Source of the DNA: Nostoc sp. CENA543
GTDB taxonomy: Bacteria; Cyanobacteriota; Cyanobacteriia; Cyanobacteriales; Nostocaceae
Reading direction: 5' to 3'
DNA length: 64,000 nucleotides
Assembly: GCF_002896875.1 (NCBI RefSeq)
Contig: NZ_CP023278.1
Span: forward strand, 1,364,001-1,428,000
Positions 1 through 64,000 of this stretch are shown here, in pieces (within the stretch, counting starts at the first letter, position 1; every line of letters starts with the position of its first letter). Position numbers and translations under genes: made by a program. The notes beneath the pieces were generated by a model, which saw only the letters and a program-made list of their open reading frames with translations, was not told the DNA's origin and did no database searches.

Positions 1-989
1 ACAGCATCCAAGATTTAGTACCTGTATTGGAAAAAGTTGCCCGTTTGGGTCAACCCCTGCTAATTATTGCTGAAGATGTAGAAGGAGATGCTTTAGCAAC
101 CTTAGTTGTGAACAAAGCACGGGGTGTGTTAGCCGTAGCCGCAATTAAAGCCCCTGGTTTTGGTGAACGCCGCAAAGCACTGTTGCAAGACATTGCTATC
201 CTCACCGATGGGCAAATGATTTCTGAAGAAATCGGCCTCAGCTTAGATACCGCAACTTTGGAAATGTTGGGTACTGCCCGTAAACTCACCATTGATAAAG
301 AAAATACCACCATTGTGGCTGGTAGTTCCGCTAAACCCGAAGTACAAAAACGCATCGGTCAAATTCGCAAGCAGTTGGAAGAAACTGATTCCGAATACGA
401 TAAAGAAAAACTGCAAGAACGCATTGCCAAACTCGCTGGTGGTGTGGCAGTGATTAAAGTCGGTGCAGCCACCGAAACCGAACTCAAAGACCGCAAGTTA
501 CGCATTGAAGACGCACTCAACGCGACAAAAGCGGCTGTAGAAGAAGGTATTGTTCCTGGTGGTGGTACAACCTTAATTCACTTGTCCAAAAAGGTAGACG
601 AAATTAAGAACAGCCTAATTGAAGAAGAAAAAATCGGGGCTGACATCATCAAACGTGCCTTAGAAGCACCCTTGCGTCAAATTGCTGATAATGCTGGCGT
701 AGAAGGTTCTGTCATCGTCTCCAAAGTCAAAGACAGCGAATTTAACATGGGTTACAACGCTGCTACTGATGAATTTGAAGACTTGATTGCAGCCGGAATT
801 ATTGACCCTGCTAAAGTCGTGCGTTCCGCATTGCAAAACGCTGCTTCTATTGCTGGTATGGTATTAACTACCGAAGCGATCGTTGTGGAGAAACCAGAGA
901 AGAAAGCACCTCCCGCACCTGATGCCGGTATGGGCGGCATGGGCGGTATGGGTGGCATGGGCGGTATGGGCGGCATGGGTATGTTCTAA
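1..989 (+). CDS. groEL: Chaperonin GroEL (Hsp60), C-terminal part
   Basis: The gene enters from the left edge; the reading frame is open from base 3, so about 328 residues of a roughly 545-residue protein are present. GroEL forms the double-ring cytosolic chamber that folds proteins with ATP and GroES. Visible hallmarks are the apical/intermediate segment [14 protein letters not shown], the equatorial segment [13 protein letters not shown], and a Gly-Gly-Met repeat tail ending in GMF. Cyanobacteria usually have two groEL genes; whether a groES lies upstream cannot be seen, so the paralogue cannot be decided. No tight terminator follows; the first clear one is near 1490. Confidence 0.97.
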
Positions 990-1667
990 TATCGCGCATG
1001 GGGCATGGGGAATAGGAAACTACCCCATGACGGCAGTTGCTACAACTTTGGAAACCAAAGCAACGCACTGCCTCCCCCATGTCCAATTCGCAATTTGCAA
1101 AGCTGCTGATGATGCGCCGGTGTTTAAGAACCGCAAGGGAGGGGAGATTTAGATAGAAGGCAAATAAAATCGACGGTAAGGTATGCAGTCTGAGATTAGC
1201 CCATGTGAGCGATCGCTGTTGTCGGGCGGGAAATAGATTTATGACGACATCGAAGTGAAAGCACCGACGGGAAGGTATTGAGTCACCAATGAGCCAAAAG
1301 TGCGATCACACCTATCTGCTTATATCAAAAAAGTTTAATATGATGTATGCAATTCCCAAATCTATTATTTACCCAAATCTTATTTAGTAAGTTTTTATAT
1401 TTAACTCCGCGCTTATGGCAGAACTGCCTTCATCCAAAGCCAATTCATTCATTGTTGTCATGCACCCACTAGCGGCTATCGGCAGTGGGTTTTTTAATGC
1501 TCAACCACGGCGATCGCTCAAAAAACACTGTTAGTTTTTAGGTTTTGACCTGCCTTTGTGATGAAATGCAGAAAAATCGATAAATAACAATTCTCTTATC
1601 GTCTAGTCTTTATTTTTGAAAAAGGTGAAAGAATAAATTTTTCCCTAGCTGTATTCGGAGTGTGGCT
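990..1667. other. Intergenic region after groEL
   Basis: About 680 bases without a convincing gene. It holds a short run of GGGGCATGGGG-type repeats next to the groEL stop, one HIP1 site near 1209, and a rho-independent terminator at 1464-1495. An open frame of 39 codons starts at the ATG near 1415 but runs through the terminator stem and resembles nothing I recognise. Confidence 0.5.
1464..1495 (+). terminator. Rho-independent terminator
   Basis: ACCCACT (1464-1470) pairs with AGTGGGT (1484-1490) and is followed by a run of T. It lies 475 bases after the groEL stop, so it may end a long groEL 3' UTR or an independent small RNA. Confidence 0.7.
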
Positions 1668-2288
1668 ATGCGAACTTATAAAGCATCACAAAAGCAATCT
1701 TCGGATTCTAATCCCTTGGTATCTCGTCCTTTTGTAGTGCAACCAAAACCAAAAGAGGATATGGATTCCCCAAAAACACAGGGATATGAAAGTCAAATGC
1801 CACATTTTACTATTTTCAACCCGGAAGGAGAGCGATCGCCTGTGCAACCAAAACTAGCGATCGGCGCACCAGGAGATAGATACGAGCAAGAAGCCGACCA
1901 GACAGCGAAACTAGTTGTACAGAAAATTAATGCACCTGCGACCATCCAATCAACTCAAGAGCAGTCAGTCAAAAATTGGGAAGAACAATCTGATTCAATA
2001 CACATAGCGAAACAGATATCGGCAAGCGTGATGCCAAAATCTATCCAACGCTCTCTATTTGGCATAAGTGATCATCTTATTATCGAAAATCCCAGATTGG
2101 TGGAATTTTTTGCAAGGGGAAAGGTAAATCAAGGTGTCTTTGGATTGAGATCAGAAAATGACGATCCTGCCGAAGATTCAGGTGATGATGAGTACGATGA
2201 TTCTGCCGAGGAATCCTACGATGATTCCGGTGATGATGAGTACGATGATTCTGAGGAATCCTACGATGATGGGTCTGATTATTATTGA
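1668..2288 (+). CDS. DUF4157-like (eCIS-associated) N-terminal motif protein with acidic repeat tail
   Basis: 206 residues, starting at ATG 1668, with GGAG seven bases upstream; a GTG at 1662 is in frame but too close to the GGAG. Residues about 60-85 contain VQPKLAIGAPGDRYEQEAD, the signature that opens DUF4157 proteins, which are often cargo or accessory proteins of extracellular contractile injection systems. The HExxH metallopeptidase-like part that normally follows is absent. The last ~40 residues are an acidic tandem repeat built from DDEYDDS and EESYDD units, encoded by a ~42-bp DNA repeat at 2170-2280. No injection-system structural genes are in the window. It may be a truncated or chimeric family member; function unknown. 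Confidence 0.7.
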   Translation: MRTYKASQKQSSDSNPLVSRPFVVQPKPKEDMDSPKTQGYESQMPHFTIFNPEGERSPVQPKLAIGAPGDRYEQEADQTAKLVVQKINAPATIQSTQEQSVKNWEEQSDSIHIAKQISASVMPKSIQRSLFGISDHLIIENPRLVEFFARGKVNQGVFGLRSENDDPAEDSGDDEYDDSAEESYDDSGDDEYDDSEESYDDGSDYY

Positions 2289-2377
2289 GGGAAAATTAAT
2301 AACAATTCACAAAAAATATCCCTCTTATGTCAGACTGGGAAAACTCAATTACTGAAAGCCTTTCGGAGCTTTACTTT

Positions 2378-2644
2378 TCAGTTTTTAGCTACAAATTTTA
2401 GTGAATGAAAAACTTCCCAGTCTTCTAAAGCGACGGGTTCTGTGGGGTCTTCATAACGGTATAGCTGTGTGTTGTGCAAAGGATAAAGATGTCTACTTGA
2501 TTGAGGTAAATGTTGAGCTTGTTGCTGTGGAGTTTTAGTTTCCAGAATAATCACTTCCACAGCGTCCCCAGCATGAAAAGGTAAACCCTGTAGCGTCAGA
2601 GTTCCATCCTCAGTTAAAACGACTTCTATCTTGTGAGCATTCAT
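2378..2644 (-). CDS. Small antitoxin-like conserved cyanobacterial protein
   Basis: 88 residues. The N-terminus (KIEVVLTEDGTLTLQGLPF, then GDAVEVIIL) resembles the beta-rich DNA-binding start of AbrB/VapB-like antitoxins, and the C-terminal DPTEPVALEDWE is a pattern I associate with small cyanobacterial antitoxins paired with PIN-domain toxins. No toxin gene follows: the next 90 bases downstream are non-coding up to the opposite-strand gene ending at 2288. A 26-bp palindrome lies 46 bases upstream. Family assignment is by resemblance; it may be an orphan antitoxin. Confidence 0.6.
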   Translation of the reverse strand: MNAHKIEVVLTEDGTLTLQGLPFHAGDAVEVIILETKTPQQQAQHLPQSSRHLYPLHNTQLYRYEDPTEPVALEDWEVFHSLKFVAKN

Positions 2645-2689
2645 ATTTCAACGCAGTAAGCAGGGTTTTCAGTCTGAGTTACAGTTGTA

Positions 2690-2715
2690 ATAATGTAATT
2701 ACATAATTACATTAT
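2690..2715. promoter_or_regulatory. AT-rich 26-bp palindrome, operator candidate
   Basis: ATAATGTAATTA and its exact reverse complement TAATTACATTAT are separated by two bases. It sits 46 bases upstream of the minus-strand antitoxin-like gene (start 2644), the usual place for autoregulation by an antitoxin. Confidence 0.5.
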
Positions 2716-2814
2716 CTCTTTGACTCCGACTCAACTAAAGCAATCATATAGCCCAAAACATTAGGAGCAACTTCCTCAAGAACATCTGCTAAAAGCAGAA
2801 GAACCTGGGGAATT
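2712..2814 (-). pseudogene. Possible gene remnant upstream of the antitoxin-like gene
   Basis: On the minus strand a stop-free stretch of about 33 codons reads GQIPQVLLLLADVLEEVAP and onward to VESESKR before a stop at about 2712. The composition looks like real protein (a helical C-terminus), but there is no start codon in a sensible place and a stop lies immediately upstream. I do not recognise the family. It could be chance. Confidence 0.25.
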
Positions 2815-2892
2815 TGCCCCTAAATTTTACTTAAACTTACTTTACAAAAATTTACTTTTTACCAATTCTCCAAAATTCAGCTTTCGTAATTT

Positions 2893-2920
2893 TGAATTTT
2901 GAATTTTGAATTTTGAATTG
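2893..2920. repeat. 7-bp tandem repeat (GAATTTT)n
   Basis: Four copies of a GAATTTT heptamer just downstream of the heme oxygenase stop codon. Confidence 0.8.
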
Positions 2921-2923
2921 ATA

Positions 2924-3640
2924 TTACTCAGCAGTTGCTAGTTCAGTGCTACCGCGTGTGCGTTTGCGGGTTAAGGTGTTGTACAACATCACACCAATGG
3001 CTTTGATTAAGTTACCTTCTAGTTCTTGGAACATCTTCATGTTCATACCAAAGGCGGCGTTAGCTTCATCAACAATGCGATCGCCTGTGGCATCATCTAA
3101 AGGTAGTTCATCTAAAGTTTGACGATATTTTGCTTTAAATGCTTTCTCATCGCTGATATCTGCAAATTCATAGAAAGCTGTACCTTGGCCATCATTCAAG
3201 TTCATGGCTGTTACAGCAATGTTTTTGAGAATTTGTCCACCAGATAAGTCACCCAAGTAACGGGTGTAAGAATGGGCAATTAATAATTCTGGTTCGGTAG
3301 CAGAAATTTCTCGAATGCGTTTGACATACGCTTCCCCGGCTGGAGATAACTTGACTTGTTCGCGCCAGTTAGCACCATAGTAGTAACTTAGGTCTTGTTC
3401 TAAGGTATGCTTACGGTTGAGTTGGGTAAAGTTAATTTTAGAAACAATCGGATGCTGGGAGTGCTTTTCCATCTCCTCTTCCATTGCTGAGTAGATGTAG
3501 TAGAAGTTAGCTACTAACTTCCGGTAAGAGCTTTTTTCTACTACTCCTTTTAAAAAGCATTTGACAAAACCTACGTTTTCTGCCATTGTGTGGGCTTTCT
3601 TTGTACCAACACGCAGTTTGTTTGCTAAATTGCTGCTCAT
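2924..3640 (-). CDS. ho1: Heme oxygenase (biliverdin-producing)
   Basis: 238 residues, full length for cyanobacterial HO-1. The enzyme opens heme to biliverdin IX-alpha, iron and CO with electrons from ferredoxin, the first step to phycobilins and phytochrome chromophores. His17 in KKAHTMAENVGF is the expected proximal heme ligand; the flexible distal helix is seen as LGDLSGGQIL. The ATG at 3640 gives the standard N-terminus MSSNLANKLR. It is monocistronic, with no bilin reductase or hemN beside it. The last residues (GSTELATAE) are family-variable. Confidence 0.96.
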   Translation of the reverse strand: MSSNLANKLRVGTKKAHTMAENVGFVKCFLKGVVEKSSYRKLVANFYYIYSAMEEEMEKHSQHPIVSKINFTQLNRKHTLEQDLSYYYGANWREQVKLSPAGEAYVKRIREISATEPELLIAHSYTRYLGDLSGGQILKNIAVTAMNLNDGQGTAFYEFADISDEKAFKAKYRQTLDELPLDDATGDRIVDEANAAFGMNMKMFQELEGNLIKAIGVMLYNTLTRKRTRGSTELATAE

Positions 3641-4084
3641 ACTAAAATTCTCAACTTTAAAGGTTCAACTGCCGGAGTTTTCATTAGGGGTGTAGGGGTT
3701 TAAGGGTTTAAGGGTTTAAGGGTTTAAAGTGTTGGGCGGGGATTGAAAAAGAACCAAACATCTTTGTCCCAAGGAGCAAGGCTTTTAACCCAAGGGTTAG
3801 GTTGGCTGCTCTTTCTTCCCCCTACACCCCTACACCCCTACACCCGCCCCAACGGGGCTTGGTAAATTACAAACGGCTAAAAAATACCACTAAAAAGTTA
3901 CATTAGAACTATTTGATGAGAATTTATATTAAAAATTTTTAAGCAATTACAACCGATAGCTAGTAGCTAAATACTGTTGGCATGGCAAAGTCTGCTGAAA
4001 CAGAGTAAAATAGGCACACTCAAAAACCCAGACTGGGTAAATCTGGGTTTGTCAAATTAGAGAATATTTAGACTGTAGTTAGTA
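3641..4084. other. Upstream region of heme oxygenase with 7-bp repeats
   Basis: This 440-base stretch holds GGGTTTAA tandem copies at 3697-3727 and a CTACACCC-type array at 3820-3845. The minus-strand promoter of heme oxygenase must lie here but I cannot place it with confidence. The terminator at 4024-4050 belongs to the next gene. Confidence 0.6.
4024..4050 (-). terminator. Terminator of the small secreted protein gene
   Basis: AAACCCAGA (4024-4032) pairs perfectly with TCTGGGTTT (4042-4050). Read on the minus strand the stem is followed by TTTTTG, 35 bases after the stop codon at 4085. Confidence 0.75.
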
Positions 4085-4465
4085 TTAGACATCACCACAA
4101 TAGTTTGTAGCAATTAATCGATTATTTCTGTAAACCAAAACTTTGCCGTAACCACCATCTTGCACAGCAGCATACAGATAATTACCATTTCTAAATCTGT
4201 AAACTATATTGCCATCTCCGTCGCGTCTGGCTGTGCCACCATTGAGTAAAAGACTGGGACGTTGCAAAGTGGTGGGGATATTATATGCTGCGTAGCGTAG
4301 TGCGCCATTGTTAAGGCGAGAAACCTCAATGTATACATTTTTAGCACTACAACTAAATTGTGTCGTTGCAGCGTGTGCAGCAGGAGAAATTCCGAGTGTA
4401 GCAGTTAATATGGAAGCGGTTCCTGTAACTGTAGCTAAAATAGCTGAAAGGGCTTTTGTGTTCAT
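4085..4465 (-). CDS. Small secreted protein of unknown function
   Basis: 126 residues. A Sec signal peptide is clear: a Lys near the start, a hydrophobic stretch rich in Ala/Thr/Leu, and a likely AHA|ATT cleavage after about residue 32. The mature part (~94 residues) is beta-rich with two cysteines that could form a disulfide (Cys39 region and NYCGDV at the end), and short aromatic turns such as YRFRNGNYLYAAV. I do not recognise a named domain. Export to periplasm or outside is inferred from the signal peptide only. Confidence 0.75.
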   Translation of the reverse strand: MNTKALSAILATVTGTASILTATLGISPAAHAATTQFSCSAKNVYIEVSRLNNGALRYAAYNIPTTLQRPSLLLNGGTARRDGDGNIVYRFRNGNYLYAAVQDGGYGKVLVYRNNRLIATNYCGDV

Positions 4466-4561
4466 AAGAAGTAATGTTTAAAAGCTTGTATGCTTCAGCT
4501 ACAAAACTCAGTTACTGGTTTTCGGATTTTAGGAAGAAAAAAATTAAATTTATGTAGTTTG

Positions 4562-4567
4562 TAGTAA
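4562..4567. repeat. 6-bp target duplication of outer IS, left
   Basis: TAGTAA directly abuts the left inverted repeat; the same six bases follow the right end at 7580-7585. Confidence 0.9.
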
Positions 4568-4678
4568 CTGGAGTTTAGACTAGTTCCCGGTGCGACAACG
4601 AAAAATAAGGGGTGTGCTTGAACACAGTCCCCTATTAGCAGAAGCTGAGAGAAGAACCACCAACTCTCATCTGCCAAT

Positions 4679-5986
4679 ATGAACCGTGCCAAATTAGAGG
4701 AATTTCGTCAAGCAGCGTATAACTATCTAGGTAGAGCGCATGATGCAACATTTGAACTGATGGATGCAATATTGCTAACTCGGAACGCTTACAGTTTGGC
4801 AGATTTATCACTATCACCAGCATTTAGACGCAAGTGGTCAAGTATTTATGAAGCGTTACAAGATAGCAGGCCACAGCGACAAAAATTGATGCAGTTATAC
4901 ATCAAACAGATGCCACACCAGGGTCGTCCGTTGTTGGCTGGCGACCATACAGCTTGGCCAAGGCCAGATGCGGTAACGCTACAGGAAAGGACAATTGAAC
5001 ACAGCAGTGTCTCAATGGGAGGTGACAAACCAATCACCATTGGTCAGGGCTATAGCACCATTGCTTGGATACCGGAGAGTTCGGGCAGTTGGGCATTACC
5101 ATTGAGACACGAGCGAATTACCAGTTGGGAAAGCCCAATCCAGAAAGCAGCATGGCAATTACAACAAGTTTGTGAAAATTTACCTACCAGACCAATTTCG
5201 GTTTGGGATAGTGAGTACGGGTGCGCTCCTTTCGTTTTGAAGACGAGTAATATTAAAGCAGACATTTTGGTACGTTTGCGTTCAAATCTTTGTTTATGGG
5301 GCGCACCACCACCATATTCTGGCAAGGGACGACCGAGAAAACATGGTGATAAATTTAAGTTGAATGATGCTTCGACATGGACTCAAGCCATTCAAACTAT
5401 AGAAGTAAATCATCCAAAACTAGGACGTATCAAGGTGAGCTTGTGGTCAAATTTTCATTTTCGGAAAGCCGCTACACGTCCGATGTCCTTGATTCGGGTT
5501 GAGCGTCTTGATGAGCTTGGCAACTTGCGGGTGTCAAAACCTTTGTGGTTGGCTTGGCTGGGAGAACAAATGCCGCCTTTAGAAGAAGTTTGGCAACTCT
5601 ACTTGCGGCGTTTTACTGTTGACCACTGGTATCGCTTTTTGAAGCAACGCTTACACTGGACTCTTCCCAAGCTACGTACCCCTAAGCAATGTGAGCGTTG
5701 GAGTGACTTAATGCCCATCATGACTTGGGAATTGTGGTTAGCCCGTGATATCGTTGCAGACAACCCTTTACCTTGGCAAAAGTTATTAGTTAGTTTGACT
5801 CCAGGTAGGGTTGCTCAGGCGATGGGAAGTATTTTAGCGACGATTGGTACTCCTGCCCGTCCGCCCAAACCTCGCGGAAAGTCCCCTGGCTGGAAGACTG
5901 GACAACCCCGACAACGTAGAATTCGCTATCCTGTTGTTAGAAAAACTACAACTAAGCCACGTAAGCAACAATCAGAATCTGCTTAA
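4679..5986 (+). CDS. DDE transposase of the outer IS (IS4/IS701-like)
   Basis: 435 residues. It cuts and joins the element ends in the DDE manner. Likely catalytic Asp residues are D89 in LLAGDHTAW and D177 in ISVWDSEYG; the Glu is probably in the C-terminal helix region after YRFLKQRLHW (about 315-350), which takes the place of the YREK motif of IS4 members. The C-terminus is very basic (GKSPGWKTGQPRQRRIRYP), typical of DNA binding. I recall similar cyanobacterial proteins grouped near IS701, but the 6-bp target duplication makes the exact family uncertain. The protein is identical to the one at 6089-7396. Confidence 0.93.
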   Translation: MNRAKLEEFRQAAYNYLGRAHDATFELMDAILLTRNAYSLADLSLSPAFRRKWSSIYEALQDSRPQRQKLMQLYIKQMPHQGRPLLAGDHTAWPRPDAVTLQERTIEHSSVSMGGDKPITIGQGYSTIAWIPESSGSWALPLRHERITSWESPIQKAAWQLQQVCENLPTRPISVWDSEYGCAPFVLKTSNIKADILVRLRSNLCLWGAPPPYSGKGRPRKHGDKFKLNDASTWTQAIQTIEVNHPKLGRIKVSLWSNFHFRKAATRPMSLIRVERLDELGNLRVSKPLWLAWLGEQMPPLEEVWQLYLRRFTVDHWYRFLKQRLHWTLPKLRTPKQCERWSDLMPIMTWELWLARDIVADNPLPWQKLLVSLTPGRVAQAMGSILATIGTPARPPKPRGKSPGWKTGQPRQRRIRYPVVRKTTTKPRKQQSESA

Positions 5987-5998
5987 GATTGTCGATTT

Positions 5999-6004
5999 TT
6001 ATGT
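5999..6004. repeat. 6-bp target duplication of inner IS, left
   Basis: TTATGT precedes the inner left end; the same six bases occur at 7508-7513, where the outer element resumes. Confidence 0.9.
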
Positions 6005-7507
6005 CTGGAGTTTAGACTAAGCAGCAAAAAATGACCCAGGAAGGCTGAGTTGAAAATAAATAGGCATTAGACATAAAAATCGACAATCTTAAGCAGATTC
6101 TGATTGTTGCTTACGTGGCTTAGTTGTAGTTTTTCTAACAACAGGATAGCGAATTCTACGTTGTCGGGGTTGTCCAGTCTTCCAGCCAGGGGACTTTCCG
6201 CGAGGTTTGGGCGGACGGGCAGGAGTACCAATCGTCGCTAAAATACTTCCCATCGCCTGAGCAACCCTACCTGGAGTCAAACTAACTAATAACTTTTGCC
6301 AAGGTAAAGGGTTGTCTGCAACGATATCACGGGCTAACCACAATTCCCAAGTCATGATGGGCATTAAGTCACTCCAACGCTCACATTGCTTAGGGGTACG
6401 TAGCTTGGGAAGAGTCCAGTGTAAGCGTTGCTTCAAAAAGCGATACCAGTGGTCAACAGTAAAACGCCGCAAGTAGAGTTGCCAAACTTCTTCTAAAGGC
6501 GGCATTTGTTCTCCCAGCCAAGCCAACCACAAAGGTTTTGACACCCGCAAGTTGCCAAGCTCATCAAGACGCTCAACCCGAATCAAGGACATCGGACGTG
6601 TAGCGGCTTTCCGAAAATGAAAATTTGACCACAAGCTCACCTTGATACGTCCTAGTTTTGGATGATTTACTTCTATAGTTTGAATGGCTTGAGTCCATGT
6701 CGAAGCATCATTCAACTTAAATTTATCACCATGTTTTCTCGGTCGTCCCTTGCCAGAATATGGTGGTGGTGCGCCCCATAAACAAAGATTTGAACGCAAA
6801 CGTACCAAAATGTCTGCTTTAATATTACTCGTCTTCAAAACGAAAGGAGCGCACCCGTACTCACTATCCCAAACCGAAATTGGTCTGGTAGGTAAATTTT
6901 CACAAACTTGTTGTAATTGCCATGCTGCTTTCTGGATTGGGCTTTCCCAACTGGTAATTCGCTCGTGTCTCAATGGTAATGCCCAACTGCCCGAACTCTC
7001 CGGTATCCAAGCAATGGTGCTATAGCCCTGACCAATGGTGATTGGTTTGTCACCTCCCATTGAGACACTGCTGTGTTCAATTGTCCTTTCCTGTAGCGTT
7101 ACCGCATCTGGCCTTGGCCAAGCTGTATGGTCGCCAGCCAACAACGGACGACCCTGGTGTGGCATCTGTTTGATGTATAACTGCATCAATTTTTGTCGCT
7201 GTGGCCTGCTATCTTGTAACGCTTCATAAATACTTGACCACTTGCGTCTAAATGCTGGTGATAGTGATAAATCTGCCAAACTGTAAGCGTTCCGAGTTAG
7301 CAATATTGCATCCATCAGTTCAAATGTTGCATCATGCGCTCTACCTAGATAGTTATACGCTGCTTGACGAAATTCCTCTAATTTGGCACGGTTCATATTG
7401 GCAGATGAGAGTTGGTGGTTCTTCTCTCAGCTTCTGCTAATAGGGGACTGTGTTCAAGCACACCCCTTATTTTTCGTTGTCGCACCGGGAACTAGTCTAA
7501 ACTCCAG
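6005..7507 (-). mobile_element. Inner 1503-bp insertion sequence inside the outer copy
   Basis: It begins CTGGAGTTTAGACTAAGC at 6005 and ends at 7507 with the reverse complement of CTGGAGTTTAGACTAG. It is in the opposite orientation to the outer copy, so 4568-6004 and 6071-7507 form a very long inverted repeat of about 1437 bp per arm, separated by a 66-bp spacer. The TTATGT duplication on both sides shows a normal transposition event rather than recombination. Confidence 0.95.
6089..7396 (-). CDS. DDE transposase of the inner IS (identical copy)
   Basis: 435 residues, identical in sequence to the product of the 4679-5986 gene, convergent with it. The identity over the full length points to a very recent event, or to gene conversion between the two arms. 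Catalytic residues as in the outer copy (D89, D177, C-terminal Glu). The two genes face each other tail to tail across about 100 bases, so read-through transcripts would be fully complementary over most of their length. Confidence 0.93.
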   Translation of the reverse strand: MNRAKLEEFRQAAYNYLGRAHDATFELMDAILLTRNAYSLADLSLSPAFRRKWSSIYEALQDSRPQRQKLMQLYIKQMPHQGRPLLAGDHTAWPRPDAVTLQERTIEHSSVSMGGDKPITIGQGYSTIAWIPESSGSWALPLRHERITSWESPIQKAAWQLQQVCENLPTRPISVWDSEYGCAPFVLKTSNIKADILVRLRSNLCLWGAPPPYSGKGRPRKHGDKFKLNDASTWTQAIQTIEVNHPKLGRIKVSLWSNFHFRKAATRPMSLIRVERLDELGNLRVSKPLWLAWLGEQMPPLEEVWQLYLRRFTVDHWYRFLKQRLHWTLPKLRTPKQCERWSDLMPIMTWELWLARDIVADNPLPWQKLLVSLTPGRVAQAMGSILATIGTPARPPKPRGKSPGWKTGQPRQRRIRYPVVRKTTTKPRKQQSESA

Positions 7508-7579
7508 TTATGTCTAATGCCTATTTATTTTCAACTCAGCCTTCCTGGGTCATTTTTTGCTGCTTAGTCTAAACTCCAG

Positions 7580-7667
7580 TAGTAAGGACTTTAGTCCTTT
7601 TTTGTTCCCTGCGGGACGCTGCGCGAACGCGGAGCGTCTCGTAGAGAGAACTGAAGTTCTTACTACG
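7580..7667. repeat. Dispersed palindromic repeat (GTAGTAAGGACTTTAGTCC family), split by the IS
   Basis: The repeat runs from GTAGTAA (4561-4567) through TAGTAAGGACTTTAGTCC (from 7580) and a GC-rich palindromic core (GCGGGACGCTGCGCGAACG) to GAAGTTCTTACTAC ending near 7666. Related copies lie at 49573-49640 and 49691-49765, and a half copy at 13078-13098. Confidence 0.75.
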
Positions 7668-7691
7668 AACATTTATTCACTTTCTGCTTTT

Positions 7692-8393
7692 ATGCAAATC
7701 ACTTATTCGAGAGTTATACACCTGAGTCATGTCATTGATGAATATATCCCTCAATGGCCAGGTGATCCGCCAGTAAAGTTTACAACTATGGCGGAAATTC
7801 CTGATGACGGCTATTATTTGCGGGGTTTTGCATTAGGTGAACATAGTGCTACTCATATTAACGCCCCTAATAGTTTTTTCACTGATGGTGTCGGTATTGA
7901 TAAATACCCTGCGGAATCATTGGTTGTGTCGGCGATAGTAATTGATATTAGCCAAGTTGCGGCTGATAATTCTGATTACACCTTAACTATTGCTGATATT
8001 TTGGCTTGGGAAGAAGCATATGGCGAAATTGCAAGCGGTAGTATAGTGTTACTTTACACCGGTTGGCAACATAAATGGGGAGATAAACAGGCGTTTTTTA
8101 ATCAAGATGCTGGAGGGGTGATGCACTTTCCAGGGTTTAGTAGTTATGCTACAGAATTTTTACTCAACCAACGGCAAATTGCAGGCGTGGGAATTGATAC
8201 GCATGGTGTAGATTCTGGACAGGATACTAGTTTTGCAACTAATCGTCTAGTGTTGGCAAAGTCTGGTATTGTTTTAGAAAATTTGACCAATTTAGACCAG
8301 TTACCACCCAAGGGTACTACATTAGCGATCGCAGTTCTTAGATTACGTGGTGGTTCAGGTTCTCCTTTGGGTGTGTTGGCTTTCGTACCGTAA
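7692..8393 (+). CDS. Cyclase family protein (kynurenine-formamidase-like metal hydrolase)
   Basis: 233 residues from ATG 7692; an upstream in-frame start at 7557 would translate the dispersed repeat and is rejected. Members of this family (PF04199) are metal-dependent hydrolases such as arylformamidase. The metal-binding signature HxGTHxDxPxH appears as EHSATHINAPNSF, with Asn in place of the usual Asp, and the second conserved block as VGIDTHGVDSG. The protein starts with the typical VIHLSHVIDEYIPQWPGDP. The substrate cannot be predicted. It is a single gene lying directly beside the nested IS, whose insertion may have displaced its promoter. Confidence 0.88.
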   Translation: MQITYSRVIHLSHVIDEYIPQWPGDPPVKFTTMAEIPDDGYYLRGFALGEHSATHINAPNSFFTDGVGIDKYPAESLVVSAIVIDISQVAADNSDYTLTIADILAWEEAYGEIASGSIVLLYTGWQHKWGDKQAFFNQDAGGVMHFPGFSSYATEFLLNQRQIAGVGIDTHGVDSGQDTSFATNRLVLAKSGIVLENLTNLDQLPPKGTTLAIAVLRLRGGSGSPLGVLAFVP

Positions 8394-8510
8394 CTTATAC
8401 CAATTTTGGATTTTGGATTTTGGATTTTGGATTAAAAGCCTAGATTCTTAGCCTATTCCAAAATTATAGAAACAATACTACCTATCCCAACTCGTTATTA
8501 TGTGTCCAAA

Positions 8511-9326
8511 CTACAGCTTAACTCGCTGTTCTGTTACAAGAGTTAGACTCACCCATTCGCCTTTATTGTTGTAACTGCGAATCATACGCTGGCGGAGGTT
8601 TGGTTTAATTAACCAACCTGCTTCTAAAATTAATCCTTGATTGAATTGTGGGTTGAGAGGAGAAGTTGCGGAAGCACCATTGGGGAGTAGCAAAACTTGT
8701 ACTTGTTTTTGGGGATTTTGGTCAAAAATGATGGTGTTACCCTGAATAGTAGCAGTTGAAGTAATTGTGCGATCGCTAAAATTCAAAGTTTGAATTAATC
8801 GTCCGTTGTTGTCTAGTGTTAGTTTGAGATTGGTGGAGAAAGTATCAGCAGGATTTAAATTAGCATACATAGTTATCGCTTCACCTTGCCATTCTCCCAA
8901 CAAGTCATTTACCTGCAAACGTGGAGGTTCGATTGGTTCAGTATCGGCTAAGTGTTCAGGAATGAGAGTGATTTGATAGAGTTGTCCACTTTTATTAAAT
9001 AACTGAAGTAGCCGCAAACGACGATTTTCGTAGATTAATCCCATTTCTGCACCAAATTCAGTAAAAGGTGCAAGTTGAACTGTACCTTGGGAAAATGCGC
9101 CATTCGGAAAAAATAACGTAGTCCGAGGTAAGGAAGTATAGTCTAAAACTAAATCTGCTTGTCCTTCGCGGCGTACAACCTGACGAATGGTTTGATTATT
9201 GTTGAAACCTTCAAAGGAAACAACACTTTTCACCCCTTCTAAAAGTTCTCCTTGGGGTGAGAAGCGAATAAATGCACCTTCCCAAGTACCAAGATTTTTT
9301 AATAGAGATTCCCATTGAGATGTCAT
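8511..9326 (-). CDS. DUF3598 family protein
   Basis: 271 residues. The opening MTSQWESLLKNLGTWEGAF and the alternating beta-strands with conserved Gly/Phe match the cyanobacterial DUF3598 family, which has a predicted double lipocalin-like (calycin) fold. The first half ends at about residue 125 and a second barrel starts at DLLGEWQGEA (about 144), giving an internal duplication. No signal peptide or membrane segment. Biochemical function is unknown. The start at 9326 is followed upstream by a 7-bp repeat array. Confidence 0.8.
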   Translation of the reverse strand: MTSQWESLLKNLGTWEGAFIRFSPQGELLEGVKSVVSFEGFNNNQTIRQVVRREGQADLVLDYTSLPRTTLFFPNGAFSQGTVQLAPFTEFGAEMGLIYENRRLRLLQLFNKSGQLYQITLIPEHLADTEPIEPPRLQVNDLLGEWQGEAITMYANLNPADTFSTNLKLTLDNNGRLIQTLNFSDRTITSTATIQGNTIIFDQNPQKQVQVLLLPNGASATSPLNPQFNQGLILEAGWLIKPNLRQRMIRSYNNKGEWVSLTLVTEQRVKL

Positions 9327-9432
9327 GGTTAGTCAATAGTCAATAGTCAATAGTCAATAGTCAGTAGGGGCGGGTTCTGTGGGATATTCATATTAGAAAA
9401 CAGATATTTGGGTTAAACCCGCCCGTACATTA
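9327..9432. repeat. 7-bp array (TAGTCAA)n and a small inverted-repeat element
   Basis: About four TAGTCAA units (9327-9360) are followed by a ~60-bp element with GGGCGGGTT near 9366 and AACCCGCCC near 9420 as inverted ends. The same element in reverse orientation is at 32558-32742, where it is split by another repeat. Confidence 0.75.
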
Positions 9433-9444
9433 GTCAACAATTTG

Positions 9445-10350
9445 CTAAATTTTTTTAACTAAGCGTCTGACTGCAAATAAGCTGCCTATTAATCCTACAC
9501 CTGCGCCGAAACTTAATAACATTAGGGGTAAAAATAAAATTTGCCCTGGTGTGAGTTGTAAACCATTGGTGATAAATTGAATGAATTCTGGTTGATTGGT
9601 GAGCATTCTAGAAATGAACTGCTGAATTACGGAAATCAAACTCCAGGCGATCGCACCTCCTAATAAACCAAAGGTGATTCCTTGTAAAATAAACGGGAGA
9701 TAAATCCACGCCGATGTAGCACCCACTAGCTGCATAATTTCAATTTCTCGCCGACGCGCCAAAACAATTAGACGAATAGTGGTAGTGGTGACTGCGATCG
9801 CGGTTAATGTCAAAATACTGGTAATCGTGACAGTAATCCAATTTAAACCCCGATGTAACTGGGCGATGCGTTTGACGGCTTCATCTATATACTGTACCGT
9901 TTCTACCCCTGGTAATTTCGCCAGTTGTGTGGCTAAATTCGGCACAACTTGAGGATTACGTGCTTTGACTTTCATCTCATCAACCAAGGGATTTTCCCCT
10001 AACTGTTGTGTCGCATTATCAATATCAGAAATCCCCAATTCTCTAACTAACTTAGTCCAAGCTTGTTCCTTGGTGATAGTTTGTATATGTACTACATCTG
10101 GCATTTGCGCCACCGATGTTTCAAGAGTTTGGGCGCGTGTGTCAGTATCGAGATAAACTGACACCTCTAGTTGACTACCAAATTGATTGAGGAGTTTTTC
10201 AACTTGCCAAGAAGTCTGCAAACTCAAACCAAATAAAAATAATAATACGGTGACTGTACTAACAGCCGCCCAATTCATCCACCCACCACGCAACAAACCC
10301 AGAAAGGTTTCCTTGAGGAGATAGTCAAGTTTTGTTAGGAATTTGAACAT
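9445..10350 (-). CDS. ftsX: Cell-division ABC transporter permease FtsX
   Basis: 301 residues. FtsX with FtsE links the divisome to peptidoglycan hydrolase activation. Visible are the N-terminal cytoplasmic part and TM1 (VSTVTVLLFLFGLSLQTSW), a large extracytoplasmic loop (VSVYLDTDTRAQ to YIDEAVKRIAQL), then three further membrane segments, with the conserved RRREIEIMQLVGAT between TM2 and TM3. I prefer the ATG at 10350 because the one at 10356 lies in a TAATGACT repeat. ftsE is not adjacent, as is usual in cyanobacteria. Confidence 0.93.
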   Translation of the reverse strand: MFKFLTKLDYLLKETFLGLLRGGWMNWAAVSTVTVLLFLFGLSLQTSWQVEKLLNQFGSQLEVSVYLDTDTRAQTLETSVAQMPDVVHIQTITKEQAWTKLVRELGISDIDNATQQLGENPLVDEMKVKARNPQVVPNLATQLAKLPGVETVQYIDEAVKRIAQLHRGLNWITVTITSILTLTAIAVTTTTIRLIVLARRREIEIMQLVGATSAWIYLPFILQGITFGLLGGAIAWSLISVIQQFISRMLTNQPEFIQFITNGLQLTPGQILFLPLMLLSFGAGVGLIGSLFAVRRLVKKI

Positions 10351-10356
10351 AGTCAT

Positions 10357-10442
10357 TAGTCATTAGTCATTAGGGAACAGGGAACAGGGAACAGATTAAT
10401 ATTCAATGCCCAATGCCCAATGCCCAATGCCCCATGCCCCAG
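10357..10442. repeat. Composite 7-bp repeat tract
   Basis: Runs of TAGTCAT, GGGAACA and CCCAATG units. The same composite in inverse orientation, with different unit numbers, lies at 18600-18685, upstream of the C39 exporter gene. Confidence 0.8.
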
Positions 10443-10496
10443 TCTCTTGATAGAATTAAACTAATAGGAATTGTCATAATCTAGCCATCGAAAGTC

Positions 10497-11060
10497 ATGC
10501 CCTCTGAAATTGCTGTTGAGAAAAAAAAGTTAAAAAATCCGCCTTTGAAACTCCACTATCTAGGCGATCGCGTTCTGCGTCAACCTGCCAAGCGGATAAA
10601 TAAGGTAGACGATGAAATTCGTCAACTTATACGCGAAATGCTACAAACTATGTACAGCAATGATGGCATAGGTTTGGCTGCACCCCAAGTTGGAATTAAT
10701 AAGCAGTTAATTGTAATCGATTGCGAACCGGATAACCCTGATAATCCGCCATTGGTGTTGATTAACCCCACCATTAAACAAGTCAGTCAGGAAGTTTGTA
10801 TGGCGCAAGAAGGCTGTCTGAGTATTCCTGGCGTGTATATGGATGTTAAGCGTCCTGAAGTGGTGGAAGTGTCTTATAAAGACGAAAATGGCCGCCCCCA
10901 AACACTCAAAGCTACTGACTTACTCGGACGCTGTATACAGCATGAAATGGATCACCTCAATGGTGTAGTGTTTGTAGATCGTGTAGAAAACTCCTTGACT
11001 TTGGCACAAGAGTTATCTAAGAATGGCTTCTCGTATCAAGCAGTCAAACCAGTAGAGTAG
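10497..11060 (+). CDS. def: Peptide deformylase
   Basis: 187 residues. It removes the formyl group from the N-terminal Met of new proteins. All three family motifs are present: GIGLAAPQVG (motif 1), EGCLSIPG (motif 2, Cys ligand) and QHEMDHLNG (motif 3, HEMDH with two His ligands and catalytic Glu). The N-terminal ~20 residues (EKKKLKNPPL) are an extension typical of cyanobacterial proteins. Start at ATG 10497, after the repeat tract; the gene is divergent from ftsX. Confidence 0.97.
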   Translation: MPSEIAVEKKKLKNPPLKLHYLGDRVLRQPAKRINKVDDEIRQLIREMLQTMYSNDGIGLAAPQVGINKQLIVIDCEPDNPDNPPLVLINPTIKQVSQEVCMAQEGCLSIPGVYMDVKRPEVVEVSYKDENGRPQTLKATDLLGRCIQHEMDHLNGVVFVDRVENSLTLAQELSKNGFSYQAVKPVE

Positions 11061-11072
11061 GGTGGTCTAGTA

Positions 11073-11276
11073 GTGTATTTAACTCCAAAAAGTGGTTTTT
11101 TTCTAGCTAGCTCTTGTGTAACAGCGATCGCAGCTGTTGGTTCAGTGTTTGAATTAAGTTCAGGACAGCCAGATTTAGGTGTACAAATCACCGCCATCAT
11201 CTTAGCTTTGAGTATTCCTCTAACTGGTTTATTTTTTGTTGCCGCAGTTAGGGATGCAAGGGCTAACATTAAATAA
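11073..11276 (+). CDS. Small two-helix membrane protein
   Basis: 67 residues from a GTG start, 12 bases after the def stop and so probably cotranscribed. Two membrane helices are evident: FFLASSCVTAIAAVGSVFEL and ITAIILALSIPLTGLFFVAAV, ending with a charged RDARANIK tail. A HIP1 site lies in the coding region. I believe similar small proteins sit in other Nostocales, but have no function to offer. No strong ribosome-binding site is visible, so translational coupling to def is likely. Confidence 0.6.
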   Translation: MYLTPKSGFFLASSCVTAIAAVGSVFELSSGQPDLGVQITAIILALSIPLTGLFFVAAVRDARANIK

Positions 11277-11541
11277 GCATCAGGTACATAAAAAGGGAAA
11301 AGGATGAAGTTCACTAGTAAGGTTCATTCTTTTCCCTTTTCTCATGGTTTAGAGGAGGCAGGAGGCAAGGGGGCAGGGGAGCAGGGAGCAGGGGAGACAA
11401 CAACACTCAGAACTCCCCACTCAACACCGGCTAAACGCCGCGCTACCGTTAACAGCACTTTCAAGACAGGTCTAATTATCTTCTCATTCACCACCCCTAC
11501 ACCCCTATACCCTCACACCCTTACACCCCTACAATGAGAGA
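11277..11541. repeat. Repeat-rich spacer
   Basis: An AAAAGGGAAAAGGATG / CATTCTTTTCCCTTTT inverted pair (11290-11340, terminator-like after the def operon), then GGGGAGCAGG and ACACCCCTA tandem units. Open frames in it translate the repeats and are not genes. Confidence 0.6.
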
Positions 11542-12345
11542 ATGCTGACAACTTCTACTCAACTATTACGACTTTCTCAAGGACATCTCAATTTACTAGA
11601 GACTTGTCCCCGTAAATTCCAGCACACTTATTTAGAACAACTCAACTCGCCTTTAGATCCTGAACACGAAGCACGTCAGATTTTAGGTAGTCGTTTTCAC
11701 CTGCTGATGCAGCAGCGAGAAATGGGTTTACCAATTGATCATCTCTTAGCCGCCGATACACAATTGCAAAGTTGGATGTCTGCTTTTGCTGACGCAGCAC
11801 CAGAGATTATCCAAACCACAACAAATGCTGAAATCTTTCGGGAAAGCGAACATTACCGCACCTTGCAAGTGCAAGATTATTTACTAACTGTTATTTATGA
11901 TTTACTCATTGGGGATAACCAACAAGCTCAAATCTTAGATTGGAAAACCTATCCCAAACCGCCAGATAAACGCAAGTTAGCCCAAAACTGGCAAACTCGG
12001 CTATATATGTATGTCTTAGCGGAAACTAGCACCTATTTACCAGAAAATATTTCTATGACCTATTGGTTTATCCAATCTGAAGGTAAACCACAAAATCTTA
12101 AATTTACTTACAGCACTAGCGAACACGAAAAAACTGCGAAGAAACTTCATCAGTTGTTAAATAAATTAACTAATTGGTTAGCACTTTATCAACAAAATCA
12201 GCCCTTTCCCCAAGTGACAGAAGGTAATAAAGCTTGTAACTATTGTCAGTTTGCCATGAGATGTGGGCGGGTTCCTACGACTGAAGACACGAACACGCAA
12301 GATACTTTACCAAATATCGCTAATATTCAAGAAGTAACTATTTAA
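11542..12345 (+). CDS. PD-(D/E)XK nuclease family protein (RecB/Cas4-like fold)
   Basis: 267 residues. The N-terminus LSQGHLNLLETCPRKFQHTYL is the typical first helix of the PDDEXK_1 family; the catalytic core reads as QILDWKTYPKPP (D-x-K) with the following helix LAQNWQTRLYMYVLAE. At the C-terminus CNYCQFAMRCGR, together with the early Cys, suggests a 4Fe-4S cluster as in RecB-family and Cas4 nucleases. No CRISPR genes are near; recJ is 830 bases downstream, so a DNA-repair role is plausible. Specific substrate unknown. Confidence 0.85.
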   Translation: MLTTSTQLLRLSQGHLNLLETCPRKFQHTYLEQLNSPLDPEHEARQILGSRFHLLMQQREMGLPIDHLLAADTQLQSWMSAFADAAPEIIQTTTNAEIFRESEHYRTLQVQDYLLTVIYDLLIGDNQQAQILDWKTYPKPPDKRKLAQNWQTRLYMYVLAETSTYLPENISMTYWFIQSEGKPQNLKFTYSTSEHEKTAKKLHQLLNKLTNWLALYQQNQPFPQVTEGNKACNYCQFAMRCGRVPTTEDTNTQDTLPNIANIQEVTI

Positions 12346-12444
12346 TTGGGGACTGGGGATTGGGGATTGGGGACTGGGAAACTACTTTATAGTCTTCGCA
12401 CCCCTACACCCTCACACCCCTATACCCTTACACCCTTAATATTT

Positions 12445-13071
12445 ATGACAAACTTTGATCAAAGCGACGCTATTTATGTACGCGAATTAGGGATTGATGA
12501 TATTGCTCCCGTTTATCATTTGGGAGAACAATTATTTACTAGTGATTTATATCCCTATCTATACCGTACCTGGGATGAGTGGGAAGTTATTGGACTTTAC
12601 AACACAGATCCAGAATATTGTTTAGTGGCGGAAACAGATGGAGAATTAGCAGGATTTATTCTAGGAACAATTATTACTAAAGCCTCCTGGACTTATGGTT
12701 ATATTTTATGGTTGGGTGTCAATCCTAAATTTCAGCGTCAAGGAGTTGCAGATAAACTAGTTGATAAAGTTGTTGCTCGCATGATTGAGGATGGGGCAAG
12801 ATTTATGTTAGTGGATACTGATCCTACTAATATACCCGCCGTGAAGTTTTTCAACCGCAAGGGTTTTGGCAATATCCGCCAGCATATTTTCTTATCGATG
12901 AATTTAAGCAAACATCCATATTATGGCAGACTAATTGACTATGAACATCAAAAAGCAGAAAGGGCAGGTTATAGACGTTCTCGTCCTGCTATTCGCGCCC
13001 GTAAACCTGATGGATTTGCCAATGAAGTAATTTTAAATCCTCTCGTCAATGAGCCTATAAATAATGAATAA
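12445..13071 (+). CDS. GNAT family N-acetyltransferase
   Basis: 208 residues from ATG 12445. The 12346 start would translate a GGGGATTGGGGACTGG repeat tract and is rejected. GNAT enzymes move acetyl from acetyl-CoA to an amine. The core is clear: a strand-helix start (IYVRELGIDDIAPVYHLGEQLF), motif A LGVNPKFQRQGVADKLVDKV (acetyl-CoA pyrophosphate loop), then motif B with FFNRKGFGN. A basic, unusual tail (AERAGYRRSRPAIRARKPDG) of about 40 residues follows, possibly for nucleic-acid or protein binding. Substrate unknown. Confidence 0.9.
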   Translation: MTNFDQSDAIYVRELGIDDIAPVYHLGEQLFTSDLYPYLYRTWDEWEVIGLYNTDPEYCLVAETDGELAGFILGTIITKASWTYGYILWLGVNPKFQRQGVADKLVDKVVARMIEDGARFMLVDTDPTNIPAVKFFNRKGFGNIRQHIFLSMNLSKHPYYGRLIDYEHQKAERAGYRRSRPAIRARKPDGFANEVILNPLVNEPINNE

Positions 13072-13176
13072 ATGTTTGTAGTTAGGACTTTAGTCCTCTC
13101 TTTGCTCAAAAGATAAAAATCTTGACTAAATTTCTAAATACTAAGTTTAAATAATATCCAATTTTGAATTAATTCA

Positions 13177-15471
13177 ATGCAGTGGATTTTAGCAACAACT
13201 GAAGAACCACCAGCGTGGTTTATCCAATTAGTAAGACAGTACGCGCCTGCATCTTCAAGTGGATTATTTGCAGCCCAATTGTTATGGCAACGGGGAATTC
13301 AAGATAAATCACAATTAGCTGCTTTTCTTAACCATAAAACATATCAAGCTGCTAGCCCCTTTGAATTTGGGCAAGAAATGCACTTAGCAATGGCACGTTT
13401 GCAACAAGCACGCCAGGCAGGTGATAAAGTAGCGATTTGGGGCGATTTTGATGCTGATGGAATTACATCTACTTCTGTACTTTGGGATGGCTTAGGACAA
13501 TTTTTTACTCAACATCAACAATTAACTTATTACATTCCCAATAGATTAAAAGAATCCCACGGTTTGAATGAAACTGGTATTAATAATTTAGCGGCACAAG
13601 ATTGTAAATTAATTGTCACTTGTGACACTGGTAGCACTAATATTGATGAAATTATCTATGCTCAACATTTAGGTATAGATGTCATAGTTACAGATCATCA
13701 TACTTTACCTGCTGAACGTCCACCAGTGACAGCAATTATTAATCCCCGTTATTTAGCCAAGGAACATCCACTGTATAATTTATCTGGGGTAGCGGTGGCT
13801 TATAAGTTAGTGGAAGCCCTTTATCAAACTTTACCTGATATTCCCCAAGACCCATTAGAGAATTTATTAGATTTAGTTGCGGTTGGTTTAATTGCTGATT
13901 TAGTCCAGTTAAGTGGTGATTGTCGATATTTAGCACAGTTGGGGATTCAAAGACTACAAACTGATTTGCAACAACCACCTGCATTGCGCCGTAGACCAGG
14001 AGTAGGACGATTATTAGAATTGTGCCAGAAAAGTGGCGATCGCCCCACAGATATTTCCTTTGGTTTAGGGCCACGCATTAATGCAGTTAGCCGCATCCAA
14101 GGTGATGCGAGTTTCTGTGTGGAATTACTCACTAGTCGCGATATAAAACGCTGTAGTGAACTTGCAGAGGTCACAGAATTAGCCAATACACGCCGCAAAT
14201 CTCTGCAAAAAGACGTACAAACCCAAGTCAACCAAAAACTTACCCAATTAGACCTTTCAACGACTAGTGTCATTGTTCTCGAAGATCCCCAATGGCCAGC
14301 CGGTGTCTTAGGCTTAGTCGCCGGACAAGTCGCCCAAGAAACAGGCCGCCCGACAATTTTGTTGAGTACAGAAGGGAATGGAGAACTAGCACGAGGTTCA
14401 GCCCGTTCAATTAACTCCGTTGATTTATATCAGTTGGTGAAAGACCAAGCTTATTTATTGCATCGTTTTGGCGGACATCCCTATGCGGCTGGGTTGAGTT
14501 TACCAGTGGAAAATATTCCTTTATTTCGAGATGCGATTAATCAGCAATTACGGCAATCTTTAGGTGGAATTAATCTTACCCCTACAGTACAAGCAGATAT
14601 AGTAGTAACAGTAGCCGATTTAGGTAAAGAATTATTTTTAGAACTCAAGTTATTAGAACCTTGTGGTATGGGAAACCCTGTGCCTAAATTATTTATTAAA
14701 AACTGTTGGTTTGAAAATACTTGGCATCGCAATCAACAAGATTCGCAAGGGAAAAAAGTACAGTATATTAAAACCGATTTTGATATTCGTGATGACTCTA
14801 CTAGAAATCCTTTTCCTGGGATTTGGTGGGGACATTATAAAGAAGAATTACCCGTGGGTAAATGTGATTGTATTGCTGAATTAGACTATAACACTTTCAA
14901 AAAACGCTATGAAATTAGATTAATTGCTGTTCGTTCTAGCGAGAATTCAACACCACAAACCCAACATTCCGCAAATATTCTAGATTGGCGGAATCTCTCC
15001 GCGTCCCTCGTCCCTAATTCCCCATCTCTGATATTAGAAGAATGTCCGACTCATTGGGATGATTTGCGTGCTTGGTGGCGGCGATCGCTCTATAATCATC
15101 AACAATTAGCTTTAGCTTGGTCTAAACCCAATCATCAACCACCCAAGGAAATTTGGTTGACACTTGTGGGTATTGCTAAATACCTAAGCCGGACGAATCA
15201 ATTAGTCACCCGTGTACAAATTTTAGAGAAATTGGGAATCAGCGATCGCGCTTTATTTTTAGGCATTAAGGCTTTAAAATATTGGGGATTTATTGTCACA
15301 AGACAAGACCGTCATTTGCAGTTTACTTGGAATTCTAGCAACGTTTTGGAGACAAAAGGTGATGTAGCTGTAGCAGAATTTCTCGCTGCTGTGAGTGAAG
15401 AACAATTTCAGCAGCAGTATTTTGCGGAAGTTCCTTTGTCTACTATTGTGGCGATGGTAAATCAGATTTGA
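13177..15471 (+). CDS. recJ: Single-stranded-DNA-specific exonuclease RecJ
   Basis: 764 residues, longer than E. coli RecJ (577) as usual in cyanobacteria, with ~150 extra residues at the end. It degrades ssDNA 5' to 3' in recombination and mismatch repair. DHH-family motifs: WGDFDADGI (motif I), TCDTGSTN, VTDHHTLP (DHH), and DHHA1 with RFGGHPYAAGLSL. The block GLGPRINAVSRI is diagnostic for RecJ. The C-terminal extension contains a winged-helix-like segment (LVTRVQILEKLGISDRALFLGIKALKYWGF). Confidence 0.96.
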   Translation: MQWILATTEEPPAWFIQLVRQYAPASSSGLFAAQLLWQRGIQDKSQLAAFLNHKTYQAASPFEFGQEMHLAMARLQQARQAGDKVAIWGDFDADGITSTSVLWDGLGQFFTQHQQLTYYIPNRLKESHGLNETGINNLAAQDCKLIVTCDTGSTNIDEIIYAQHLGIDVIVTDHHTLPAERPPVTAIINPRYLAKEHPLYNLSGVAVAYKLVEALYQTLPDIPQDPLENLLDLVAVGLIADLVQLSGDCRYLAQLGIQRLQTDLQQPPALRRRPGVGRLLELCQKSGDRPTDISFGLGPRINAVSRIQGDASFCVELLTSRDIKRCSELAEVTELANTRRKSLQKDVQTQVNQKLTQLDLSTTSVIVLEDPQWPAGVLGLVAGQVAQETGRPTILLSTEGNGELARGSARSINSVDLYQLVKDQAYLLHRFGGHPYAAGLSLPVENIPLFRDAINQQLRQSLGGINLTPTVQADIVVTVADLGKELFLELKLLEPCGMGNPVPKLFIKNCWFENTWHRNQQDSQGKKVQYIKTDFDIRDDSTRNPFPGIWWGHYKEELPVGKCDCIAELDYNTFKKRYEIRLIAVRSSENSTPQTQHSANILDWRNLSASLVPNSPSLILEECPTHWDDLRAWWRRSLYNHQQLALAWSKPNHQPPKEIWLTLVGIAKYLSRTNQLVTRVQILEKLGISDRALFLGIKALKYWGFIVTRQDRHLQFTWNSSNVLETKGDVAVAEFLAAVSEEQFQQQYFAEVPLSTIVAMVNQI

Positions 15472-15704
15472 AGACGCAATTTAGAACATGAAATTTCAAC
15501 TGAAAGCATATACTGTCACTATTGAGGCAGGGGGGCAGGGTGCAGGGGGCAGGGGGAAAGGAAATTATGGCGATAAATTGGTTACTTTAGGCTTTGGAAG
15601 TCTTTTAATATTTCGGTATCTACTTTAAGACATAATTTTACTAAGATGATTTATGTCTTCAGATTTATGAATTATTACAGAACAATGCTTATAGTTAAGT
15701 TCGT

Positions 15705-15816
15705 AGGTGGTAATACACCTAATTAGTAAGTGAGGTTGACAATCATGTTGATGTATTTATCCATAAATAATTTTCGGGCGCATTCATCAGAAAGCTGCGA
15801 TCGCTATTCAGAATAA
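15705..15816 (+). pseudogene. Orphan copy of the bacteriocin-precursor leader module
   Basis: AGGTG(15705-15709)/CACCT(15716-15720) hairpin, five bases, GTAAGTGAGG (15726-15735), nine bases, then ATG at 15745: the same architecture that precedes both precursor genes at 21364 and 22034. The frame that follows is only 23 codons (MLMYLSINNFRAHSS, then SE and stop) and lacks the double-glycine leader. I read it as a precursor gene whose coding part was lost or replaced. Confidence 0.5.
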
Positions 15817-15943
15817 GTTCATCATTGCAGCCACAATAATATAAATATTCCCAGTCGCGCCGTCTACTTTGGGAATTGATCAGCAATTATGTCAACGTGA
15901 ATATTCCAGATAAATTTTTACTTGCCATCATCTCATCATCGTT

Positions 15944-16024
15944 CAAGGAAATTCCCAGATGAATCGCATATTCTGATGATATCTTGCACTCGCATCAGAA
16001 TATATATAACTCGGAAATTCCTTG
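15944..16024. repeat. Large compound hairpin
   Basis: Outer arms CAAGGAAATTCC (15944-15955) and GGAAATTCCTTG (16013-16024) pair with one mismatch; inner arms ATATTCTGATG (15968-15978) and CATCAGAATAT (15993-16003) pair perfectly. It could be a small mobile repeat or a structured RNA. Confidence 0.5.
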
Positions 16025-16280
16025 TGTTGTCAATAATTTATCTAGCATGATACTGGATAGGGTTAATCTGTCAATATAACTCTTATTTGATTTTTGCAAT
16101 GCACATTTCCCAAGTATTGGTGAGTTCAGGCTTACGCCTAACACATCTTAAATCGACGTATATTTGTGCAGAAATCAAGTGTGAGAATTTATTTATCAGG
16201 AAAATATGACAATCAAACATAAATTATCTGTGTAATTTAGTTGGCTAAATTACCAATTACTTCATCCTAAAAAAAGGGGT

Positions 16281-16346
16281 AGAGGAGATTATATGAACTC
16301 GCTCAACGTAAGTGAGGATTTTGAGGGAGTTTGAGCGTTCTCCTCT
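16281..16346 (+). promoter_or_regulatory. Hairpin covering a strong ribosome-binding site and a 13-codon frame
   Basis: AGAGGAGA (16281-16288) pairs with TCTCCTCT (16339-16346), with an inner GCTCAA/TTGAGC pair. AGGAG is followed six bases on by ATG (16294) and a frame MNSLNVSEDFEGV then stop. The 10-mer GTAAGTGAGG of the precursor module also occurs inside (16308-16317). Possible regulatory leader; function unproven. Confidence 0.35.
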
Positions 16347-16623
16347 GTGTTCTCTAGACGCTACCAACGCTAGATTTACAAGAAAAATAATTACCGCAGT
16401 AGGCAATATTTTCTTGTTCCCCTGCGATGATTATATCAATAATCATCCATAATGTTTGCTAATATTAGTAGCATTTTTCAGTTGATGCCTTAATTTACTC
16501 CGAAAGAAATAGGTATCAGTCAAAAGATATGCAAAATTGACTCCTAAAACTTTGTCGTGAACCACAAAACCTGCCACCATTATTCTGTTTTTTTACACAT
16601 TGAGCAACAGCAGGTGCAATACT

Positions 16624-18597
16624 GTGAACACCTTACACCGCCAAGAAAATAATTTTTGGCATCAGTCTAATGAACAGATTCCTGAGCAACTGCCTATACT
16701 AGAAGCCAACGAATTTCTGCCCCACTTGGGTAAATGGACAAGTATCGGGGGAGGGATAATATTAACTATCTTTCTAGCAGGAATTGCTCTAACATCGATT
16801 TTGAAATATAACGTGACGGTGAAAGTCCCGGCTACAATTCGGCCTGTAGGAGACATTAAGGTTGTACAGTCATTAATCAGTGGCAAAATCGCCAAAATTA
16901 CGGTGACAGAAAATCAGACAGTAGCAGCAGGAGAAGCCATTGCATATATTGATAATTCTCGTTTGCAAAATCAAAAAAGTCAGTTAATAAATACTATTGG
17001 ACAAAGTCAATTACAATTCAATCAAATAGATGCTCAATTAAGAGAAATTGATACACAAATTGCGGCACAGAGGAACTTAAATCAACGCCTCACTATGGCT
17101 GCACAAGCTGAACTGAGTGGGACACAACGCAACTATACAGATCAGCAAGTTAAAGCTATGGCTGATATGGGACAAGCACAGGCAACTTTAACTTTGGCTA
17201 GAATACAACGCGATCGCCTGCAACGGGAAAACCTCCTCCAAGCCACCATTCAAGAAACACAAGCCGCTTTAGAATTAGCCAAAGTCCAACGCGATCGCCT
17301 GCAACGAGAAAACCTCCTCCAAGCCAACATCCAAGAGGCGGAAACGGCTTTAAAGCTAGCCAGAGAACAACGCGATCGCCTCCAGCGTGACAATCTTTTA
17401 AGCACAACAGTAGAAGAAACAGCCGCAGCCCTTGATTTAGCCAAAGCCCAACGCGATCGCCTACAACGGGAAAAACTTTTACAATCCACTATCCAAGAAG
17501 CTGAAGCTGCCTTAAATTTAGCCATAGTGCAGCGAGATAGAATGCAGCCGATAGTGACATCCGGTGCGATCGCGCGCAATGTCTATGAGGAAAAAGTCCA
17601 AGCCGTCAAATCTGCCGAGGCGAAACTCGCACAAGCCCAAGCTAACGCTAAAAACCTCCTCGAAGAAAAAGAACAAGCGGTGATTTCCGCCGAAGCCAAA
17701 CTTGCACAAGCCCAAGCTAACGCTAAAAACCTCCTCGAAGAAAAAGAACAAGCGGTGATTTCCGCCGAGGCGAAACTTGCACAAGCTAAAGCCAACGCTA
17801 AAAATCTCCTTGAAGACAAAGCCCAAGCGGTAATTTCCGCCGAGGCGAAACTAGCACAAGCCAAAGCCAACGCTAAAAATCTCCTCGAAGAGAAAGAACA
17901 AGCCTTCACCACCGCCCAAGCTAATTTACTCAAAGCCAAAACAGCCATGAATCCCAGTCATGCACCCGTGATTGTCGCCTCGGAACGTATTCAACAAGAA
18001 CAGGCTAAAGGTGAAGGGACATTAGCCGCTTTAAATAAAGAAAGAGAAACACTGCTGCAACAACGCCTAGAATTTCAGACACAACTAGATAAAACTCGTA
18101 AAGAACTCCAACAAATTGAAAACGACATCAATCAGAGTGTCATTCGCGCCCCAATTGCCGGAACAGTCTTGCAATTTAACTTACGTAATCCAGGACAAGT
18201 AGTGCAACCGAGTGAAGCGATCGCCCAAATTGCCCCTCTCAATGCTCCCATTTTGATTAAAGCTTATGTCCCAGCACAAGAAATCAATAAAGTCAAGCCA
18301 GGTCAACAAGTCCAAATGCGAGTTTCCGCCTGTCCCTATCCAGACTACGGCACTCTCAGAGGCACAGTCAAAACCATCGCCGCCGATGCCCTCCCCATTG
18401 CCAATAATACCCCATCACCCACCCCGCCCAAAGCTGGATACGAAGTGATTATCGAACCTCAAAACCCCTACGTCGGCAGAACTGACAGGCCATGTCAACT
18501 CAAATCAGGCATGGAAGGCCAAGCTGATATCATCTCCCGCCAAGAAACCGTTCTGCGCTTCATTCTCCGCAAAGCGAGATTAATTGCAGATATGTAG
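16624..18597 (+). CDS. HlyD-like membrane fusion protein with expanded coiled-coil repeats
   Basis: 657 residues from GTG 16624 (TTG 16600 is also possible; neither has a strong Shine-Dalgarno). It links the inner-membrane exporter to the envelope. One membrane helix at about 40-65 (ISTIGGGIILTIFLAGIAL region), a first lipoyl half (VKVPATIRPVGDIKVVQ, SGKIAKITVTENQTV), a very long coiled coil, and the second half (QSVIRAPIAGTVLQFNLRNPGQVV, then a beta-barrel VKPGQQVQMRVSA). The coiled coil contains four 27-residue repeats with core QRDRLQRENLL (17195-17540) and four 25-residue repeats with core SAEAKLAQAQANAKNLL (17587-17890). It lies 107 bases before the C39 exporter gene. Confidence 0.9.
   Translation: MNTLHRQENNFWHQSNEQIPEQLPILEANEFLPHLGKWTSIGGGIILTIFLAGIALTSILKYNVTVKVPATIRPVGDIKVVQSLISGKIAKITVTENQTVAAGEAIAYIDNSRLQNQKSQLINTIGQSQLQFNQIDAQLREIDTQIAAQRNLNQRLTMAAQAELSGTQRNYTDQQVKAMADMGQAQATLTLARIQRDRLQRENLLQATIQETQAALELAKVQRDRLQRENLLQANIQEAETALKLAREQRDRLQRDNLLSTTVEETAAALDLAKAQRDRLQREKLLQSTIQEAEAALNLAIVQRDRMQPIVTSGAIARNVYEEKVQAVKSAEAKLAQAQANAKNLLEEKEQAVISAEAKLAQAQANAKNLLEEKEQAVISAEAKLAQAKANAKNLLEDKAQAVISAEAKLAQAKANAKNLLEEKEQAFTTAQANLLKAKTAMNPSHAPVIVASERIQQEQAKGEGTLAALNKERETLLQQRLEFQTQLDKTRKELQQIENDINQSVIRAPIAGTVLQFNLRNPGQVVQPSEAIAQIAPLNAPILIKAYVPAQEINKVKPGQQVQMRVSACPYPDYGTLRGTVKTIAADALPIANNTPSPTPPKAGYEVIIEPQNPYVGRTDRPCQLKSGMEGQADIISRQETVLRFILRKARLIADM
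17195..17540. repeat. 81-bp coding tandem repeat, four copies
   Basis: Each unit encodes 27 residues with the core QRDRLQRENLL and each carries a GCGATCGCC (HIP1-like) site at the RDR codons. The period of 27 residues is close to four heptads minus one, which fits an extended coiled coil. Confidence 0.85.
17587..17900. repeat. 75-bp coding tandem repeat, four copies
   Basis: Each unit encodes 25 residues (EEK.QAV.SAEAKLAQA.A and NAKNLL). The units are nearly identical at DNA level, so copy number could change by slippage or recombination. Confidence 0.88.
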
Positions 18598-18599
18598 GG

Positions 18600-18685
18600 A
18601 TGGGGAATGGGGAATGGGGCATTGGGCATTGAATATTAATCTGTTCCCTAATGACTAATGACTAATGACTAATGACTATTGACTT
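18600..18685. repeat. Composite 7-bp repeat tract
   Basis: GGGGAAT, CATTGGG and TAATGAC units; inverse of the tract at 10357-10442. It fills the gap between the fusion protein and exporter genes. Confidence 0.75.
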
Positions 18686-18704
18686 TCTCCACGTTGAATT
18701 AATT

Positions 18705-20864
18705 ATGCTTGGTTTCAAAAAAACTTACCCCTGTGTTTTACAGTTTAGTGAAGAAGACTGTGGCGCAGCTTGTCTGGTGACGATTTGTAGGCGTTATGGA
18801 CGCTTTTTGAGTTTAAATAAAAGTCGAGAAGCGGTAGGAACGGGACAATTAGGAACAACTTTATTAGGCTTGAAACGTGGTTGCGACAATCTCGGTTTTA
18901 ATAGTAGAGCCGTGAAAGCTTCGCCTGCAATTATCGACAGAATCAAAGAATTGCGTTTGCCAGCAATTATCCATTGGCAAGGCTACCACTGGGTAGTTTT
19001 ACACGACAAGCGGGGACGAAAATACGTCATTGCTGATCCTGCTGTGGGTTTGCGTTACGTTAGTCGCGAAGAGTTAACAGCCGCTTGGAATGGGGTGATG
19101 CTGTTGCTTGAGCCAGATCCCAATCGTTTTGCTCAACAACCCCAAGAACAACCCCAAGCCGGTTTTATCCGCTTTCTTCAGCGTATGCAGCCCTATCGGG
19201 GGCTATTGTTCCAGGTGTTTCTCCTCAATATTGTCATGGGTGTTTTGGGTTTAGGTACTCCGGTACTGATTCAATTACTCACGGATGATGTGTTAGTGCG
19301 CGGAGATACAGAGTTACTCACTGTTATAGTTATCGCTGTTATAGCGATGACTTTATTTAGTAGCACGCTGGAATTATTGGAATCAACGATGATTGCTCAT
19401 TTTGGGCAACGGTTGCAATTAGGTTTAGTGTTTGAGTTTGGACGCAGAATTTTACAATTACCTTTAACTTATTACGAATCACGGCGCAGTGGAGAAATCA
19501 CCAGCCGACTCAGAGATATTAATGAAATTAACCAGTTGATATCACATATTGTGGTGATGTTGCCAAGCCAATTTTTTATTGCTGTGATTTCTTTGGGATT
19601 GATAATTTTTTATAGCTGGCAGTTGGCGATCGCCGTCATTTTGATCGGTGGTTTCATGAGTTTATCTAGCTTGCCACTTTTACCAGTTTTGCAACAAAAA
19701 ACACGTAATCTCTTAGTTTTAGGTGCAGAAAATCAAGGTGTATTAGTCGAAACCTTTAAAGGCGCGCAGGTGCTAAAAACTACTAATGCCGCGCCACAAT
19801 TTTGGGATGAATTACAAAGTCGTTTTGGTCGTTTAGCAAATCTCACTTTCAGCACAATTCAAATTAGCATTATTAACAATACTCTTTCTAAGTTTCTTTC
19901 GACAATTGGCGGTGTAGTTTTACTGGCTTGCGGTAGTATTCTAGTAATTCAGGGACAATTAAGTATTGGGCAAATGCTCGCTATTAATGCCCTTCAGTTT
20001 AATGTGTTGGCATTAATTAGTACATTAGTGAGTTTAGTTGATGAATATTTCCGTTCCCAAACTGCTGTTTCGCGTTTATTAGAAGTCATTGATGCCACTC
20101 CAGAAGTCGATGAAAAAATCCACAAGCCAGTTGCACAAATAGCAGGGGATACAGATATTAGGTTTTCTCATGTGAATTTCCACCATCCTGGAAGAGTGGA
20201 TTTATTAGAAGATTTTTCGCTGAAACTTCCTGGCGGAAAAGTGATTGCTTTGATTGGTAAGTCAGGCTGTGGTAAAAGTTCTCTAGCCAAACTCCTAGCG
20301 GGTTTATATCAACCCAATTCTGGAAATATCCGCATTGGTTTTTATAATATTCACGATTTATCCCTTGATTGCTTGCGACAACAGGTAGTTTATGTACCCC
20401 AAGAAGCACATTTTTGGAGTCGCTCAATTTTAGAAAACTTTCGTTTAGGAACGCCACACATTGCTTTTGAAGAAATTGTCACAGCCTGTCATGTTGCTGA
20501 TGCAGATAGTTTTATTAGTCAACTACCGAATAAGTATCAAACTGTGCTGGGAGAATTTGGCGCAAATCTTTCTGGTGGACAGAAACAAAGATTAGCGATC
20601 GCTAGAGGAATTCTTACCAATCCACCTATATTAATTTTAGACGAATCTACTGCTGGATTAGACCCAGTAAGTGAAAGTAATGTTTTAGATCGTCTTTTAG
20701 AATATCGTCAAGGTAAAACTACAATTTTAATTACCCATCGTCCGAGTGTAGTGCAGCGTGCTGACTGGATTGTCTTATTAGATCAAGGTAAGGTACAGCT
20801 ACAAGGTACTCTCGAAAGTTTACTAGCTCAACCAGGAGAACATTTAAAATTTTTGTCCGGTTAA
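18705..20864 (+). CDS. C39-peptidase-containing ABC exporter (bacteriocin type)
   Basis: 719 residues from ATG 18705; the in-frame ATG at 18672 lies in a TAATGAC repeat. It cleaves double-glycine leaders and exports the mature peptide. Order: C39 peptidase (about 1-130) with Cys in EEDCGAACL, His in YHWVVLH and Asp in IADPAVG; membrane domain (about 160-440); nucleotide-binding domain with Walker A IGKSGCGKSS, signature LSGGQKQR, Walker B ILILDESTA and a switch His in LITHRPS. Two precursors with matching leaders lie 500 and 1170 bases downstream. No modification enzyme is in the cluster. Confidence 0.95.
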   Translation: MLGFKKTYPCVLQFSEEDCGAACLVTICRRYGRFLSLNKSREAVGTGQLGTTLLGLKRGCDNLGFNSRAVKASPAIIDRIKELRLPAIIHWQGYHWVVLHDKRGRKYVIADPAVGLRYVSREELTAAWNGVMLLLEPDPNRFAQQPQEQPQAGFIRFLQRMQPYRGLLFQVFLLNIVMGVLGLGTPVLIQLLTDDVLVRGDTELLTVIVIAVIAMTLFSSTLELLESTMIAHFGQRLQLGLVFEFGRRILQLPLTYYESRRSGEITSRLRDINEINQLISHIVVMLPSQFFIAVISLGLIIFYSWQLAIAVILIGGFMSLSSLPLLPVLQQKTRNLLVLGAENQGVLVETFKGAQVLKTTNAAPQFWDELQSRFGRLANLTFSTIQISIINNTLSKFLSTIGGVVLLACGSILVIQGQLSIGQMLAINALQFNVLALISTLVSLVDEYFRSQTAVSRLLEVIDATPEVDEKIHKPVAQIAGDTDIRFSHVNFHHPGRVDLLEDFSLKLPGGKVIALIGKSGCGKSSLAKLLAGLYQPNSGNIRIGFYNIHDLSLDCLRQQVVYVPQEAHFWSRSILENFRLGTPHIAFEEIVTACHVADADSFISQLPNKYQTVLGEFGANLSGGQKQRLAIARGILTNPPILILDESTAGLDPVSESNVLDRLLEYRQGKTTILITHRPSVVQRADWIVLLDQGKVQLQGTLESLLAQPGEHLKFLSG

Positions 20865-20888
20865 ATTAATAGCCAAAGTTTTAGTTTC

Positions 20889-21113
20889 CTATAGGAATCG
20901 AATTTGATTTTTGCAAAAATCTAAGCATATGTAGTATATGTAGGGTGTGTTAGGCGTAAGCCGTAACGCACCAAAGACATTGGTTATAGGTGCCGTACTC
21001 TCATTGCTAACACAACGGCAATATTGCAGGAGGAAAATCCACACAGCAATTTGCTTCCCCTAAATATCTACGTATTTACGTAACTGTTCAAAAAACAAAT
21101 ATGAATCCTATAG
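20889..21113. repeat. MITE-like element, TATAGGAATC family, copy 1
   Basis: Left end CTATAGGAATCGAATTTGATT-like, right end AACAAATATGAATCCTATAG-like, i.e. imperfect terminal inverted repeats of about 20 bp. Other copies: 32427-32548 and 32581-32701. Confidence 0.7.
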
Positions 21114-21318
21114 AATATTTTTTCACTAAATATCCTGCTTAAGAAGGCTATTTTTTAGCATTACTTATAATCTATTGTTAATGGTTAATATCTCAATTTG
21201 CTATAATAAATAAATATTGATAATTCATCTTTTCATGAGTCTAAAGAAGTAAAAATAATTTTAGTAATTATGACTTTGGAATAATTTAAAATATCTGGCT
21301 TTCTTTAATAATAAAAAC

Positions 21319-21353
21319 ATAGGTGATGAAACACCTATATTAAGTAAGTGAGG
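21319..21353 (+). promoter_or_regulatory. Precursor leader module: hairpin plus extended ribosome-binding site
   Basis: ATAGGTG (21319-21325) pairs with CACCTAT (21332-21338), six-base loop; five bases later GTAAGTGAGG (21344-21353); ATG follows after ten bases. The same layout precedes the second precursor. Confidence 0.8.
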
Positions 21354-21363
21354 TAAAAATTTC

Positions 21364-21555
21364 ATGTCGCAGCAAATTGCTTTATCTGACTTAATGTCGG
21401 ATCTATCCACAGACGAACAACAGCTGCTAGCTGGTGGACAATTCCTTAGCGATAGTAGAGAAGATGGTGACGGATCATCTGACGATGATGAAGGTACTAC
21501 TCGTCTCTACAGAATTAGCAGCACCGCGCTTGTGAGAGTTCGTAAAATCCGTTAA
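21364..21555 (+). CDS. Double-glycine bacteriocin-type precursor peptide 1
   Basis: 63 residues. The leader (1-25) has DLMSDLSTDEQQLLAGG, with the GG cleavage site at residues 24-25, the substrate expected for the C39 exporter upstream. The 38-residue core begins QFLSDS, has an acidic stretch (DGSSDDDEG) and then a basic C-terminus (VRVRKIR), without Cys. It resembles peptides called CTB-family bacteriocins in cyanobacteria, from memory. No immunity gene is recognisable nearby. It is followed by three strong hairpins. Confidence 0.85.
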   Translation: MSQQIALSDLMSDLSTDEQQLLAGGQFLSDSREDGDGSSDDDEGTTRLYRISSTALVRVRKIR

Positions 21556-21671
21556 TCATCTCAGTTTGTGGTGAGAGGAGAGACTGATAAAACTGCTGCT
21601 CATTTAATGTGGCAAGTTTTAAAAGTCTGATATCTTTTCTAAGTTAGTTCAATTAACTACTTAGAAATCAC

Positions 21672-21705
21672 AAAGCTAGATATTATCATTCTAATATCTA
21701 GCTTT
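21672..21705 (+). terminator. Hairpin 1, probable terminator of precursor 1
   Basis: AAAGCTAGATATTA (21672-21685) pairs perfectly with TAATATCTAGCTTT (21692-21705); a short CTT follows. Confidence 0.6.
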
Positions 21706-21758
21706 CTTACCAGTCGCAACTTAATTCACACCTTGGACTTCTAAAACATATTTATCAT

Positions 21759-21790
21759 GCACCCATGAAATAAAACTATTTCATGGGTGC
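21759..21790 (+). terminator. Hairpin 2 between precursors
   Basis: GCACCCATGAAATA (21759-21772) and TATTTCATGGGTGC (21777-21790): a 14-bp perfect stem with a 4-base loop. No T-run follows, so it may be a structural RNA element rather than a terminator. Confidence 0.45.
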
Positions 21791-21801
21791 TTACATATTT
21801 T

Positions 21802-21850
21802 AAATCTGCATATATATATCCAATAATTATTTATATATATGCAGATTTTT
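21802..21850 (+). terminator. Hairpin 3 with T-rich tail
   Basis: AAATCTGCATATATATA (21802-21818) and its exact reverse complement (21832-21848), followed by TTGTTGATTTT. Confidence 0.55.
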
Positions 21851-21991
21851 GTTGATTTTAATTATAGAAATTTTAACAAAAATGCTAATTTCAAATATTA
21901 AAAACACAACATCTATAGATAGAATTAACTACTATTTTTTTTATAACTAAAGATTAGTTTATTACAAAAGAAATATCTCTATAACAGAGAT

Positions 21992-22025
21992 ATAGGTGAT
22001 ACACACCTATGTAACGTAAGTGAGG
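21992..22025 (+). promoter_or_regulatory. Precursor leader module, second copy
   Basis: ATAGGTG (21992-21998) pairs with CACCTAT (22004-22010); five bases later GTAAGTGAGG (22016-22025); ATG after eight bases. Confidence 0.8.
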
Positions 22026-22033
22026 AAAAAACT

Positions 22034-22327
22034 ATGTTGAGTCAAACAATTGCATCTGATTTATTGACTGATCTGTCCACAGATGAACAACAAATTTTAG
22101 GTGGTGGATATGGACGCTACAGCAAAGGCTGTGGTTGTAATGGCGGAAGTGGTGTTGGTAGCACTGAAGAGTCAACTCCAGCACCAGTATCTTTTAGAGG
22201 GGGACGTTTAGCAATCGGCTTCATCATCACAGCAACACCATTTTCTAAGTGTTTAAATGGATATTCTGGCACTAATGGAGGCTCCGGTACTAACGGAGGT
22301 GGTGTAGGTTCTGGTGGTGAAGACTAA
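22034..22327 (+). CDS. Double-glycine bacteriocin-type precursor peptide 2
   Basis: 97 residues. The leader has DLLTDLSTDEQQILGGG with the GG at residues 24-25, the same spacing as precursor 1. The 72-residue core differs completely: YGRYSKGCGCNGG at its start, a hydrophobic middle (RLAIGFIITATPF), a third Cys (SKCLNG), and a Gly/Asn/Ser-rich end. Three cysteines could allow one disulfide. It looks like a pore-forming-type unmodified bacteriocin, by inference only. A hairpin at 22341-22368 follows the stop. Confidence 0.85.
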   Translation: MLSQTIASDLLTDLSTDEQQILGGGYGRYSKGCGCNGGSGVGSTEESTPAPVSFRGGRLAIGFIITATPFSKCLNGYSGTNGGSGTNGGGVGSGGED

Positions 22328-22340
22328 TTAAATCCTGATC

Positions 22341-22368
22341 ACTTGCTCAAATTCGACTTTGAGCAAGT
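22341..22368 (+). terminator. Terminator-like hairpin after precursor 2
   Basis: ACTTGCTCAAA (22341-22351) pairs with TTTGAGCAAGT (22358-22368); weakly T-rich downstream. Confidence 0.55.
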
Positions 22369-22391
22369 TGAGACAATATTTTCAGCTTTTA

Positions 22392-22420
22392 CTAGAGACA
22401 TTGCTATGCAATGTCTCTAG
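22392..22420. terminator. Bidirectional terminator hairpin
   Basis: CTAGAGACATTGC (22392-22404) and GCAATGTCTCTAG (22408-22420), a 13-bp stem with a 3-base loop. It lies between convergent genes and overlaps the stop codon of the hydrolase gene ending at 22417. Confidence 0.6.
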
Positions 22421-23349
22421 TAATTTTGTGAGGTATCGATTTTTTCTGCTGCTAACATATTGGAACGTTCCCAAATCCAGTCTTGTATAATTGGGTTGAC
22501 TAATTCGGGTGCTTCATCTTGGGGGCAATGTCCTACGCCTTCTAGGGGGATAAATTTAAGGACTTGGGGATAATTAGCTAGTTCTCGACCTAAATCTATA
22601 GGTTCCCACGGGTCAGCAGTTCCCCACAAGATGATTGCTGGACAAGGTAGTTGTGGTAAAAGGTCTTCTGGTAGAGGCCCTGTAGAATAGGATGTAAATG
22701 CTAAAAATACGGCGACTGCACCAGGATCTTTGGCTGGCGCGGTGAGAATATCGACTAATTCATCTGTTACAATTTCGGCGTTAGCATAAGCCTGCAATAA
22801 GATTTTGCGGACTGTCTTTGGTCGTGCAACTTGATCAAAAAAGAATTTGCCTATAGGTTTAATAGCTAATATACGTTGTAGTATGGGCGCGCCAACGCGA
22901 CGCGACCAAGGTAAAGTGGCTCGCTTGCGATCGTGCAGTAATCTTAAAGAACAATTAATTAAGGTGACTCCTAATGCTATGTCTGGGTAACTGACGGCTG
23001 CTTGCATGACGACAATACAGCCAATGGAATTTCCCACTAGGAAAGCTGCTTCACCTATGACTTCACGACAAAAATCAGCTATTTGCTCTCCCCATGTTTC
23101 TAGTGTGTAAGTCATTTCGGTGTCTGGTTGAGGTTTAGCTGAAGTGCCAAACCCAATTAAATCTATGGCATAAACACGACAATTCGCTGCTAATACGGGG
23201 ATATTTTTTCGCCAATGCAACCATGAAGCACCAAAGCCGTGGACTAGAACCACAGCCGGGCCATGATTTCCTTGAGTTTGATAGCAAATGGGAAAGCCTC
23301 GCCACATCCAGGTTTTTGGGGAGTCAAGGCTGATTATTGAATTAGTCAT
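22417..23349 (-). CDS. Alpha/beta-fold hydrolase
   Basis: 310 residues. The oxyanion region LVHGFGASWLHWRKN, nucleophile elbow VGNSIGCIV (Ser in G-N-S-I-G), acid loop WGTADPWEPI and catalytic His in EGVGHCPQDEAPELVN are all present, giving a complete Ser-Asp-His triad. No signal peptide. This type is common in cyanobacteria and plants (pheophytinase/haloperoxidase-like branch), but the substrate is unknown. Convergent with the precursor genes and unlikely to belong to that locus. Confidence 0.92.
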   Translation of the reverse strand: MTNSIISLDSPKTWMWRGFPICYQTQGNHGPAVVLVHGFGASWLHWRKNIPVLAANCRVYAIDLIGFGTSAKPQPDTEMTYTLETWGEQIADFCREVIGEAAFLVGNSIGCIVVMQAAVSYPDIALGVTLINCSLRLLHDRKRATLPWSRRVGAPILQRILAIKPIGKFFFDQVARPKTVRKILLQAYANAEIVTDELVDILTAPAKDPGAVAVFLAFTSYSTGPLPEDLLPQLPCPAIILWGTADPWEPIDLGRELANYPQVLKFIPLEGVGHCPQDEAPELVNPIIQDWIWERSNMLAAEKIDTSQNY

Positions 23350-23756
23350 CAGAAATTATAAATACTAAAAAATTTATTTATTATGGATGCAATATAATTT
23401 TAAACTTTTGTAAAATTTTATCAAGCATTTCTGTCTAGGAATACCTACATAGGGGTGTTGCCTATAGAGACATCTGCTTTAAATAGGTTGAGATGAATTT
23501 CAATCATCAAATCAGATTCCCATGTGAATTAAAAGTGTTGAGATTCTAGCTCATTGTTGATAAATAATGAGCAAAGATTTGATAAAGAACATTCTAGGCA
23601 GACCAAATTAAATTCAGTAGTTTTACAAGTTGCGTATCCACAATCTGCCTATAAGATAGATTGATTATTAAGCATCTGCTAATAAGTAGTTTGCACATCC
23701 AACATGGTGCAAACTTAATTTAAATTTTTATCGCTAGTACCTTTCAGCGAAAGACA
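23350..23756. other. Divergent intergenic region
   Basis: About 400 AT-rich bases. The only structure is AGTTTGCAC (23688-23696) with GTGCAAACT (23707-23715), a perfect 9-bp hairpin or operator 41 bases before the thioredoxin-like gene. Confidence 0.5.
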
Positions 23757-24311
23757 ATGACTAGAGTTGAAACAATTGGTACTCCTGTTGGTGACTATGC
23801 ACCCGATTTTGAATTGCCTGGCATTGACAATCAAGTACATCATTTGAGCCGTTATTTAGATAATTTTGGTGTAGTAGGTGTTGTTTCTATACGCCACCAC
23901 TGCCCCTATGTGAATTTATACATTAATAGATTAAAGGAAATTCAGAAAGAGTTTGCTACAGCCGGATTTGTGTTAATTGCCATTAATGGCAGTGATAATA
24001 CTGGACTTCCTGGCCATAATTTAGAAAGTATGAGAGATTTTGCCCAGAGACACCAGTTAAATTTTCCTTACCTGTGGGATTCAACCCAAGATGTTAGTCG
24101 GAGTTTCGGCACGATCGCCACACCAATGGCCTTTGTGATAGATAGTCATGGTATATTGCGATATAGAGGACAGATTGACAATCACCCTCAAAAACCGTTA
24201 GCCAAGAGTGAAGACTATCTCAGAGATGCGATCGCAGCTTTGTTGCAGGGGAAAGAAATACTTATACCTGAAACAGAACCAGTCGGCACCCCAATAATCT
24301 GGCGTATCTAG
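23757..24311 (+). CDS. Thioredoxin-fold redox protein (AhpC/TSA-like, single-Cys)
   Basis: 184 residues. The fold is that of peroxiredoxin/thioredoxin-like proteins: GDYAPDFELPGIDNQVHHLS at the start, the conserved block RHHCPYVNLYINRL (family form NHCPYV), cis-Pro region IATPMAFVID and GILRYRGQIDN. There is one Cys (C44 region) in HCPYV and no resolving Cys nearby, so the mechanism would need an external thiol. Likely a cytosolic thiol oxidoreductase. Single gene, ATG start at 23757. Confidence 0.88.
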   Translation: MTRVETIGTPVGDYAPDFELPGIDNQVHHLSRYLDNFGVVGVVSIRHHCPYVNLYINRLKEIQKEFATAGFVLIAINGSDNTGLPGHNLESMRDFAQRHQLNFPYLWDSTQDVSRSFGTIATPMAFVIDSHGILRYRGQIDNHPQKPLAKSEDYLRDAIAALLQGKEILIPETEPVGTPIIWRI

Positions 24312-24381
24312 ACATAGATAGTCACACTACTGCTATCTTAAATTGGAGGCAATTGCAACTTTTTTGATAAAGCGTGACTTC

Positions 24382-25110
24382 ATGGGAACGAATTACCGAC
24401 GGGTTTTACTTAAACTGAGCGGTGAAGCCTTAATGGGCAACATGGGCTATGGGATTGATCCAGAAGTGGTCAAGGAGATAGCCCAAGAAATAGCAGAGGT
24501 GATAGCCACAGGCGTTCAGATAGCCATCGTCGTAGGTGGCGGCAATATCTTTCGCGGCGTAAAAGCAGCCTCGGCAGGAATGGACAGAGCCACCGCCGAT
24601 TATATTGGGATGATTGCCACAGTCATGAATGCCATGACACTGCAAGATTCACTAGAACGAATAGGAGTGCAGACGCGAGTCCAAACCGCGATCGCCATGC
24701 AAGAACTAGCAGAACCATATATTCGTCGTCGCGCCATCCGTCATCTTGAAAAAGGTCGGGTGGTTATTTTTGGTGCGGGTTCTGGCAACCCATTTTTTAC
24801 TACAGATACTACAGCAGCATTACGAGCCGCAGAAATTGATGCAGAAGTCATCTTCAAAGCTACTAAAGTAGATGGTATCTATGATGCTGACCCGGAAATT
24901 TATCCTAATGCAAAACGTTACACTACTCTGACTTACGCTCATGTTTTAGCGAACGATTTGCGGGTGATGGATAGTACCGCGATCGCTTTGTGTAAAGAAA
25001 ACAATATCCCCATTTTAGTTTTTGACCTAACAGTGCGCGGTAATATTCGCCGTGCAGTTTTAGGAGAATCTATCGGTACCCTTGTGGGAGGTTCGTGTGA
25101 AATTAGCTGA
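24382..25110 (+). CDS. pyrH: UMP kinase
   Basis: 242 residues from ATG 24382, the conserved [19 protein letters not shown] start; the upstream TTG at 24343 is rejected. It phosphorylates UMP to UDP as a hexamer. Motifs: LKLSGEA (phosphate loop), [23 protein letters not shown] and [10 protein letters not shown]. It overlaps frr by 14 bases, giving translational coupling, the classical pyrH-frr pair. Confidence 0.97.
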
Positions 25111-25645
25111 CGCTGAAAGTAAAATGCAAAAAACCGTTGAAGCGACTCAACAAGCCTTCAACACCATTCGCACTGGTCGTGCCAATGCCAGTCTACTAGA
25201 TAAAGTCCAAGTAGATTATTACGGTTCACCTACACCGTTAAAATCTCTGGCTAATATCAGTACCCCAGATGCTACAACTATCTTGATTCAGCCCTACGAT
25301 AAAAGCAGCTTAAACATAGTCGAGAAGGCAATTTCCCTCTCGGATGTGGGTTTAACACCCAGTAACGATGGGTCTGTGATTCGGTTAAATATACCACCTC
25401 TAACCAGCGATCGCCGGAAAGAACTAGCCAAAATTGCAGCTAAATACGCTGAGGAAGGTCGCGTAGGGATTCGTAACATCCGCCGAGATGCTATAGACTC
25501 CATCCGCAAACAAGAGAAAGCTTCAGAAATTTCTGAGGATGAATCCAAAGACCTACAAGATAAACTGCAAAAACTGACCAATCAGTACACCACCCGAATT
25601 GACCAGTTGCTAGCAGATAAAGAAAAAGACATCAGCACTGTTTAA
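25097..25645 (+). CDS. frr: Ribosome recycling factor
   Basis: 182 residues from GTG 25097, chosen because GGGAGG lies five bases upstream and this gives the usual N-terminus [18 protein letters not shown]. It splits post-termination ribosomes with EF-G. Signature blocks: [60 protein letters not shown], and [17 protein letters not shown]. The TTG start at 25082 is unlikely. A strong terminator follows at 25684. Confidence 0.97.
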
Positions 25646-25683
25646 GTAGGAAATAGAGAATAGCGTTTTCTGTCATTGATAAC

Positions 25684-25724
25684 AGGGGAAAAGCAAGGAG
25701 TAAAGTCATTTGCTTTTCCCCTTT
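25684..25724 (+). terminator. Terminator of the pyrH-frr operon
   Basis: AGGGGAAAAGCAA (25684-25696) pairs perfectly with TTGCTTTTCCCCT (25710-25722), followed by TT. Confidence 0.8.
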
Positions 25725-25831
25725 AAATTATGTGATAGCAGTAGATTCTGAAATTTAAGTAATCATATCAGTTTCAAAATTTCCTAAGTAACGGCTACCC
25801 TGGCTTTATCGAATTCACGAAGTAAGGAAAC

Positions 25832-25993
25832 ATGGCTAAAAAAGGTAGTTACGGAGAGTATATCTGTGGCCATTGTGGTGCTACAGACATGAAGGTAATC
25901 AGGTATGTTGATAAAGGCTATGGCACTATACGTATCGTTTTGAACTGTAATAAATGTAGAAATGAAGATTACTTTGACAGCACAGGCAATTAA
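25832..25993 (+). CDS. Zinc-ribbon microprotein
   Basis: 53 residues, MAKKGSYGEYICGHCGATDM at the start, ending STGN. Two CxxC knuckles, CGHC (residues 12-15) and CNKC (39-42), make a minimal zinc ribbon. TAAGGA lies seven bases before the ATG, a good ribosome-binding site. Codon use is ordinary. The small size and lack of other domains suggest a nucleic-acid-binding or adaptor protein; I cannot name a family. It is independent of frr (terminator between them). Confidence 0.65.
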   Translation: MAKKGSYGEYICGHCGATDMKVIRYVDKGYGTIRIVLNCNKCRNEDYFDSTGN

Positions 25994-26157
25994 CCTCAAG
26001 GAATTTAAATTTTTCTAACTGAATTTCTCACTGGAATGAGAGATGCAGACAGGGGCGGGATATATTCCGCCCATATATCTCTGGTGGTGCTGATAGATGC
26101 AAATGGATTTTGCTAGCGTGGTGAAATAGGAGCTAGCTAGGCACACAGAGGTATGAT

Positions 26158-27030
26158 ATGGCTCATTTAAATCTTCGTCGCTCCCAAAATGTCAACGGCA
26201 ATTTTTACGTTGATACTACTTGTATTGATTGTGATACCTGTCGCTGGATGACTCCTGAAGTATTTTATCGAGTTGATGAACAATCAGCAGTACATCATCA
26301 GCCAACCACAGAAACAGAAAGATTAGCTGCACTGCAAGCTCTTTTAGCTTGTCCCACTAGCTCTATTGGTACAGTAGAAAAGCCGCAAGATATCAAAATT
26401 GCTCAACAAAGTTTTCCGCTTTTAGTAGCAGAAAATGTTTATCACTGTGGCTATCATTCCGAAAAATCCTATGGTGCTGCTAGCTATTTTATTCAACGAC
26501 CAGAAGGCAATATATTGGTAGATTCTCCCCGATTTACACCACCTTTAGTCAAAAATATAGAAGCAATGGGGGGAATTCGTTATTTGTATCTTAGTCATAA
26601 AGATGATGTGGCAGATCATCAAAAATTTGCTGCACATTTCCAGTGCGATCGCATTCTCCATGTTGATGATATTACTACGGGTACTCGTGATGTGGAAATG
26701 CAACTGACAATTGCAGAACCATTTGCACTTGCACCAGATTTGTTAATTATTCCTGTTCCTGGTCACACCAAGGGACACACAGTTTTACTGTATAAAAATC
26801 GGTTTCTGTTCACTGGCGATCATCTAGCTTGGTCAGAAAATCGCCATCAGTTAGCAGCATTTCGTGATTATTGCTGGTATTCGTGGTCAGAACAAATTAA
26901 ATCAATGCAAAAATTGGCCAATTATAGCTTTGAGTGGGTTTTACCAGGACACGGGCGGCGATTTCATGCTGATGTTAAAACTATGCAACAGCAAATGCAC
27001 AAGTGTATTGAGTTGATGGAGAGTTTGTAA
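26158..27030 (+). CDS. Ferredoxin-domain / metallo-beta-lactamase-fold fusion protein
   Basis: 290 residues. Residues 1-78 form a single-4Fe-4S ferredoxin domain with Cys in CIDCDTC and the fourth in LACPTSSIG. Residues about 90-285 form an MBL-fold hydrolase: LYLSHKDDVADHQKFA replaces the canonical HxHxDH motif in diverged form, then VPGHTKGHTVLLY, FTGDHLAWS and LPGHGRRFH supply later metal ligands. The fusion suggests an electron-transfer-linked hydrolase or a flavin-less relative of diiron proteins. Substrate unknown. ATG start with GAGG upstream. Confidence 0.87.
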   Translation: MAHLNLRRSQNVNGNFYVDTTCIDCDTCRWMTPEVFYRVDEQSAVHHQPTTETERLAALQALLACPTSSIGTVEKPQDIKIAQQSFPLLVAENVYHCGYHSEKSYGAASYFIQRPEGNILVDSPRFTPPLVKNIEAMGGIRYLYLSHKDDVADHQKFAAHFQCDRILHVDDITTGTRDVEMQLTIAEPFALAPDLLIIPVPGHTKGHTVLLYKNRFLFTGDHLAWSENRHQLAAFRDYCWYSWSEQIKSMQKLANYSFEWVLPGHGRRFHADVKTMQQQMHKCIELMESL

Positions 27031-27042
27031 TCAGTGCTTTAA

Positions 27043-27158
27043 GGGACTTCCAGAAAATAAATTATTCAATTTCTGAAAGAGAATATTTTGATTTTTCCCC
27101 CTGCTTCCTGCTCCCCTGCCCACCACAGCGATTGTATATTTTTTTAGTTGGAAGTCCC
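27043..27158. repeat. MITE-like element, GGGACTTCCA family, copy 1
   Basis: GGGACTTCCA (27043-27052) and TGGAAGTCCC (27149-27158) are perfect inverted ends of a ~116-bp element containing a CCCCTGC-rich middle and CGATTGTATATTTTTTTAG near the right end. A second copy is at 43198-43320. Its right end touches the stop codon of the 27158-27361 gene. Confidence 0.75.
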
Positions 27159-27361
27159 TAAGCCCAGTATTCGGGTTGAATTAATTCATTGGCGATCGCT
27201 ATTAAACTAGGAAAGTCAATCCGACTCCAGAGTATCCAGAATCTAACTTGGGCGCGATGACGTTGCCTATCTGTGGAATTGGTGATGCGCCATAGGTTAA
27301 TAACTAGGGACAACCAAGGGTAGGTGCGGCGAATCAACCACCAAAACAACTTACAGAACAT
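27158..27361 (-). CDS. Small hypothetical protein downstream of coq4-like gene
   Basis: 67 residues, Trp-rich (about eight Trp) and basic, starting MFCKLFWWLIRRTYPW and ending NELIQPEYWA. It begins eight bases after the stop of the Coq4-like gene and is probably cotranscribed with it. A HIP1 site is inside. The stop codon coincides with the end of a MITE-like element. I do not recognise a family. Confidence 0.5.
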   Translation of the reverse strand: MFCKLFWWLIRRTYPWLSLVINLWRITNSTDRQRHRAQVRFWILWSRIDFPSLIAIANELIQPEYWA

Positions 27362-27369
27362 ACTAAAAC

Positions 27370-28071
27370 TTAGGCAAAAGCAAATTCGCCAGCTTTCACT
27401 GGTTGCACATTCAGTTCTTTACGCCATACCTCCACAGGTTTTTCCCACGCTGCTTCCCATTTTTGAGCAATCAACGGTTTGGCATTTTTGCCCATTTCCC
27501 ATCCGCGTGCGATCGCCCTCAAAAGAGGTGAAAGTGTTTGTGGTTCTAGCACGGTAGCAGCAATCAAGGCATTGGCAATCAGCAAACTGGCTAAAGGTAA
27601 TTGGAACTGCGCCAGATAAAAGGCTTGTAAGCCAATTTCCCCGATGCCGGTGACTTCAAATCCGGTGATGATATGCCAAATATCATGGGTTTGCTGCCAA
27701 CGATGTTCTACGTAACTGGTATCAGAATTAATCTCGATGTTTAAATTTATGACTTCAAAAGCAAATGCTTTCATCGTGCTGGCGTAGGTATATCCCAAAG
27801 AGTCTGGAGGATATTGCAGTAAAACTGTTAAATCATGACGAGGCGCAATGTAGCGTTCTTGGATGATGTTTGCGACTTCTGGCGTGGCTTTCATGGAGGC
27901 AACTGCTAATTGAAAGGAACGACTATCAACCAGACTATTGCTCAATTCCCAGACAGGTTCTAGATTGCCGCTTTCGTCAAACAGCAGAGTTACAAAGGCT
28001 TTGATGCCTTTGATTGTCCGTACCAGAGATGAAAAGTTAATGCCAGTAGGTTGATTGACGATAGATTGCAT
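27370..28071 (-). CDS. Coq4 family protein
   Basis: 233 residues. Coq4 in eukaryotes organises ubiquinone synthesis and has a metal site HDxxH-x11-E; here HDIWHIITGFEVTGIGE (about 129-145) matches that spacing. Cyanobacteria make plastoquinone, not ubiquinone, so the role here is unclear; prenyl-lipid or quinone binding is an inference. Divergent from a TetR gene with twin operators between them, so its expression is likely controlled by that regulator. Confidence 0.88.
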   Translation of the reverse strand: MQSIVNQPTGINFSSLVRTIKGIKAFVTLLFDESGNLEPVWELSNSLVDSRSFQLAVASMKATPEVANIIQERYIAPRHDLTVLLQYPPDSLGYTYASTMKAFAFEVINLNIEINSDTSYVEHRWQQTHDIWHIITGFEVTGIGEIGLQAFYLAQFQLPLASLLIANALIAATVLEPQTLSPLLRAIARGWEMGKNAKPLIAQKWEAAWEKPVEVWRKELNVQPVKAGEFAFA

Positions 28072-28097
28072 AATGTGACCTCTTGGGCAATAAAATA

Positions 28098-28110
28098 TGA
28101 ACAGTGTTCA
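28098..28110. promoter_or_regulatory. TetR-type operator half-array, site 1
   Basis: TGAACAGTGTTCA is palindromic around its central base. It lies 27 bases before the coq4-like start on the minus strand. Confidence 0.75.
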
Positions 28111-28122
28111 CCTTTAAATATA

Positions 28123-28135
28123 TGAACACTGTTCA
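28123..28135. promoter_or_regulatory. TetR-type operator half-array, site 2
   Basis: TGAACACTGTTCA is the exact reverse complement of site 1, 25 bp away centre to centre, so the two sites also form one larger inverted repeat extending to AATAT/ATATT. It is 35 bases before the TetR gene start. Confidence 0.75.
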
Positions 28136-28169
28136 TATTTTGTCAATTATTATCTGTTAAATTTTCAGT

Positions 28170-28772
28170 ATGAGACGACAACCCAAACAGACACGTAGCC
28201 AAGAAAGAGTACATCACATCTTGGATGTAGCAGAACAGTTATTTATTGAATTGGGATATGAGCAAACCACCACAAGAGCGATCGCCACTCGTGCTGGTGT
28301 CCCTGTCGGGTCGTTGTATCAGTTTTTTCCCGACAAAGAAGCGATAGTGCGATCGCTAGCTAATCGGTATTTTGAGCAGGAATATCAGCTATTTGTGCAA
28401 CTTCATGCAGAACTAGCAGCAGTTGAAATTGCCACCTATGTAGATCGAATGGTGGAGGCGTTTGAGGAGTTTGCCCAGACACATCCGGGTTATCGTGCCG
28501 TGCTAGCTCAATTAATTGACCTGATGACGGCTGCGGACGCTAGTAACTTCAATCAATATGACCAGCAAATACTCACAGAACTGGCTCATTTCCTGTCACA
28601 GCGTAATCCTGGACTCGATTCCATGCGTTGCCAACTGATAGCAACAACCGTGATTAAAGTCGCCAATGAACTGCTATGGCTATCCTTTACCCGTGAGCAA
28701 CCACAGCGACAACAACTAGTAGCAGAAACCAAAATCTTACTGACCGCTTATTTACAAACCTATCGAATTTAA
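28170..28772 (+). CDS. TetR/AcrR family transcriptional regulator
   Basis: 200 residues. The N-terminal HTH is textbook: RVHHILDVAEQLFIELGYEQTTTRAIATRAGVPVGSLYQFFPDKEAIV (residues about 12-58), followed by an all-helical ligand-binding domain. Probable repressor of itself and of the divergent coq4-like gene through the twin TGAACAnTGTTCA sites. Ligand unknown. A terminator follows at 28906. Confidence 0.95.
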   Translation: MRRQPKQTRSQERVHHILDVAEQLFIELGYEQTTTRAIATRAGVPVGSLYQFFPDKEAIVRSLANRYFEQEYQLFVQLHAELAAVEIATYVDRMVEAFEEFAQTHPGYRAVLAQLIDLMTAADASNFNQYDQQILTELAHFLSQRNPGLDSMRCQLIATTVIKVANELLWLSFTREQPQRQQLVAETKILLTAYLQTYRI

Positions 28773-28905
28773 GTCAATGCTAATTGCTAGTGAAATAATT
28801 AATCAAATAGCTAAAGTGCAGTTACAGCAAAAATTGGTGTCAATTTATACTATTTTAATTTCTTTTAGTCGATATACTCATGATTAGGTTCTACCTGGGA
28901 AATGT

Positions 28906-28929
28906 GAAGTGGCTTTGCCACTTCTTTTT
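28906..28929 (+). terminator. Terminator of the TetR gene
   Basis: GAAGTGGC (28906-28913) pairs with GCCACTTC (28917-28924) with a TTT loop, followed by TTTTT. Confidence 0.8.
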
Positions 28930-28998
28930 ATGGGTGCAATTGCCGGATGGAGAAAAGTAAAAAGTCGGAATACAAAACTTTTTACTTTCTACCTTTAT

Positions 28999-30084
28999 TT
29001 AGTCATTAGTCATGGTATCACGCCATTTTTCCTGATGATCTTTCATTTCGGCTTCAGGCGATCGCGCTAATAACCAAGTTTTCCATCTTAAAGGTTTTTG
29101 TCTCTCCACATGATGAATTAACTGCATAATAGATACATCTGCTTTGAGGGGAGTTCTCAAATCAAAATTAATTGTTTGCAAAATTTTCGCATCATCTTTG
29201 ATAAAGTGCTGAATAAAAATATTAGTCAACCACAGCACAAAGCGATTCACCAACCAACCGATAAACCCAGGACGTTTTTTAGTTAAAAAGACAGATTGGA
29301 TCTGTGATTTTCCATCATCAAGCATCCGCATTGTAAACATGATATATAAATGCAGCATATCCGGCCCGACAGTTACAGTAAAAGTGCTGCCATACCAATA
29401 GGAAATACTATAAACATTATTCTTGTATATAGGACGCAGTAATTTAAATAATTTACTATCTTTATTACTACGTCTTTGTTTGGTAAAAACAATAGCATTT
29501 TGATTGAGTTCCTGTTTTTCAAAAGTAATATCTAACTGTAGATTATGTACAGCATAAAAGTGCTGTAGATCAATGGAATTAATCATGACAACATGAGGGT
29601 GACAGTTCATTAAAAAACGAGAACCTACAACACTTTCACACTCATGAAACTCTAACTCTGGAACAAAGGGTAGAGGTTGTCTAGGATTTTCGCCAGTCCA
29701 AATCCAAATTAATCCATATTTCTCCGCCGTCGGCCAGGTTTTTAACTTCAGGGGTAGAGGTTCTTCTAAACAGGGAATTTCTACACAAATTCCTTGATTA
29801 TTAAAACTCCAGTGATGAAAAGCACAGCGTAAATTATTGCCTTCAACTTTGCCTTCTGCTAAGTCAGCACCCATGTGTGGACAGTAGGCATCCACAATTA
29901 CTACTTGCTCATCTTCACCACGATAAATAACTATTTTTCTTCCTAAAATTGTCATAGGTTTTACTTCACCTACAAGCAAATTTTTAGAGGGTATTACCCA
30001 ATACCACCCTTCAATGAAACGTTCGGGATTATTGAAATTTTTTGGTTTACGAATTGGTTGAGGAGACTGAAAGTTAACATCCAT
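28999..30084 (-). CDS. Rieske [2Fe-2S] non-heme iron oxygenase
   Basis: 361 residues. The Rieske domain (about 25-130) has CPHMGADL and CAFHHWSF, the CxH and CxxH pairs for the cluster. The C-terminal catalytic domain has IDLQHFYAVHNLQLD, the mononuclear iron ligands (two His, with the bridging Asp). The protein starts directly without a signal peptide; two hydrophobic stretches near the C-terminus (FIGWLVNRFVLWLTNIF) could be membrane-associated, as in the plant PaO/Tic55-like branch. Substrate unknown; pigment or lipid oxygenation is an inference. Confidence 0.92.
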   Translation of the reverse strand: MDVNFQSPQPIRKPKNFNNPERFIEGWYWVIPSKNLLVGEVKPMTILGRKIVIYRGEDEQVVIVDAYCPHMGADLAEGKVEGNNLRCAFHHWSFNNQGICVEIPCLEEPLPLKLKTWPTAEKYGLIWIWTGENPRQPLPFVPELEFHECESVVGSRFLMNCHPHVVMINSIDLQHFYAVHNLQLDITFEKQELNQNAIVFTKQRRSNKDSKLFKLLRPIYKNNVYSISYWYGSTFTVTVGPDMLHLYIMFTMRMLDDGKSQIQSVFLTKKRPGFIGWLVNRFVLWLTNIFIQHFIKDDAKILQTINFDLRTPLKADVSIMQLIHHVERQKPLRWKTWLLARSPEAEMKDHQEKWRDTMTND

Positions 30085-30450
30085 TTTTAAAGTTTCACTG
30101 ATAAGTGAAGCGGTTGACCTACAAATAACACGAAGATTTGATGAAAACAGTTATTTTGAGTACGTCAGATCAATTTTGGATGCTAGTATTTTGGGTTTAA
30201 AACCTTAATTATTATGCAATACAGTTCAGTTATGGGTAATAGGTAACAGTAAAAGATAATAAAGATGCGCTGAATTGTATAGCAGTCCTATCTGATTTGT
30301 GAGAACTCGCGTTGTCTAGATACCCGGCTTCTTTGATAAGTCGGGGATCTTGTGTCTCATGAATATCAAAAGTTTACTGACGAAAAAATAATCCCGATTT
30401 CACAAAGTCATCGGGATTTTAAAATTTGGTATAATTTGCTATGAAGTAAA
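30085..30450. other. Intergenic region with two hairpins
   Basis: Holds an imperfect hairpin with GATACCCGGCTTC and AAGTCGGGGATC arms around 30306-30342, of a type widespread between cyanobacterial genes, and the terminator at 30390-30418. No gene seen. Confidence 0.6.
30390..30418 (-). terminator. Terminator of the HMA protein gene
   Basis: AATCCCGAT (30390-30398) and ATCGGGATT (30410-30418); on the minus strand the stem is followed by ATTTTTT. Confidence 0.8.
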
Positions 30451-30645
30451 TTAGTTAGCAGGATAGCCAGCTGCTGCTAACGCATCTTTGATAGCTGTTT
30501 CTGAAGCTTGTGATTCCACATTAACTAGTTTTGTTTGAGGATCAGCATCAACTATCGCCTCAGCATCAACGCTTTTGACTGCATTAGTAATCTTGCTTGC
30601 ACAAACCGAACAAGACATATTGGGGACTGTGAGTTGAATTGTCAT
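30451..30645 (-). CDS. Heavy-metal-associated (HMA) domain protein, CopZ-like
   Basis: 64 residues, a single ferredoxin-like metal-binding domain. MSCSVC (residues 10-15) is the MxCxxC copper-binding loop, and ALAAAGYPAN closes the domain. Such proteins carry Cu(I) to P-type ATPases or to thylakoid copper proteins such as plastocyanin. No copper ATPase lies beside it. The gene has its own terminator at 30390. Confidence 0.93.
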   Translation of the reverse strand: MTIQLTVPNMSCSVCASKITNAVKSVDAEAIVDADPQTKLVNVESQASETAIKDALAAAGYPAN

Positions 30646-30814
30646 AGATTTACGGAAATTCAGTAGTCTGCGCTTTTATCATATCTAGGGAATAGATAAG
30701 ACTAAAGCTCAAATGGCAACATAATCAGAGCAGAAATTTAGTTTATCTCAATTTGCCCTTTCCTGGTGGACAGGCTATAGCAACTACCAATTGTTCACAC
30801 CATAGCTTGATTCA

Positions 30815-31054
30815 TTAAAATCGCTCTGGCTGAAAAATCACCACAAATAGATAAATGCAAAGACTTAAGGTGACTATTCCTAAAGTAGCGATCGCGTAAG
30901 ATGCTGTTCGTGATAGCTGGATGGTGGTTGCAGCTTGTACTTCTGATGCTAGCAACACATCCACACACAGTAATACAAACAAAGATACAGGAAATCTGTA
31001 ACGTTTAATACGCAAAAAATTAAATAATTCTAAAAGATTTGGACTACTCATCAA
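30815..31054 (-). CDS. kdpF: KdpF-like small subunit of a potassium-transporting ATPase, orphan
   Basis: 79 residues. The C-terminal ~30 residues (LGIVTLSLCIYLFVVIFQPERF) match the KdpF consensus, a single helix ending in P-E-x-F. An N-terminal extension of ~50 residues carries a further hydrophobic segment (FPVSLFVLLCVDVLLASEVQA) that reads like a signal sequence ending in VQA|AT; I recall such extensions in cyanobacterial KdpF. kdpA, kdpB and kdpC are not in the window. KdpF stabilises the K+ pump in the inner membrane. An alternative Met is at 31051. Confidence 0.72.
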   Translation of the reverse strand: MMSSPNLLELFNFLRIKRYRFPVSLFVLLCVDVLLASEVQAATTIQLSRTASYAIATLGIVTLSLCIYLFVVIFQPERF

Positions 31055-31495
31055 TTATATTATCCTGATTCAGTTACGCTCATCCTATCGTCATGATGGG
31101 AATTTTAACTATTATCAGCTACTAACAGCAAATAACATCGGTGTTTTGATTGATTTCTATACTAATATTCAGATTAGTGTAGTGCTTTCAGGCAATTGTC
31201 AAATTCTACACAGGTTAAATATTTACAGAGTTGCTCACTATATTTTCAGTATTTCTTACCAGAAAATCACTGTCAGACGACAATTTATGAAATTTAATTT
31301 TATTTACATAAATATAGATAAAATGTTGAGATTTTTATCTATTCTCTGCCATTTAATCCCTAAAGTGTCACTTAAAAATTATCGCATCAGTTGTTAAACT
31401 ACCTCGATAGAAGCTTAACGATTAACACGAGAATTTCCATGAGTGAGATTTCCCTGTTCTTTTTAATTTCTAATTTTATGAAATTGGAGATAATC
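31055..31495. other. AT-rich intergenic region
   Basis: 440 bases. An open frame at 31146-31397 exists but its product is Ile/Tyr/Phe-rich with AT-driven composition and has no ribosome-binding site, so I do not call it. No clear repeats. Confidence 0.5.
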
Positions 31496-31879
31496 ATGCG
31501 ACGCTTTATTTTACCCATACTCATTTACATGGTAATTGCTGATATATTAGTATCAAAATCCGCTATGGCTACTCCCAAAGTATATCCTGTCAATCATGAA
31601 CAGAATTCTGTAACTGTTGGCGGTTTTTTTGATGATGTTCAAAAAGGTATAGAAGACTTAAATAATACAATTAGAGGTGTGAGAAATACTGTCAATGAAG
31701 TTAATCAACTACAAAATGACATCAATGGTAAAAATACTCAAAACACACCGAATAATCAGAATAATACGATAAATCCTACTCCAGAAACAGAAAAAACACC
31801 ATCCACACAACAGCCACATCAACACCATAATTCCCAACCTAGTCAACCAGAGTCATCAAATAATAACTCTGGTAGATAA
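31496..31879 (+). CDS. Secreted low-complexity protein of unknown function
   Basis: 127 residues from ATG 31496, which has GGAG six bases upstream and opens directly into a signal peptide (MRRFILPILIYMVIADILV, cleavage near AMA|TPK). Residues about 45-85 form a short amphipathic helix (DDVQKGIEDLNNTIRGVRNTV). The C-terminal half is Asn/Thr/Gln/Pro/Ser-rich with HQHH. No family recognised. The upstream in-frame start at 31391 would hide the signal peptide. Confidence 0.6.
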   Translation: MRRFILPILIYMVIADILVSKSAMATPKVYPVNHEQNSVTVGGFFDDVQKGIEDLNNTIRGVRNTVNEVNQLQNDINGKNTQNTPNNQNNTINPTPETEKTPSTQQPHQHHNSQPSQPESSNNNSGR

Positions 31880-31973
31880 TTGATAAAGAATTGTATTAGG
31901 CAGAGAACAAATATTCCTGCACTTCATATACTGGATAGTATTCCTAAAACCATTAGCACAAGGAGGTGCGGAA

Positions 31974-32174
31974 ATGGTTCACACTTACGAGGTATTGGTA
32001 GATATTAAAGAATTTGCTGATATAACTAATAGTATCTGCCAACTTGGAACATCCAGATTTGAAATCATGGCAGAGTCAAAACAAAATGCAGATACTATGG
32101 CTAGAAGCCAAGCTAGAAAAGAACATCCTAACGGTACAGAATATGATGTCAGAGTCACCAGACTACTGAGATAA
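31974..32174 (+). CDS. Small soluble hypothetical protein
   Basis: 66 residues, MVHTYEVLVDIKEF at the start, ending VRVTRLLR. A very strong Shine-Dalgarno AAGGAGGTG lies upstream. Predicted two strands and helices (ferredoxin-like alpha/beta possible). Probably cotranscribed with the secreted protein 95 bases upstream. No family recognised. Confidence 0.7.
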   Translation: MVHTYEVLVDIKEFADITNSICQLGTSRFEIMAESKQNADTMARSQARKEHPNGTEYDVRVTRLLR

Positions 32175-32208
32175 CACTCTTACGATTGTAAAATTTTTGC
32201 TCACTTTC

Positions 32209-32314
32209 AAGAGGGCTGTATAGCAGTATTTTTCAGAAGTCAAGTTCAGATTAATCTTAGTTAGCATCGGTAAAATCTTCACTTCTAAGCAAAATACCGT
32301 TAATACAGCCTCTT
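32209..32314. repeat. MITE-like element with 32-bp imperfect inverted ends
   Basis: AAGAGGGCTGTATAGCAGTA and onward (32209-32240) matches, with a few mismatches, the reverse complement of 32281-32314 (ending TACAGCCTCTT). Confidence 0.65.
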
Positions 32315-32426
32315 AAAAACTGATAGTTTTTGCTTAACATTTCGTAATTAATAGAAGTATTCTGCAAAATTAACTCAACTATTTGTTAAATTGTCGTTTT
32401 GATAACTTGCATATCTTCTTTGTTAC

Positions 32427-32548
32427 TATAGGAATTCGACTTGATTATTGAAATTATTTGCGTAGGTAGGGAATAGGGAACAGGGAACAGGGAAAGAATT
32501 AATAGAGGTGTACTGAGTTTTTTATCCAAATCAAATATGATTCCTATA
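32427..32548. repeat. MITE-like element, TATAGGAATC family, copy 2
   Basis: CTATAGGAATTCGACTTGATT-like left end, AATCAAATATGATTCCTATA-like right end; GGGAACA heptamers in the middle. Confidence 0.7.
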
Positions 32549-32557
32549 TTGACTAAT

Positions 32558-32742
32558 GTACGGGCGGGTTTAACCAAAATATAGGAATCTTCGCAGCGTT
32601 AGCGACGCAGGAGCGTCACCTGAAGGGGAACAGGGAACAGGGAACAGTTAAGAAGGAATAAAAGTGTACCTAACTTCGCACAAATCAAATACGAGTCCTA
32701 TATCTGTTTTCTAATGTGAATATCCCACAGAACCCGCCCTGA
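32558..32742. repeat. GTACGGGCGGGTT element interrupted by a second element
   Basis: Outer parts (32558-32580 and 32702-32742) match, in reverse, the intact element at 9366-9426. The interruption 32581-32701 starts ATAGGAATC and ends GAGTCCTAT, a TATAGGAATC-family copy, with AT-rich bases duplicated at the junctions. Confidence 0.7.
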
Positions 32743-32812
32743 CTGACTAATGACTAATGACTAACGACTATTGACTATTGACTATTGACTATTGACTATT
32801 GACTCCTCCACT

Positions 32813-33445
32813 TTACCAATCAAAACATAACTGCGGTTCGTGGGTAATATTGATATATCCTGGTTGATTTTTCACTCGTTTTAGCCAAGCTAGAATTGCC
32901 GGAAACTGTGTTAAATCAAACCCTCCTTCATTAGCAACATGAGTATAAGCAAATAAAGCTATGTCAGCAATTGTGTAGCGTTCGTCTACAAAATAATTAT
33001 GTTGACGTAAATGATTTTCCATCACTTTCAAGGCTGCATAACCTGGTTCACGCTTTTGTTCTAGTGCGGTGCGATATTCTTGTGCTTTTCCTAAAATAGA
33101 TATCCAAAATCTTGATGTCGCAATATATGGTTCATGGCTATATTGTTCAAAAAATAACCATTGCATGACTTGCGCTTTTAAATAGCGATCGTAAGGCAGA
33201 AATTCTGTGTTTTCGCTAAGGTATAATAATATAGCATTCGATTCAGCTAAATATTTTTCTGGGGCAAGCTCTAATACAGGAACTTTACCGTTAGGATTTT
33301 TACTTAAGAATTCTGCTGTACGGCTTTCTCCCTTTAATATATTAACCTCAACTCTCTCAAATAGTATACCCATTTGAGTTAGTAAAAGGCGCACTTTATA
33401 GCAATTACCTGAAAGTAAAAAATCGTACAAACGCAATGTTTCCAT
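32813..33445 (-). CDS. gst: Glutathione S-transferase family protein
   Basis: 210 residues from the second ATG (33445); an alternative start is two codons upstream. N-terminal thioredoxin fold (METLRLYDFLLSGNCYKVRLLL; the GSH-binding Ser/Cys lies in SGNCYKV), cis-Pro in KVPVLEL, then ESNAILLYLSENT (GSH-binding E-S). C-terminal helical domain with YTIADIALFAYTHVA, the typical N-capping box/Asp motif. Cytosolic; conjugation or peroxidase role cannot be separated. Its promoter lies toward 33500. Confidence 0.93.
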   Translation of the reverse strand: METLRLYDFLLSGNCYKVRLLLTQMGILFERVEVNILKGESRTAEFLSKNPNGKVPVLELAPEKYLAESNAILLYLSENTEFLPYDRYLKAQVMQWLFFEQYSHEPYIATSRFWISILGKAQEYRTALEQKREPGYAALKVMENHLRQHNYFVDERYTIADIALFAYTHVANEGGFDLTQFPAILAWLKRVKNQPGYINITHEPQLCFDW

Positions 33446-33644
33446 ATACAAAATATGAGAGATAATACGTGGTTAATTTAGGGTCTAAAATACAATACCT
33501 TACAAAATCATTACTAATAAACAGGATATTTTGGAATTTTCCTACCTTTATTTACGAGAACATTAATTATCTGAATAAATAAAAACCATATTCTTTAAAT
33601 TTGATATTTAAGTGTTTTATTTGATGCAATCATTAATCAAAATT

Positions 33645-34346
33645 ATGTGTGGCAGATTCACTTTAACCCAGTCGGCGCAAGCTTTAGCCGAATTTTTTCA
33701 AATACAAGAAGTTCCAAATCTGACGGTGCAATATAACATTGCTCCTACGCAAATGGTGACGACAGTGCTATATAATCCGACTGACAACAAACGACAATTA
33801 CAGCATTTGCGTTGGGGTTTAATTCCCTCTTGGGCTAAAGACCCTAGCATCGGGGCAAAGTTAATTAACGCTAGGGCTGAGACTGTAGCAGAGAAACCCT
33901 CTTTTCGTTCCGCCTTCAAAAAGCGTCGTTGTTTAGTGGTAGCTGATGGCTTTTATGAATGGCAAAAACAGCAACGCACAAAACAGCCATTTTATTTTCG
34001 TCTCCGAGACGGAAAACCCTTTGCTTTTGCTGGTTTGTGGGAAAAATGGATTTCCCCTGATCAAGAAGAAGTGATCTCTTGTACAATTTTGACAACGACA
34101 GCCAACGAGTTATTGCAATCTATCCATGATCGAATGCCGGTGATTATTGACCCCCAAGATTACGATACATGGCTAAATCCTGAAATCCAAACACCACAAG
34201 ACCTACAGCCTTTATTATCTCCCTACTCAGCCGTAGCCATGACCGCCTACCCAGTTAGCAAATTGGTTAACAGTGCAAAAAACAACACTCCAGAATGTAT
34301 CATCCCAACCGACGAACAGAATCAACTCCCAAATCAGTTAAATTAA
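33645..34346 (+). CDS. SOS response-associated peptidase (YedK/HMCES)
   Basis: 233 residues from ATG 33645, so that Cys2 (MCGRFTL) becomes the N-terminal catalytic Cys after Met removal; the upstream starts at 33612 and 33624 would block this and are rejected. The family forms a thiazolidine crosslink to abasic sites in ssDNA, protecting them. Conserved blocks: YNIAPTQ, WGLIPSWAKD, NARAET, CLVVADGFYEWQ (Glu), and HDRMPVII (His). Single gene. Confidence 0.95.
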   Translation: MCGRFTLTQSAQALAEFFQIQEVPNLTVQYNIAPTQMVTTVLYNPTDNKRQLQHLRWGLIPSWAKDPSIGAKLINARAETVAEKPSFRSAFKKRRCLVVADGFYEWQKQQRTKQPFYFRLRDGKPFAFAGLWEKWISPDQEEVISCTILTTTANELLQSIHDRMPVIIDPQDYDTWLNPEIQTPQDLQPLLSPYSAVAMTAYPVSKLVNSAKNNTPECIIPTDEQNQLPNQLN

Positions 34347-34454
34347 CTAATGAGGGACTGGGTATTAGGGACTGGGGAATGGGAAATAATTCACTGCCCC
34401 CCCAATCTTCGATTCCTGATTCCCAGCCCCTGATCCCCGATCCCCAATAACAGT
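34347..34454. repeat. Short repeat tract before ycf3
   Basis: GGGACTGGG, ATTCCCAG and CCCCGAT-type units; no gene. Confidence 0.6.
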
Positions 34455-34976
34455 ATGCCAAGAACGCAAAAAAACGATAACTTTATTGATAAATCTTTTA
34501 CAGTCATGGCAGATATTATCCTCAAGATACTGCCAGCTAACAAAAAAGCCAAAGAAGCATTTGTGTATTATCGAGACGGGATGTCCGCCCAGGCAGAGGG
34601 TGAGTACGCTGAAGCCCTAGAATACTATGAGGAAGCCCTATCTTTAGAGGAAGATCCCAACGATCGCGGTTTTATTCTCTACAATATGGGTTTAATCTAC
34701 GCCAGTAATGGTGATCATGATAAAGCTTTAGAACTGTATCACCAAGCGATCGAACTCAATCCCCGCTTACCCCAAGCTTTAAATAATATTGCGGTAATTT
34801 ACCACTATAAGGGTGAAAAAGCCAAAGAAGCTGGAGATAATGACGGCGGCGAAGCACTTTTTGACCAAGCCGCCGATTATTGGGTAAGAGCAATTCGTAT
34901 GGCTCCCAATAACTACATTGAAGCCCAAAACTGGCTCAAAACCACCGGCAGAATGCAAATTGATGTGTTCTTTTAG
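34455..34976 (+). CDS. ycf3: Photosystem I assembly protein Ycf3
   Basis: 173 residues, normal length. It is a thylakoid-surface TPR protein needed for photosystem I assembly. The three TPR units are visible: [20 protein letters not shown] (about 35-68), [21 protein letters not shown] (about 72-105), and [18 protein letters not shown] with the longer last repeat. The start [20 protein letters not shown] and the end QIDVFF are diagnostic. Confidence 0.97.
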
Positions 34977-35047
34977 TTATTAGTCATTAGTCATTAGTCA
35001 TTAGTCCATAGTTCAAAGGGTTGACTATGGACTAATGTATAAACCCA

Positions 35048-35614
35048 TTATTTTTTATTATTGGTGACAATTTTAGCTAGCATTGAGCCTGTTAAATCCA
35101 GCAATTGATCTAAGAAAAAACCGATGATACCTATATAAAATATAGCCTCAGTTATATAGTTAATGTTGACAGATTTATAGCTTTCCCAAGCCAAATTACC
35201 AAGTCCTTTTTGCTGAATTAGCATTTCTTGAGCAATTACTGTAAACCATGCTACCCAAAGTCCAACTTTTAGTGCATGAAAGAGGTGAAAAATAGCTACC
35301 CGAAAGTTCTTGTCTTGTCTATGAAAATGTCGCATCCCGATAGCTGTATTGATGACAATTGTCCAGAAGGTAGCAATCAAAGTGACTATCACGACTGCTG
35401 ATTCTTTCTCCTGTAATATTACTAAGACAAGAGGTAGTAAGGCGATAGGGGGGATACTGTGGGGGATTTGCACTATGGGTCTAAGTATCTGATAGATTGT
35501 GCCGTTAACCCCAATTACATAACCAAGGAAACTGCCTGCAATAGCAGCAGGGATGTAGCCTACAAATAATCTTTGTAGACTATACAAAACATCTAAAAAT
35601 ATGCTTCTATCCAT
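35048..35614 (-). CDS. ABC transporter permease, N-terminally short and orphan
   Basis: 188 residues with five membrane segments. The EAA loop is clear (AQEMLIQQKGLGNLAWESYK) and the core resembles nitrate/taurine/sulfonate-type permeases (SLQRLFVGYIPAAIAGSFLGY, IPPIALLPLVLVI). Full members have 250-280 residues with an extra N-terminal helix, absent here. No ATP-binding or substrate-binding gene is adjacent. It may be a truncated relic or a partner of proteins encoded elsewhere. Confidence 0.8.
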   Translation of the reverse strand: MDRSIFLDVLYSLQRLFVGYIPAAIAGSFLGYVIGVNGTIYQILRPIVQIPHSIPPIALLPLVLVILQEKESAVVIVTLIATFWTIVINTAIGMRHFHRQDKNFRVAIFHLFHALKVGLWVAWFTVIAQEMLIQQKGLGNLAWESYKSVNINYITEAIFYIGIIGFFLDQLLDLTGSMLAKIVTNNKK

Positions 35615-35940
35615 GCCTCAGTTCTAATCTGAAACTGCAAAAAATACTGCGGCAATTACAACAATTAAAATTTTTGCAACGACAAATTTGACACTCTGGC
35701 TAGTTTCATCTTACCAGAGATGTAAATTTTAAGATAAAAAATCAATAAATGCTTTAATATCGCAATAATTTGCTATTACGTACTGTCAAATCAAGCTTAA
35801 TTGCTTGATGAATTGAATGTCAATGAACCCATATTTTAGGGATTGAAAATTATAAAGGGTAGGTTGAAAACCCCGGAGTAACAGCAACGTAGTTGCGTAT
35901 TACGTGCTTCAGACCGGGGATGAAAACAACTTAAAAGGCT
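35615..35940. other. Region up to the left end of the TnpB element
   Basis: AT-rich to about 35850, then the left structure of the TnpB element: CCCCGG (35871-35876) and CCGGGG (35914-35919) enclosing a GCAAC/GTTGC hairpin (35884-35896). Confidence 0.55.
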
Positions 35941-36096
35941 TTAGCCTTCAGTGACGTTTGGTTTTTTAGGTTCTGGCAAAGAATCTATCCACTCATCAAC
36001 AAGACTACTGATAGTTTTATCTAACTGAGCAGCTAATAACGTTAGTTTATGATACCTGCGGTCAGTTAGCCTCACGTTTAATCTTTTCGTCTTCAT
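35941..36096 (-). CDS. Ribbon-helix-helix (CopG/Arc-type) small regulator
   Basis: 51 residues: MKTKRLNVRLTDRRYHKLTL begins the ribbon and first helix, then AAQLDKTISSLVDEWIDSL is the second helix, the standard RHH layout. It is divergent from tnpB with 71 bases between them. The stop codon lies in an AAGGCT-TT-AGCCTT hairpin (35935-35948) that can act as terminator. I infer that it regulates tnpB. Small RHH genes beside tnpB recur in cyanobacterial elements as far as I recall. Confidence 0.75.
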   Translation of the reverse strand: MKTKRLNVRLTDRRYHKLTLLAAQLDKTISSLVDEWIDSLPEPKKPNVTEG

Positions 36097-36167
36097 TTGT
36101 CTCCCATTGGCTACCTGTTCAGGATATCATAACTAAAGACGAAGCAATTAAAGGGGGTGATTAAGTA

Positions 36168-37484
36168 GTGCTGGTGTTAGAGTACAAAATCAAAGGTACA
36201 AAGTCGCAGTATCAATCCATAGACGAAGCTATTAGAACTACGCAGTTCATTAGAAATAAAGCTATTCGTTACTGGATGGATGCACCAAAAGAAGCGCTCA
36301 TGAATAAAGTCGCTCTTAATAACTACTCAACAGCACTACGCAAAGAGTTTAAATTTGTAGAAGAACTTAACTCAATGGCTTGTCAATCTGCAACCGAAAG
36401 AGCATGGTCAGCTATTGATAGATTTTACGGTAATTGCAAATCTAAAGTTCAAGGCAAGAAAGGATATCCGCGTTTTCAGAGAGACAATCGTTCTGTTGAA
36501 TATAAGACTTCTGGATGGTCACTACATCCCACTAAACGACGTATTACCTTCACTGATAAAAAAGGCATAGGTGAAGTTAAGTTACTCGGTAAGTGGGATA
36601 TTCACACTTACCCAGTTAAGTCAATTAAGCGGGTTCGGTTAGTCAGAAAAGCAGATGGGTACTATTGTCAGTTTGCAATTAAAACTGAACCATTGAGTGA
36701 ATCCAGAATTGCTGATGGTGAGATTGGTTTAGATGTTGGTTTGGAATATTTCTACTCTGATTCCGATGGATATCATGAACCCAATCCCAGGTTCTTAAGG
36801 AAAGCAGAAACATCAATTAAACACGCTCAACGTCAGATTTACAAAAAGGAGAAAGGTAAAAACAAACGACGAAAAGCTAGGCAGAAATATGCTCGGAAGC
36901 ACTTAAAAGTAAGTAGACAACGGAGTGAACACGCTAAGAGAATAGCGCGTAACGTATGCAAGGTTAACGCCTTAGTCGTCTACGAAGATTTAAGGGTGAA
37001 TAACATGGTGAAAAATCACTGTCTTGCTAAATCAATTAATGATGTTAGCTGGGGCTTGTTCCGTCGTTGGTTAGAATATTTTGCAATCAAGTTTCAGACA
37101 AAACTTGTTGCTGTCAATCCTAGAATGATACCATTTCACGAAAAATCTGATACAGATGTAAACCCTAAAATCCTTGCTACATCTAAGTTTTTTAATTGCG
37201 AATTGCGAATTGCGAATTGCGAATTGTGAATTGGTATGACATCTCAAAAATGTAGTGATTGTGGTGCAATAGTCAAAAAATCTCTTTCAACTCGTACCCA
37301 TAAATGTAGTTGTGGATGTGAGCTACAAAGAGATGTGAATGCTGCAAAAAATATTCTGAATCGCGCCATCGCTAGGGATGGGCAGTCCCAAAGTAACGCT
37401 ACTGGACTAGCAACCTCTACTCTACTTGGGGAAACCCTGGTTGAGCAAGTAGCTAGGGTGAAGGTAGAATCCCCTCGGCTTTAG
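36168..37484 (+). pseudogene. tnpB: tnpB (RNA-guided nuclease of IS200/IS605 elements), interrupted by a 111-bp element
   Basis: GTG start with AAAGGGGGTGAT upstream. Residues 1-319 are normal TnpB: N-terminal helical/WED-like part, RuvC I Asp in GLDVGLEYFY, RuvC II Glu in LVVYEDLRVNNM. At VNPR a MITE-like element (37126-37239) adds 22 foreign residues and a stop at 37229. After it, TSQKCSDCGAIV with CxxC and CSCGC (zinc ribbon) and RuvC III Asp in LQRDVNAAKNI continue in the same frame to 37484. The inserted DNA is 111 bp net, so clean excision would restore a 401-residue protein. As it stands RuvC III is lost and the nuclease should be inactive. Confidence 0.88.
37126..37239. repeat. MITE-like element, TGATACCATTTCAC family, copy 1 (inside tnpB)
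   Basis: Ends TGATACCATTTCAC and GTGAATTGGTATGA are imperfect inverted repeats. The right part contains four GCGAATT-type heptamers. Copy 2 at 50793-50899 is the same sequence with one heptamer fewer (107 versus 114 bp). ATGA flanks both copies. Confidence 0.8.
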
Positions 37485-37500
37485 CCAGGGGAGTGTCAAT
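37400..37500 (+). ncRNA. Candidate omega RNA (reRNA) at the right end of the TnpB element
   Basis: TnpB guide RNAs derive from the 3' end of tnpB and the right end, with the guide taken from flanking DNA. Here the sequence ends in a CCCC-GGCT-TT-AGCC-GGGG stem (37471-37491), with the tnpB stop inside it, followed by GAGTGTCAA. Position and structure fit; nothing else proves it. Confidence 0.4.
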
Positions 37501-37558
37501 CAACTCCTAAGTATTAAAATATTGTGAGCATTGGTATTTTGTTGGGGAAATGTACAGA

Positions 37559-38134
37559 TTATTTTCCTAAATTGCGCTTCATCTGTTCTAATTCATCTTC
37601 AGTTTCCCAACGGCGGAACTTTTCTTCTAAGTCATCAAAACTACTGCTAGAGGTGCTAGGTTGATTCCACCAACCACCTGTTTCTATACGCTGTTGGGTT
37701 TGGGCTTTAGCGCGTGCTGTTTGGGCTTCGGCGGCTTTGGTTTTGACTTCCTGTCGTCGCACCTGGATTTTATGTAAAAGTTCTTGGGATTGGGCGATGC
37801 GTTCTTTTAGCCCTTGCATATGTCCCCAAAGCTGATTGCCTTCACGCAGTAGGGCGGCTTCTCTGTCTTGGGCGGCGGCGGCTAAATCTTGTCTACCACC
37901 GTTTTTGGCTTTTTGGACACGGATGTGCCAACGTTGAATTTCTTGGGCGGTGGAGAGAATATCTTCTTGCGATCGCTTCTCTTGTAATTGTAAATCTGCA
38001 ATTAACTTTAATGTATCTTCCTCTTGCTGCCGCAGCTGTTCTAACAACGCTTCTAATTCCAAATGCGGATTATTACGCAAGAATTCCTCTAAACGGTTTT
38101 CCAGAAACCGACTAAAATCATCAAATAAGCCCAC
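37559..38134 (-). CDS. Coiled-coil protein, TIGR04376-like
   Basis: 191 residues, almost entirely charged helix from about 20 to 145 (QLRQQEEDTLKLIADLQL, RIAQSQELLHKIQVRRQEV), preceded by MGLFDDFSRFLENRLEEFL, an amphipathic membrane-seeking helix. A Trp-rich segment (GGWWNQPSTSSSSF) and a final acidic helix follow. It recalls a cyanobacteria-specific family known as TIGR04376, distantly like PspA/Vipp1 in layout. Function unknown; peripheral membrane association is an inference. Confidence 0.7.
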   Translation of the reverse strand: MGLFDDFSRFLENRLEEFLRNNPHLELEALLEQLRQQEEDTLKLIADLQLQEKRSQEDILSTAQEIQRWHIRVQKAKNGGRQDLAAAAQDREAALLREGNQLWGHMQGLKERIAQSQELLHKIQVRRQEVKTKAAEAQTARAKAQTQQRIETGGWWNQPSTSSSSFDDLEEKFRRWETEDELEQMKRNLGK

Positions 38135-38162
38135 TGTCAGAACTCCAGAGTTGGGGATGTGA

Positions 38163-38509
38163 TGATTTTATTGTAGATTTATCTTCACAACTTGGCATGA
38201 TTCCTAATAGGATTAACAAACAATCCATGAGTAAAACTAATCTCCAGGATAATCAGCCACAGTCTTTAGAATTACGAGTAAGGTCTGGGGCTAACATCTG
38301 AAGGATGTTGGCGTTATTCAGCCGCCGGTGTACCTGATGATGTCATGTGCCGTACTAGTTGTCAAAATGTCTGAGGTGATGATTGGTGTTGTCCAACTCC
38401 TAGATTACGAGTGTATGTCCGGTTTCCTTAGTCTCCACAACCCCCAGCCATCTTTCCGTTTTAAGCTACGTTAAAGTTGTTATTTTTTGTGACTGGTAGT
38501 TGAAAATTT
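38163..38509. other. Intergenic region
   Basis: No convincing gene. A frame of 24 codons from ATG 38227 (MSKTNLQDNQPQSLELRVRS and four more) is coding-like but short. AACATCTGAAGGATGTT (38292-38308) is a small hairpin. Confidence 0.4.
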
Positions 38510-39054
38510 ATGACTCAAATGAAATGGTACAACGAACCTCCCACCTGGAATCAACGAGTAGAATCTATTTCTGTAAATGCAGGAGCGAAAACCGATTTCT
38601 GGCAAAAGACTCACTATAATTTCATCCGTGATAATGGCAACTTTTACTATCAGGAAGTCAAGGGAAATTTTACAGTTGAGGTCAAAATTATCGGAGATTA
38701 TCAGACTTTATATGACCAAGCCGGATTGATGATTCGGGAAAACGAAAATACTTGGCTCAAATGCGGGATTGAGTATGTTGAAGGTGTGCAGAATGTCAGT
38801 GCTGTAGTCACCAGAGATTATTCAGATTGGTCGGTAGTCCCTTTTTCAAAACAATTAGTTGCTTTATGGTTGCGGGTACAGCGTCGCTCAGAAACAGTCG
38901 AAGTGCAATACTCTCTAGATTCTGAAAATTATCAAATGCTGCGACTGGCATATCTTACCCATGCTGAAACATTACAAGTGGGAATAATGTGTGCTTCCCA
39001 CAGGGAGAAGGTTTTTCAGTTGTTTTTGAAAATTTCAAAATTACTCAACCATAG
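38510..39054 (+). pseudogene. DUF1349 domain protein with a one-base frameshift near the end
   Basis: The protein is a beta-sandwich of the DUF1349 / concanavalin-like type (WYNEPPTWNQRVESISVNAG, YDQAGLMIRENENTWLKCGIEYVEG). Up to CAS (about residue 165) the frame is normal. The reading frame given by the sequence then turns into HREKVFQLFLK and runs to 39082. Adding one C to the CCC at about 39000 gives PQGEGFSVVFENFKITQP and a stop at 39054, exactly the family C-terminus. It is either a true recent mutation or a sequencing error in a C run. Confidence 0.85.
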
Positions 39055-39357
39055 CAGCATTACCAAGTACAGGAGTTCATAAAGTACAAGTGTCCAGTGT
39101 TCAGTCGAATGCTGGAGGTGAATATACTCTGGCGATCGCTCTCGTTCTACTGGTATTGGTTGAGGACGATATCTCTGCACATGGCAGAGAAATTGGTGTT
39201 CACAGTAGTTTAGGTCAAGGCAGTGACTCAAACAAGCCTATCTAGCCGTGTAAAAACCAGGTGAGTCCCAAAAGGTATAGATGTGATTCTTTAGGATGAA
39301 TTGGGCAATCTAAAGTATAACTTCCTACGTCTAAAGATAGACTCGATTTTTCCTGGT
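39055..39357. other. Intergenic region with a kinase remnant
   Basis: Between DUF1349 and the hybrid kinase gene. Apart from the decayed kinase piece at 39140-39226 I see no gene; a TTG start at 39301 for the next gene is possible but lacks support. Confidence 0.5.
39140..39226 (+). pseudogene. Decayed C-terminal fragment of a histidine kinase
   Basis: Reading in one frame gives RSTGIG, and after a shift VEDDISAHGREIGVHSSLGQ then GS, which matches the end of HATPase domains (TGLGL..V..I...HGG.I.V.S..G.GS). At least one frameshift and no upstream part. Probably a relic of a duplicated kinase like the one that starts at 39358. Confidence 0.5.
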
Positions 39358-41790
39358 ATGAAATCTTTGGCCATCAATGACTCCTACCGACCAGCATCTA
39401 GGGTAAAAAAGCGGTCTTTACGCAGTGTTATGGTGCGGTTGATTCTCGGCGGTACGATTATTTTCGTCAGTATATCTGCTTACTGTAGTTATTCAGCAGC
39501 TCGTAAGCTAGCACTAGCAGACATCCGCAAGAATGCTTTTTTAGAAGTGCAAACAGGAGTTGATCAAATAGAGACGTGGTTAAAGGTTCGTAAGACGGAG
39601 GTAGAAACTTTAGCCAACACATCAAATGTGCGTTCTTTAAATTGGTCTGTAGCAGAACCTTATTTACAGACAGAGGTGAAACGAACCCACGAATTTTTCT
39701 TTTTCCAAATAGTTACCCCAGACGGTTCATTTTCTAATACTAAAGTTGGTCGGTCAACCAAAAATATTAAGGATAGAGAATTTTTTCAAAAAGCAATGGC
39801 GGGACAGAGTAATATTTCTGACCCCTTTATCAGCCGTTCTACGGGAATTCCGTTAATTGCGATCGCGACTCCGATTTGGTCAAGTCCTCAAAATCCCCAT
39901 TCTCCAATCGGTGTATTTCACGGTAACGTGACAGTTGATCACATGGCAGAGATTGTCAACTCCCTACATTACGGCAAAAATAGCTATGCTTTTGCTCTCA
40001 ATTCCCAAGGAGAGGCAATTGTCCACCCTGACGCAGCACTAATGTCAACTGTAGAAAAGCCTGCACCTAGTCTACTGCGTAATTCCAACTTGCAGGCGAT
40101 CGCCAAAAAAATGGTCAAGAAAAAGCAGGGAATTCAATTAATGGAAATTGACGGCACCAAAAAATATGTTGCCTATCTACCATTAAAAACTGCTAATTGG
40201 TCTGTTGCTTTGGTGATTCCCCGCGAAAATATTGAATCTCGCCTGCAATTTTTGGATTTGATTGCTGTGATTATTGGGGGTTTGACTATCACCATGATTA
40301 CCGTCTTGTGGCGAGTACAAGCTTTTGAACAGGCGCAACTGAAAAAGTCTAAAGAAGCGGCTGATTTAGCTAATCATGCCAAAAGCGAATTTTTAGCCAA
40401 CATGAGTCATGAACTGAGAACACCTCTAAATGGCATTTTGGGTTGCGCGCAAATTTTGCTACGTTCCGCCGACTTACGAGAACAAGAGCAATATCATGTC
40501 AACATTATTGAACAATGCGGCTCTCATTTGTTGACTTTAATTAATGACATTTTGGATCTCTCAAAAATTGAAGCGAAAAAACTAGAAATTTGTCCTGAAG
40601 ATGTGCATTTTCCGTCTTTTACTCAAGGAATTGCCGAAATTTGTCAAATTCGAGCCAACCAAAAAGGGATTGCATTTAGCTATGAAACCGCCAGTGATTT
40701 ACCTACGGGAGTGCATATTGATGCCAAACGACTACGACAAGTCTTGTTAAATCTACTGGGAAATGCCATTAAATTTACAGACAAGGGCGAAGTCACCTTT
40801 AAAATTGCCACGATTGAGCAATCCCCCAGTCAAGGACAAATCAAATACCGCCTCCGCTACACTGTAGAAGATACAGGTATCGGCATGACAGACGCAGAAT
40901 TGAGCAGAATTTTCTTACCTTTTGAACAGGTAGGACAAAAGAAGCGGCAAACCGAAGGTACTGGACTTGGTTTAGCAATTACTCGTCAGTTGGTGCAGAT
41001 GATGGGAAGTGATATCCAAGTCACCAGTCAGGTGGGACAAGGTAGCACTTTTTCGTTTGAGTTGGAAATGCTGGCAACCAGTGAATGGTTAGAATCAGCG
41101 ATGACGGTATCAGCCGGAAAAATAGTTGGTTTTGAAGGTAGTCCTAAGACAATTTTAGTCGTAGACGATCGCTGGGAAAATCGTACAGTCTTAACTGATA
41201 TCCTGCAACCATTAGGTTTTCAGGTGGTGACAGCAGTCAATGGTCAAGATGCACTAGAAAAAGCCGACTCAATACTACCAGATTTAATCATCACAGATTT
41301 AATTATGCCGGAAATGGACGGTTTTGCCTTAATTCAAAATCTGCGACAAAACCCAAATTTTCACAATCTTAAAATTATTGTTTCTTCGGCGAGTGTCTTT
41401 GATTCTGACCAAAATCGCAGCCTAGCAGTAGGCGGTGACGATTTTCTCGGTAAACCCATACAGATAGATGAATTACTACGTCAATTAGAGCGTCATTTAA
41501 GTTTAGTCTGGATTTATCAACCATCCCAGTCTGAAGCAGTTCTAGATTTAGTCACACCGCAGAAAAATCCCTCAGCACAATTAATTCCACCCCACCCAGA
41601 AGTCTTACAAGAACTAATAATGTTAGCCAAAAGGGGTAACTTTAACGCCATTATCAAGTGTGCAGAGCAACTAGAAACAGCAGATCCCAACTTTGCAGAT
41701 TTCGCTCAACAACTCAAGCAACTAGCCAGACAATTTGACGAAGATGCAATCCTTAACTTTTTGACGAAATATCAGGTGGAAATAGCATGA
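39358..41790 (+). CDS. Hybrid sensor histidine kinase with extracytoplasmic dCache sensor
   Basis: 810 residues from ATG 39358 (TTG 39301 possible). TM1 at about 27-47 (LILGGTIIFVSISAYCSY), a Cache-type sensor (about 50-300), TM2 at about 302-322, a short linker, HisKA with the phospho-His in MSHELRTPLNG (about 348), HATPase (NAIKFTD, DTGIGM, GTGLGLAI), and a receiver with ILVVDDRWENR and phospho-Asp in IITDLIMPEMDG (about 646). The final ~130 residues could be an Hpt-like helical region. It overlaps the next gene by four bases (ATGA), so the two form an operon and probably one signalling pathway. Confidence 0.95.
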   Translation: MKSLAINDSYRPASRVKKRSLRSVMVRLILGGTIIFVSISAYCSYSAARKLALADIRKNAFLEVQTGVDQIETWLKVRKTEVETLANTSNVRSLNWSVAEPYLQTEVKRTHEFFFFQIVTPDGSFSNTKVGRSTKNIKDREFFQKAMAGQSNISDPFISRSTGIPLIAIATPIWSSPQNPHSPIGVFHGNVTVDHMAEIVNSLHYGKNSYAFALNSQGEAIVHPDAALMSTVEKPAPSLLRNSNLQAIAKKMVKKKQGIQLMEIDGTKKYVAYLPLKTANWSVALVIPRENIESRLQFLDLIAVIIGGLTITMITVLWRVQAFEQAQLKKSKEAADLANHAKSEFLANMSHELRTPLNGILGCAQILLRSADLREQEQYHVNIIEQCGSHLLTLINDILDLSKIEAKKLEICPEDVHFPSFTQGIAEICQIRANQKGIAFSYETASDLPTGVHIDAKRLRQVLLNLLGNAIKFTDKGEVTFKIATIEQSPSQGQIKYRLRYTVEDTGIGMTDAELSRIFLPFEQVGQKKRQTEGTGLGLAITRQLVQMMGSDIQVTSQVGQGSTFSFELEMLATSEWLESAMTVSAGKIVGFEGSPKTILVVDDRWENRTVLTDILQPLGFQVVTAVNGQDALEKADSILPDLIITDLIMPEMDGFALIQNLRQNPNFHNLKIIVSSASVFDSDQNRSLAVGGDDFLGKPIQIDELLRQLERHLSLVWIYQPSQSEAVLDLVTPQKNPSAQLIPPHPEVLQELIMLAKRGNFNAIIKCAEQLETADPNFADFAQQLKQLARQFDEDAILNFLTKYQVEIA

Positions 41791-43082
41791 GAGCGACTGT
41801 GAATAACCCCAATTATTTTAGCGATCGCGCACCGATTAAAGGCATAGTTTTAATAGTTGATGATAATCCTCATAATTTACAAGTTTTATCAAGTTTTTTA
41901 GATGAATCTAGTTTTGAAGTTTGGGCAGCACGTAGCGGTGAAAAAGCCCTACAAAGATTAGAACATGATTTATTACCAGACTTAATTTTATTAGATGTGA
42001 TGATGCCTGGTATGGACGGTTTTGAAACTTGTCAACACCTCAAAAGTGACCCACGTTTTTGGGATATTCCCGTCATATTTATGACTGCACTTTCAGAAAC
42101 AGCCGACAAAGTTAAAGGTTTTCAACTAGGAGCAGTAGACTACATTACTAAACCTTTTCAACATGAAGAAGTTTTAGTCAGAATTGAACATCAATTAAAA
42201 TTGAGATATCTGACATCACGCTTAATTGCCAAAAACGAAGAACTACAAAAAACCCAAACCCAACTCATTCAAACCGAAAAAATTGCGAGTTTAGGTCAAA
42301 TGGCAGCCGGTATTGCCCATGAAGTAAATAATCCCATCAATTTTATCGCAGGCAACTTAAATTTTGTCCAACAATATGTACAAGATTTAACAGATTTACT
42401 CAAACTTTATCAAAAGTATTTGCCCAATCCCCCACAGGAAATTCAGACTGTGATTCAAACAAATGACTTCAGCTATATCTTAGATGATTTATATAATGTT
42501 ATTCAATCAATGAAATTAGGTACAGAACGCGTTACCGAAATTGTCTCCTCATTAAACAAATTTTCCCGCAATCGTGAAACAGGTAAAAAATTAGCTAATC
42601 TCCATGAAGCCTTAGAAAGTACACTACTAATTCTTGGACATCGACTTAAAGCTAACCCCCAACGTCCAGCTATTGAAGTTATTAAAGAGTATGGAGATTT
42701 GCCATTAATTGATTGCTATCTTGGGGAAATTAGCCAAGTTTTTATGAATCTAATTACTAATGCTATTGATGCTATTGAAGAGTCACAAAAAAATCAGAAC
42801 TACCATGAAATACTCCAACATCCTGGGCAGATTATTCTCAAAACAGAGGTAATAGCAGAGCGAGTCATCTGCCGAATTTCTGACAATGGCACAGGAATTA
42901 GTGATGAAGTAAAAAATCAAATATTTAATGCTTTTTATACTACTAAGCCCATCGGTAAAGGTACTGGTTTAGGTTTATCAATAGCTCACCAAATTATAGT
43001 TGTGAATCATAACGGCAAAATCTTATGTAATTCTCAACCAGGATCAGGACTAGAATTTATCATTGAATTACCTATAAATTAA
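41787..43082 (+). CDS. Receiver-histidine kinase
   Basis: 431 residues. Receiver domain at the N-terminus (VLIVDDNPHNLQ; phospho-Asp in ILLDVMMPG, about residue 68; Lys in YITKPF), then HisKA-like with AGIAHEVNNPINF (about 176) and HATPase (NAIDAIEE, DNGTGI, GKGTGLGLS). Soluble. It likely takes the phosphate or signal from the membrane kinase encoded just upstream with a four-base overlap. The same kinase core (RLKANPQRPAIEVIKEYG) is found in the 1800-residue protein at 51626-57028, so the two are paralogous. Confidence 0.94.
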   Translation: MRATVNNPNYFSDRAPIKGIVLIVDDNPHNLQVLSSFLDESSFEVWAARSGEKALQRLEHDLLPDLILLDVMMPGMDGFETCQHLKSDPRFWDIPVIFMTALSETADKVKGFQLGAVDYITKPFQHEEVLVRIEHQLKLRYLTSRLIAKNEELQKTQTQLIQTEKIASLGQMAAGIAHEVNNPINFIAGNLNFVQQYVQDLTDLLKLYQKYLPNPPQEIQTVIQTNDFSYILDDLYNVIQSMKLGTERVTEIVSSLNKFSRNRETGKKLANLHEALESTLLILGHRLKANPQRPAIEVIKEYGDLPLIDCYLGEISQVFMNLITNAIDAIEESQKNQNYHEILQHPGQIILKTEVIAERVICRISDNGTGISDEVKNQIFNAFYTTKPIGKGTGLGLSIAHQIIVVNHNGKILCNSQPGSGLEFIIELPIN

Positions 43083-43197
43083 TATATTCGACATAGATAA
43101 AGGCTTGTAGTAATAACTAAAGTTATTACTACAAGCCTTTATCTTAGTGTTTTTACATGACTTAATATAGTTTGGTTTTTGCAAATCGTTCTACTTA

Positions 43198-43320
43198 AGG
43201 ACTTCCAGAAAATAAATTATCCAATTTCCGAGAGAGAATATTTTGATTTTTCCCCCTGCCCTCTGCCCCCTGCACTCCTGCTAATCAAAGCGATTGTATA
43301 TTTTTTTAGTTGGAAGTCCC
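43198..43320. repeat. MITE-like element, GGGACTTCCA family, copy 2
   Basis: AGGACTTCCA (43198-43207) and TGGAAGTCCC (43311-43320). Very similar to 27043-27158 outside the C-rich middle. The right end lies one base from the stop codon of the VanY-like gene. Confidence 0.75.
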
Positions 43321-43321
43321 A

Positions 43322-44158
43322 TTAAAGCGGTGTTACCCAATAGCTAATTCCCTTTTCTACTTTATTGACTAACCCTAAATTGACTAAATCTGATTCAGTT
43401 AAACCTAAGTAAGTCCAGTGGGGTACATCATTAACCACAGTTTGAAACCAGCCATATTCATTGAGTGTCTTTCTTTGTTGCTGATTAGATATTCGCAAAT
43501 CAATTGCTAATCCCCACAGATGTTGCGATGCGCCTGGAGGTGCGACGGTACTGAGAATGGCTGTTTCTTGTCCTTGTTTGACTTTATCTAAGGTATGTTG
43601 GTTAGCATATTTATGCCAGAATCTTAAATTAGTAGCAAAAGTGCGAGTACAATCACCAGAACCGTATCCAGATTTTAAAGGAATATTTTGTTGAGAACGG
43701 GCTTGATTTAAAGCTGTGGCGGCTATTGCTTGGAGGTAACAATCATTTGTTCCCTCGATTTTCACCATTGTTAAATTATTTTGAAATGTTTGGGTTTCTT
43801 GCTCGTTATTGAGCAGCACATTTGATGGTAATTTGACAGTTGTTAATTGATTAATAAAAACTGCTCCGTAGGCTTTGAGCAGGATATATTCATAACTTCC
43901 CGGCTGGGGAATGTTAGATAAATGACTGGCGATCGCGCTTAAAAACCTTTCTTTATCAGTCTGTGGAATGTTAAAGTTAGGTGTGGGTGAAATTGGTACT
44001 GAACCATTAGGAACACAGGATGGAGAATTAACTGTGTTACACGCATTGGACGTTTGTACATTGGGTTGATGAAGATTAATCCTGGTGATAGCCACGACTA
44101 TACAAATTACCAATATAGATATAAAAATATAAATTGCTTTTTTGATAATTAATCTCAT
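43322..44158 (-). CDS. VanY-like D-alanyl-D-alanine carboxypeptidase, membrane-anchored
   Basis: 278 residues. One N-terminal helix (AIYIFISILVICIVVAI) anchors or exports it; a Pro/Ser/Asn linker follows. The C-terminal M15 peptidase part shows PPGASQHLWGLAIDLRIS (His and Asp zinc ligands in the SxHxxGxAxD motif) and NDVPHWTYLG (third His). It trims peptidoglycan stem peptides in the periplasm. The stop codon adjoins a MITE-like element. Confidence 0.85.
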   Translation of the reverse strand: MRLIIKKAIYIFISILVICIVVAITRINLHQPNVQTSNACNTVNSPSCVPNGSVPISPTPNFNIPQTDKERFLSAIASHLSNIPQPGSYEYILLKAYGAVFINQLTTVKLPSNVLLNNEQETQTFQNNLTMVKIEGTNDCYLQAIAATALNQARSQQNIPLKSGYGSGDCTRTFATNLRFWHKYANQHTLDKVKQGQETAILSTVAPPGASQHLWGLAIDLRISNQQQRKTLNEYGWFQTVVNDVPHWTYLGLTESDLVNLGLVNKVEKGISYWVTPL

Positions 44159-44372
44159 GGGGATAAGTTAGTTTGTCAGGTTGCCTTTCACCATATTACA
44201 AAATTATATAAATGTTGATTTTAAACTTCACTTTCATATTCATCAAAAATGTGTAATTATTTCGAGTCTGATGAATTAACACATCTTCAAATCTCCAGAC
44301 ACATATACATCAATACAATCACTGAATTAAGTTAACATTAGTAGTAATTCTCAATTTGCTCACCCTGTACGT

Positions 44373-46295
44373 ATGACCATGCACAAGTCCGTTGAATTTC
44401 AAGACGCTTTTGATGTCATCGTCGTCGGTGCAGGTCACTCCGGTTGCGAAGCAGCCCTTGCTACTGCCCGCCTCGGTTGTCGTACCCTGCTGTTGACATT
44501 AAATTTAGATAAAATCGCTTGGCAACCCTGTAACCCGGCTGTGGGTGGCCCTGCTAAATCTCAATTGACCCATGAAGTTGATGCTTTGGGTGGGGAAATT
44601 GGCAAAATGGCAGACCGCACATATCTACAAAAGCGCATCCTCAACTCTTCACGAGGCCCGGCGGTATGGGCATTACGCGCCCAAACTGACAAGCGGGAAT
44701 ATGCCGCCGTTATGAAAAATATTGTAGAAAACCAAGAAAATTTGAGCATCCGCGAAGGGATGGTAACAGACTTGGTTTTGGGTGCAAATGATGAAGTCAT
44801 TGGAGTAGAAACTTACTTTGGTGTGGCTTTTGAATGTAAAGCCGTAATTTTAACTACAGGCACATTTCTCGGCGGCAAAATTTGGGTAGGCAATAAGTCA
44901 ATGGCGGCGGGACGCGCCGGAGAATTTGCGGCGGAAGGTTTGACCCAAACTTTGAATCGTCTGGGATTTGAAACTGGTAGACTCAAAACTGGGACACCTG
45001 CACGGGTAGACAGGCGTTCAGTAGACTACAGCAAAATGGAACTCCAGCCGGGAGATGCGGAAGTCCGGTGGTTTAGTTTTGACCCCCAAGTGTGGGTAGA
45101 ACGGGAACAAATGCCTTGTCATATGACCCGCACCACCGCCGAAACCCATCGCTTAATTCAGGAAAACTTACATTTATCTCCGGTTTACGGTGGTTGGGTG
45201 GAAGCGAAAGGGCCGCGTTACTGTCCCAGCATTGAAGATAAGATTGTCCGCTTTGCCGATAAGGAAAGTCACCAAATCTTTATTGAACCGGAAGGACGAG
45301 ATATCCCCGAACTCTACATCCAAGGGTTTTCTACAGGGTTGCCGGAAAATTTGCAACTGCAAATGTTACGTAGTCTCCCTGGGTTAGAAAACTGTGTGAT
45401 GTTACGTCCAGCCTATGCGGTGGAATATGATTATTTACCTGCGACACAGTGTTATCCCACAATGATGACGAAAAAAATTGCGGGGTTATTCTGTGCGGGA
45501 CAGATTAACGGTACAACAGGCTATGAAGAAGCCGCAGCCCAAGGCATTGTGGCGGGAATCAACGCGGCGCGGTTGGTGCGTGGTCAAGAAATGATTATTT
45601 TCCCCCGTGAGCAAAGTTACCTGGGGACATTATTAGATGACTTGTGTACTAAAGATTTGCGCGAACCTTACCGGATGTTGACTAGTCGTTCTGAGTATAG
45701 GTTATTACTACGTTCTGATAATGCTGACCAACGGTTGACACCTTTGGGGAGGGAAATTGGCTTAATTGACGATCGCCGTTGGGAATTGTTCACCAACAAG
45801 CAAGCCCAGATTGCCGCCGAAAAAGAACGGTTGTATGCTACTAGAGTCAAAGAACATGAGGAAATTGGGAAAGCGATCGCCTCTGATACCCAACAAGCCA
45901 TCAAAGGTTCTATTACCCTAGCCGATTTGCTGCGTCGTCCGGGATTTCACTATGTAGACTTAGATAAATACGGACTTGGTAATTCTACCCTCACCCAAGC
46001 GGAACGAGAAGGGGCAGAAATTGACATTAAATATTCTGGCTATTTAGCAAGACAGCAAAGCCAAATCGAACAAATTGCCCGTCAAGCTAATCGCCCATTA
46101 CCAGCAGATTTAGACTACACAAAAATTGACACTCTGTCTAAAGAAGCACGGGAAAAACTCTCCCAAGTCAAACCCCTCACCATTGGTCAAGCCGCCCGCA
46201 TTGGTGGTGTGAATCCGGCTGATGTCAACGCTTTATTAATTTTTTTAGAATTGCGTCAATCTCAACCACAATCAGGGGTTGCGGCTTTGTCTTAA
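44373..46295 (+). CDS. mnmG: tRNA uridine 5-carboxymethylaminomethyl modification enzyme MnmG (GidA)
   Basis: 640 residues. With MnmE it modifies U34 of tRNAs using FAD and a folate. The FAD site [51 protein letters not shown] and [10 protein letters not shown] with conserved Cys are all diagnostic; the C-terminal helical domain has [13 protein letters not shown]. Alternative ATG two codons in (44379). The mnmE partner is not in the window. Confidence 0.97.
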
Positions 46296-46521
46296 CTTCA
46301 TCTTTATGAAGGGTGAGTATATTAGAAGTGGGATGGGTATGATAGATGACAAGAATTCAACCCTGGCATCATCAATGATCCCCGATTAGGAGTTGAATTT
46401 CATACATTAAACAATCAACTCGTCTAGTCTGGACAGAAGATTGGCTAATTTGAAAATCCTGATACCCAGGTAAAAGGGGCGGTGTTGCCCCATCCTGGCA
46501 ACTACCACCTAACATTTGCTT

Positions 46522-47847
46522 ATGTTACTAGAAGCTAGCTCCAATCTGATTATCCCCGAACCATCAGAAGACCTCATTGTTAACGAACCGTGGTCAATAG
46601 AATTCTATGCTGATGGCTTGATGGATGAATTGTTTGCCAGTATCGACGAAATACTGGATGTCAATTTCAACCATCATCAATCACCACGCCAAGGGACTGC
46701 ACCGAGAAGCGACTGGTCATATACTTCCCAGCAAACCACCATAGAGCATGACCATCTGCAAACCGTAGAAGTCCCGCAGATTGTTTTACCGAATACAACC
46801 AAGCGCACCGTACAGACTGTTGCCACCATTAGCAACAAACAAGTCAATTCCGTTGTCGTTGAACAACCCCAAGTTAAATCAATCACTCAGGTTACTCAAA
46901 CAGCTAAACTCACCTTGGGTAAACTGCTGATTGTGGGTACAACTATTGGTGTGGCGATCGCTGGTGTACTATATATATTCCAGTCGGGAGGTTTAGTTGT
47001 TCTCACCTCTCAATTCAAGCAGCCAAATATTTATACTCCCACAGATCAAGTACCGACAAAACCAGATGTCCAAGCTGAGTTAGTGAACTACATGATGGGA
47101 GCATTAGCTGTCATTGATGGTAAAGAAAACAAAACTCAAAGTCAAGTTCGTTCTCCATTAGCCAATCGGGTAATTACCAATCCTACATCCTTAGCTTTAT
47201 CTAACAATCAACCCATAGGTAATCTACCATCACCCCTCACTGCCAACAATACAGCACCTACACCTGGTCGGTCTGCTAACGTTGTGGAGCGCATTCAATA
47301 TATTCCTGTGTTCCAACCACCTTTACCAATGCGCTCTGCACTCCCACCAGTTCCTAATTTAGTTTCACCCTTACCACCAGTTGCCAATCAACCAAATGCA
47401 GTCAAGAACACTTTAAATCAAGTGCAACCAGCCGGCAAACCCAGCAGCGTCAATATGTTAGCGGCGGCGGTGCGTTCTGATATGAAACCTGTAGCTGTGC
47501 GAAATGCACCGATAAAAGTGCAACAGTCACCCAGTTCTTTACCTAATTTACCGGTTGTTCCCTTCGGTACCAGTTTACCAAGACCATCTACCAACACAGA
47601 AGCCGTCCAAGTTGCGTCCCTCAACGTTACCCCTCCTGCACCCGCACCTAGCAACACATTAGAAGGATTACTAGAGTTAGGGAATAAATCTGTAGCACTA
47701 TTTCAAATTAACGGCGTTAGTCGTCGCGTTAGCATCGGTGAAAGCATTGGCTCTAGTGGTTGGACATTAGTAGAAGTTAATAACGGTGAAGCCATAGTCC
47801 GGCGTAATGGCGAGGTACGCTCGATTTTCACAGGACAAAAATTGTAA
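46522..47847 (+). CDS. Single-pass membrane protein with GspC/PilP-like C-terminal domain
   Basis: 441 residues. An acidic cytoplasmic N-terminus (PEPSEDLIVNEPWSIEFYAD), one membrane helix at about 132-155 (LLIVGTTIGVAIAGVLYIF), a long Pro/Asn/Val-rich periplasmic linker, and a final ~60-residue beta domain (SVALFQINGVSRRVSIGES, then SGWTLVEVNNGEAIVRRNG) like the homology region of GspC/PilP of secretion and pilus systems. A role in envelope assembly is an inference. No ribosome-binding site is evident; TTG 46516 is an alternative. Confidence 0.7.
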   Translation: MLLEASSNLIIPEPSEDLIVNEPWSIEFYADGLMDELFASIDEILDVNFNHHQSPRQGTAPRSDWSYTSQQTTIEHDHLQTVEVPQIVLPNTTKRTVQTVATISNKQVNSVVVEQPQVKSITQVTQTAKLTLGKLLIVGTTIGVAIAGVLYIFQSGGLVVLTSQFKQPNIYTPTDQVPTKPDVQAELVNYMMGALAVIDGKENKTQSQVRSPLANRVITNPTSLALSNNQPIGNLPSPLTANNTAPTPGRSANVVERIQYIPVFQPPLPMRSALPPVPNLVSPLPPVANQPNAVKNTLNQVQPAGKPSSVNMLAAAVRSDMKPVAVRNAPIKVQQSPSSLPNLPVVPFGTSLPRPSTNTEAVQVASLNVTPPAPAPSNTLEGLLELGNKSVALFQINGVSRRVSIGESIGSSGWTLVEVNNGEAIVRRNGEVRSIFTGQKL

Positions 47848-47975
47848 TATCAATTCGCCATGAAGAAATGAGATCCAGCCAAGATGGTATTTGTAGTAGT
47901 TTTGAGCAGGGTGAAAATTAGGGACACTTAATTGTTGTGTCCCTAAGTTTACCAAAGAAGGAATTTTGAATTTAA

Positions 47976-49538
47976 CTAACTCCTCGCTGGTGGATTGATT
48001 TCAAAGTGAATATGATGATGATGACCACTTAGAGGTTGACAAAGTCCTTCTCCTACGAGGGTGGGATCATTGAAAAATACGGCATTTCCACGGACTAGCT
48101 TTTGTTTGCGAATTGATTGGAGAATAGCCCGCGCCGCCTCTCGATCATATGGTGCATTTGTATAAGAAATACCGCCGAAATTGCCATCCTTTCTTGGTAA
48201 GAAAACATCGCACATTAGACCAGTTTCATGTCCGTGGTGGTCAGGAGTGTCGCCGCCATGAGGTAAACTGGCATCATTAATGGCGAATGGTGCGGCATCG
48301 GGGCGAGTATTGCGATAAGTATTTTGGTAGTCTTGGGCAATGGCTAGAATTGTCTCGGCTAGCCAGTGTGTACCGAAGTCGTGTTTATCTTGGGTTTCTG
48401 CGAGTTCACCGTTAATAAAACCGTTCTGAGGTTGGCTTTCTGGCATTAATACCCATCTTGGTGCATTAGCAGCTTGCAACCATCGGTGAGTAGTACCATC
48501 AACATCAACTCTACCATCACCTTGAATGGTACTACGACCAGCAATAATTGATTGAAACAGGCGAATTGCGTCGTATAGTCCTCTGTCGAAACTGGGTGTG
48601 TTGGGGTCGCCTACCCAGGTGTAACCTAGTTCATGGAGTCTAGCTTTGACGGCTTGCACGTCTTGTGGTTTGTTGACTCCGCCTACCCCTACGCTACCGG
48701 TGAGTTGAATGACTCTGGCTTCGGTTTTGCTTGCAGTTGACTCATTCTGTTGAGAAACGCCAGTGATAACTTTAAATTTAAGTTCTAGACTTTGGTCATC
48801 GATCGCTAGTAACATAGTGCGATCGCCTGCTTGATTAAATACAAAGTTGTATCGCCATTTGCCATCCTCACCAATTGTGACACCAGAGGCAGGGAAGCGA
48901 TCGTCAATCATCACCGACACAGTTCTACCTTTGTCAGTTAATCGCGCTATACCTTCCATACTAAAAACTTGTCCAACAGACACTTCTTGCGGCGCACGTA
49001 GGATTTGTAATTGTTCTACGGCAGTGGGGGAAGCGAGAACTGCTACACTATTGGTATTGGTGAGTAATTTTTGAGCTTCTGGAAGTAATCTTACTACCTT
49101 AGAAACATAATCAGGGTCGGTGGAAAAACTTTTAGTTCTGAGAAAACCCAGAAAGTTTTCTGGTGTATTGGTATGTTCTTCTAAACCTTTGTAGGGAGAA
49201 CGGGTGAGAAATTTCCAATAGCCAACAATAAATGCCTCAACATCGATAAACTGACAAAATTCGACTGCTTCTTTTTCTGATGGCACTTTAATTTTTAAAG
49301 GTTCAGCAAAACCCATCATGTCGGGACTGCGCCATTTCAATCCAGCAAAATTATTACCTTTAATTGCTAGTTCGCTAGTGGCTCTCCCTGATTCTAATAA
49401 CCATTGTGCCAGGGTAGTTTCCTTTAAAATCTGGCGATTAATCTCAGATATTTTCTCTACCTTAATACCAACTTTGGTAAAAATTGCAGCTAAATCAGTT
49501 TGTGCATATTTACTAATTAAATCATCTAATAATCCCAT
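47976..49538 (-). CDS. Multidomain peptidoglycan hydrolase without signal peptide
   Basis: 520 residues. Domain 1 (about 1-160) is glucosaminidase/FlgJ-like with catalytic Glu in AQWLLESGRATS. A beta domain follows (about 185-260). Domain 3 (about 275-355) is a peptidoglycan-binding-like helical unit (AVKARLHELGYTWVG). Domain 4 (about 380-520) is a LAS/MepA-type metallopeptidase with HGGDTPDHHGHETGLMCD and HHHHIHFEI zinc motifs. The start MGLLDDLISKYAQ has no signal sequence. It follows an amidase gene on the same strand. Confidence 0.82.
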   Translation of the reverse strand: MGLLDDLISKYAQTDLAAIFTKVGIKVEKISEINRQILKETTLAQWLLESGRATSELAIKGNNFAGLKWRSPDMMGFAEPLKIKVPSEKEAVEFCQFIDVEAFIVGYWKFLTRSPYKGLEEHTNTPENFLGFLRTKSFSTDPDYVSKVVRLLPEAQKLLTNTNSVAVLASPTAVEQLQILRAPQEVSVGQVFSMEGIARLTDKGRTVSVMIDDRFPASGVTIGEDGKWRYNFVFNQAGDRTMLLAIDDQSLELKFKVITGVSQQNESTASKTEARVIQLTGSVGVGGVNKPQDVQAVKARLHELGYTWVGDPNTPSFDRGLYDAIRLFQSIIAGRSTIQGDGRVDVDGTTHRWLQAANAPRWVLMPESQPQNGFINGELAETQDKHDFGTHWLAETILAIAQDYQNTYRNTRPDAAPFAINDASLPHGGDTPDHHGHETGLMCDVFLPRKDGNFGGISYTNAPYDREAARAILQSIRKQKLVRGNAVFFNDPTLVGEGLCQPLSGHHHHIHFEINPPARS

Positions 49539-49572
49539 AAATCACCCTTGTAAAAATACTAGGATTCAGTTC

Positions 49573-49765
49573 GTAGTAAGGACTTTAGTCCTTTTCTGTT
49601 TGCGGAGCTTTTCGTAGAGAGAACTTTATTTCTCTCTACAAATCTTTAATTATTTACCTTGTTCTACTTAAAGTTAGAGAAAATCAGCTTGTAGTAAGGG
49701 CTACCTTGTGGGTTCTGCGAAGAAGAATAGCCCTTTTATGAGGACTAAAGTCCTTACTACAAACC
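49573..49765. repeat. Two dispersed repeats of the GTAGTAAGGACTTTAGTCC family
   Basis: GTAGTAAGGACTTTAGTCC at 49573-49591 (imperfect right end near 49640) and GTAGTAAGGGCTACC to GGACTAAAGTCCTTACTAC at 49691-49765. Same family as the repeat split by the IS at 7580. Confidence 0.7.
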
Positions 49766-49784
49766 TTGATTTACACAGTCCTAT

Positions 49785-50573
49785 TTATTTAACACCTGTT
49801 GGGACTGCAACATCAGCTTTTTCTAGGATTTTGCAATGTTCAGCAAACACGAAATGTTTATTGCGATCGCCTATACTTTTATCAGTCCAAGTTACGCAAT
49901 AATGCTGTTCTTCAAAAACGTAATTTAAAATCGAGTAATTTCCTGGCTGAATGCTAAATACACTTTCCTTGGGTAAGTCTGAAGCTTGCTGTGTAGATGG
50001 TTTTAAAACAGTTGGAACTGTAATTTCTAAGATGTAATCTTTATCTGGTTTAGGCTCATCCTCATCTCCTTCTCCAATTAACCCATCCTTAATGGCTTCT
50101 GCCATTTGTTCAGCATTAAATCGCTCCATATCTATGGGCGAATTGCAAAAACAGCATTCTACTAAAATGGCTGGCATTGCTGTATGTTTCAAAACGAAGA
50201 AGTTTCCTGATTTGACACCTCTATTTCTAAAGCCAAGTTTCAAAATCTCTTTGAGAACAGACTCAGCTATGCCTTTAGATGCGTTGCTAATAGCGAAAAC
50301 CTCTGTACCATCGGCTTTAGACTTAGCTGAATTAAAGTGAATTGAGACAAAAACATTCACATTATTCTCATTAGCTTTATCTGTACGTTGTCTCAGAGAA
50401 TTATCAAGACTAACGGCAGTTTTAGGAGTGCAATCAATAACAGTATGACCTGCATCCTTGAGCTTTTTGATTAACAATGTACCAACTTCTTTGGTTAAAT
50501 CATCTTCTTTTTTAAGACCAACTGTACCTGTATCATAAGGGCAGTTGTGTCCCATATCAATACCAAATTTCAT
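49785..50573 (-). CDS. N-acetylmuramoyl-L-alanine amidase (Amidase_3) without signal peptide
   Basis: 262 residues. The zinc amidase domain (1-165) is complete: His in IDMGHNCPYDTG, Glu in DDLTKEVG, His in VFVSIHFNSA, catalytic Glu in AILVECCFC. The C-terminal ~90 residues (ILEITVPTVLKPSTQQASDL and on) look like a beta-rich module for binding, not recognised. It starts MKFGIDMGHN right at the first strand, so there is no signal sequence. An HLR1-like site lies about 90 bases upstream. The peptidoglycan-hydrolase gene 246 bases downstream is likely a functional partner. Confidence 0.9.
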   Translation of the reverse strand: MKFGIDMGHNCPYDTGTVGLKKEDDLTKEVGTLLIKKLKDAGHTVIDCTPKTAVSLDNSLRQRTDKANENNVNVFVSIHFNSAKSKADGTEVFAISNASKGIAESVLKEILKLGFRNRGVKSGNFFVLKHTAMPAILVECCFCNSPIDMERFNAEQMAEAIKDGLIGEGDEDEPKPDKDYILEITVPTVLKPSTQQASDLPKESVFSIQPGNYSILNYVFEEQHYCVTWTDKSIGDRNKHFVFAEHCKILEKADVAVPTGVK

Positions 50574-50631
50574 CGGTTTATTTCCTGGTTAAGTGAATGT
50601 GTCAATTACATTCATAACCTCAAGGCGATCG

Positions 50632-50676
50632 CTTTGTCAGTGAGAAAAGGTGAGAACTCTGTAAATATACGTAAAC
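50632..50676 (-). promoter_or_regulatory. HLR1-like (RpaB) direct-repeat site upstream of the amidase gene
   Basis: On the minus strand TTTACGTA-TA-TTTACAGA fits the HLR1 pattern (G/T)TTACA(T/A)(T/A)NN(G/T)TTACA(T/A)(T/A) with two mismatches (50658-50675). The flanking CTTTGTCAGTG and AAAAGGTGAGAA blocks recur upstream of the giant kinase. Confidence 0.45.
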
Positions 50677-50743
50677 AGTTACTAACTAAGATTTTTCTGT
50701 TGTTCTGATAAAATCTGAATTTTTATATAAATTTATGTTCAGT

Positions 50744-50795
50744 CATTGTGAGCGCAGCAATCCCAGAGACTTTGCGATTGCTGCGCTCACAATGA
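50744..50795. repeat. Perfect 20-bp-stem hairpin repeat
   Basis: TCATTGTGAGCGCAGCAATC (50744-50763) and its exact reverse complement (50776-50795), 12-base loop. Such palindromes are frequent between cyanobacterial genes. Confidence 0.8.
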
Positions 50796-50899
50796 TACCA
50801 TTTCACGAAAAATCTGATACAGATGTAAACCCTAAAATCCTTGCTACATCTAAGTTTTTTAATTGCGAATTGCGAATTGCGAATTGTGAATTGGTATGA
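50793..50899. repeat. MITE-like element, TGATACCATTTCAC family, copy 2
   Basis: Same 100-bp core as the element inside tnpB (37126-37239), with three heptamers instead of four. Confidence 0.8.
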
Positions 50900-50950
50900 C
50901 ACCTAGAGATCAAAAAGTATGAACCCAAAACCCCAAAATTAAAGCGTGTA

Positions 50951-51514
50951 TTACTCCACAGAACCCCAAAACCAGTTGCCTATAGCACCAGTTTCTTTCT
51001 CAGTTAGAAATTCTCTTTTAGCAGAAACAAACTCTTTTTTAGAGATGATGCCGTCCTGATTAATATCAAGCTTAGAGAAGACAAAAGCTGATTGTTTAGC
51101 ATCTAGGTCAAACACACTGAAAAATAGACTATGCTCTTGTTGTGATATTTGACCATCACCGTCTAAATCAACAATATCAAACAAAGTTTCTATTAAAGGG
51201 TCGTTGTAATCTGGATTTGAAACTACTTTCTCTACACTCTGACAAAATTCTTCAGAACTTACCTTACCATCTCCATCCAAATCCGCCTTAGACCAAAAAT
51301 TCTCCCAAATATGAAGCCACTTAAATAACAAATCTTTGTGAATATCTGAACCAATCTCTGCGCTACGAATTTTGGCGAACCTCTGAGCAAAAATCTCAGC
51401 ATCTTCCTTTCCAATGAAGCCTGAATTATCGGCATCCAGACACTGAAAGTGATGCAGTAACTTTTTTCTATGATATTCGCTTAACAATGCTTTTCCTCTT
51501 TGCCGACTAAACAT
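50951..51514 (-). CDS. Four-EF-hand calcium-binding protein
   Basis: 187 residues with four EF-hand loops: DADNSGFIGKED, DLDGDGKVSSEE, DLDGDGQISQQE and DINQDGIISKKE. Loops two to four have all ligand positions. It resembles sarcoplasmic-type calcium-binding proteins found in actinobacteria and cyanobacteria and is probably a cytosolic Ca2+ sensor or buffer. No signal peptide; the C-terminus is short (IGNWFWGSVE). Same strand as the hydrolase genes but 377 bases upstream of them, so not necessarily in the same transcript. Confidence 0.93.
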   Translation of the reverse strand: MFSRQRGKALLSEYHRKKLLHHFQCLDADNSGFIGKEDAEIFAQRFAKIRSAEIGSDIHKDLLFKWLHIWENFWSKADLDGDGKVSSEEFCQSVEKVVSNPDYNDPLIETLFDIVDLDGDGQISQQEHSLFFSVFDLDAKQSAFVFSKLDINQDGIISKKEFVSAKREFLTEKETGAIGNWFWGSVE

Positions 51515-51625
51515 ACTTACATTACCACATCAGTACGGAGTTGATAACAACACCTGCAAGTATGCGTAATTATCACACGAGGATTTCAGATTTTCACGAA
51601 TAGTGGCTCTTTACGAACAAATTCG

Positions 51626-54600
51626 CTATATGGGAAGAGAAATTATAAACTCTGTCCCCTCACCCAAAACAGAGTTAACTGTGATTTTACCACCGTGTTT
51701 TTCTTCGACAATTTGACGGGCGATCGCTAATCCTAATCCCGTCCCTTTACCTACTGATTTAGTAGTAAATAAATGATCGAAAATCTTGTTTTTAACTTCT
51801 GGAGTCATTCCTTTACCATTATCGGTAATTGAGATGTTCGTGTATTTATCTACAATTGATGTTGCAATTGTAATGCAGTTAGGATAAGCTTTAATTTCTG
51901 CAAAACTCTTACCAATACTTGCTTCTTCTAAGGCATCAATAGCATTGGCCAGAATATTCATAAACACCTGATTTAATTGTCCAGGAAAACAATTGACTAA
52001 AGGTAAATTACCATAGTTTGTGATTACTTCAATGGCTGGGCGTTGTGGATTTGCTTTCAGGCGATGCTTGAGAATTAAAAGTGTGCTGTCAATGCCTTGA
52101 TGTAAATTAAATTGAACTTTATAATCTTTGTCAGCACGAGAAAATGTCCGCAAGCTAGTGCTAATATTTTTCAACCTGCTACACGCCATTAACATTGCAT
52201 CGATTGCTTCCGGTAAGTCTGCCAAAAGATATTCTAAATCAATTTGCTCCGCATGGTTTTGAATTTCATCACCAGGGTTTTCGATAAATTTTTGATAGAG
52301 TTGCAAATGTTCTGTGATATCGACAAAATTGGGTTTAGTTTGTTGGAGCGTAGCAGAAATAAACCCCAATGGATTATTCATTTCGTGGGCGACACCTGCA
52401 ACTAAATTACCCAACGCAGACATCTTTTCACTTTGGACTATATGCAATTGGGCATTTTGCAAATCAGTAAGTGCTTGCTCTAACTTTTGGGCATATTCCT
52501 GAGCAGATTCATAAAGCCGGGCATTTTCTAGAGAAATGGCAGCTTGAGCGCAAATGAGATTCAAGAGTTCGACGCGATCGCTTGTGAATGCACCCTTAAT
52601 TAAACTATTTTCCAGATATAAAATACCCAGTAATTTGCCTTGATGCAAAATCGGGCTGCACAAGATACTTTGAGGCTGCTGACGCACAATATACGGGTCA
52701 TTTCCTAATACCGGATCTGCGATCGCATCCGCTAAAATAGTAGTCTGTTGGTTGTGCTTGACTTTGTAAATCAGCTTGTGGGGAATGTCTTGGCTATCCT
52801 CAACAGAAACACGCGGCAAAACGACTGGCGGCATCCCTTCAGTAATTGTCCCTTGAATGATCAAGTTGCCATCTTGCAACAAAATTAAAACGCACTTATC
52901 CGAACCCGAATTTTCGATGACGATTCTCAGCAATGATGAGAGAAGTTTTTCAATTTCAATTTCAGCAGAGAGCATTTGAGAAGCTTTGAGGATAGCCGTT
53001 AAATCTAGGGTATCGGAGACACTGGTGTTAGAAGTGAGGGAACCGGCGGATGAGACAGTCCTTAATGTGAGGATGGTTTCGTCAGTGGAGAGAGGTGTAT
53101 GGGCTTGCTGTAATATAGGAGCGAGTAATTGGGGATAGTGAGTTTCTAAGTCAACTACTTTGGCTTCTGCTCCCCATCGAGCATAAGCATAGTAGGCTTC
53201 AATCATATATTCTTGAGCAATGCGTTGTTTGCCCCAATCAAGATAGAATTTTGCCGCCAGTTCGTTAGCAAGGGCTGCTTCTTGTACATAATCGTTGATT
53301 TTAGCTCCACCTATTGCCTTGTCGTAGATGTCAGTGGCTGCGATTTTTTGTCCTAACACGCGACATTTTTCGGCTTCGACTAAATCAAACTTATGCTGAT
53401 GATTCATCGGTGCGTGGTGCGCCCAATTTTTTAGCTGAGTTTGATTTTCCTCTACCCGTTGCCATACCTCTGATGGATCTTGTAATTGTGAATTCAAACT
53501 TGCTAAGGCGATCAAAGAATCGTAAAAATAAAATGCCGCCTCATATACTAGTCCCTGAGCAGCAATTAAATGCTTTCTGCACTCAACAGCATGATTTTGC
53601 GCTTGTTGAGTTTCTCCAAACAAAAAACAAAGCATGAGTTTATATGAATGGAACACATACAACTCACTCAAATCATTCTCAGATATGATCTGTGGCAGAA
53701 CTTCTGTTTCTTGTACAACTTCCCCAGACAAAATACAAGGATCTTCCCCATAACCAAGCAAATTTAGTGCAGACTGCCAAGAAAGCCGACAGTGATTAGC
53801 TAGTCCAACTTGATTGAGTTGCATCAACCCATTGTAGTAAGCACGAGCATTCTGTTCTAGGGTAGCAAGAGGTTGATTACACCAAAAAGCAGCATTACAA
53901 AAGGTACGGGCATGATATCCTGCAAACTTGGTACTGCCAACTTCTAAAGCAATCACATAACTTTCTTGCAACAGAGGGAGGATATCTTTGATGTGAGATT
54001 TGCGATGCAGGATAAAACCTCCCAAAACTAAAAGCACTTCTGGTTTAAGAGCTTTAGCATCAAATTTGGCAATAATTTTTAGAGATAATTGAGCAAATTC
54101 TGTTGCTGTATCGACATCTTGTAAAAAGTTGCAGAGAATGAAGCCATAGTTAGCATAAGCAAATGCAGAAATAATTGTATTTCCATACTGAATTGATAAT
54201 CTAACTGACAAAGTTATCAGTAATGGACACAAAATAGAACCGGAGCTATAAGCTGGTGGAATAAGAGCATAGGCAATTTGGATAATTGCCAAGACTTCCC
54301 GATCTGTCATTACAGGTAAATCACATAAATTGGCGATGTCTCTATCTCCAATGAGTTGATTAATTTCTTGAATTGCCTGTTGAATATCTACGGGGCTTAG
54401 TGATTCGGAAAATTTTACACCAAATTTTTGCAGGAGATTTTGTCCAATATCAACGGCTTTAATTGGTTCATTTTGAAAAACGTAAGATTGAATTTTAATG
54501 CAATAAATATTGACTTTTTCTAGCAAAGAGTGTGCTTGTGTAATTACGCTATCAATTAATTCCCCCATTAATTCAAACTTGCCGCATAAAGAAGCAATCT

Positions 54601-57028
54601 CTGAGGCTAATTCATGAAATTCCAAGCTTATATCATATTGCCGTTGCCAAGCTTGTTCTCCTAATAAAGATAATCCTATGGCAGCATATTCTCCCGCCGC
54701 TTGATAGGCGGTAGAGTTTTTGGCTTTGCGACAAGCAATTAAATTAAGTTCTGCTAATTCATCTCGGTGATTTTGTTCGTCAATTAACGTGATTCCGTAA
54801 TTTAATTGATTGACAAGTTCAAAAATTCTCTCTTCTCTAACATCTAGAGACATCTGTTGCAGCAGCAGTTGTCCGATTTGGTAATGAGTTATCTGTTTTT
54901 GCTCATCGGGAATTAGGGAATAGGCAGCTTGTTGGACGCGATCGTGTAAAAATTTGTATGTAACGGTTACTTGTTTTTGCTCATCTTGCTGTAATTCGCT
55001 ATTGTTTAATGGCGAATCCTGATAAAGTTTATAAATCTCATTAGTTGGTAAAATCAGTCCTTCTTGTAAAGCTTTCCACAAAGCAGCAGCAGTTTCAATG
55101 ACTGATTGCTTACAAACAATAGCCAAAGTATCTAAATCGAACTGATTACCAATACAAGCGGCTAATCGCAAGGTTTTTTGCGTTGATGATGGGAGTTTTT
55201 GTAATTGCAAACTCATAAATACCAAAACATCATCTGTGATTGCTTGAGTCGTCACCTGTGCAATATCAAATTGCCAACAGCCTAGCTTTAAATCAAATGC
55301 AATCAATCCATCTTGATGTAATGCTTTAAAAAACTGGATGCTAAAAAAGGGATTACCTTGGGTTTTGCGATAAATTAATAAAGATAAATCCCATGCTGAA
55401 CTTTCACTACATTTGAAGGTGTCAGCAACTAATTGATTGACTTGTTCTTGATTGAGGGGTGCTAAGGTAATGGTATTAATTGTTGCTTGATTTTTTTTGA
55501 TTTCGCTCAAAGTCAACATTAATGGGTGTCCTAGATGGACTTCGTGATCACGATATGCACCAATAAGTAGAATATGACCTGTATCAGCCATTAATAGCTG
55601 CATTAATTTTAGTGATGCTGAATCTGCCCATTGCAAATCATCTAAAAATATTACCAAGGGATGTTCTGCACTGGTAAATACTTGTGTAAACTTTTGAAAT
55701 AATAAGTTAAAGCGATTTTCGGCTGAATTTCCTGATAATTCTACTGCTGGTAGTTGTTCACCAATAATTTTTGATAATTCGGGAATTACTTCAATAATAA
55801 CTTGTCCATTGTCACCAACAGCTTCTAATATTTTATTTTGCCATTGTTCTATTTGAGTGTCACTTTCTGTCAATAGTTGTGCCATTAAATCACGAAACGC
55901 TTGCACAAAAGCAGAGAAGGGAATATTGCGGTTAAATTGGTCAAATTTACCTTTGATAAAATAGCCGCGTTGTCTAACAATTGGTTTATGCACTTCATTG
56001 ACGACTGCTGTTTTCCCAATTCCAGAAAACCCAGCTACCAGCATCATTTCTGTTGCGCCAAGGCTGACTCTCTCGAAAGCTTCTAGTAGGGTTTGTACTT
56101 CGGTTTCTCTACCATAAAGTTTATCAGGAATCAGGAAGCGATCGCACACATCCCGACTAGCAATTTTAAAGCTGTCAATCTTCCCAGTTTCTCTTAGTTG
56201 AGTTAAACAATTCATTAAATCATATTTCAATCCCAAAGCACTTTGATATCTATCTTCGGCATTTTTCGCCATCAATTTGCTGACAATTTTCGATAGTACA
56301 GATGGAATTTGGGGATTAATTTCTGTGATTAATGGTGCTGTTTTCGCCAGATGACAATGTACTAATTCCATCGCATCAGTAGATGAAAATGGTAACTCAC
56401 CTGTCAGTAATTCATAGAATGTCACACCCAAAGAATAAAAATCTGTACGATAATCAAGCCCGCGATTCATTCTCCCTGTTTGTTCAGGAGATATATAAGC
56501 AAGTGTTCCTTCTAATACTTTGGGATTAACTAGGGTTTGGCTTTCTCGTGGTAAAAGTGATGCAATACTAAAGTCGATTAATTTAATTTCTTTGGTTTGG
56601 GGATTGATTAATATATTGCTGGGTTTAATATCTTTATGAATAATGCGCTCGTGGTAGAGTAAATCTAAGATGTCACATAGAGCGATCGCGATCACTAAAA
56701 ATTCTTCTAAAGATTGTTGGGTTTCTCTAGTTCCCCACTCCTGAAGAGAAATCCCCCCAAAGTCTTCCATAACTAGTGCATAACCATTTTGACAAGGTTC
56801 TAGACTGTAGGTTTGGACTATCAGGGGGGAGTTGAGATTTTTGGCAATTGTATACTGATTGCGAAACGATAAAAGTTCGTTAAAGCTGGGATAAGGATTT
56901 TTCAGTAGTTTAACGACTACTGCTTGTCGATCAACTTCTCGATAACCTCGATAAACTTGGGTTCGAGAGCCATTATAGAGTTCTTCGCTGATGCTATATC
57001 CGAGAATCTTCACCAGAGTGCTAGTCAT
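51626..57028 (-). CDS. Giant Ser/Thr kinase - ATPase - GAF - histidine kinase
   Basis: 1800 residues. Order: Ser/Thr kinase (about 7-275, with HKDIKPSNIL near 136 and DFSIAS), AAA/STAND ATPase (Walker A GFSGIGKTA near 333, Walker B VIFLDDLQWAD), long helical TPR-like scaffold (about 680-1300), GAF (about 1349-1489), HisKA with phospho-His in AGVAHEMNNPLGF (about 1546) and HATPase (ITDNGKGM near 1740, GKGTGLGLAI). Both kinase types look catalytically intact. This architecture is known in heterocystous cyanobacteria (HstK-type). The signal and partner are unknown; an HLR1-like box lies 173 bases upstream. Confidence 0.95.
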   Translation of the reverse strand: MTSTLVKILGYSISEELYNGSRTQVYRGYREVDRQAVVVKLLKNPYPSFNELLSFRNQYTIAKNLNSPLIVQTYSLEPCQNGYALVMEDFGGISLQEWGTRETQQSLEEFLVIAIALCDILDLLYHERIIHKDIKPSNILINPQTKEIKLIDFSIASLLPRESQTLVNPKVLEGTLAYISPEQTGRMNRGLDYRTDFYSLGVTFYELLTGELPFSSTDAMELVHCHLAKTAPLITEINPQIPSVLSKIVSKLMAKNAEDRYQSALGLKYDLMNCLTQLRETGKIDSFKIASRDVCDRFLIPDKLYGRETEVQTLLEAFERVSLGATEMMLVAGFSGIGKTAVVNEVHKPIVRQRGYFIKGKFDQFNRNIPFSAFVQAFRDLMAQLLTESDTQIEQWQNKILEAVGDNGQVIIEVIPELSKIIGEQLPAVELSGNSAENRFNLLFQKFTQVFTSAEHPLVIFLDDLQWADSASLKLMQLLMADTGHILLIGAYRDHEVHLGHPLMLTLSEIKKNQATINTITLAPLNQEQVNQLVADTFKCSESSAWDLSLLIYRKTQGNPFFSIQFFKALHQDGLIAFDLKLGCWQFDIAQVTTQAITDDVLVFMSLQLQKLPSSTQKTLRLAACIGNQFDLDTLAIVCKQSVIETAAALWKALQEGLILPTNEIYKLYQDSPLNNSELQQDEQKQVTVTYKFLHDRVQQAAYSLIPDEQKQITHYQIGQLLLQQMSLDVREERIFELVNQLNYGITLIDEQNHRDELAELNLIACRKAKNSTAYQAAGEYAAIGLSLLGEQAWQRQYDISLEFHELASEIASLCGKFELMGELIDSVITQAHSLLEKVNIYCIKIQSYVFQNEPIKAVDIGQNLLQKFGVKFSESLSPVDIQQAIQEINQLIGDRDIANLCDLPVMTDREVLAIIQIAYALIPPAYSSGSILCPLLITLSVRLSIQYGNTIISAFAYANYGFILCNFLQDVDTATEFAQLSLKIIAKFDAKALKPEVLLVLGGFILHRKSHIKDILPLLQESYVIALEVGSTKFAGYHARTFCNAAFWCNQPLATLEQNARAYYNGLMQLNQVGLANHCRLSWQSALNLLGYGEDPCILSGEVVQETEVLPQIISENDLSELYVFHSYKLMLCFLFGETQQAQNHAVECRKHLIAAQGLVYEAAFYFYDSLIALASLNSQLQDPSEVWQRVEENQTQLKNWAHHAPMNHQHKFDLVEAEKCRVLGQKIAATDIYDKAIGGAKINDYVQEAALANELAAKFYLDWGKQRIAQEYMIEAYYAYARWGAEAKVVDLETHYPQLLAPILQQAHTPLSTDETILTLRTVSSAGSLTSNTSVSDTLDLTAILKASQMLSAEIEIEKLLSSLLRIVIENSGSDKCVLILLQDGNLIIQGTITEGMPPVVLPRVSVEDSQDIPHKLIYKVKHNQQTTILADAIADPVLGNDPYIVRQQPQSILCSPILHQGKLLGILYLENSLIKGAFTSDRVELLNLICAQAAISLENARLYESAQEYAQKLEQALTDLQNAQLHIVQSEKMSALGNLVAGVAHEMNNPLGFISATLQQTKPNFVDITEHLQLYQKFIENPGDEIQNHAEQIDLEYLLADLPEAIDAMLMACSRLKNISTSLRTFSRADKDYKVQFNLHQGIDSTLLILKHRLKANPQRPAIEVITNYGNLPLVNCFPGQLNQVFMNILANAIDALEEASIGKSFAEIKAYPNCITIATSIVDKYTNISITDNGKGMTPEVKNKIFDHLFTTKSVGKGTGLGLAIARQIVEEKHGGKITVNSVLGEGTEFIISLPI

Positions 57029-57171
57029 ATCCTAAATCTTGAAAATGTTTGGATTTAGTATTCCCAAATAATTAACTGAATCCCTAAGTAAAAGTATAAA
57101 ATTATACTATTTGTTTATCTTAATGTTACGATGTTTACGTAAAGCAGCACGTTTATCCTGATCATCATAAC

Positions 57172-57216
57172 CTTTGTCAGTGCAAAAAGGTGAGAATCAC
57201 TGTAAATATACGTAAA
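57172..57216 (-). promoter_or_regulatory. HLR1-like site upstream of the giant kinase gene
   Basis: CTTTGTCAGTG, AAAAAGGTGAGAA and TGTAAATATACGTAAA repeat the arrangement seen before the amidase gene (50632-50676) with few differences over 45 bases. Confidence 0.45.
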
Positions 57217-57392
57217 AAATGCTGACTAATATCGGTAAACGAGTTTATCCCACGCAAGTATTCATTTCAGCCCCGGATGCAGGATTGACAAGCGATTCTA
57301 TCGCTATGGCTGATCAGGTACAGGTATGATCAAAAACCCGCTTTCTGAGTTTGCGGGAAATTCTCATTGGCGATGAGAAAAAGTGAAAAATA

Positions 57393-57410
57393 TTGTAAAT
57401 AAATGTAAAC
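57393..57410. promoter_or_regulatory. HLR1 (RpaB) consensus site upstream of the Uma2 fusion gene
   Basis: On the minus strand TTTACATT-TA-TTTACAA matches the HLR1 direct repeat completely. It is 71-88 bases before the ATG at 57481. RpaB is the cyanobacterial response regulator for high light and redox. Confidence 0.5.
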
Positions 57411-57480
57411 AATAACGTAAAAAGGGGGTGATTGCTTGAAATTTTACACAATTCAAGCAATAAATAAACTCTAGCTCACC

Positions 57481-58404
57481 ATGAAGGCACAAGAAGCCCT
57501 AACACTAGTTGATACACTACTCAACTCTGCTCAGTTGAGACAAAAACTAAATGATGTGGAATCTGTTGTGTTTGAGAGAAGCTGGCGAGGATGCACCTAT
57601 GCAGTAATTGCCCAAGAATTAAATTATGAATATGACTATATTAAACAAGTTGGTTCACAGTTGTGGCGATCGCTTTCTCTAGCGGTGGGTGAAGACGTAT
57701 CCAAAAAGAATCTGCAAACTGTTCTACGTCGTTTTGTTAACAGACACCATCACACTCAACATCTCACTGACTTCCATATCTTACCATCAGCTAAAATCAA
57801 ACAAAGGCAAGTAGCCCACCGAGGACGATTACCCATGAGTCAAGCCATTGAGGGAGTACGCTGGACAATTCACGATATAGAAGTTCTACCTGAAAATGAG
57901 TGGACGCGCTATGAAATTATTAATGGAGAACTCTTTGCGGTTAGTCATCCCCACTACCTTCATCAACAAGTTTGTGGCAGAATATCCATAAAACTTGATG
58001 CTTGGTCAAATACAACTGGCTTAGGAGTAGCAATTTTCAATCCAGGGGTGATTTTTTCTGAAGCAGATAGCGTTATTCCTGATGTAGTTTGGGTAAGTCG
58101 AGAACGACTAGCGCAAATTGTTGATGAAGCGGGACATTTAACTGGCGCGCCAGAGTTAGTGGTAGAGGTGTTATCCCCTGGTAAACAAAATGAACTCAGA
58201 GATCAAGCAGCAAAACTTAAGTTGTATTCAGTTCAAGGTGTGAGTGAATATTGGATTGTCAACCGTTTTACTCAACAAGTAGAAGTTTATCGACGGGAGA
58301 AAGCGAAATTAGCGTTAGTTGCCACTTTATTAGGTGATGATGAAATAACATCGCCACTTTTACCAGGATTTAGTTGCGCTATTAGTGGCTTTTTTCCCGA
58401 ATAA
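57481..58404 (+). CDS. Effector-associated HTH domain fused to Uma2-family nuclease
   Basis: 307 residues. Residues 1-85 (VVFERSWRGCTYAVIAQELNY, VGSQLWRSLSLAVGEDVSKKN) are the helical N-terminal domain that I know from cyanobacterial STAND/NB-ARC and vWA-MoxR-associated proteins. Residues about 130-300 are a Uma2 (PF05685, PD-(D/E)XK) endonuclease domain: IINGELFAVS, SVIPDVVWVSRERL, ELVVEVLSPGKQNELRDQAAKLKLY and GVSEYWIVN. The catalytic D, E and K are in place. It is convergent with the PAS kinase gene and overlaps its end by 23 bases. The fusion suggests recruitment of the nuclease to a signalling partner. Confidence 0.82.
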   Translation: MKAQEALTLVDTLLNSAQLRQKLNDVESVVFERSWRGCTYAVIAQELNYEYDYIKQVGSQLWRSLSLAVGEDVSKKNLQTVLRRFVNRHHHTQHLTDFHILPSAKIKQRQVAHRGRLPMSQAIEGVRWTIHDIEVLPENEWTRYEIINGELFAVSHPHYLHQQVCGRISIKLDAWSNTTGLGVAIFNPGVIFSEADSVIPDVVWVSRERLAQIVDEAGHLTGAPELVVEVLSPGKQNELRDQAAKLKLYSVQGVSEYWIVNRFTQQVEVYRREKAKLALVATLLGDDEITSPLLPGFSCAISGFFPE

Positions 58405-60202
58405 TCGGTAAAGTCAGCCAAAAAGTTGCACCTTGTTGCAATTGACTGTTGACACCAATTTCACCACCATGAGCATTGATAATTTGCTTACATAAATACA
58501 ACCCTAACCCCAAGCTAACGGAATTACGCATATCACCACGAAAATAAAGGTCAAATAGCCTTTCACATTGCTGGGGACTGATACCTACACCATTATCGGT
58601 GACTGTGCAGTAAAGTTTATCTCCTTTACAACTAGCATTGACCGTGATTTGTAATCCTGGTGGATTGTGTTTAATAGCATTTAAAATCAAGTTAGAAAAT
58701 ACCCGCCATAGTTGTGTTGTATCAGCTGCTATTAACGGTAAGTCTGCGGTGACGAGATTCGTTAATGTTGCTTGATTTTCCCTGAGTGTGGGTTCTAAAT
58801 CTGCGATCGCCGTTTCCACCACTGTATGTAATTCTACAGTTTGACAATGTAAAACTATCCCTTGCACTTCACTAATATGCGCTTCCAACAGCGAATTAAT
58901 TAGGCTTAATTGGCGATCGCTACTTTGTAGCATTCGTTCTAAAATTAGCCGAGGGACTGGGATTGGGGATTGGGGATTGGGGTTTGGGCTTTGGGGTATA
59001 TTTTCTATGTGCTGATTTAATAAATTCCGCAATACCATGACAGTACCTAAGACTGGGTTGCGTAAATCATGGGAAACGGCGTGCAGAAATACTCTTAATG
59101 CTTCCTCGGCTTGTTTACGTTGGGTGATGTCTTCAATTAATCCCTCATAGTAAAGTAAGTTCCCCTGTTCATCACGAACGGCGTAGGCTTTTTCCGAAAT
59201 CCAAACAATACTACCATCTCGACGATAAATTTGGGATTCAAACTCAGAAACAAAGCCTTGTTCCTCAATTAAACGCACAAATTCAGCCCGTCGTTTTGGG
59301 TCAACATATAACTGATGTTCAATATCTGTAAAATTATCTGTCACCTCTTGCGGCGAATTATAACCATAAATGCAAGCTAAAGCCGGATTCGCTGTGATAT
59401 AACGTCCATCAGGGCTACTTTGAAAAATACCTTCAATGGCATTTTCAAAAATACTGCGATATTTCGCCTCTGCTAACTGAAGTTTAGTATTAGTTAATTC
59501 TAATTCTTTCCGCGCATAAAATTCAGAGCGTTGCAGGCGATCGTACAAATAAACACCTAAATCACAAATTATACACAACCACAAAACATATAAAAGAAAC
59601 GTGACATTATAAAGGTCTGTATAATTGGTGATGGGTGTCTTTAGTCCTAAAACAGTATTCACACCAAAGTAGTAAATTAACACTCCTATCTGAGAGATTA
59701 AATGCAAAGTCCAGCGTGTTGGCATCAGTATTGCTTGACTCAAAAACACCAGTGACCAACCAGCAGTATCAGGGAGTGCAAATCCTTTCAGTGTAGCGAA
59801 TAATTGCGCTGTTAAATTCAGTGACCAAGATGAGCCTAAAAATAATATTCCAGGGTAGCGACGACCAAATTTTGTTTTATGTAGTAGAAAACAAATCATC
59901 AGGCTCAGAAAAACAGCCCCATTCATCACCAAAACTTGAATTTTCAAGACCTGGGGTAGTGTTTTTAACTCTCGCAGAGGGAAAAACAAATCATAAACAT
60001 TTCGCAAACTAAAAGTGACTAGGCAAATTAATGCTAGCCATAACCACAGATACAACCTTTGCCACAAAAAACGATGTCTCTTAGTCAGCCATTCCTGCAC
60101 CTGGGTTTGGTGAACTGTGTAAACATTGGTTATTTCACCTATGGTGGCAGTGGTAACTATTTTCTTCAACCACTTCTGCACTGTTCTTAACCAATTGGTC
60201 AT
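58382..60202 (-). CDS. Membrane PAS histidine kinase
   Basis: 606 residues. About six or seven N-terminal membrane segments (residues 45-220, MASE-like), a coiled linker, a PAS domain with PAC (about 245-365, IFENAIEGIFQSSPDGRYITANPA, YYEGLIEDITQRKQAE), HisKA with phospho-His in AVSHDLRNPVLG (about 379), and HATPase (NAIKHNPP, DNGVGI, LGLGLYLCKQI). Between the two HisKA helices (about 400-420) lies IPQSPNPNPQSPIPVP, encoded by the GGGGATTGGGG repeat seen in intergenic DNA (58950-58995). The last 23 bases overlap the convergent Uma2 gene. Confidence 0.92.
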   Translation of the reverse strand: MTNWLRTVQKWLKKIVTTATIGEITNVYTVHQTQVQEWLTKRHRFLWQRLYLWLWLALICLVTFSLRNVYDLFFPLRELKTLPQVLKIQVLVMNGAVFLSLMICFLLHKTKFGRRYPGILFLGSSWSLNLTAQLFATLKGFALPDTAGWSLVFLSQAILMPTRWTLHLISQIGVLIYYFGVNTVLGLKTPITNYTDLYNVTFLLYVLWLCIICDLGVYLYDRLQRSEFYARKELELTNTKLQLAEAKYRSIFENAIEGIFQSSPDGRYITANPALACIYGYNSPQEVTDNFTDIEHQLYVDPKRRAEFVRLIEEQGFVSEFESQIYRRDGSIVWISEKAYAVRDEQGNLLYYEGLIEDITQRKQAEEALRVFLHAVSHDLRNPVLGTVMVLRNLLNQHIENIPQSPNPNPQSPIPVPRLILERMLQSSDRQLSLINSLLEAHISEVQGIVLHCQTVELHTVVETAIADLEPTLRENQATLTNLVTADLPLIAADTTQLWRVFSNLILNAIKHNPPGLQITVNASCKGDKLYCTVTDNGVGISPQQCERLFDLYFRGDMRNSVSLGLGLYLCKQIINAHGGEIGVNSQLQQGATFWLTLPIIREKSH

Positions 60203-60465
60203 ATAAATTCAAAATTCACAATTCAAGATTTTTGCCCCCTGGTAACTTGTCACCTTTACCTCCGTTGCTTTATGCTTCTACAACAAATTTTATGAGTAAA
60301 TTGTTAAGAAATTGATTGTGTATTCTTGCATTGTTTGTATAAATGACATAAAAGCAACACTTAATTGTGAAGTGATATTACAAACCTTGGAAAAATATTG
60401 AGAAATCGACCGTCAGTCAAACATAGCTCTAACGTAGAACCTATAGGAGAAAATCGAGGTAAAAT

Positions 60466-60786
60466 ATGATGAACAAAAATAATATTCAAAACTATCGGTT
60501 TGTCTGCACTTTGACTTTTGGTGATATCTACGGTCAAATCATCGTTTGGTTAATTACAGTTACTCTCAGTTTGGCATCTGCTTTGGCGTTAATGGGTGCT
60601 AGAAGACCCGTATATGCCTTGGCTACCGTTGGTCTTGTGGTTGTACTGTCGCTACCTTTCCTATTGTTTGCATTTGTCACTACATTATTAAATCATATTG
60701 AATTAACTGCTGTAGAACCTGGAACAAAAACTGAACCAATTCCTGGCAATGTTTCACAGCAAAAACCTGTACAGGCTACAAGCTGA
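60466..60786 (+). CDS. Small two-helix membrane protein
   Basis: 106 residues. Two hydrophobic helices: IIVWLITVTLSLASALALMG and VYALATVGLVVVLSLPFLLFAFVTTLL, then a polar tail (VEPGTKTEPIPGNVSQQK). ATAGGAGAAAATCGAGG lies upstream, giving a plausible ribosome-binding site. I have no family name; probably specific to Nostocales. Confidence 0.75.
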   Translation: MMNKNNIQNYRFVCTLTFGDIYGQIIVWLITVTLSLASALALMGARRPVYALATVGLVVVLSLPFLLFAFVTTLLNHIELTAVEPGTKTEPIPGNVSQQKPVQATS

Positions 60787-61198
60787 AAGGTTGATTGGTG
60801 GATGGTTGACTGTTGATTTTAAACTTTAACAAAATTTAGGGATTTAACTCCTCAGCTTCATATTAAGCCGCAAGTGTTGTGGTGTGGTCTCAATCCCGCC
60901 ACAACACATAATTGTGTTGGCTTACCACTGGAAGCAAGCTATGCGTAGCGTCTCATAGCGAAGCGGGACGATAGTAAGTAGGTCGGCGTAAATAATTATT
61001 GTTGGAATAAGGCAGGGGGCAGGGGAGCAGGGGGAGAAAGAATTTGAGCCTTATTTACTTTTCTTCACATAGTTTGGTTTGATTGCACCGACTTACTTAT
61101 CATGACGAATTGGTTTAACCTACTCTGCTCATCGAATTGTTTTGGTGTATGGGTGAATACCTATATAGCAGGTATAATCAAGTTTTACAAAAAAATCT
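60787..61198. other. Intergenic region with MITE-like element
   Basis: Contains a CTATGCGTAGCGTCTC palindrome (60938-60970) and a MITE-like element at 60975-61099. No gene. Confidence 0.6.
60975..61099. repeat. MITE-like element, TAAGTAGGTCGGCGT family
   Basis: TAAGTAGGTCGGCGT at the left end and GCACCGACTTACTTA at the right end are 15-bp inverted ends with three mismatches; a GGCAGGGGGCAGGGG run lies in the middle. Confidence 0.65.
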
Positions 61199-62524
61199 AT
61201 GGTTGCGGCTAAAAGAGTTTATTTATTATTACTTTTGGGTTTAGCGATCGCTTTTCTCTTATCCTTATTCTTGAGCGTCGCCTTTGCTATTACTGTCACT
61301 CTCATTTTTGATATCGTTGTCCTGATTTTGATGGTGGTGGATGGTTTACGCGTCAAGCCTCTGCGGGTGCAAATTACTCGTCAACTACCGTCTCGCTTTT
61401 CCATTGGCAGAGATAACCCCGTAGTGCTAAATATCATATCTGAGAAAGCTAACGCCATCATTCAAATTCGTGACTATTACCCCTTAGATTTTGGTGCATC
61501 CAAATCTGTATTAAATACAACTGTTGCAGCTAATACTACTCAAGAATTAACTTACACAGTTCACCCCACACAGCGCGGTGAATTCGCTTGGGGAAATATT
61601 CAAGTCCGACAATTAAGCCCTTGGGGTTTAGCTTGGGATGATTGGCAAATTCGCCACGGTCTGACAGTCAAAGTTTATCCTGATTTAATCGGACTGCGAT
61701 CGCTCTCCATTCGTCTGACATTACAATCATCCGGTGCTATCCGTCAATCTCGACGATTAGGTATTGGCACAGAATTTGCAGAACTACGCAACTATCGCAC
61801 TGGTGATGATTTGCGCTTAATTGATTGGAAGGCTACAGCTAGACGCGTCGGAACACATGGTAACACACCGCCTCTAGTGCGAGTCCTAGAACCAGAACAG
61901 GAACAAACTCTGTTAATCTTACTCGACAGAGGAAGATTGATGACCGCTAGAGTCAAAGGTTTGCAACGTTTTGACTGGGGTTTGAATGCAACCTTATCTC
62001 TGGCATTAGCGGGATTACACAGAGGCGATCGCGTGGGTGTAGGTGTATTTGATAACCAAATGCACACATGGATGCCACCGGAACGGGGACAAAATCATTT
62101 AAATCAACTCATTGACCGGTTAACGCCAATTCAGCCAGTTTTATTAGAATCAGATTACTTGGGGGCTGTAACTCACGTAGTGCAGCAACAAACTAGGCGA
62201 TCGCTAGTAGTAATTATTACAGACTTAGTTGATGCCACCGCCTCTACAGAACTCCTCGCCGCCCTGACACGACTAGCCCCCCGCTATCTACCATTTTGTG
62301 TCACCTTAAGAGACCCCAAAGTAGATGATTTAGCCCATAGGTTTACAGATGATGTGACTCAAGCTTACACCCGTGCTGTAGCATTAGATTTATTAGCACA
62401 GCGTCAAGTGGCTTTTGCCCAGTTAAAGCAAAAAGGCGTGTTGGTGTTAGATGCACCAGCTAATCAAATCAGTGACCAATTAGTGGAACGATATCTGCAA
62501 CTAAAAGCTAAAAATCAACTCTAA
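61199..62524 (+). CDS. DUF58 domain protein
   Basis: 441 residues. Two membrane helices at the N-terminus (LLLLLGLAIAFLLSLFLSVAFAITVTLIF), a beta-rich part, then the DUF58 core RLIDWKATARR (about 206-216) followed by a vWA-like domain with LLILLDRGRLMTA and LVVIITDLVD. DUF58 proteins usually pair with MoxR ATPases and transglutaminase-like proteins in envelope processes; no moxR gene is adjacent here. ATG start at 61199. Confidence 0.92.
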   Translation: MVAAKRVYLLLLLGLAIAFLLSLFLSVAFAITVTLIFDIVVLILMVVDGLRVKPLRVQITRQLPSRFSIGRDNPVVLNIISEKANAIIQIRDYYPLDFGASKSVLNTTVAANTTQELTYTVHPTQRGEFAWGNIQVRQLSPWGLAWDDWQIRHGLTVKVYPDLIGLRSLSIRLTLQSSGAIRQSRRLGIGTEFAELRNYRTGDDLRLIDWKATARRVGTHGNTPPLVRVLEPEQEQTLLILLDRGRLMTARVKGLQRFDWGLNATLSLALAGLHRGDRVGVGVFDNQMHTWMPPERGQNHLNQLIDRLTPIQPVLLESDYLGAVTHVVQQQTRRSLVVIITDLVDATASTELLAALTRLAPRYLPFCVTLRDPKVDDLAHRFTDDVTQAYTRAVALDLLAQRQVAFAQLKQKGVLVLDAPANQISDQLVERYLQLKAKNQL

Positions 62525-62550
62525 TGTGGGTGTTGCTGAACCCAGATATA

Positions 62551-62594
62551 AACCAATTCGCAATTCGCAATTCGCAATTCGCAATTCGCAATTA
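62551..62594. repeat. 7-bp tandem repeat (AATTCGC)n
   Basis: Six copies of AATTCGC, the reverse complement of the heptamer in the TGATACCATTTCAC elements. Confidence 0.9.
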
Positions 62595-62691
62595 CTTTTT
62601 GTCACAGGGTTTTACCCCGTGCCAAAACTTTTCGCCTTTTAAGGCGAGGTTTTAGACCCGATTGTTTCGATAATGCCCCATGCCCAAGTCT

Positions 62692-64000
62692 ATGAACAAG
62701 ATTGCACCTGCCATTATCGTTTTAAGCCAAAATAGCGTAGCATTAGCCCGTAAACTGACCAGCATTTTACCAGGGGCGATAATTCACGGTTTAACAGGCC
62801 GTACCTCTGGCGTAGATGTCAGCTTTACGAATTTTGGTGAGACACTACGAGAATTATTTGCCCAAGGAACACCATTAATTGGGATTTGTGCGGCGGGTAT
62901 TCTCATTAGAACCCTAGCCCCGTTAATTTCCGATAAACGTCAAGAACCGCCAGTGTTAGCGGTGGCTGAAGATGGTAGCGCGGTTGTCCCTCTGTTGGGG
63001 GGACTCAATGGCGTTAATGACTTGGCGCGGCGGGTGGCTGAGGTGTTAAATACCCAAGCTGCAATTACCACCACAGGGGATATTCGTTTTCGCACAGCTT
63101 TACTATCTCCTCCCCCTGGATATCATTTAGCTAACCCAGAAGATGCCAAGAAATTTATTTCCGATTTGTTAGCCGGGGCGCAAGTCCAGCTAGAAGGAAC
63201 AGCACCTTGGTTAAGTAATAGTCAGTTACCGATTAATCCTGAAGGGAATTTAACAATTCGAGTCACGGAAAACTGTGTCGATTCTACAGTCGATTGTCTG
63301 GTATATCATCCCAAAACCGTAGCGATCGCCATTGACCACACCGATGTTACTCTAGAGACAATACAAGAATTACTCACTAATGCCAATATTGCCCCCGCAT
63401 CTATCGCTGGGATATTTGCACCCATCACCATCGCATCTCACCCAATTATTCATACTTTAGTTAATACTTATGGAGTATCGGCGCGCTTTTTCCCTAGCCA
63501 TCAACTAGCTGAAAATATCGCCTTAGCCGCTACAGGCACAGATGGTAAGTTAATTGCTCAATTATCGCATATAGCGATCGCCATCTCTCCCCAACCCCTT
63601 GACCCTGAGACTATCGGTCAGTCACAAGGTAGGTTAGCAATTATCGGTACAGGCCCCGGTAGTTCTCAATGGATGTCACCAGAAGTCAAAGAAATCCTCA
63701 AATCTGCCACCGACTTAGTAGGCTATAAAACATATCTAGATTTAGTCGGTGCTTTAGCAGTTGGTAAACAACGTCATGAGTCAGACAACCGCGAAGAAAT
63801 TGCACGGGCAACAATGGCACTAGATTTAGCCGCTAGTGGACGTTATGTGGTAGTAGTATCCTCCGGCGACCCTGGTATTTATGCAATGGCGGCGGCTGTA
63901 TTTGAAGTCCTCGACCTCCACCACAAACCCGAATGGGACAACATTGATATTCACGTCGCACCAGGAATTTCCGCCATGCAAGCCGCCGCCGCCACCATTG
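62692..64000 (+). CDS. CbiG-CobJ (CbiH) fusion for cobalamin biosynthesis, 5' part
   Basis: The frame is open from ATG 62692 to the window end (436 residues). Residues about 1-300 are CbiG-like (acetaldehyde release from cobalt-precorrin-5A: IGICAAGILIRTLAP, PLLGGLNGVNDLARR, and a C-terminal CbiG domain). From about residue 312 (RLAIIGTGPGSSQWMSPEV) a precorrin-3B C17-methyltransferase starts, with SSGDPGIYAMAAAVFE and PGISAMQAAAATI. The second half continues outside. Cyanobacteria make pseudocobalamin with this pathway; the fusion is common in the phylum. Confidence 0.93.
   Translation, partial: MNKIAPAIIVLSQNSVALARKLTSILPGAIIHGLTGRTSGVDVSFTNFGETLRELFAQGTPLIGICAAGILIRTLAPLISDKRQEPPVLAVAEDGSAVVPLLGGLNGVNDLARRVAEVLNTQAAITTTGDIRFRTALLSPPPGYHLANPEDAKKFISDLLAGAQVQLEGTAPWLSNSQLPINPEGNLTIRVTENCVDSTVDCLVYHPKTVAIAIDHTDVTLETIQELLTNANIAPASIAGIFAPITIASHPIIHTLVNTYGVSARFFPSHQLAENIALAATGTDGKLIAQLSHIAIAISPQPLDPETIGQSQGRLAIIGTGPGSSQWMSPEVKEILKSATDLVGYKTYLDLVGALAVGKQRHESDNREEIARATMALDLAASGRYVVVVSSGDPGIYAMAAAVFEVLDLHHKPEWDNIDIHVAPGISAMQAAAATI

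Follow-up and report, generated by a model that had tools for sequence, protein, structure and literature searches.

Organisation of the locus

The window, a stretch of 64,000 nucleotides from Nostoc sp. CENA543 (NZ_CP023278.1, positions 1,364,001 to 1,428,000), carries a cluster of peptide and exporter genes on its forward (+) strand. A HlyD-type membrane fusion protein (Pfam HlyD_3) is encoded with a GTG start at 16624-18597; this start was set after an AGGTG SD sequence, the ORF list giving 16600. It is followed by an ABC exporter containing a C39 peptidase domain (18705-20864; Pfam Peptidase_C39, ABC_membrane and ABC_tran), the start of which was chosen by us (18672 in the ORF list) and for which the Pfam scan covered 18714-20861. 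Translation of the region downstream gave two precursors: precursor A (21364-21555), of 63 aa with a double-glycine (GG) leader and an acidic core, whose leader matched NCBIfam NF038167 under the cut-off, and precursor B (22034-22327), of 97 aa with the same type of leader and a Cys/Gly-rich core. The locus has the GG leader, the C39-ABC exporter and the HlyD protein of a double-glycine peptide cluster with a C39 exporter, and export of the peptides is predicted. Upstream of hlyD lies an orphan ORF of only 23 codons (15745-15816).

The hairpin and ribosome-binding module

An earlier note on this DNA reported an AGGTG/CACCT hairpin followed by the extended ribosome-binding site (RBS) GTAAGTGAGG at three places, and all three were confirmed on the + strand (15705-15735, 21321-21353 and 21994-22025). 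The orphan unit has the hairpin TAGGTG-N6-CACCTA (15704-15721; fold z -1.18, not unusual alone) and the RBS at 15726-15735. Precursor A is preceded by ATAGGTG-N6-CACCTAT (21319-21338; z -3.22) with the RBS at 21344-21353, and precursor B by ATATAGGTG-N5-CACCTATGT as folded (21990-22012; z -2.61) with the RBS at 22016-22025. AGGTG-N3..8-CACCT had three occurrences in the window where 0.25 would be expected; none of 100 shuffles reached three. The longer pattern AGGTG-N3..9-CACCT-N3..8-GTAAGTGAGG was matched three times across the 7.2-Mb genome, each time within this cluster, and not once for the reversed control; a covariance model added a fourth copy, ahead of a lone GG-leader gene. The 10-mer GTAAGTGAGG by itself is unspecific, since it had 14 genome matches against 5 for the reversed control, and of the 14 just 5 are part of the present system. 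With one mismatch allowed its count in the window was 5, an ordinary value (15 of 100 shuffles), and a literature search with it returned no cyanobacterial work by title among the matches listed.

The spacing of exactly five bases given in the earlier note did not hold. CACCT and GTAAGTGAGG are 5, 7 and 7 bases apart at the three window sites, and a spacing of five throughout needs a shifted stem end; among 116 distinct sites the spacing was 6 in 78, 7 in 18 and 5 in 8, the remaining 12 having 3 or 9-14. A species-wide scan for the pattern gave at least 80 loci, and a GG leader, called by a regular expression, followed 12 of 18 Nostocales sites versus 1 of 66 elsewhere among the matches listed. 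The six Nostocales misses comprised two that do carry a GG leader, three short-ORF orphans and one cut at the end of its stretch.

The small RNA Yfr1 was considered as a partner of GUGAGG and rejected, with a mean pairing energy of -11.5 kcal/mol for 79 precursor leaders versus -11.4 for 121 GAGG sites of the window; the values for the orphan (-15.7) and the RNA element described below (-15.3) are both inside the background range, which reaches -22.7. Term searches found neither HlyD nor bacteriocin in the main text of the Nostoc Yfr1 paper (PMC6974561), nor in that of a 2016 paper on Nostoc PCC 7120 sRNAs.

Covariation of the stem

Compensating changes in the stem, proposed as a check in the earlier note, were found in the 116 distinct sites, which had been selected by their promoter box. 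Paired cells made up 91.7% of the stem against 30-49% for slid stems, 17 cells were changed on both sides versus 5.2 in shuffles, and the covariation of 0.125 (0.090 shuffled) was reached by none of 500 shuffles. The stem pairs with double changes numbered 3 versus 1.5, a number that 44 of 500 shuffles reach. G-U pairs are tolerated, both arms change together, and the loop varies in length (5, 6, 7 and 9 in the alignment; 3-8 by stem search). By covariation, the stem behaves as a real RNA helix. The proposal of a constant 5' module ahead of double-glycine precursors with unrelated cores is borne out, and its anatomy fits a putative exchange of precursors as cassettes.

Association with the promoter

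Each of the three hairpins is preceded by a predicted promoter. In the orphan unit the box AGATTTATGAATT (15661-15673), located by exact match and of a class whose consensus was drawn from 53 upstream units, lies over the -35 region, and the -10 hexamer TATAGT (15690-15695; same consensus) puts the predicted start at about 15702-15704. Precursor A has the box GGAATAATTTAAA (21278-21290) and the -10-like sequence TAATAAT (21306-21312), and precursor B the box AGATTAGTTTATT (21951-21963) and the hexamer TATAAC (21980-21985), read against the consensus of 63 downstream units. The distance from the -10 hexamer to the stem is about 8 nt in both promoter classes, and from this the stem is predicted to sit at the 5' end of the mRNA. 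The two outermost bases of the precursor B hairpin may fall upstream of the predicted transcription start. A transcription start-site mapping for Nodularia CCY9414 has been published.

At 80 loci picked by the RNA element and not by the hairpin, 128 of 136 units with the conserved promoter box had the hairpin (116 distinct sequences) versus 11 of 56 box-less GG-leader genes (Fisher 4e-25, a p value that is too small because the genomes are related). The exceptions are the 8 boxed units lacking it and the 11 box-less genes that score as a hairpin. The box-less genes, mostly tandem, retain the RBS exactly or nearly. The hairpin does not, as had been claimed, precede every precursor: it tracks the promoter, which points to a role at the transcript's 5' end and not in translation of each peptide.

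The orphan unit

The orphan ORF has 19-24 codons at the other eleven loci of the same genus (g1). Only a short ORF followed 23 of 71 upstream promoter units, 11 of these 23 coming from genus g1; at 9 of the 80 element loci there was no promoter unit upstream within the searched stretch (up to 3.6 kb). The 48 upstream units with a full precursor had the hairpin in 48 and the exact RBS in 47 cases, versus 18 and 13 of the 23 short-ORF units (p 0.003 and 2e-5, again too small for related genomes). Conservation of the box in orphans is partly built in, since the box served as a selection criterion. The orphan is not a spare cassette: by comparison with relatives, which carry a CTB-family peptide at this place upstream of hlyD, what remains in the window is the leader of a first precursor that has been lost.

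A structured RNA element upstream of hlyD

The fourth GTAAGTGAGG noticed earlier at 16308 is present (16308-16317). It has no AGGTG/CACCT hairpin, but it is not a stray copy, since a different conserved RNA structure holds it within a loop. This element (class A; 16276-16422) is supported by a match to the R2 model, pair counts in 55 sequences and folding. It comprises helices P0-P4, and the loop of P2 carries CGTAAGTGAGG. The R2 match (16273-16351) scored 100.8 bits, the window sequence being among the 29 used to build the model. This covarying element of about 150 nt was found in 85 of 217 genomes of one filamentous-cyanobacterial family. In every one of the 85 the next gene was hlyD, at a distance of 256-768 nt in 80 of them, and the 10-mer GTAAGTGAGG was displayed in the element's loop in 84 of 85.

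In the first 29 sequences 95.6% of cells were paired for the alternative helix P2b versus 85.6% for P2a, with 11 pairs drawn for P2a; in 55 sequences the order was reversed (91.7% versus 97.2%). P2a was preferred because P2b has no double changes, those of P2a being confined to one pair. For the 29 sequences RNAalifold gave almost no covariation (term 0.11), and the number of cells paired by the three-helix structure was equalled in 83 of 500 shuffles. A riboswitch or leader attenuator would switch between two folds; a second pairing, CGCTCAA/TTGAGCG, is possible and kept 91.7% of cells, with no covariation. A simple scan for intrinsic terminators did not report the element; short T runs follow P1 in some relatives. 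A conserved stretch is visible between the element and hlyD, and a separate hlyD promoter may lie between element and gene.

Interpretation

We consider it moderately probable that the whole is explained by a transcription-start module with a hairpin protecting the 5' end, by an orphan that is the module of a lost precursor and now drives hlyD and the C39 gene, and by an element tuning read-through. The module would be ordered as promoter (the AGAWTWATKWAWW box, overlying the -35 region, with a -10 hexamer), stem-loop, short single-stranded linker, extended RBS GTAAGTGAGG and precursor gene. The stem-loop, which begins no more than about 3 nt from the predicted 5' end, most likely shields a short and strongly expressed peptide mRNA from decay that depends on this end, and the linker would keep the RBS open. 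Later tandem genes would need no hairpin and retain the RBS. We propose that the orphan start module was retained for its promoter, which would still serve hlyD and the C39 exporter, and the folded RNA of about 150 nt between orphan and hlyD probably adjusts the read-through from the precursor into the exporter genes. Comparison shows the anatomy of the module, the covarying stem, the tie of hairpin and promoter, the loss of the first precursor and the RNA element; start site, stabilisation, read-through and the role of the loop are what we infer. The earlier note had suggested control of translation or RNA stability for all peptides of the cluster; a role of the RNA 5' end is favoured, and control of each peptide's translation is not, as the hairpin goes with the promoter.

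A reading that keeps translation at the centre would have an sRNA or RNA-binding protein recognise the ten-base RBS, the hairpin assisting and peptide output being set in this way. Only GAGG of the extended RBS is expected to pair with the 16S tail, yet GTAAGT is conserved too, and the identical 10-mer recurs in the loop of the exporter-leader RNA. We nevertheless judge this reading rather unlikely, as the box-less, mostly tandem genes carry the RBS or a near form without the hairpin, the one sRNA tested, Yfr1, paired no better with the precursor leaders than with background sites, and no regulator-like protein was seen among seven window proteins scanned with Pfam. The palindrome could also be a DNA operator at the transcription start, acting on transcription only, and its place just 3' of the -10 hexamer and its association with the promoter agree with this. 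We rejected this very improbable alternative for the variable loop length, since a dimeric operator is not expected to tolerate varying half-site spacing; the tolerated G-U pairs and the joint changes of the arms likewise speak against it.

It is somewhat unlikely that the orphan is a functional gene, for a micropeptide of 19-24 codons or a small RNA, and not a relic. It is present at 12 of 12 element-bearing genus-g1 loci with length differences of 6 nt, in frame, and of 20 pairs compared across ten such loci 16 had pS above pN, for example 0.45/0.05 and 0.56/0.28, the pairs not being independent. But the ORF offers only about 22 codons, four pairs did not follow (window/L144 0.00/0.02, window/L141 0.17/0.24, L144/L141 0.16/0.22 and L142/L183 0.19/0.19), and other genera have plain truncated leaders in its place.

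Loss of the first precursor remains our preferred account of the orphan. Many genes for small, probably exported peptides in one filamentous-cyanobacterial family share a switch-on site and a hairpin at the predicted mRNA 5' end, which we read as a protector of that end, with a predicted role in stability, joined to an extended RBS. Peptide genes with unrelated cores can now be tested as one regulon that has a single promoter type, a single 5' RNA module and a single exporter leader RNA. The module flags precursor genes through DNA and RNA signals instead of core sequence. The identity of the RBS with a structured-RNA loop allows a direct test of coupling at the RNA level between peptide and exporter supply.

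The copy of the precursor RBS in the element loop is the most interesting part. The element might be an RBS mimic, in which the precursor start signal competes for, or senses, its binder and so ties exporter expression to the translation of precursors. In that case it would found an RNA family with class A (RBS loop before hlyD) and class B (a different conserved loop, directly following downstream precursor genes). We hold this idea as doubtful. Downstream of precursors A and B the class-B model gave no match at E 0.01.

Comparison with known systems

The C39/HlyD bacteriocin clusters known from cyanobacteria (Wang et al. 2011, PMC3140520) share the HlyD protein, the short C39 ABC exporter and double-glycine precursors with this locus; a term search of the main text of that paper gave no mention of palindrome, hairpin, promoter or ribosome binding. 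Of the 48 full first precursors in relatives 11 were tested against the CTB family bacteriocins (NF038167), and all 11 are full members (62.7-92.0 bits, with a cut-off of 32), whereas precursor A matches in the leader only (24.3 bits), precursor B has no match, and five tested downstream precursors of relatives are also under the cut-off (20.2-27.4 bits). Like cyanobacterial leader RNAs and candidate structured RNAs, the element has several helices, covaries and keeps a fixed position ahead of a gene; it differs in that it lies in sequence (window 12000-26000, and five relatives) where none of 4227 Rfam families reached its gathering score, the best E in the relatives being 0.018, under that score and away from the element. 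According to a review (PMC10989914), cyanobacteria are without a known RppH homologue, which counts against protection of the 5' end.

Stem-loops at the 5' terminus stabilise the ompA and papA mRNAs of E. coli and the aprE mRNA of B. subtilis. The module has in common with them a hairpin at the (predicted) extreme 5' end, before an open RBS, on mRNA for an exported product. The E. coli precedent comes from another phylum, which counts against our reading. The module differs from all three in that one stem family is conserved in many peptide genes and tied to one promoter type, and in that the stabilising role here is a predicted one.

Organisation of the cluster and copies of the module in the genome

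The genes of the studied stretch are arranged in the order recJ-type gene, orphan leader, structured RNA, hlyD, C39-peptidase ABC exporter and two double-glycine (GG) precursor genes. Three sites had been described in the earlier note as a hairpin followed by GTAAGTGAGG, the ten-base extended ribosome-binding site (RBS) of the precursor genes; all three were confirmed, and were found to be the sole exact matches within the 7.2-Mb genome. With a covariance model of the module (R1), built on 33 sequences that include three from this genome, four strong copies were identified in the genome; the fourth is located outside the window (L064:2740-2772), ahead of a gene for a 59-aa peptide with a GG leader, and no exporter was matched in the 7 kb examined there. 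Nine weaker R1 matches up to E 10 scored at most 20.5 bits. Two further regions of the genome outside the window, L103 and L105, carry GTAAGTGAGG near base 1500, followed a few bases on by ATGAGTAAT together with a repeat-like stretch; their ORFs have 4 and 38 codons and lack a GG leader.

Distribution among relatives

The order is represented by 388 genomes, of which 35 contain the relaxed pattern; 2 genomes match its reversed control. R1 at E 1 matched 203 of 217 family genomes, many of the matches being weak and possibly due to chance. As proposed previously, sites in Nostocales mostly precede double-glycine peptides: in an all-species scan (80 of at least 120 stretches), a GG leader followed at 12 of 18 Nostocales sites versus 1 of 66 elsewhere, with Nostocales assigned by record title and the leader tested by a regular expression. 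Six Nostocales sites failed this test: a GG leader is nevertheless present at L221 and L284, L278 is truncated at the edge of its stretch, and the other three (L229, L247, L271) are orphans with a short ORF.

The hairpin and its promoter

Covariance analysis of 116 distinct box-selected sites bore out the proposed hairpin: the six-pair stem was paired in 91.7% of cells, and variants GGTA/TACC, GGTT/AACC and GATG/CATC were found. Against 500 shuffles, the score for covariation, the count of doubly changed cells and that of additional pair types were higher than in every one; the number of stem pairs with double changes was reached by 44 of the 500. Every slid register of the stem paired far worse. 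Judged from its sequence variation, the stem is an RNA structure. The fixed distance between hairpin and RBS claimed earlier did not hold, the linker after CACCT being 6 nt in 78 of 116 sites with a range of 3-14; the loop length is also variable. Folded singly, the orphan hairpin was not unusual (26 of 200 shuffles equally stable), and the other two window hairpins were unusually stable (0 and 3 of 200 shuffles as stable).

The sequence preceding the hairpin contains a conserved box and a -10 hexamer at constant spacing. Some of the counted sites had already served to recognise the box consensus, so the box/hairpin count is not fully independent: at 80 loci picked by the RNA element, 128 of 136 units bearing the box in its expected position (116 distinct sequences) have the hairpin, as do 11 of 56 box-less GG-leader genes; an earlier, smaller count, with loci partly picked by the hairpin and a wider range allowed for the box, gave 66 with both, 23 with neither, 10 with the box only and 5 with the hairpin only. 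Going by these counts, the hairpin accompanies the promoter. The -10 hexamer is TATAGT in the upstream promoter class and TAATAAT-like in the downstream class; in both, about 8 nt separate it from the stem, which would thus lie where the 5′ end is expected. The box was also found, exact, on the minus strand at 3278-3290 and 31019-31031, the window total being 3 versus 0.64 expected.

The RNA element enclosing the fourth RBS sequence

The fourth GTAAGTGAGG in the window (16308-16317, plus strand) is located in the loop of stem AACTCGCTCAA/TTGAGGGAGTT, within a larger folded RNA of about 150 nt (class A; 16276-16422, plus strand), which is closed by GGGG/CCCC and also contains helices P1, P3 and P4. 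In 55 sequences chosen out of 80 loci, the window among them, 85.0% of element cells were paired, and double changes were found in 19 pairs versus 11.2 in shuffles and in 88 cells versus 36.8; further pair types were not outstanding (52 of 500 shuffles). Covariation is mainly in P1 and P4, one P4 pair being G-C in 30 sequences and A-U in 25. P2 hardly varies in sequence, double changes being confined to one pair, and conservation of P3 is poor (54%). The ten loop bases were exact in 80 of 80 loci passing a regular expression that itself required nearly that sequence; in five loci outside it, they were exact in four and different in one.

According to its covariance model (R2), 85 of the 217 family genomes have the element, and these represent 24 of the 56 genera; each gives a single strong match, to which some add weak ones. 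Of the 388 genomes surveyed across the order, 42 carry it: 40 belong to this family and 2 to a single other family. The element is followed by hlyD in 85 of 85 cases; for the C39 exporter the count is 84, as one contig ends before it. Rfam gave no match at the gathering score for window positions 12000-26000 and five relatives. A hairpin resembling the P2 arm, ACTTGCTCAAA/TTTGAGCAAGT, is located directly 3′ of precursor B (22341-22368).

The weak R2 matches 3′ of downstream precursors (e.g. L155:9846-9938, L186:1577-1669, L140:9058-9150 and further sites) are related folds with another conserved loop, AUAAAUCAGRUU, here termed class B. A class-B model (R3; 12 sequences) gave 145 matches in 83 sources at E 0.01: 79 at the class-A element and 66 elsewhere, in 43 loci. 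Of these 66, one is truncated at a sequence end and two occupy a single place on either strand. Enough sequence past the stop was available for 93 downstream GG genes; 41 of these are followed by class B within 250 nt, in each case within 70 nt. Thus many precursors are flanked by 5′ and 3′ RNA modules, and over half of the 93 have no 3′ match. Neither of the window's two precursors is followed by a class-B match (R3, E 0.01).

The orphan and the first precursor

An upstream promoter unit is present in 71 of the 80 element loci, with a full precursor in 48 and an ORF of 13-43 codons in 23; L166, L176 and L192 were counted as full length by hand, owing to AGS or a leader missed by the regular expression. 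The upstream precursors of L176 and L192 are full length, with AGS replacing the AGG cleavage motif. The remaining nine comprise six with no unit and three whose RBS unit lacks promoter and hairpin. Relatives' first precursors scored above the curated cut-off of the CTB bacteriocin family (NF038167) in 11 of 11 tested (of 48), and plainly truncated leaders occupy the orphan position in several genera. Full units retain the hairpin in 48/48 and the exact RBS in 47/48, versus 18/23 and 13/23 for short-ORF units, which indicates that hairpin and RBS serve the precursor. What the promoter is retained for lies downstream and is most simply hlyD together with the exporter.

In the window's genus, orphans were found in 12 of 12 element loci, with ORFs of 19-24 codons (23 codons in the window, 15745-15816). 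As pS exceeded pN in 16 of 20 pairs (ten loci of this genus), the orphan ORF may encode a micropeptide. About 30 nt past it lies another hairpin (15847-15876); by eye, a hairpin resembling it, its loop containing TAGCACCGTAAA, is present in relatives from the genus.

Proposed function and known systems

The main text of a genome-mining paper on such clusters contains no terms for hairpin, promoter or palindrome, and a search of titles and abstracts, with subscription papers mostly outside its coverage, found no report of the module or the element. We infer that the first promoter would read through to hlyD. The most likely role of the 5′ stem-loop would be to shield the mRNA end. Precedents for such protection come from E. 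coli and B. subtilis (works cited in PMC3997798). Cyanobacteria have both RNase E and RNase J and, according to PMC10989914, no known RppH homologue; the step blocked by the stem-loop would therefore differ from that in the precedents.
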